Assembly (NCBI GenBank): GCA_028875335.1
Contig: JAPPEF010000084.1
Coordinates: 1-15,160 of the forward strand
Direction of reading: 5' to 3'
Length of the DNA: 15,160 nt
From: Gemmatimonadota bacterium
GTDB taxonomy: Bacteria; Latescibacterota; UBA2968; UBA8231
The notes under the pieces were generated by a model. It was given only the letters and a program-made list of their open reading frames with translations, was not told the origin of the DNA and searched no databases. This document shows, piece by piece, positions 1-15,160 of the stretch. Position 1 is the first letter of the stretch, and each line of letters begins with the position of its first letter. Both the position numbers and the translations under genes were made by a program.

Positions 1-74
1 TAATAGTTGCCGGCATATTTATGGGGAGGGGCAAAAATGGGAGGGCAAATTTTTATTTCTTCCAATATAGGTAC

Positions 75-1001
75 TTATGCAATGTCGCGCTCTTTTATCC
101 ACCGTTTTATGCAGTCGGCTGTCTCGTCGGGATATTCGAGGTGGGGCGCGTGTCCGCAATTGGGGAAGACGTGTAGGTCGGCGCGGGGCAGTGCAGCGGC
201 GAAGAGCTGGGCCGAGCGCACGGGGAGGATGCGGTCCTGCTGGCCCCACAAGACTAAGGTCGGGCAGGTGATGTCGCCAAAGCGCTGGTGGAACGTTGCT
301 ATGTCGGGGGGGATGAGGTTCCGCGCTGAGTAGTGGTAGGCATACGCGGCGTTGGGCGTCTCAAGTGCGGCGCGGGCGACCGTTGCGAGTTCGGGGGGGA
401 TTTTGCCATGGTTGTAGAAGCAGCGTCGGAAGGTGCGCCAAGTGGCTAAGCGCAACAGGCCGAAGGTTCGCGCTAGGGTGTGGATTGGGGCGTAGGTCAA
501 CAGCTTGCCTGGATAGCTGCCGAGGGTGCGCACGTGCACGGGGAGTTTGTGCGGGTAGCCGGCCGCGTCGATGAGCACTAGCCCACGCACTTTGGCCGCA
601 AGCGCGGGAAAGTCGAGGTACAGGCGCAGGGCCAAGCCTCCGCCGAGCGAGTTGCCCACGAGGATTACGTCGTCCAAGTCCAGCGCGGTGATGAAGGCCG
701 CGAGGTAGCCAACCTGCATGTCCGGCGAGTAGCGCTCGTGCGCTGGGCGTGCGGCAAAGGTCGGCTTGCTGCTGTGCCCGTGGCCGATCAAGTCGGGTGC
801 GATGATGCGGCGGCCGGGCAGGCGGGCGGCCAAGCGGAACCACGTAGCCTTGTTGTCAAAGATGCCGTGCAGCAGCACCAACGGAGGGTGGTCTCCGTCG
901 CCATTGTCGAGATACGCCATTTCGACTTGGTCGGCGAGGGAGAGGCGGCGTTTGGTAAACCCGGGGAAGAGGGGCGAGGATGGAGAAGAAGTGGACTGCA
1001 T
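75..1001 (-). CDS. alpha/beta-hydrolase fold protein
   Basis: This 308-residue protein belongs to the alpha/beta-hydrolase superfamily (esterase, lipase or C-C hydrolase type); the substrate cannot be told. The oxyanion-hole region LLHGIFDN lies at residues 43-50 and the nucleophile elbow GNSLGG at 116-121 with Ser118. The acid is probably Asp256 in LWGQQDRILP and the catalytic His is His284 in CGHAPHLEYP, so the triad looks complete. A helical cap probably occupies about residues 145-235. No signal peptide or membrane segment is evident. The frame stays open upstream to 1175, but that extension would run into the activator gene on the other strand and into a leader shared with the second activator, so I reject it. 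ATG at 1019 (six residues longer) is an alternative; neither start has a good ribosome binding site. The gene is divergent from the activator, and nothing links their functions except position. Confidence 0.88.
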   Translation of the reverse strand: MQSTSSPSSPLFPGFTKRRLSLADQVEMAYLDNGDGDHPPLVLLHGIFDNKATWFRLAARLPGRRIIAPDLIGHGHSSKPTFAARPAHERYSPDMQVGYLAAFITALDLDDVILVGNSLGGGLALRLYLDFPALAAKVRGLVLIDAAGYPHKLPVHVRTLGSYPGKLLTYAPIHTLARTFGLLRLATWRTFRRCFYNHGKIPPELATVARAALETPNAAYAYHYSARNLIPPDIATFHQRFGDITCPTLVLWGQQDRILPVRSAQLFAAALPRADLHVFPNCGHAPHLEYPDETADCIKRWIKERDIA

Positions 1002-1025
1002 GGGGTAATAAAGAAGCATATTCGT

Positions 1026-1140
1026 CTGGTGAAATTCAACTTGAGGCAATCTTAGCCTAGGATCAGGTTTAGGATATCGGCGGTTGTATCTTAGAGTTGG
1101 ATTATGTATTAAAAACCTCCCAATCGTCGGAAAGGCGAGT
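1026..1140 (+). promoter_or_regulatory. Conserved leader/promoter region of activator EBP1
   Basis: This non-coding block matches 6692-6812 in front of the second activator, beginning with a shared CTGGTGAAATTCAACTTGAG and ending at the start codon. It contains an imperfect inverted repeat, CCTAG-N8-TTAGG (perfect as CCTAA-N8-TTAGG in the other copy). An AT-rich stretch around 1103-1115 could hold a -10 element. There is no GG-N10-GC sigma54 signature, so the activator is probably transcribed by another sigma factor. AAAGG at 1131-1135, five bases before ATG 1141, is the ribosome binding site. Exact promoter elements are not certain. Confidence 0.6.
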
Positions 1141-4100
1141 ATGAGCGACATATCCTTTGAGCACGTGTTGAGCAATCAGTACACGGTTTTTGATGGGCTG
1201 GCTGGGATGCACGTGGAAGACATCTACCAAGACCGCCAGGGCTTTCTCTGGATCGCCACGGCCGATGGCGGCGTCAGCCGATTCGACAGCGCCCGGTTCG
1301 ATACGTTTGGCCTCAAAGACGGGCTGCCGAATCTGACGGTCATGGCCATTGCCGAGGATGCGGACGGGCGACTTTTGTTCGGCACGTTTGGCGGGGGGAT
1401 TGCCGCGTACGACGGGCGTAGTTTTCAGGTGTACACTACTAAGCACGGCCTGCCTTCCAATGAGATCGTGGGCCTGCAAGCTCAGCCGGACGGCTCGATT
1501 GTGGCGATGACTGGCGCAGGCGTGGCGTGGTTTGCCGAGGGCCGTTGCATAAGGAGCATAACCGAAGTTGGCGGCCAACCGTTGGGGCGGGTGTACGACA
1601 TGATCACTGATGCGGCTGGTACCACATGGTTGGCGACGATGAGCCGAGGCGTCCTTAGCTTGGATGGACGGTGCATGGGGCTCGGCGAAGAGGCGGACCA
1701 ATGGCCTTGGAAATTCGCCCAAGACCCCTCCGGCCATCTGTGGATCGCTTTCCATTACATGGGTAGCGGAGTCCTGATCGGCCACTACGATCCACGAGAC
1801 CAACATTTTGCATGTCTTAACGTGGGTAAGGGCGACGAGGGAGTGGTGCAGAACGGGACGCGGCACGTGCGGACTGACGAGAGGGGTTTGCTCTGGCTGA
1901 CTCGCCGCGGCGTGATGGTACACTACGGCCAGAAGTGGCAGTCCTTTTCTGCTTCCTTGCCGGATGTTGACTTTTCGGGTACGCGCCTGACGTACGAGGA
2001 TCTCGAGGGCAATATCTGGATCGGGCTTTGGGGTGGTGGGCTGATTTTTTGCGACCCGACTAGTATACAGTGTTACACGGAAGCCGACGGCCTGCCCGAC
2101 CGCGAGATTCGCTGCTTAGGCGAAGATCCTGAAGGTCGGATGTGGATTGGGACGATGGGGGGCATGGCCTGCATGGAAGACGGTCAGATCCTCTCGGTAG
2201 GGTCCCGTGAAATCGTCTCGGCGATGGTGATGGATGGCCAGGGGCAGGTTTGGAGCGCTGGGGCTGCGGGCAAGGTGTACAAATGGAAGGGCCAATCACC
2301 ACAAGCGATTCCGGTGGCTGGAGAGACTCATTCCGAAGAAATCGCCAGGCTATGCAAAGATGGGCAAGGGCGTATCTGGGTCGGTACGTCCGAGGGCCGC
2401 TTCGGCTGGATAGAGAAAGATCGATTTATTCTCCTTGACGAATGCGGCACCGCGCTGCAAGACCAAGACAGGATATTCTGGATCGGAGCGCTGCTGAGAG
2501 ACCAAGACGGGGTACTCTGGATTGGTTCATACGGAGAAGTCCAGGCGCTCTACTGTTACGAGGATGGTCGCTTGCACCCAGCGGATATAGCCGAAGCGGA
2601 GTCCATCGCCTATGTCAACGTCTTGTGGGCGCACCAAAACACCCTGTGGGTGGGCACGGCCAAGGGACTTTTCGTCCTAGATCTTTCGTCGCGGCAGGTG
2701 CGTCGGTTTACCGCCGAGCAGTTCGGGTTGTCGGCTAATGGCATCTTGGCGCTGACGGTTGACCCGCAGGGCAATATCTGGCTGGGCACCAGCGGCGGCG
2801 GCGTCCTCCGCTACGACGGCCAGACCTTCCAGAGTATCCGCTTGGGGTCATCCGCCCTCGAAAACAAGGTCGAAGCGGTCCTGTGTGATCGGCGCGGTCG
2901 GCTGTGGTTTGGGACGCGGGCGGGGCTGGTTGCTTATCAGCCGGGACGCACGCCGCCGTGCTTAGTGATCCGCGAGGTGATGGCCGGCACGCTCTTGGCC
3001 GCGCCCGCAGCCGTATCCTGCCCGGAGAGCACGCCTGAGATCCGCATTTACTTCCAGGGCATCAGCTTCCGCACCGGCGCGGGTCAGATGCGCTACAGCC
3101 ATCGGCTATTAGGTCACGGTCCGGCGGAACAGTGGAGCGAGTTTGCCTTGGCTGATGAGGCGGTGTACAACGCCTTGCCGGTGGGCGAGTATCGCTTTGA
3201 GGTGCGGACGATGGACCGCGATGGCTTGCTGTCGGAGGTGGCCAGCGTGGAGATTCAAGTCCTTCCCGACGCCAAAACCGAACGCATCCACGCTTTTGAA
3301 AACGTCCTGCGAGCTACCGATCACGTGGTGCATAGCGAGAGTTGGGCGATGCGGCAAGTGATGGAACAGACCGTGCGCGTCGCCGAGACGGCGATGACCG
3401 TGCTGGTGCTGGGCGAGACCGGCACGGGCAAGGGCTTACTGGCGCAGACCATCCACGAAACGAGCACCCGCCGCAAGCGGCCTTTCATCCAAGTCAATTG
3501 CGGGGCGCTGCCGGTTGGGTTGGTGGAAAGCGAGTTATTCGGCCATGAGAAGGGGGCCTTTACCGGCGCGGCGAGCCGTCAGCTTGGTCGCTTTGAACTG
3601 GCCGATGGCGGCACGCTCTTTCTGGACGAGATCGGCGATTTGCCATTGGAGTCTCAGCGGGTGCTGCTGCATATCTTAGAGGAGAATGCCCTGACCCGCG
3701 TCGGCGGCAAACAGCCTGTGCGCGTGGACGTGCGGGTCATCGCGGCGACCAATCGCGACCTGCGGCATGCCATCGAGGAAGGCACATTCCGCGAAGACCT
3801 ATTCTACCGCCTGAGCGTTTTTACGCTAGAGCTTCCGCCACTGCGTCAGCGACAAGAGGATATCCCGGCTTTGGCGGCGCATTTTGCTGAGCGGTATGCC
3901 CAGCACCTACAGCGGCCGGTGCCGACCTTAGACGAGGGGGTGGTTGCGCACTTGCAGGGGTATGCTTGGCCGGGGAATGTGCGGGAGTTGGAGCACTTGA
4001 TTCATCGGGCGGTGTTGCTGTGCGAAGGCGGGGTGATCCGCGTTGGTGATTTGTTGTTGCCGTCAGTTGGTCGGCGTGTTGAGGAAGCGGAGCAACCAGC

Positions 4101-4272
4101 GCCAGCGGCTGGCGAAGGTTTGGACGAAAAGCAGCAGCTTGTGAAGGCGTTGCAAGCGACCAACTGGATGATCTATGGCGAGCGGGGTGCGGCGCGCTTG
4201 TTGGGCATGGGCCCAGAGAAGCTGCGCTATCGCATGAGGAAGTACGGGTTGCGCCGACCGAAGACGTCGTAA
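1141..4272 (+). CDS. Sigma54-dependent activator with double beta-propeller sensor domain (EBP1)
   Basis: This 1043-residue protein combines a periplasmic-type sensor with a sigma54 enhancer-binding protein. Residues 1-620 carry about 14 repeats of the form GxxWIGTxGGGxxxYD, as in Reg_prop two-component-regulator propellers, enough for two seven-bladed propellers. A Y_Y_Y-like beta-sandwich follows (about 631-708). The AAA+ domain spans about 730-975, with Walker A GETGTGKG 758-765, GAFTGA sigma54-contact loop 805-810, Walker B TLFLDE 825-830, sensor I around AATNRD 868-873 and AWPGNVREL 942-950. A Fis-type helix-turn-helix ends the protein (about 997-1043). All motifs needed for ATP hydrolysis and sigma54 contact are present. 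No signal peptide, transmembrane segment, receiver or kinase domain is seen, so it should be a cytoplasmic one-component regulator. ATG 1141 is chosen over 1084 because homology with the paralogue begins there and AAAGG sits five bases upstream. Its targets are probably the promoter at 4458 and perhaps that at 10165. The ligand is unknown; HTCS relatives sense glycan fragments. Confidence 0.93.
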   Translation: MSDISFEHVLSNQYTVFDGLAGMHVEDIYQDRQGFLWIATADGGVSRFDSARFDTFGLKDGLPNLTVMAIAEDADGRLLFGTFGGGIAAYDGRSFQVYTTKHGLPSNEIVGLQAQPDGSIVAMTGAGVAWFAEGRCIRSITEVGGQPLGRVYDMITDAAGTTWLATMSRGVLSLDGRCMGLGEEADQWPWKFAQDPSGHLWIAFHYMGSGVLIGHYDPRDQHFACLNVGKGDEGVVQNGTRHVRTDERGLLWLTRRGVMVHYGQKWQSFSASLPDVDFSGTRLTYEDLEGNIWIGLWGGGLIFCDPTSIQCYTEADGLPDREIRCLGEDPEGRMWIGTMGGMACMEDGQILSVGSREIVSAMVMDGQGQVWSAGAAGKVYKWKGQSPQAIPVAGETHSEEIARLCKDGQGRIWVGTSEGRFGWIEKDRFILLDECGTALQDQDRIFWIGALLRDQDGVLWIGSYGEVQALYCYEDGRLHPADIAEAESIAYVNVLWAHQNTLWVGTAKGLFVLDLSSRQVRRFTAEQFGLSANGILALTVDPQGNIWLGTSGGGVLRYDGQTFQSIRLGSSALENKVEAVLCDRRGRLWFGTRAGLVAYQPGRTPPCLVIREVMAGTLLAAPAAVSCPESTPEIRIYFQGISFRTGAGQMRYSHRLLGHGPAEQWSEFALADEAVYNALPVGEYRFEVRTMDRDGLLSEVASVEIQVLPDAKTERIHAFENVLRATDHVVHSESWAMRQVMEQTVRVAETAMTVLVLGETGTGKGLLAQTIHETSTRRKRPFIQVNCGALPVGLVESELFGHEKGAFTGAASRQLGRFELADGGTLFLDEIGDLPLESQRVLLHILEENALTRVGGKQPVRVDVRVIAATNRDLRHAIEEGTFREDLFYRLSVFTLELPPLRQRQEDIPALAAHFAERYAQHLQRPVPTLDEGVVAHLQGYAWPGNVRELEHLIHRAVLLCEGGVIRVGDLLLPSVGRRVEEAEQPAPAAGEGLDEKQQLVKALQATNWMIYGERGAARLLGMGPEKLRYRMRKYGLRRPKTS

Positions 4273-4280
4273 GCGGCCAG

Positions 4281-4336
4281 CACGGAAAGTCGTTCAAATT
4301 GCACGGAAAGTCGTTCAAATTGCACGAGAAATCGTG
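4281..4336 (+). promoter_or_regulatory. Three-site upstream activating array (predicted EBP binding sites)
   Basis: Three 14-bp dyads lie at 4281-4294, 4302-4315 and 4323-4336. The first two read CACGG-AAAG-TCGTT (imperfect) and sit in an exact 21-bp tandem repeat. The third, CACGA-GAAA-TCGTG, is a perfect dyad. Centre-to-centre spacing is exactly 21 bp, two helical turns, so all sites face the same side of the helix. They start 8 bp after the activator stop codon and lie about 130-172 bp upstream of the -24 element, the usual range for sigma54 enhancer sites. The matching array at 9987-10041 supports function. Binding by EBP1 or EBP2 is inferred. Confidence 0.8.
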
Positions 4337-4350
4337 GAAAGACTTATGCC

Positions 4351-4370
4351 GACGGCTGGGGCTGCGCATC
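4351..4370 (+). promoter_or_regulatory. Conserved 20-bp block GACGGCTGRRGCTGCGCAYC, copy 1
   Basis: This block recurs at 6651-6670 and 10056-10075 with only two or three substitutions. Its start lies 21.5 bp from the centre of the last dyad both here and at 10056, keeping the helical phase of the array. It could be a further protein site or part of the enhancer. I do not recognise a known factor. Confidence 0.5.
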
Positions 4371-4410
4371 ATAGCAAAGGTCGCTTCATATTTTAAGTGT
4401 TATGTTTTTC

Positions 4411-4440
4411 AAGCCTTTAGGTGATCCTAAAGGCTTTTCT
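4411..4440 (+). terminator. Rho-independent terminator after EBP1
   Basis: A perfect 11-bp stem (4411-4421 with 4426-4436) closes a four-base TGAT loop and is followed by a T-rich tail (TTTTCT overlapping the stem end). It would end the EBP1 transcript before the sigma54 promoter, separating activator and target transcription units. A similar terminator stands at the same place after EBP2. Confidence 0.85.
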
Positions 4441-4457
4441 GTCGGTGGTCTAATTTT

Positions 4458-4473
4458 TGGCACGGAATGTGCT
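4458..4473 (+). promoter_or_regulatory. Sigma54 (-24/-12) promoter of the TolB-like gene pair
   Basis: TGGCACGGAATGTGCT matches the sigma54 consensus TGGCACG-N4-TTGC with one mismatch (GTGC). The invariant GG (4459-4460) and GC (4471-4472) are separated by exactly ten bases. The predicted transcription start is about 4484, some 40 bp before the chosen start codon at 4526. The same element recurs at 10165. The adjoining gene encodes a sigma54 activator with an intact GAFTGA loop, which strongly supports the call. Confidence 0.9.
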
Positions 4474-4511
4474 TATATTTCCTCTGTAGCACACCCTATT
4501 CATGCCTTATG

Positions 4512-4518
4512 AAAGGAG
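4512..4518 (+). promoter_or_regulatory. Ribosome binding site fixing the start of the first TolB-like gene
   Basis: AAAGGAG lies seven bases before ATG 4526. The same sequence context precedes the duplicated gene at 5542. This decides for 4526 over the in-frame ATG at 4502, which has no such site. Confidence 0.8.
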
Positions 4519-4525
4519 CCACGTT

Positions 4526-5509
4526 ATGACCTATCGATCTCTACTGCTCGTCTGCTTGGCAACGCTGGGGCTGGCCGTCGCTGGCTGGGGGCAAGCCGAT
4601 GGCAAAATCGCATTTCTCTCCCACCGCGAGGGGTACAATGACGTGTGGATTATGAATGCGGATGGGAGCGATCCCGTGAACCTAACCCAAGGACAGTATT
4701 GCGCTAGTCCGATTTGGTCTCCAGATGGCACGAAGATCGCCTATATAGACGTTGGTGCCGATTATTCCGGTAGGGACATCTGGGTGATGGACGCCGACGG
4801 CGGCAATCGAAAGCAGCTAACAGACCATATTAAAAAAATAGGTCCTAATAACGCAGAAGACTTGTTTTGGTCTGAAGACGGCCAAAGCATTTACTACTTT
4901 GTGTGGGATCGCTCTGAGTTGTTCGCCGTGGCACCGGACGGCAGCGAATCTTCACTTGTGGAATGGAGAGGTGTGGAATGGAGGGAGGCGGCTTTGATAA
5001 TCCGCCGCTTTTGGGATCGCCGCTATCTTTCTCCAGACGAAACCAAACGGGCAATCGTCGGCGTGCTGCATGGTGACGAAGAGGGCCAAGCTGATGACAA
5101 AGAGAGCCGAGATATCTTCATTGTGATCAGTGAGGAGCCCTTTATGGTCGGTTCAGACGAGGTCACGGTCATGCTCCCGTCCGGCCAACCCGTTGATCTC
5201 GATTTTATGGATGTCGGCGGTTCTTGGGCCTCTGCTCCTTTTCCCATTACTTGGGCACCCAACAGCACGAGGGTAGCCTTCACTTCATACACCATTTTCA
5301 ATAGTTCTGGCACTTCTTTGTCCTATTACCCCGACACTGGAGAGATTTGGGCTGTCGATATAGACGGGAGCAACTTGGTCAATTTGACCAACGGTTTGGG
5401 CGGAGATTCTCCCGTTTGGCAACCGGTTTCCTCTTTTACTACTGCGACGAGCGTCGAAGCCCAGTCGTGGGGACAGGTCAAATCGCTGCTTTCAACGGGT
5501 ACTCATTAA
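4526..5509 (+). CDS. Secreted TolB/PD40-type beta-propeller protein, copy 1
   Basis: This 327-residue protein has a signal peptide (MTYRSLLLVCLATLGLAVAGWGQ, probable cleavage near residue 23), so it should be exported. The mature part consists of WD40-like PD40/TolB repeats. These show clearly as KIAFLS...DVWIMNADGSDPVNLT...PIWSPDG, then TKIAYI...DIWVMDADGGNRKQLT, a weaker central set, and a last blade with EIWAVDIDGSNLVNLT. No catalytic motif is seen, so binding or scaffolding is more likely than enzymology. The last 20 residues (ATSVEAQSWGQVKSLLSTG) lie outside the propeller and are kept in the neighbouring copy. It is the first gene behind the sigma54 promoter at 4458 and is followed after 32 bp by its paralogue, presumably in one operon. 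The physiological role is unknown. It is shorter than TolB and lacks the TolB N-terminal domain, so it is not a Tol-Pal component. Confidence 0.87.
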   Translation: MTYRSLLLVCLATLGLAVAGWGQADGKIAFLSHREGYNDVWIMNADGSDPVNLTQGQYCASPIWSPDGTKIAYIDVGADYSGRDIWVMDADGGNRKQLTDHIKKIGPNNAEDLFWSEDGQSIYYFVWDRSELFAVAPDGSESSLVEWRGVEWREAALIIRRFWDRRYLSPDETKRAIVGVLHGDEEGQADDKESRDIFIVISEEPFMVGSDEVTVMLPSGQPVDLDFMDVGGSWASAPFPITWAPNSTRVAFTSYTIFNSSGTSLSYYPDTGEIWAVDIDGSNLVNLTNGLGGDSPVWQPVSSFTTATSVEAQSWGQVKSLLSTGTH

Positions 5510-5541
5510 TCTCGCCTCGTACGTATGCAAGGAGCCACATT

Positions 5542-6486
5542 ATGACCTATCGATCTCTACTAATCGTCTGCTTGGCAACGCTGGGGCTAGCCGTCGCTGG
5601 CTGGGGGCAAGCCGATGGTAAAATAGCATTTCTCTCCAGACACGAGGGGCGTTCTGACGTGTGGATTATGAATGCGGATGGGAGCGTCCCCATCAACTTA
5701 ACCCCAGGCCGACATCTGCAGTGCGTTAGCCCGGCTTGGTCTCCAGATGGCACGAAGATCGCCTATCTCGCCTTTGACGATCTTTTCGATTCCGATGGTG
5801 TCCTCTATGTCGATTATTCCCAAGGTGCCATCTGGGTGATGGACGCCGATGGCGGCAATCCGCAACAAGTGGGATATCTAGTAGATCCCGGATCCGAATC
5901 CGGATCTGAAGAGATCTTTTGGGCTGAAGACGGGAGTCGCATTTACTACTATAGGAGGGGGTCCCCCAATGAACTGTTCGCGGTGGAGTTGGGCGGCAGT
6001 GGCTCCTCACCCGTGGATTGGAAGGAGGGGGCTGGGATAGCCCGCCGTTTCCGCGATAATCGTTCTCCAGACGGAACCAAACGAGCAGATGTCGTGTTGC
6101 AGGACGACGAGGGCAATGCCTACCTACGCCTAGTTAGCTTCGCTCCCAGTGAGGGGCCGCAGCCTTCTAAACAGATAGAAGATTTCTCGGAGATCCTCCT
6201 TCCCGATCTACCCTATCAACAAGCCGAACTTGAACCCGGCTGGGAGAGAATGTCTGACCCAACTACTTGGTCGCCTGACAGCATGAGAATCGCCTTCTCT
6301 GCTGCTAGCGAGCAAGGGGACGATGAGATTTGGGTTGTTGATATAGACGGGAGCAACTTGGTCAATTTGACCAACGGCTTAGGTGGACGCAAACCCTCGT
6401 GGCAGCCGACGACCCCGGCTGCGACGAGCGTCGAAGTCCAGTCGTGGGGGCGGATCAAAGCGCGGCTTTCAACGGGTATTCATTAA
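5542..6486 (+). CDS. Secreted TolB/PD40-type beta-propeller protein, copy 2
   Basis: This 314-residue paralogue of the upstream gene has a nearly identical signal peptide and ribosome binding site (AAGGAG at 5529-5534). PD40 repeats include DVWIMNADGSVPINLT, AIWVMDADGGNPQQV and EIWVVDIDGSNLVNLT with intervening W-SPDG turns. The C-terminal tail ATSVEVQSWGRIKARLSTG matches copy 1. The first and last roughly 45 codons are very similar to copy 1, while the middle is much more diverged. A longer frame opens at 5347 inside copy 1, but the signal peptide and ribosome site fix ATG 5542. The gene probably shares the sigma54 promoter at 4458. The short segment at 5873-5905, rich in GGATC/GATCC, encodes a Gly/Ser/Glu loop in the diverged middle part. 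The function is unknown beyond an exported propeller. Confidence 0.87.
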   Translation: MTYRSLLIVCLATLGLAVAGWGQADGKIAFLSRHEGRSDVWIMNADGSVPINLTPGRHLQCVSPAWSPDGTKIAYLAFDDLFDSDGVLYVDYSQGAIWVMDADGGNPQQVGYLVDPGSESGSEEIFWAEDGSRIYYYRRGSPNELFAVELGGSGSSPVDWKEGAGIARRFRDNRSPDGTKRADVVLQDDEGNAYLRLVSFAPSEGPQPSKQIEDFSEILLPDLPYQQAELEPGWERMSDPTTWSPDSMRIAFSAASEQGDDEIWVVDIDGSNLVNLTNGLGGRKPSWQPTTPAATSVEVQSWGRIKARLSTGIH

Positions 6487-6498
6487 TCTCGCCTCATC

Positions 6499-6535
6499 CG
6501 TAGGGGGCGGCTTGCGCTCCGCACCGCCCCCTACG
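6499..6535. repeat. Perfect GC-rich palindromic hairpin (REP/MITE-like)
   Basis: A 12-bp perfect inverted repeat (CGTAGGGGGCGG at 6499-6510 with its complement at 6524-6535) flanks a 13-base interior that itself can pair TGCG with CGCA around a CTC loop. No T-tract follows on either strand, which argues against a plain intrinsic terminator. It resembles dispersed GTAGGGGCG-type palindromes seen in several environmental genomes (from memory, not checked). It sits 13 bp after the second TolB-like gene and might protect or end that mRNA. Confidence 0.65.
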
Positions 6536-6598
6536 CGTCCTTCCGCACTAATCCTTCCTTATCGGTCCGCAAGCGCAGAATCCAAAAGTAACCACTAC

Positions 6599-6670
6599 CC
6601 GAAAAAGTCGTAGGCGGCCAACACAGCATGGTCGTGGAAATCCTTGCGCTGACGGCTGAAGCTGCGCATC
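6599..6670 (+). other. Decayed copy of the post-activator control region
   Basis: The stretch beginning CCGAAAAAGTCGTAGGCGG corresponds to the end of EBP1 plus its 3' flank (CCGAAGACGTCGTAAGCGG) and to 9964-9980 after EBP2. It is followed by a damaged dyad (CAC-N7-TCGTG, 6622-6636) and then the conserved 20-bp block at 6651-6670. No sigma54 promoter or terminator follows. The order of elements therefore matches the live control regions but is truncated. I read it as the scar of a recombination or of a lost third activator. The rest of 6536-6691 shows nothing recognisable. Confidence 0.55.
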
Positions 6671-6691
6671 GTTCCGTCCTCTTGTGCGCTG

Positions 6692-6812
6692 CTGGTGAAA
6701 TTCAACTTGAGGCAATCCTAGCCTAAGATCAGATTTAGGATGTCGGCAGTCGTACCTCAGGGGTGGGTCCTATATTAAAGATCGGGACCTCCCTATCGTC
6801 GGAAGGACGCGT
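6692..6812 (+). promoter_or_regulatory. Conserved leader/promoter region of activator EBP2
   Basis: This is the second copy of the leader in front of EBP1. Similarity begins abruptly at CTGGTGAAATTCAACTTGAG. The inverted repeat CCTAA-GATCAGAT-TTAGG is perfect here (6722-6739). TATATTAAA at about 6771-6779 is a candidate -10 region. AAGGA at 6803-6807 is the ribosome binding site. No sigma54 element is visible. Its retention in both copies suggests it carries the activators' own promoter and perhaps an operator. Confidence 0.6.
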
Positions 6813-9800
6813 ATGAGCGACATATCCTTTGAGCACGTGCTGAGTAGCCAATACACGGTCTTTGATGGGTTGGCGGGGATGCACGTGGAAGACATCTATC
6901 AAGATCGCCAGGGTTTTCTTTGGATCGCCACGGCCGACGGGGGCGTCAGCCGGTTCGACAGCGCTCGGTTTGATAACTTTGGCCTCAAGGACGGTCTGCC
7001 CAATCTGACGGTCATGGCCATTGCCGAGGAGGCGGACGGGCGGCTTTTGTTCGGCACGTTCGGCGGTGGGATTGCCGCGTACGACGGACGCGGCTTTCAG
7101 GTGTACACCACTGAGCATGGCCTGCCTTCCAATGAGATTGTGGGCCTGCAAGCTCAGCCAGATGGCTCGATTTTGGTGCTGACCGGCGCAGGCGTGGCGT
7201 GGTTTGCCGAGGGCCGCTGCACAAAGTGTATAACCGACGTTGGCGGCCAACCGTTGGGGCGGGTGTACGACATGGCCACTGACGCGGCTGGTACCACTTG
7301 GTTGGCGACGATGAGCCGAGGCGTCCTTAGCTTGGATGGACGGTGCATAGGGCTCGACGAGGAGGCGGGCCAATGGCCTTGGAAATTTGCCCAAGATCCC
7401 TCCGGCCATCTGTGGATTAGTTTCCATTACACCGGTAGAGGCGTCTTGATTGGTCGCTACGATCCACAGAACCAACATCTCGCATTCATTAATGTAGGCA
7501 TGGGCGACGAGGAAGTGGTGCAGCACGGGACGCGGCATGTGCGGACTGACGAGAGGGGTTGGCTCTGGCTGACCCACCGCGGCGTGATGGTACACGATGG
7601 TCAGGGGTGGCAGTCTTTTTCCGCTTCCTTGCCGGATGTTGACTTTTCGGGTACGCGTCTGACGTACGAAGACCGCGAGGGCAATATCTGGATTGGGCTT
7701 TGGGGCGGCGGGCTGATTTTTTGCGACCCGACTAGTATCCGACGCTACACGGAAGCCGACGGCCTGCCCGACCGCGAGATTCGCTGCTTGGGCGAAGATT
7801 TCGAGGGACGGATGTGGATTGGCACGATGGGGGGCATGGCCTGCATGGAAGAGGGCCAAATCTGCCCGGTTAAGACGGGGGAGATCGTCTCGGCGATAGT
7901 GGTGGATGGCCAAGGCCAGGCCTGGAGTGGTGGGAACGCGGGCAAGGTGTACAAGTGGAAGGGCCAAACGCCACAAGTGATCTCGGTGGCCGAAGAGACC
8001 CATCCCGAAGAAATCTCCGGGCTATGCGAAGATTCCGAAGGGCGTATCTGGGTCGGTACATCCGAGAGCCGCTTCGGCTGGATAGAGGAAAATCGCTTTA
8101 TCCCTCTTGAATGCGGCACCTCTCTACAAGACTGGGTATTCTGGGTCGGATCGCTACTGCAAGACCGCGACGGAGTATTCTGGATGGGTTCAGTTGGAGT
8201 AGTACCGGCACTCTACTGTTACGAGGATGGGCACTTGCACCCAGCGGATATAGCCGAAGTGGAGTCCATCGCCTATGTCTACGTCTTGTGGGAGTACCAA
8301 AACACCCTGTGGATAGGCACGGCCAAGGGGCTTTTCACCCTTGATCTTTCGTCGCGGGAGGTGCGTCGGTTTACTGCCGAGCAGTTCGGGTTGTCGGCTA
8401 ATGGTATCTTGGCACTGACGGTCGATTCGCAGGGCAATATCTGGATGGGCACCAGCGGCGGTGGCGTCCTCCGCTACGACGGCCAGACTTTCCAGAGCAT
8501 CCGCTTGGGGCCGTCTGCCCTCGAAAACAAGGTCGAAGCCGTCCTGTGCGACCGTCGCGGTGGGCTGTGGTTTGGGACGCGGGCGGGGCTAGTCGCCTAT
8601 CAACCGGGACACACGCCGCCGCGCTTGGTCATCCGCGAGGTGATGGCTGGCACGCTCTTGACCGCCCCCGAAGCCGTATCCTGCCCAGAGAGTACCCCTG
8701 AAATCCGCATCCATTTCCAGGGCATCGGTTTTCGCACCGGCGCGGGACAGATGCGCTATAGTCATCGCTTGGTAGGCCACGGTCCGACGGAACAATGGAG
8801 CGCGTTTACGGCTGCCGATGAGGTCGCGTATAGTATCCCGCCAGTGGGCGAGTATTGCTTTGAGGTGCGGACGATGGACCGCGATGGCCTGCTGTCTGAG
8901 GTCGCCAGTCTGGATATTCAAATTCTCCCCGACGCCAAAACCGAACGCATCCACGCCCTTGAAAGCGTCTTGCGCGCTACCGACCACGTCGTGCACAGTC
9001 AGAGTTGGGCGATGCGCCAGGTGATGGAGCAGACCGTGCGGGTAGCCGAGACGGCCATGACCGTGCTGGTGCTGGGCGAGACCGGCACGGGCAAGGGCTT
9101 ACTAGCGCAAACCATCCACGAGACAAGCACTCGCCGCAAGCGGCCTTTCATCCAAGTCAATTGCGGGGCGTTGCCGACTGGGTTGGTCGAAAGCGAGTTA
9201 TTCGGCCACGAGAAGGGGGCTTTTACCGGGGCGGCGAGCCGTCAACTCGGGCGCTTTGAACTGGCTGATGGCGGTACGCTCTTTTTGGACGAAATCGGCG
9301 ATTTGCCGTTGGAGTCTCAGCGGGTGCTGCTGCATATCTTGGAGGAGAATGCCTTGACCCGCGTCGGCGGTGAGCAGCCTGTGAGCGTGGATGTGCGGGT
9401 CATCGCGGCGACCAACCGCGACTTGCGGCAGGCGATCCAGGAAGGCACGTTCCGCGAAGACCTGTTCTACCGCCTGAGCGTTTTTACGCTAGAGCTTCCG
9501 CCACTGCGGCAGCGGCAAGAGGATATCCCGGCGTTGGCGGCGCATTTTGCCGAGCGGTATGCCCAGCATCTGCGGCGTCCGGTGCCGACGCTAGACGAAG
9601 GGGTAGTCTCGCACTTGCAGGGGTATGCTTGGCCGGGGAATGTGCGGGAGTTGGAGCACTTGATCAACAGAGCGGTCTTGCTGTGCGAGGACGGGGTGAT
9701 CCGCGTTGGTGATTTACTGCTGCCGTCGGTTGGTCGGCGGGCTGGAGATGCAGGCCCACCCGCGCCAGCGGCTGGCGAAGGCTTGGATGAAAAGCAGCAG

Positions 9801-9932
9801 CTTGTGGAGGCGCTGCAAGCGACTAACTGGATGATCTATGGGGAGCGGGGAGCGGCGCGTTTGTTGGGCATGAATCCGGAGAAGCTGCGCTATCGCATGC
9901 GGAAGTATGGGTTGAGTCGCCCGAAGAAGTAG
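6813..9932 (+). CDS. Sigma54-dependent activator with double beta-propeller sensor domain (EBP2)
   Basis: This 1039-residue paralogue of EBP1 is collinear with it: about 14 Reg_prop-like blades (residues 1-620), a Y_Y_Y-like domain, an AAA+ sigma54-interaction domain and a C-terminal Fis-type helix-turn-helix. Walker A GETGTGKG is at 755-762 and GAFTGA at 802-807; Walker B TLFLDE and AWPGNVREL are also intact. No signal peptide or membrane span is seen, so it should be cytoplasmic. The AAA+ and DNA-binding parts are almost identical to EBP1, while blades at about residues 345-495 differ most and carry small deletions, pointing to changed sensing with kept DNA recognition. ATG 6813 has AAGGA five bases upstream. 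It precedes a dyad array and sigma54 promoter (10165) serving the TlpA/FG-GAP genes, its presumed targets. A long open frame on the opposite strand across its 5' half is a composition shadow. Confidence 0.93.
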   Translation: MSDISFEHVLSSQYTVFDGLAGMHVEDIYQDRQGFLWIATADGGVSRFDSARFDNFGLKDGLPNLTVMAIAEEADGRLLFGTFGGGIAAYDGRGFQVYTTEHGLPSNEIVGLQAQPDGSILVLTGAGVAWFAEGRCTKCITDVGGQPLGRVYDMATDAAGTTWLATMSRGVLSLDGRCIGLDEEAGQWPWKFAQDPSGHLWISFHYTGRGVLIGRYDPQNQHLAFINVGMGDEEVVQHGTRHVRTDERGWLWLTHRGVMVHDGQGWQSFSASLPDVDFSGTRLTYEDREGNIWIGLWGGGLIFCDPTSIRRYTEADGLPDREIRCLGEDFEGRMWIGTMGGMACMEEGQICPVKTGEIVSAIVVDGQGQAWSGGNAGKVYKWKGQTPQVISVAEETHPEEISGLCEDSEGRIWVGTSESRFGWIEENRFIPLECGTSLQDWVFWVGSLLQDRDGVFWMGSVGVVPALYCYEDGHLHPADIAEVESIAYVYVLWEYQNTLWIGTAKGLFTLDLSSREVRRFTAEQFGLSANGILALTVDSQGNIWMGTSGGGVLRYDGQTFQSIRLGPSALENKVEAVLCDRRGGLWFGTRAGLVAYQPGHTPPRLVIREVMAGTLLTAPEAVSCPESTPEIRIHFQGIGFRTGAGQMRYSHRLVGHGPTEQWSAFTAADEVAYSIPPVGEYCFEVRTMDRDGLLSEVASLDIQILPDAKTERIHALESVLRATDHVVHSQSWAMRQVMEQTVRVAETAMTVLVLGETGTGKGLLAQTIHETSTRRKRPFIQVNCGALPTGLVESELFGHEKGAFTGAASRQLGRFELADGGTLFLDEIGDLPLESQRVLLHILEENALTRVGGEQPVSVDVRVIAATNRDLRQAIQEGTFREDLFYRLSVFTLELPPLRQRQEDIPALAAHFAERYAQHLRRPVPTLDEGVVSHLQGYAWPGNVRELEHLINRAVLLCEDGVIRVGDLLLPSVGRRAGDAGPPAPAAGEGLDEKQQLVEALQATNWMIYGERGAARLLGMNPEKLRYRMRKYGLSRPKK

Positions 9933-9963
9933 TTCGCAGGATACTCTGAGTCTTAAGAACTGA

Positions 9964-9980
9964 CCGGAGAAGTAGTAGGC
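9964..9980 (+). repeat. Duplicate of the EBP2 3' end
   Basis: CCGGAGAAGTAG at 9964-9975 repeats the last codons and stop of EBP2 (CCGAAGAAGTAG, 9921-9932) with one mismatch, 43 bp downstream, and continues as TAGGCGG like the flank of EBP1. The intervening 31 bp (9933-9963) has no counterpart after EBP1. A local duplication or recombination joint is likely. Alternatively, the AAGTNGT core is a degenerate extra activator half-site. Confidence 0.5.
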
Positions 9981-9986
9981 GGTCAA

Positions 9987-10041
9987 CACGAAAAGTCGTG
10001 GAAAAACACGAAAAGTCGTGCACGGTCCACGGAAAGTCGTG
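9987..10041 (+). promoter_or_regulatory. Three-site upstream activating array behind EBP2
   Basis: Three dyads lie at 9987-10000, 10007-10020 and 10028-10041. The first two are perfect CACGA-AAAG-TCGTG; the third is CACGG-AAAG-TCGTG with one arm mismatch. Spacing of centres is 20 and 21 bp. Their centres lie about 131-173 bp upstream of the -24 element at 10166, practically the same geometry as after EBP1 although the DNA between the sites has diverged. They are the likely binding sites of EBP2, and probably of EBP1, whose recognition helices are nearly the same. Confidence 0.82.
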
Positions 10042-10055
10042 GGAAGTTTTGGGCT

Positions 10056-10075
10056 GACGGCTGAGGCTGCGCACC
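10056..10075 (+). promoter_or_regulatory. Conserved 20-bp block, copy 3
   Basis: This is GACGGCTGAGGCTGCGCACC, differing in three positions from the copy at 4351-4370. It keeps the same distance from the last dyad. The function is unknown. The surroundings between 10076 and 10118 share only the short AT-rich string ATTTTAAGTGT (10096-10106) with the EBP1 region (4390-4400), about 70 bp upstream of both -24 elements. Confidence 0.5.
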
Positions 10076-10118
10076 GGGAAAGCTCTCTCAACATTATTTT
10101 AAGTGTCTTTTTTATAAC

Positions 10119-10147
10119 CCTTTAGGTTGATCCTAAAGGATTTTTTT
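10119..10147 (+). terminator. Rho-independent terminator after EBP2
   Basis: An 8-bp stem (CCTTTAGG at 10119-10126 with CCTAAAGG at 10132-10139) closes a five-base TTGAT loop and is followed after one A by seven T residues. It corresponds to the terminator at 4411 and would separate the EBP2 transcript from the sigma54 unit that starts about 45 bp further on. Confidence 0.88.
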
Positions 10148-10164
10148 ATTCGAGGCATGGTATG

Positions 10165-10180
10165 TGGCACGGAATGTGCA
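10165..10180 (+). promoter_or_regulatory. Sigma54 (-24/-12) promoter of the TlpA/FG-GAP operon
   Basis: TGGCACGGAATGTGCA is identical to the promoter at 4458 except for the last base. GG (10166-10167) and GC (10178-10179) have the required ten-base gap. The predicted transcription start is near 10191, inside the upstream extension of the next open frame. This means the in-frame ATG at 10162 cannot be the start, and 10240 is used. Confidence 0.9.
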
Positions 10181-10239
10181 TATGTCTCCTCAGCCATGCA
10201 CCGCACGGTCCTTCCCAAACCCCAGGAAGAGAAAATCTG

Positions 10240-11934
10240 ATGAACGTGTATTCCGCCGCCCTAATGGCCATAGTCGCTTCCGTGAGCATCTGTCTAGGCA
10301 CCGCAAGCGCGCAAAACCAGCCCCGCGCCGCAATAGTAACCGGCGAGGTCCACAACACTCCATCGCGGGACATCGAGTTCTATCACGAACCGCTACTTGC
10401 TCCCGGGCCGTCCGAACACCCCATCGTCTTGGACGAGCAAAACCGCTTTGCGCTCCTCTTGAACATTCCCAAAGGAGTCTTGGTCACCGGGCTTTACAAA
10501 GGCGAGCAATACTTCCGCATCCCCTTCTTTGTCGAACCCGGCGACAGCCTGCACGCTGTTGTAACCTTCGCCGAGGTGTCGGAGGCCGACTCTGCGGCGG
10601 CGGTGGAACCCGACAGTCTACACAGTGCAGCCGATGAGGCCTCTTCCCCCTATTCCCTGACTTTTAGCGGTCGGGGAGCAGAGAACAATCGCTTTTTAGC
10701 CGAGTTCTGGCCCCAACATCGTTCCCTCAAATCAGATCATGCGCTGGAGGCCGAGGAGTTTGCACGCCAAGTCAAACAGCAGCGGCGGGATAGATTTGCC
10801 TTGCTCGCCGAGGGACGCGAGCGATACGCGCTTTCTCCGGGGTTCATCGACTATATGACGGTCTTTTTAAACTACAAGTGGGCCGATCAGATGTTTTCCT
10901 ATACGAAGTTTGCGTTTAGAAACGGCAATTGGGTGTTCAGATTAAACGTCAAACCCTCCGAGAGAAGAGCAGTTCCCCCGAACTACTACGATTTTCTGCA
11001 AGAAATTCCCTTGATAGATGAAAAGGCGATTGGCGTCCAAGAGTACCGCTGGTTTGTAGTGGATGCGCTAGACTTGGAGGCGAAGTGGGACAGGCCACCT
11101 AGACTTGCCGATGAGTACAAGCTGTCGGGTTTGGGTCTGTCGTCAGCCGTCCACGCCCAACTCGACTCCATGTACGACGCGCACAGGAGGGCCCCCAGAC
11201 CATCGCACGGGGCCCCCAGACTATGGCAGAAGATCGATCTGTCGGGTTTGAGTCTATCGCCGGACATCCAATCCCAACTTTACTCCATCCTTGCCGGAGC
11301 GAGTTCTTTGGTCCCCCCACCAGGAATTGCAGAACGATATGACCTAGCCAAGCAAAAACTGCAAGGGCGAGTGCTCTATTGGTTTCTAGCCGGGGAGCTG
11401 AGAAATGGAATTAGGGACGGCTATGAAGCCTATGTGGATGCCCGCTTGCAATCCTTTGAGGAGAGCAATCCCTTCCCCGAATACACCGAGGCTATTAAGG
11501 CGGTTTTGATGCTGCAACCGGGGCAACCCGCTCCCGATTTCACCCTCAATGATCCCGATGGTCAAGCCGTATCGCTGAGCCAGTTCAAAGGCAAGGTAGT
11601 CTTGCTGGATTTCTGGGCGAGTTGGTGTGGACCGTGTATCGCCGATTTGGGGACTCTCCGCAAGATCAAGGAGCAAATGGCCAGTCAGCCGGTCGTTTTC
11701 CTCAACGTCTCATTGGACTCGAATGACGGAGCTTGGAAGCGGGCTATTGCCAAACACCAGATCCAAGGCGTCCACGTGCGCTCGGGGGGGCACTCGGAGC
11801 AAGTAGCGCAAGCCTATAATGTAGTCAGTCTCCCTCGGTACTATCTAGTGGATCCACAAGGGCTAATTGTGGAGAATAATCTGAGCCTATTTGACACTGA
11901 TGAGGTTGTGGCCAAAATCGAGGAGAATCTGTGA
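10240..11934 (+). CDS. Exported TlpA-like thioredoxin-fold protein with N-terminal DUF4369-like domain
   Basis: This 564-residue protein has a signal peptide (about residues 1-25, ending TASAQ). An N-terminal beta-rich domain (about 30-125) with VLDEQNRFALLLNIPKG and FFVEPGDSLHAVV resembles DUF4369-type domains in front of TlpA-like proteins of Bacteroidota. A mostly helical middle (about 150-420) contains two copies of a [KD]LSGLxLS...QL.S motif, at about 294-312 and 333-351. The C-terminal thioredoxin fold (about 425-564) begins PGQPAPDFTL, has the redox motif WCGPC (Cys463, Cys466) and a cis-Pro region SLPRYY (Pro532). A thiol-disulfide oxidoreductase outside the cytoplasm is therefore likely. 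AGGAAGAG at 10224-10231 precedes ATG 10240. It is the first gene after the sigma54 promoter at 10165; the next gene starts 38 bp after its stop, and a paralogue follows that. Its specific partner is unknown. Confidence 0.88.
   Translation: MNVYSAALMAIVASVSICLGTASAQNQPRAAIVTGEVHNTPSRDIEFYHEPLLAPGPSEHPIVLDEQNRFALLLNIPKGVLVTGLYKGEQYFRIPFFVEPGDSLHAVVTFAEVSEADSAAAVEPDSLHSAADEASSPYSLTFSGRGAENNRFLAEFWPQHRSLKSDHALEAEEFARQVKQQRRDRFALLAEGRERYALSPGFIDYMTVFLNYKWADQMFSYTKFAFRNGNWVFRLNVKPSERRAVPPNYYDFLQEIPLIDEKAIGVQEYRWFVVDALDLEAKWDRPPRLADEYKLSGLGLSSAVHAQLDSMYDAHRRAPRPSHGAPRLWQKIDLSGLSLSPDIQSQLYSILAGASSLVPPPGIAERYDLAKQKLQGRVLYWFLAGELRNGIRDGYEAYVDARLQSFEESNPFPEYTEAIKAVLMLQPGQPAPDFTLNDPDGQAVSLSQFKGKVVLLDFWASWCGPCIADLGTLRKIKEQMASQPVVFLNVSLDSNDGAWKRAIAKHQIQGVHVRSGGHSEQVAQAYNVVSLPRYYLVDPQGLIVENNLSLFDTDEVVAKIEENL
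11189..11224 (+). repeat. Short in-frame tandem duplication
   Basis: The 15-base string GGGCCCCCAGACYAT occurs twice at a 21-bp offset (11189-11203 and 11210-11224), adding a second A-P-R to the middle domain. The paralogue at 14093 has only one corresponding copy, so this looks like a recent in-frame slippage or duplication. Confidence 0.6.
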
Positions 11935-11960
11935 GGAAGCCGTCCTGCGGATTTCGGTAT

Positions 11961-11969
11961 GGAGGTGAT
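11961..11969 (+). promoter_or_regulatory. Ribosome binding site fixing the start of the FG-GAP gene
   Basis: GGAGGTGAT is a full match to the anti-Shine-Dalgarno complement, with GGAGG seven bases before ATG 11973. A signal peptide follows directly. The alternative GTG at 11931, overlapping the previous stop codon, would put a non-hydrophobic 14-residue extension ahead of the signal. Confidence 0.8.
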
Positions 11970-11972
11970 GTC

Positions 11973-14051
11973 ATGTTGAAACTTGCCGTTGTTGTACTCG
12001 TGGTGCTATGGAGTGGACCCGCCGCGGCGATCATTTGGGAGTTCGACGATGGGACGACGCAAGGATGGGCCGCCAAAGAAGCTAGTATATTGGGGGGCGG
12101 GCCGCGTGGATTTAACCAGTTTCCGGGGGGGGTCGAAGACGGCGTGTGGAAAATCGATGTCTCGCCCTCTATTACCGAGGATTGGCCTATACCGAATGTC
12201 GAATTGATTTCTCCCACCATAGGGCACGATTCGAGTTTGTTCGACCAGATCTGGGTCCGATTCCGCACCGTACATCACAGCCCTACGGTCGGTTCCTTTT
12301 GGCTCACTTGGACCAATGAGCACAACCTTATGTCTCCGATTTGGGGCCAAGATGATCCGCCCGAAAGGCTATTTAGGCTTTCAGGACAAAGCGACTTCGT
12401 TTACACCACCGAGTGGCAGGAAGTGGAGTTTTCCTTCGTCGGCCAGGACGAGGTCGTGTGGGAAGGGCTATTAAGGGATATTCGGCTAAATTTTGTCCTA
12501 GCTTGGAACGAGGACGACGTGGTTGGGGAGATTGAGATTGACTGGATTGAGTTGAGTGGCGTTGAAGAATTCCTACAGGGTGAACTCCCCCCGCCGCACG
12601 TAGAGTACTTTCGCTTTGATGAGGCCGGACTTTTTGCGCCGCCGGTTTTCTATCCGATTGCGCCGGGGATAGGGAGAGCAGCAGCTTATGGAGAGAGAGC
12701 CGGTATCTTGACGGACTTGGATGGCGATGGCGATGCAGACCTTTTCGCCTCTTGGAATGGTGAGAGGTTTTTTACAGAGGAAGGCGGCTGGACCATGGCC
12801 CTTAATGACGGCGAGGGTGCCTTTGAGACCGTGCGCACAGAGGGGATCGGACCTGGGTTGATAGAGGTTCTTGGCGGCGATTTGACCGGCGATGGCCAGG
12901 ACGAAATAGTGATGTCTCGACGCGCCGAGCTGAGTGGATTGGTGACCGAGGTTTGGTCTATAGAGTGGGACCTCCAACTGGAGATGCTCATCGAGATAGA
13001 TGATCGTGGGTTGAGGGATGTGGCGGATTGGGATGGCGATGGCGATGGCGAGTTGTTTGTAGGGCACACTACGTTGGAAGGCAGCACGTTAGATGTCTGG
13101 GATGTAGAGAACGGGATGTGGACCGATCCCGAGGTGGCTGTCGCTGAAAACCATTCGCCCTCTCGGATCGGCGACTTTACGGGCGATGGAATGCTGGAGG
13201 TGCTGTGGCTACCGATCGCCGGGCGGGCGAACACGCGGATCGTGGGGGCCTTGGGAGACGACGATCTTCAGAGCGGCGAGATATTTGAATTCGATGCGGG
13301 GAAGGAGGCATTAGGTGTGGGCGATTTTGATGGCGATGGGCAAGTAGATCTGCTCACGTCGCTCTTCCGCGCCCAATACGGAGATATCAAGGGCTTGGCC
13401 GTACAGCGAGGGGGAGTTGGGAGCGTAGTAGAAGAGACGGTCTTATACGATGAGCGGCTGTTTCTGCTCTCGCCGGTGATGGTGCGCGACTTGGACGCCG
13501 ATGGGGTGGAGGATTGGGTGTTTGTCGGTGGAGACCGCGCCTCGGGCTTTGGGGTATTTGTCGAATGGGGCGGAGGCGTGAATCCAACCCGAGCCGTGGA
13601 AAGGCATCGCCTGCAAGGTGATGGAGTAGAAGTGCTCTCCGGGGATGTCGATAGCGACGGCGATCTCGACTTGGTCGTGTTAGATCCGCTGTTGGGTGGG
13701 GTGCATGTGCTCAAAAGTTCGCTGGGTGAGCAGCCGACGGCCGTGCAGACGCCGACGATAGTCCAACCGGCACAGTATCGGCTCGGCGATAGCTATCCCA
13801 ATCCGTTCAATCCGGCTGTAGTGATTCCTCTCGATTTGGCGACGGACGCGGCGGGGGTGTCGCTGACCGTGTACGATGTGTTGGGACGGCGGGTGCGGCA
13901 GTTGTGGCAAGGGGCACTCGGAGCGGGTGCGCATCGTTTTACTTGGGATGGCCGCGACGAGGCGGGCCGGGGGGTAGCCGCCGGGGTGTATATCTATAAG
14001 GTCGAGGCAGATGGACAGATAGAAGCCAAGAAGACGACCAGACTCCCATGA
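11973..14051 (+). CDS. Secreted FG-GAP/VCBS propeller protein with T9SS/FlgD-type C-terminal domain
   Basis: This 692-residue exported protein opens with a signal peptide (MLKLAVVVLVVLWSGPAAA, about 1-19). Residues 20-205 form a beta-sandwich-like region that starts IIWEFDDGTTQGW and ends EIEIDWIEL, resembling carbohydrate-binding jelly rolls; this part is inference. Seven FG-GAP-type repeats follow, with Ca2+-loop motifs beginning near residues 248 (DLDGDGDADLF), 303, 352, 401, 451, 506 and 558 (DVDSDGDLDLV). That is about 50 residues apart, enough for one seven-bladed integrin-alpha-like propeller. The C-terminal 607-692 has SYPNPFNP, LTVYDVLGRRVRQL, FTWDGRDEAGRGVAAGVYIYKV and a final KKTTRLP. 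This is the type A sorting / FlgD-like domain of FCB secreted proteins, so surface delivery is likely; no T9SS gene is in this window. It lies between two TlpA-like genes, its stop overlapping an in-frame ATG of the next. It is probably expressed from the sigma54 promoter at 10165. Confidence 0.9.
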   Translation: MLKLAVVVLVVLWSGPAAAIIWEFDDGTTQGWAAKEASILGGGPRGFNQFPGGVEDGVWKIDVSPSITEDWPIPNVELISPTIGHDSSLFDQIWVRFRTVHHSPTVGSFWLTWTNEHNLMSPIWGQDDPPERLFRLSGQSDFVYTTEWQEVEFSFVGQDEVVWEGLLRDIRLNFVLAWNEDDVVGEIEIDWIELSGVEEFLQGELPPPHVEYFRFDEAGLFAPPVFYPIAPGIGRAAAYGERAGILTDLDGDGDADLFASWNGERFFTEEGGWTMALNDGEGAFETVRTEGIGPGLIEVLGGDLTGDGQDEIVMSRRAELSGLVTEVWSIEWDLQLEMLIEIDDRGLRDVADWDGDGDGELFVGHTTLEGSTLDVWDVENGMWTDPEVAVAENHSPSRIGDFTGDGMLEVLWLPIAGRANTRIVGALGDDDLQSGEIFEFDAGKEALGVGDFDGDGQVDLLTSLFRAQYGDIKGLAVQRGGVGSVVEETVLYDERLFLLSPVMVRDLDADGVEDWVFVGGDRASGFGVFVEWGGGVNPTRAVERHRLQGDGVEVLSGDVDSDGDLDLVVLDPLLGGVHVLKSSLGEQPTAVQTPTIVQPAQYRLGDSYPNPFNPAVVIPLDLATDAAGVSLTVYDVLGRRVRQLWQGALGAGAHRFTWDGRDEAGRGVAAGVYIYKVEADGQIEAKKTTRLP

Positions 14052-14060
14052 AGGAGGAGG
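14051..14060 (+). promoter_or_regulatory. Strong Shine-Dalgarno string without a matching start
   Basis: AAGGAGGAGG begins at the last base of the preceding stop codon, but no ATG, GTG or TTG lies 5-12 bases downstream. The chosen start at 14093 has its own weaker AAGGAAAAGG at 14080-14089. It may load ribosomes for re-initiation or be chance purine-rich spacer. Confidence 0.4.
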
Positions 14061-14092
14061 TCTTTCACAGAGTATTAAAAAGGAAAAGGCCG

Positions 14093-15160
14093 ATGAATCC
14101 ATACCTTTGCATCCTCGTCGCCCTGTTCAGTACAGCAAGTATAGGGCTAGCTCAAGCACCACGCGCCGCAATCGTCACCGGCGAAGTCCACAACGCTCCG
14201 TCGCGGGAAATCGAGTTTCGCCACGAACCGCTACTCGCTCCCGGACCGTCCCAACACCACATCGTCTTGGACGATCAAAATCGCTTTGCCCTGCTCTTGA
14301 ACGTTTCCAAAGGAACTTTCGTCACCGGGATTTACAAAGGTGAGCAATACTTCCTCATCCCCTTCTTTGTCGAACCCGGCGACAGTCTGCACGCTGTTGT
14401 TACCTTCGCCGAGGTGACAGAGGCCGACTCTGCGGCGGCAGTGGAATCTGACAGTTTGGACACGGCCGACGAGGAGGCCCCGCCCGCCTATTCCCTGACT
14501 TTTAGCGGCCGGGGCGCGGACAACAATCGCTTTTTAGCCGAGTTCTGGCCTCAACACAATGCCTTCGACCCAGACAATGGGCTGGAGTCCGAGGCGTTTA
14601 CGCGCCGAATAGCACAGCGGCGGCAGGATGAATTTACCCTACTAGCCGAGGGGCGCGAAAACCACGCGCTTTCTGCGGGATTCATCGACTATATGACGGT
14701 CTTTTTAAACTACAAGTGGGCCACTCAGATGTTTTCCTATCCGATGTTTGCGTTTAGAGACGGCCATTGGGTGCGCCGATTCAATGTCAAACCCTCCGAG
14801 AGAAGAGCCGTTCCCCCGGACTACTACGATTTCCTGCAAGAAATCCCCTTGATAGATGAAAAGGCTGTCGGTGTGAGAGGGTATCGCAGGTTTGTGGAGA
14901 ACGCTCTAGACTTGGAGGCGAAGTGGGACAGGCCCTCTAGACTTGCCGATAGGTACAAGCTGTCGGGGTTGGGGCTGTCAGAGTCTGTCCACGTCCAACT
15001 CGACTCCGTGTACCGTGCGAACAGCCCGCCCAGACTATCGCAGATGATTGATCTGGCGGAGGGGGGGTTAGCGGAGGAGACCTATGCCCAACTCGACTCC
15101 ATGTACCGAAACGCTGGCCGAGTGAAAGCCTCCGAAAAGGCCGCTTGGTTGGGGTTGGAA
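14093..15160 (+). CDS. Exported TlpA-like protein, second copy (3' end outside window)
   Basis: The frame is open for 356 codons to the window end. It is a clear paralogue of the gene at 10240: signal peptide MNPYLCILVALFSTASIGLAQA, then the DUF4369-like domain (PRAAIVTGEVHNAPSREIEF, VLDDQNRFALLLNVSKG, FFVEPGDSLHAVV). The helical middle follows (FSGRGADNNRFLAEFWPQH, YMTVFLNYKWATQMFSY, KWDRPSRLADRYKLSGLGLS). The thioredoxin domain with its CxxC should follow beyond the edge; I cannot see it, so redox function is only inferred from the paralogue. An in-frame ATG at 14048 overlaps the previous stop, but it would add a charged 15-residue extension before the signal peptide. ATG 14093 agrees with the paralogue and has AAGGAAAAGG just upstream. 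It is probably the third gene of the sigma54 operon. Confidence 0.85.
   Translation, partial: MNPYLCILVALFSTASIGLAQAPRAAIVTGEVHNAPSREIEFRHEPLLAPGPSQHHIVLDDQNRFALLLNVSKGTFVTGIYKGEQYFLIPFFVEPGDSLHAVVTFAEVTEADSAAAVESDSLDTADEEAPPAYSLTFSGRGADNNRFLAEFWPQHNAFDPDNGLESEAFTRRIAQRRQDEFTLLAEGRENHALSAGFIDYMTVFLNYKWATQMFSYPMFAFRDGHWVRRFNVKPSERRAVPPDYYDFLQEIPLIDEKAVGVRGYRRFVENALDLEAKWDRPSRLADRYKLSGLGLSESVHVQLDSVYRANSPPRLSQMIDLAEGGLAEETYAQLDSMYRNAGRVKASEKAAWLGLE

Follow-up and report, generated by a model that had tools for sequence, protein, structure and literature searches.

A glycan-sensor-type double propeller joined to a sigma54 activator: a family of probable soluble one-component regulators with predicted promoter units beside their genes

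What does a sensor of the kind found in Bacteroides glycan receptors do when it is joined directly to a sigma54 activator? The question is raised by regulator A, a protein of 1043 amino acids encoded in a stretch of 15,160 nucleotides (contig JAPPEF010000084.1, from a Gemmatimonadota bacterium), here called the window. The features of the window are listed in Table 1.

Table 1. Features of the window, with strand and the basis of each assignment
Feature	Position	Strand	Basis
Regulator A, 1043 aa; double Reg_prop propeller, Y_Y_Y, sigma54 AAA+, Fis-type HTH	1141..4272	+	Pfam, NCBIfam, AF2, Foldseek
Sensor, two 7-bladed beta-propellers, about residues 10-602	1168..2946	+	Reg_prop, AF2 strands, PDB homology; blade limits approximate
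Y_Y_Y-type beta domain, about residues 603-708	2947..3264	+	PF07495 at 649-708; AF2
Linker with helix 711-725	3265..3333	+	AF2; position of the hydrophobic segment in membrane-tethered sisters
Sigma54 AAA+ domain, residues 732-971, GETGTGKG, GAFTGA	3334..4053	+	Pfam, motif scan
Fis-type HTH, residues 996-1043, recognition helix ...EKLRYRM	4126..4269	+	PF02954
UAS array A (predicted), three near-palindromes, spacing 21 bp	4281..4336	+	Sequence pattern
Terminator-like hairpin A, arms AAGCCTTTAGG/CCTAAAGGCTT and T run	4411..4437	+	z -5.6
Predicted sigma54 -24/-12 promoter A, TGGCACGGAATGTGCT	4458..4473	+	Sequence pattern
Likely target 1, exported PD40-repeat beta-propeller protein	4526..5509	+	PF07676; hydrophobic N-terminus
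Likely target 2, paralogous exported PD40 protein	5542..6486	+	Pfam; N-terminus read from ORF
Relic of a third post-regulator segment, decayed UAS region	6599..6671	+	blastn
Regulator B, 1039 aa, architecture as regulator A, 88% identical	6813..9932	+	Pfam, sequence comparison
UAS array B (predicted), three near-palindromes, spacing 20 and 21 bp	9987..10041	+	Sequence pattern
Terminator-like hairpin B	10119..10139	+	z -3.0
Predicted sigma54 -24/-12 promoter B, TGGCACGGAATGTGCA	10165..10180	+	Sequence pattern
Likely target, exported redoxin/AhpC-TSA-domain protein	10240..11934	+	Pfam; N-terminus
Exported FG-GAP propeller protein, C-terminal FlgD_ig, next in same direction	11973..14051	+	Pfam; N-terminus
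Relative of the 10240 redoxin gene product, exits window	14048..15160	+	phmmer 5e-157; part present without Pfam match

The initial annotation had proposed the domain order of regulator A, and a Pfam HMM search confirmed it. Reg_prop (E-value 1.4e-44), Sigma54_activat (4.7e-69) and AAA_lid_14 (1.1e-23) score above the curated cut-offs, and Y_Y_Y (3.4e-6; 27.3 bits against 26.6) and HTH_8 (7.8e-5; 22.8 bits against 22) pass narrowly. The motifs GETGTGKG, GAFTGA, LDEIG, REDLFYRL and PGNVREL were found at residues 758, 805, 828, 884 and 944, respectively. The AlphaFold2 model (mean pLDDT 86.2, pTM 0.69) has strands for fourteen blades in two propellers between residues 10 and 600, by our own count of strands and Trp/Gly motifs, in agreement with the estimate of about 14 Reg_prop-like blades; they are followed by a beta domain (607-708), a helix (711-725), the AAA+ domain and the HTH. 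The description as a glycan-sensor-type double propeller is backed both by sequence, with PDB matches of the sensor to 3v9f (1.4e-45) and 4a2l (1.3e-37), and by fold, with Foldseek matches to the periplasmic sensors BT4663 and BT3049 (E 1.4e-44 and 4.5e-41). No histidine kinase, receiver or AraC HTH appears in the Pfam list of regulator A at E <= 0.1, and this list, the model and the hydropathy agree with a direct fusion to a complete sigma54 activator, with no transmembrane segment, kinase or receiver in between. The open reading frame can also be opened at TTG 1084, while ATG 1141 is common to copy B. A survey of the domain order gave near-full-length profile matches to the architecture in 28 of 64 genomes, on which ground a chance fusion was rejected; a pseudogene was rejected on the two intact copies and the many intact relatives.

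Kyte-Doolittle hydropathy over the whole protein gave no sign of a signal peptide or transmembrane segment in regulator A. The peak mean over 19 residues, 1.64, lies inside Y_Y_Y, and the values are 0.33 at the N-terminus and 0.52 at most between Y_Y_Y and Walker A. Because signal peptide and transmembrane segment are missing and a DNA-binding AAA+ part is attached, the protein would be cytoplasmic, as had been supposed. The contrast with its sisters strengthens this reading: seven of 19 sister proteins are hydrophobic at both the N-terminus (1.19-1.82) and the Y_Y_Y-to-AAA+ segment (1.42-2.09), against 0.33 and 0.52 in regulator A. An exported regulator was also considered and was rejected, since hydropathy shows no signal peptide and the protein has a DNA-binding domain. 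The membrane-tethered sisters, such as P0234 (Calditrichaceae) and P0242 (Ignavibacteria), likewise unite Reg_prop, Y_Y_Y, Sigma54_activat and HTH_8 in a single chain, but differ from regulator A in these two hydrophobic stretches. In a midpoint-rooted FastTree of 40 AAA+ domains, nine tethered or borderline proteins form one clade. Among the 45 proteins taken for this tree, five without a regex-standard Walker A (P0217, P0181, P0183, P0202 and P0206) were left out, and several others have no GAFTGA. P0232 has a signal-peptide-like start and no clear transmembrane segment, and P0231 is borderline; the membrane forms lack GKG in the Walker A regex.

Judged from its sequence, the window clearly arose by tandem duplication, with copies A and B and the relic at 6599-6671. 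The second copy and the cis-regulatory units downstream are additions to what was first annotated. Regulator B has the Y_Y_Y domain at 19.5 bits, below the Pfam cut-off. A fixed order is found 3' of both regulators: three palindromes of the CACGAAAAGTCGTG type per array, spaced 20-21 bp, are followed by a terminator-like hairpin, then by a predicted -24/-12 sigma54 promoter and last by the exported-protein genes. The promoter pattern TGGCACGNNNNKTGCW has two matches in the window, both in position, and none in 200 shuffles; the UAS pattern has six, every one within the two arrays, against a shuffle mean of 0.01. As both patterns were derived from the window's own sites, recurrence elsewhere is the real test. 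An Rfam scan of the window gave no match at gathering thresholds, and the hairpin therefore belongs to no curated RNA family; a possible IHF-like site, TTCAATCCTTTA, lies within it. Regulator A thus combines a Walker A/B and GAFTGA AAA+ domain and a Fis-type HTH with a -24/-12 promoter nearby, as expected of an enhancer-binding protein, and the adjoining predicted UAS and promoter support the earlier proposal of a one-component sigma54 regulator.

The unit recurs in relatives. Among 28 close regulators from Latescibacteria-type MAGs, 22 have the hairpin and promoter directly 3', the window's two included. The tandem UAS pattern has 24 matches in five genomes (none in the reversed control), and the combined hairpin and -24/-12 pattern has 30 (control 0). 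Of 26 close regulators, again with the window's two, 22 have a sigma54 site of at least 10/12 in the 350 bp that follow, or 20 once two sites inside PD40 coding sequence (L077, L005) are removed. The same threshold is reached after 27 of 250 other long ORFs, in one of 23 upstream regions and in 42 of 5200 two-base-block shuffles. The first of these controls is not clean, because 18 of the 250 ORFs carry a UAS pair of at least 21/28; some of these probably precede dispersed cassettes. In the six close regulators (of 28) where the standard unit is missing, a PD40 gene is directly next in three and a PD40 remnant in one, another has lost the UAS and half of the hairpin, and the last is degenerate. 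After more distant regulators the hairpin is found in only two of 23 cases, and a sigma54 site of at least 10/12 within 900 bp in eight of the 21 tested, a figure that has no control count. Hairpin pair 9, which the search pattern does not fix, is paired in 44 of 46 hairpins, with four Watson-Crick types. Each of the five relatives searched has one RpoN.

The outer base of the UAS palindrome and the recognition-helix residue agree in 21 of 22 cases by script: LRSR goes with outer A (11/11) and LRYR with outer G or T (10/11). The association has a Fisher p of 3e-5, which ignores kinship, and the two states are interleaved on the tree from the rest of the protein. For L109, the scripted exception, inspection by eye gives an array of CCACAAAAAAACTGTGG that suits the rule, though the count stays at 10/11. 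As far as these sequences go, the outer base tracks the helix residue, which supports binding of the UAS by the HTH. Regarding the genes that follow, a hydrophobic N-terminus is found in 32 of the 38 first ORFs after a cassette; other long ORFs, measured alike, have one in 108 of 317 cases. The recurrent likely targets are exported beta-propellers (PD40, FG-GAP with FlgD_ig, WD40 with FlgD_ig, PQQ, and one Reg_prop with FlgD_ig); other likely targets encode an exported redoxin or peptidase A24.

The regulators are probably soluble one-component enhancer-binding proteins that activate adjacent and dispersed surface-protein genes on a cytoplasmic signal. The HTH would bind the three palindromes just past the regulator's own stop codon, three dimers on three sites giving one hexamer, and the AAA+ ring would contact, by looping, the -24/-12 promoter that lies some 120-180 bp beyond. 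There, ATP hydrolysis would remodel sigma54-RNA polymerase and turn on the exported propeller and redoxin genes; we expect activation, not repression. The hairpin between UAS and promoter may terminate the regulator transcript, in which case expression of the targets would require the sigma54 promoter. The sensor, double propeller plus Y_Y_Y, would gate AAA+ assembly: as in BT4663, a ligand or partner may alter the sensor dimer, but here the change would reach the AAA+ domain by way of the short helix 711-725, with no membrane to cross.

As to the signal, the sensor may read a small carbohydrate or metabolite present in or imported to the cytoplasm, for instance from host glycans, in the way of the periplasmic HTCS sensors; we rate this at somewhat below an even chance. 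The closest solved relatives bind saccharides, the title of 4a2l naming heparin/heparan sulphate sensing, and according to PMC5121618 each of the two BT4663 propellers binds disaccharides at its entry face. Disordered linker aside, close relatives (39 sequences) vary most at propeller residues 178-189, 227-238, 347-358, 391-402 and 427-453, the pattern expected from divergent specificity. However, neither a glycoside hydrolase nor a transporter family turned up in the likely targets that were scanned, and a conserved ligand pocket was not identified. Propellers often bind proteins, and the repeated occurrence of exported beta-propellers among the likely targets would suit a sensor that binds an intracellular protein, such as an unexported surface-propeller precursor, with transcription following demand or secretion flux; the redoxin and peptidase A24 genes fit this poorly, and we consider it unlikely. 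A long shot is the specific form in which the cytoplasmic double propeller senses the unexported precursors of the surface beta-propeller proteins that it controls (PD40, FG-GAP and Reg_prop, all of them with an export signal) and adjusts sigma54-dependent transcription as a secretion-feedback sensor. If true, a glycan-receptor fold would have moved inside the cell, and its multiplication, promoter cassette included, would have produced related switches that each have an enhancer code of their own.

The propeller half could instead be a constitutive module for oligomerisation or anchoring, with no ligand sensing and with control by the amount of regulator. Cascades are possible, as a cassette in L003/L058 precedes another regulator gene, but this reading is doubtful: Reg_prop and Y_Y_Y still match in members with a whole-protein identity of 33-37%, and the same sensor type is also joined to AraC, receiver and SpoIIE outputs, which is the habit of an input domain. 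Finally, the arrays and sigma54-like sites might be non-functional passengers of a recent tandem duplication, given that the window is tandemly duplicated and that dispersed cassettes occur elsewhere, some with a regulator 3' relic. This is highly improbable, since the UAS sequence shifts together with the recognition helix, the hairpin arms compensate, and the -24/-12 elements are kept at regulators only about 60% identical.

With the regulators read as soluble sigma54 activators, the analysis indicates that the HTCS sensor module, an extracytoplasmic receptor in those parts of the literature available to us, also serves as the input of cytoplasmic activators. It likewise points to a frequent class of regulator in an uncultured phylum, not to a curiosity. 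Since enhancer, terminator and promoter lie next to the gene in most close members, the family is a natural set of matched variants of DNA-binding domain and enhancer, and it gives a readable regulon of surface proteins. Each of the window's two regulators is followed by predicted sites, a terminator, a promoter and exported-protein genes of its own, which lets a switch be read off the DNA together with its likely targets. The question of which intracellular signal a propeller sensor reads can be put to a direct test with two purified components and a reporter.

The statement in the initial annotation that no described system was known holds for the literature searched but not for the databases. 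We found no description of Reg_prop or Y_Y_Y joined to a sigma54 activator in the full-text literature, a weak negative because that corpus has few subscription papers and no preprints, and the accessible parts of PMC12993501, PMC3243724, PMC3162934, PMC10269533 and PMC5121618 describe none. The domain order itself is widespread in databases, where it is annotated automatically, and "rare" would therefore be wrong.

Several known proteins share parts of this design. We know of no AAA+ or DNA-binding part in PorZ. Its two 7-fold propellers and C-terminal beta domain, as given in the available portion of PMC5121618, resemble the sensor of regulator A, but PorZ is an exported surface protein there, whereas regulator A shows no export signal in its N-terminal hydropathy (0.33). 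Transmembrane transcription regulators (TTRs), 7.7% of which carry Y_Y_Y according to the accessible text of PMC10269533, are likewise one-component but act at the membrane, whereas regulator A has no transmembrane segment by hydropathy; sigma54, Reg_prop and propeller have no occurrence in the main text of that paper as available. The AAA+ domain is closest to NifA, FleQ and NtrC-family entries, although receiver, FleQ and GAF domains are absent from the Pfam list of regulator A. The Bacteroides HTCS sensors BT4663, BT3049 and BT4673 also have two 7-bladed Reg_prop propellers and Y_Y_Y, with sequence E-values between 7e-27 and 1e-45 and target-based TM-scores as high as 0.68, and in HTCS, as in regulator A, sensor and output share one chain. 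In contrast to HTCS, signal peptide, transmembrane segment, histidine kinase, receiver and AraC HTH were not found in regulator A, and the output is a sigma54 AAA+ ATPase. DmpR/XylR, PrpR and RtcR, which are soluble, have the same plan of N-terminal sensor, GAFTGA AAA+ and C-terminal Fis HTH; DmpR is among the structural matches of regulator A, and the PrpR and RtcR models of NCBIfam match its AAA+ part. Their sensor domains have other folds, whereas that of regulator A is a double propeller of about 600 amino acids with Y_Y_Y.

Regulators A and B, two paralogues with 88% protein identity, share one architecture. In A, Pfam profiles place Reg_prop repeats (1.4e-44), Y_Y_Y (residues 649-708), Sigma54_activat (732-896), AAA_lid_14 and HTH_8 (996-1035) in that order; the Y_Y_Y of B scores 19.5 bits, below the Pfam cut-off of 26.6. 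The catalytic motifs of A are intact: GETGTGKG (758), GAFTGA (805), LDEIG (828), REDLFYRL (884) and PGNVREL (944). The initial annotation had read the gene as propellers and a Y_Y_Y-like domain joined to a complete AAA+ domain and a Fis-type helix-turn-helix; all four families sought (Reg_prop, Y_Y_Y, Sigma54_activat, HTH_8) were matched in A and agree with this chain, as do the motifs. The AlphaFold2 model of A (114 sequences, mean pLDDT 86.2, pTM 0.69) bears out the double propeller, with strands fitting two seven-bladed propellers over residues 10-600 (blades counted by hand), then a beta domain (607-708), a helix (711-725), the AAA+ fold and the HTH; residues 976-994 are of low confidence. 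By domain, A and B are identical at 267/300 positions in propeller 1, 247/302 in propeller 2, 86/106 in Y_Y_Y, 230/240 in AAA+ and 43/48 in the HTH.

Coordinates of the two regulators and of the predicted elements 3' of them
Feature	Position	Strand	Location or description	Basis
Regulator A ORF	1141-4272	+	1043 aa	translation
UAS array A, three palindromic sites	4281, 4302, 4323		just past A stop codon	sequence pattern
Predicted -24/-12 element A, TGGCACGGAATGTGC[TA]	4458		~20-26 bp past hairpin	
Regulator B	6813-9932	+	same architecture as A	Pfam
UAS array B, three palindromic sites	9987, 10007, 10028		just past B stop codon	sequence pattern
Predicted -24/-12 element B, TGGCACGGAATGTGC[TA]	10165		~20-26 bp past hairpin	

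The 19-residue Kyte-Doolittle maximum of A (1.64) lies within Y_Y_Y, so a bare hydropathy threshold is indecisive, and it is the place of a segment that decides. By this scale A and B have no hydrophobic segment at the N-terminus (maxima 0.33 and 0.47, against 1.8-2.3 for exported neighbours) or between Y_Y_Y and Walker A (0.52 for each), so that the earlier claim of a protein without a membrane part holds by hydropathy. Six of the 239 listed relatives of at least 950 aa (from 248 proteins) reach 1.8 or more anywhere. Among 19 proteins viewed by place, seven (P0208, P0234, P0240, P0241, P0242, P0245 and P0246) are hydrophobic at both spots (N-terminus 1.19-1.82, Y_Y_Y-AAA+ segment 1.42-2.09), six with an FW/YW-x-x-x-WF-like motif before the second segment; two of the seven have a named source, a Calditrichaceae MAG and an Ignavibacteria MAG. 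In a midpoint-rooted FastTree phylogeny of 40 AAA+ domains, with the borderline P0231 and P0232 counted as membrane-type and five proteins lacking a Walker match left out, the nine membrane-type domains form one clade apart from the 31 soluble ones. Hydropathy by place and this split suggest that the domain set occurs in two topologies, A and B seemingly having the soluble one.

Both regulators are followed by a predicted palindrome array (UAS), a terminator-like hairpin with a T run about 75-80 bp past the last UAS site (A, -16.4 kcal/mol, z -5.6; B, -11.3 kcal/mol, z -3.0) and a predicted sigma54 promoter. The UAS pattern CACGRRAARTCGTK has six matches in the window, all within the two arrays (0.01 in shuffles), and the -24/-12 pattern none in 200 window shuffles; since both patterns were derived from these very sites, recurrence elsewhere is the real test. 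At 6599-6812 there is a relic of a third post-regulator segment, adjoining a second copy of the regulator upstream region (121-bp match, 79%, E 2e-28), so the window resembles what is left of a tandem array of regulator modules.

In five whole genomes, MAGs titled Gemmatimonadetes/Gemmatimonadota or Latescibacteria/Latescibacterota with one RpoN each, the tandem UAS pattern gave 24 matches (reversed control, 0) and the hairpin plus -24/-12 pattern 30 (control, 0). A first count covered 26 unique close regulators (>1000 bits, A and B among them): in 22, a sigma54 site matching at 10/12 positions or more lies within 350 bp downstream (20 without two sites inside PD40 genes), compared with 27/250 downstream of other long ORFs at these loci, 1/23 upstream and 42/5200 two-base-block shuffles. 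UAS pairs of at least 21/28 follow 18 of the 26, against 18/250, 4/23 and 115/5200, respectively, the 250 control regions being unpurged of dispersed cassettes. On a recount above 1300 bits, again including A and B, hairpin and -24/-12 element come directly after 22 of 28 regulators; the exceptions are a PD40 gene (three), a PD40 remnant, loss of the UAS and half the hairpin, and a degenerate case (one each). The ninth hairpin pair, left free in the search pattern, varies yet is paired in 44 of 46 unique hairpins (T-A 37, G-C 4, A-T 1, C-G 1, T-G 1), and base pairing therefore seems to be kept. As for the 46 unique cassettes, 25 stand after a regulator 3' end, four after a piece only, and for 17 the 700 bp upstream contain no regulator sequence, which indicates partly dispersed regulons; in one genome (G005) a full regulator adjoins three of 11 cassettes. 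Frames of 56-81 aa matching the regulator HTH region only (67-83% identical) occur in the same clusters at L051, L055, L063 and other loci; these probably represent 3' remnants that came along with the cassette, or possibly small HTH proteins.

Both units precede genes for exported proteins. The A unit is followed by two PD40 propeller genes, and the B unit by genes for a redoxin protein, for an FG-GAP/FlgD_ig protein and for a second protein related to the redoxin one. A hydrophobic N-terminus, by a threshold set post hoc (15-residue mean of at least 1.4), marks the first downstream ORF in 32 of 38 cassette rows, compared with 108/317 other long ORFs of those loci by the same start-codon choice, which favours such starts. 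The six misses comprise a spurious small ORF before the window's exported redoxin gene, two regulator genes (possibly an activator cascade), one ORF near a contig end, one truncated activator and one unassigned. At L003/L058 (G001:C97), the cassette of one regulator lies directly upstream of a second regulator gene, a possible cascade. Among 20 proteins encoded after cassettes or sigma54 sites, Pfam identified FG-GAP+FlgD_ig, WD40+FlgD_ig, FlgD_ig alone, redoxin/AhpC-TSA, fn3, Reg_prop+FlgD_ig, PD40, PQQ, peptidase A24 (twice) and transglutaminase/glycosyltransferase-like domains, and three had no Pfam match. The peptidase A24 genes (type IV leader peptidase; L060:14067-15182, L078:2419-3573) follow a sigma54 cassette in an operon-like arrangement. 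Behind another (L118:11402-14140, minus strand) come a truncated activator (matching residues 764-1042, without Walker A) and an exported Reg_prop+FlgD_ig protein.

Across 22 regulators with hairpin and array, A and B included, the recognition helix LRSR goes with arrays ending TCGTA (11/11) and LRYR with TCGTG or TCGTT (10/11 by script; the exception, L109, ends TGTGG by eye), an association with Fisher p 3.4e-5, ignoring kinship. In a tree built from the remainder of the protein, S- and Y-type regulators intermingle, as with L058 (S, A) beside B (Y, G). The HTH-coding end of the gene lies next to the UAS, so recombination may exchange the two as a single block; on the sequences compared they travel as a pair, by block swap or otherwise.

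The architecture is wider than the initial annotation assumed. Reg_prop and Sigma54_activat occur together in 119/120, 120/120 and 112/120 of the matches listed in three precomputed Pfam lists, from which Y_Y_Y and HTH_8 are often absent. The whole-protein profile matches 64/64 genomes of the phylum of G003, a chromosome titled Latescibacteria, many via AAA+ only; among the matches listed, it starts before residue 60 and extends past residue 1000 in at least 28 of the 64, the sole such match in G007, G055 and G057 counting one stop. Domain order is kept in the seven distant full-length members scanned, and this hairpin type occurs in 2/23 distant regulators. As raw counts with no control set, a sigma54 site with 10/12 or more matches lies within 900 bp downstream of 8/21, and no further than 500 bp from the stop codon 6/21 show a palindrome repeated with at most three mismatches. 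One distant regulator (L064, 5855-9067, minus strand) has, by eye, the layout of the window units in other letters: two tandem palindromes of GGACC...GGTCC type, a terminator-like hairpin of its own and, 312 bp downstream, TGGCACACTTTTTGCA. Longer members (L104, L114, P0193, P0199; 1136-1200 aa) carry an LSFW/LTFW-type extension ahead of the propellers, with no Pfam match in L104 and L114.

Domains, fold, hydropathy by place and the recurrent downstream unit support the original observation well, and with it the reading of A and B as soluble one-component enhancer-binding proteins carrying a complete, readable cis-regulatory unit. It is well established that in sigma54 transcription a closed complex forms, and ATP hydrolysis by the AAA+ activator follows. 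The three UAS sites would provide three dimer sites per hexamer. By analogy with BT4663, a Bacteroides hybrid two-component system (HTCS) whose sensor behaviour is treated in PMC5121618, the propellers may gate the AAA+ domain. The likely targets, exported proteins, fit the thesis of PMC3162934 that sigma54 frequently acts in the service of the bacterial exterior.

Automatic annotation has already encountered the architecture, as shown by relatives named, for example, 'sigma 54-interacting transcriptional regulator' or 'DNA-binding NtrC family response regulator/ligand-binding sensor domain-containing protein'. Full-text literature searches aimed at it found no study describing it; a paper on the genomes of sponge Latescibacterota refers to WD40 repeats, and 'propeller', 'sigma' and 'regulator' have no occurrences in its main text. 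The protein is not categorically new, and its kind of sensor is, as far as found in the literature searched, undescribed for enhancer-binding proteins.

The proposed likeness to glycan sensors of the HTCS type is borne out by both sequence and structure. By sequence alone the sensor half of A matches 3v9f (1.4e-45), 4a2l (1.3e-37) and 3ott (7e-27), and the best Foldseek match is the periplasmic sensor of BT4663 (1.4e-44, TM by target 0.62-0.65), followed by BT3049 (4.5e-41, 0.68) and then BT4673 and sigma54 AAA+ domains. Five related proteins (P0186, P0205, P0207, P0210 and P0212) have this sensor type joined to an AraC HTH, either with a receiver or without one; their precomputed Pfam domains include no kinase, and their N-terminal hydropathy is low. 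HTCS sensors with Reg_prop and YYY are placed in the periplasm by PMC3243724.
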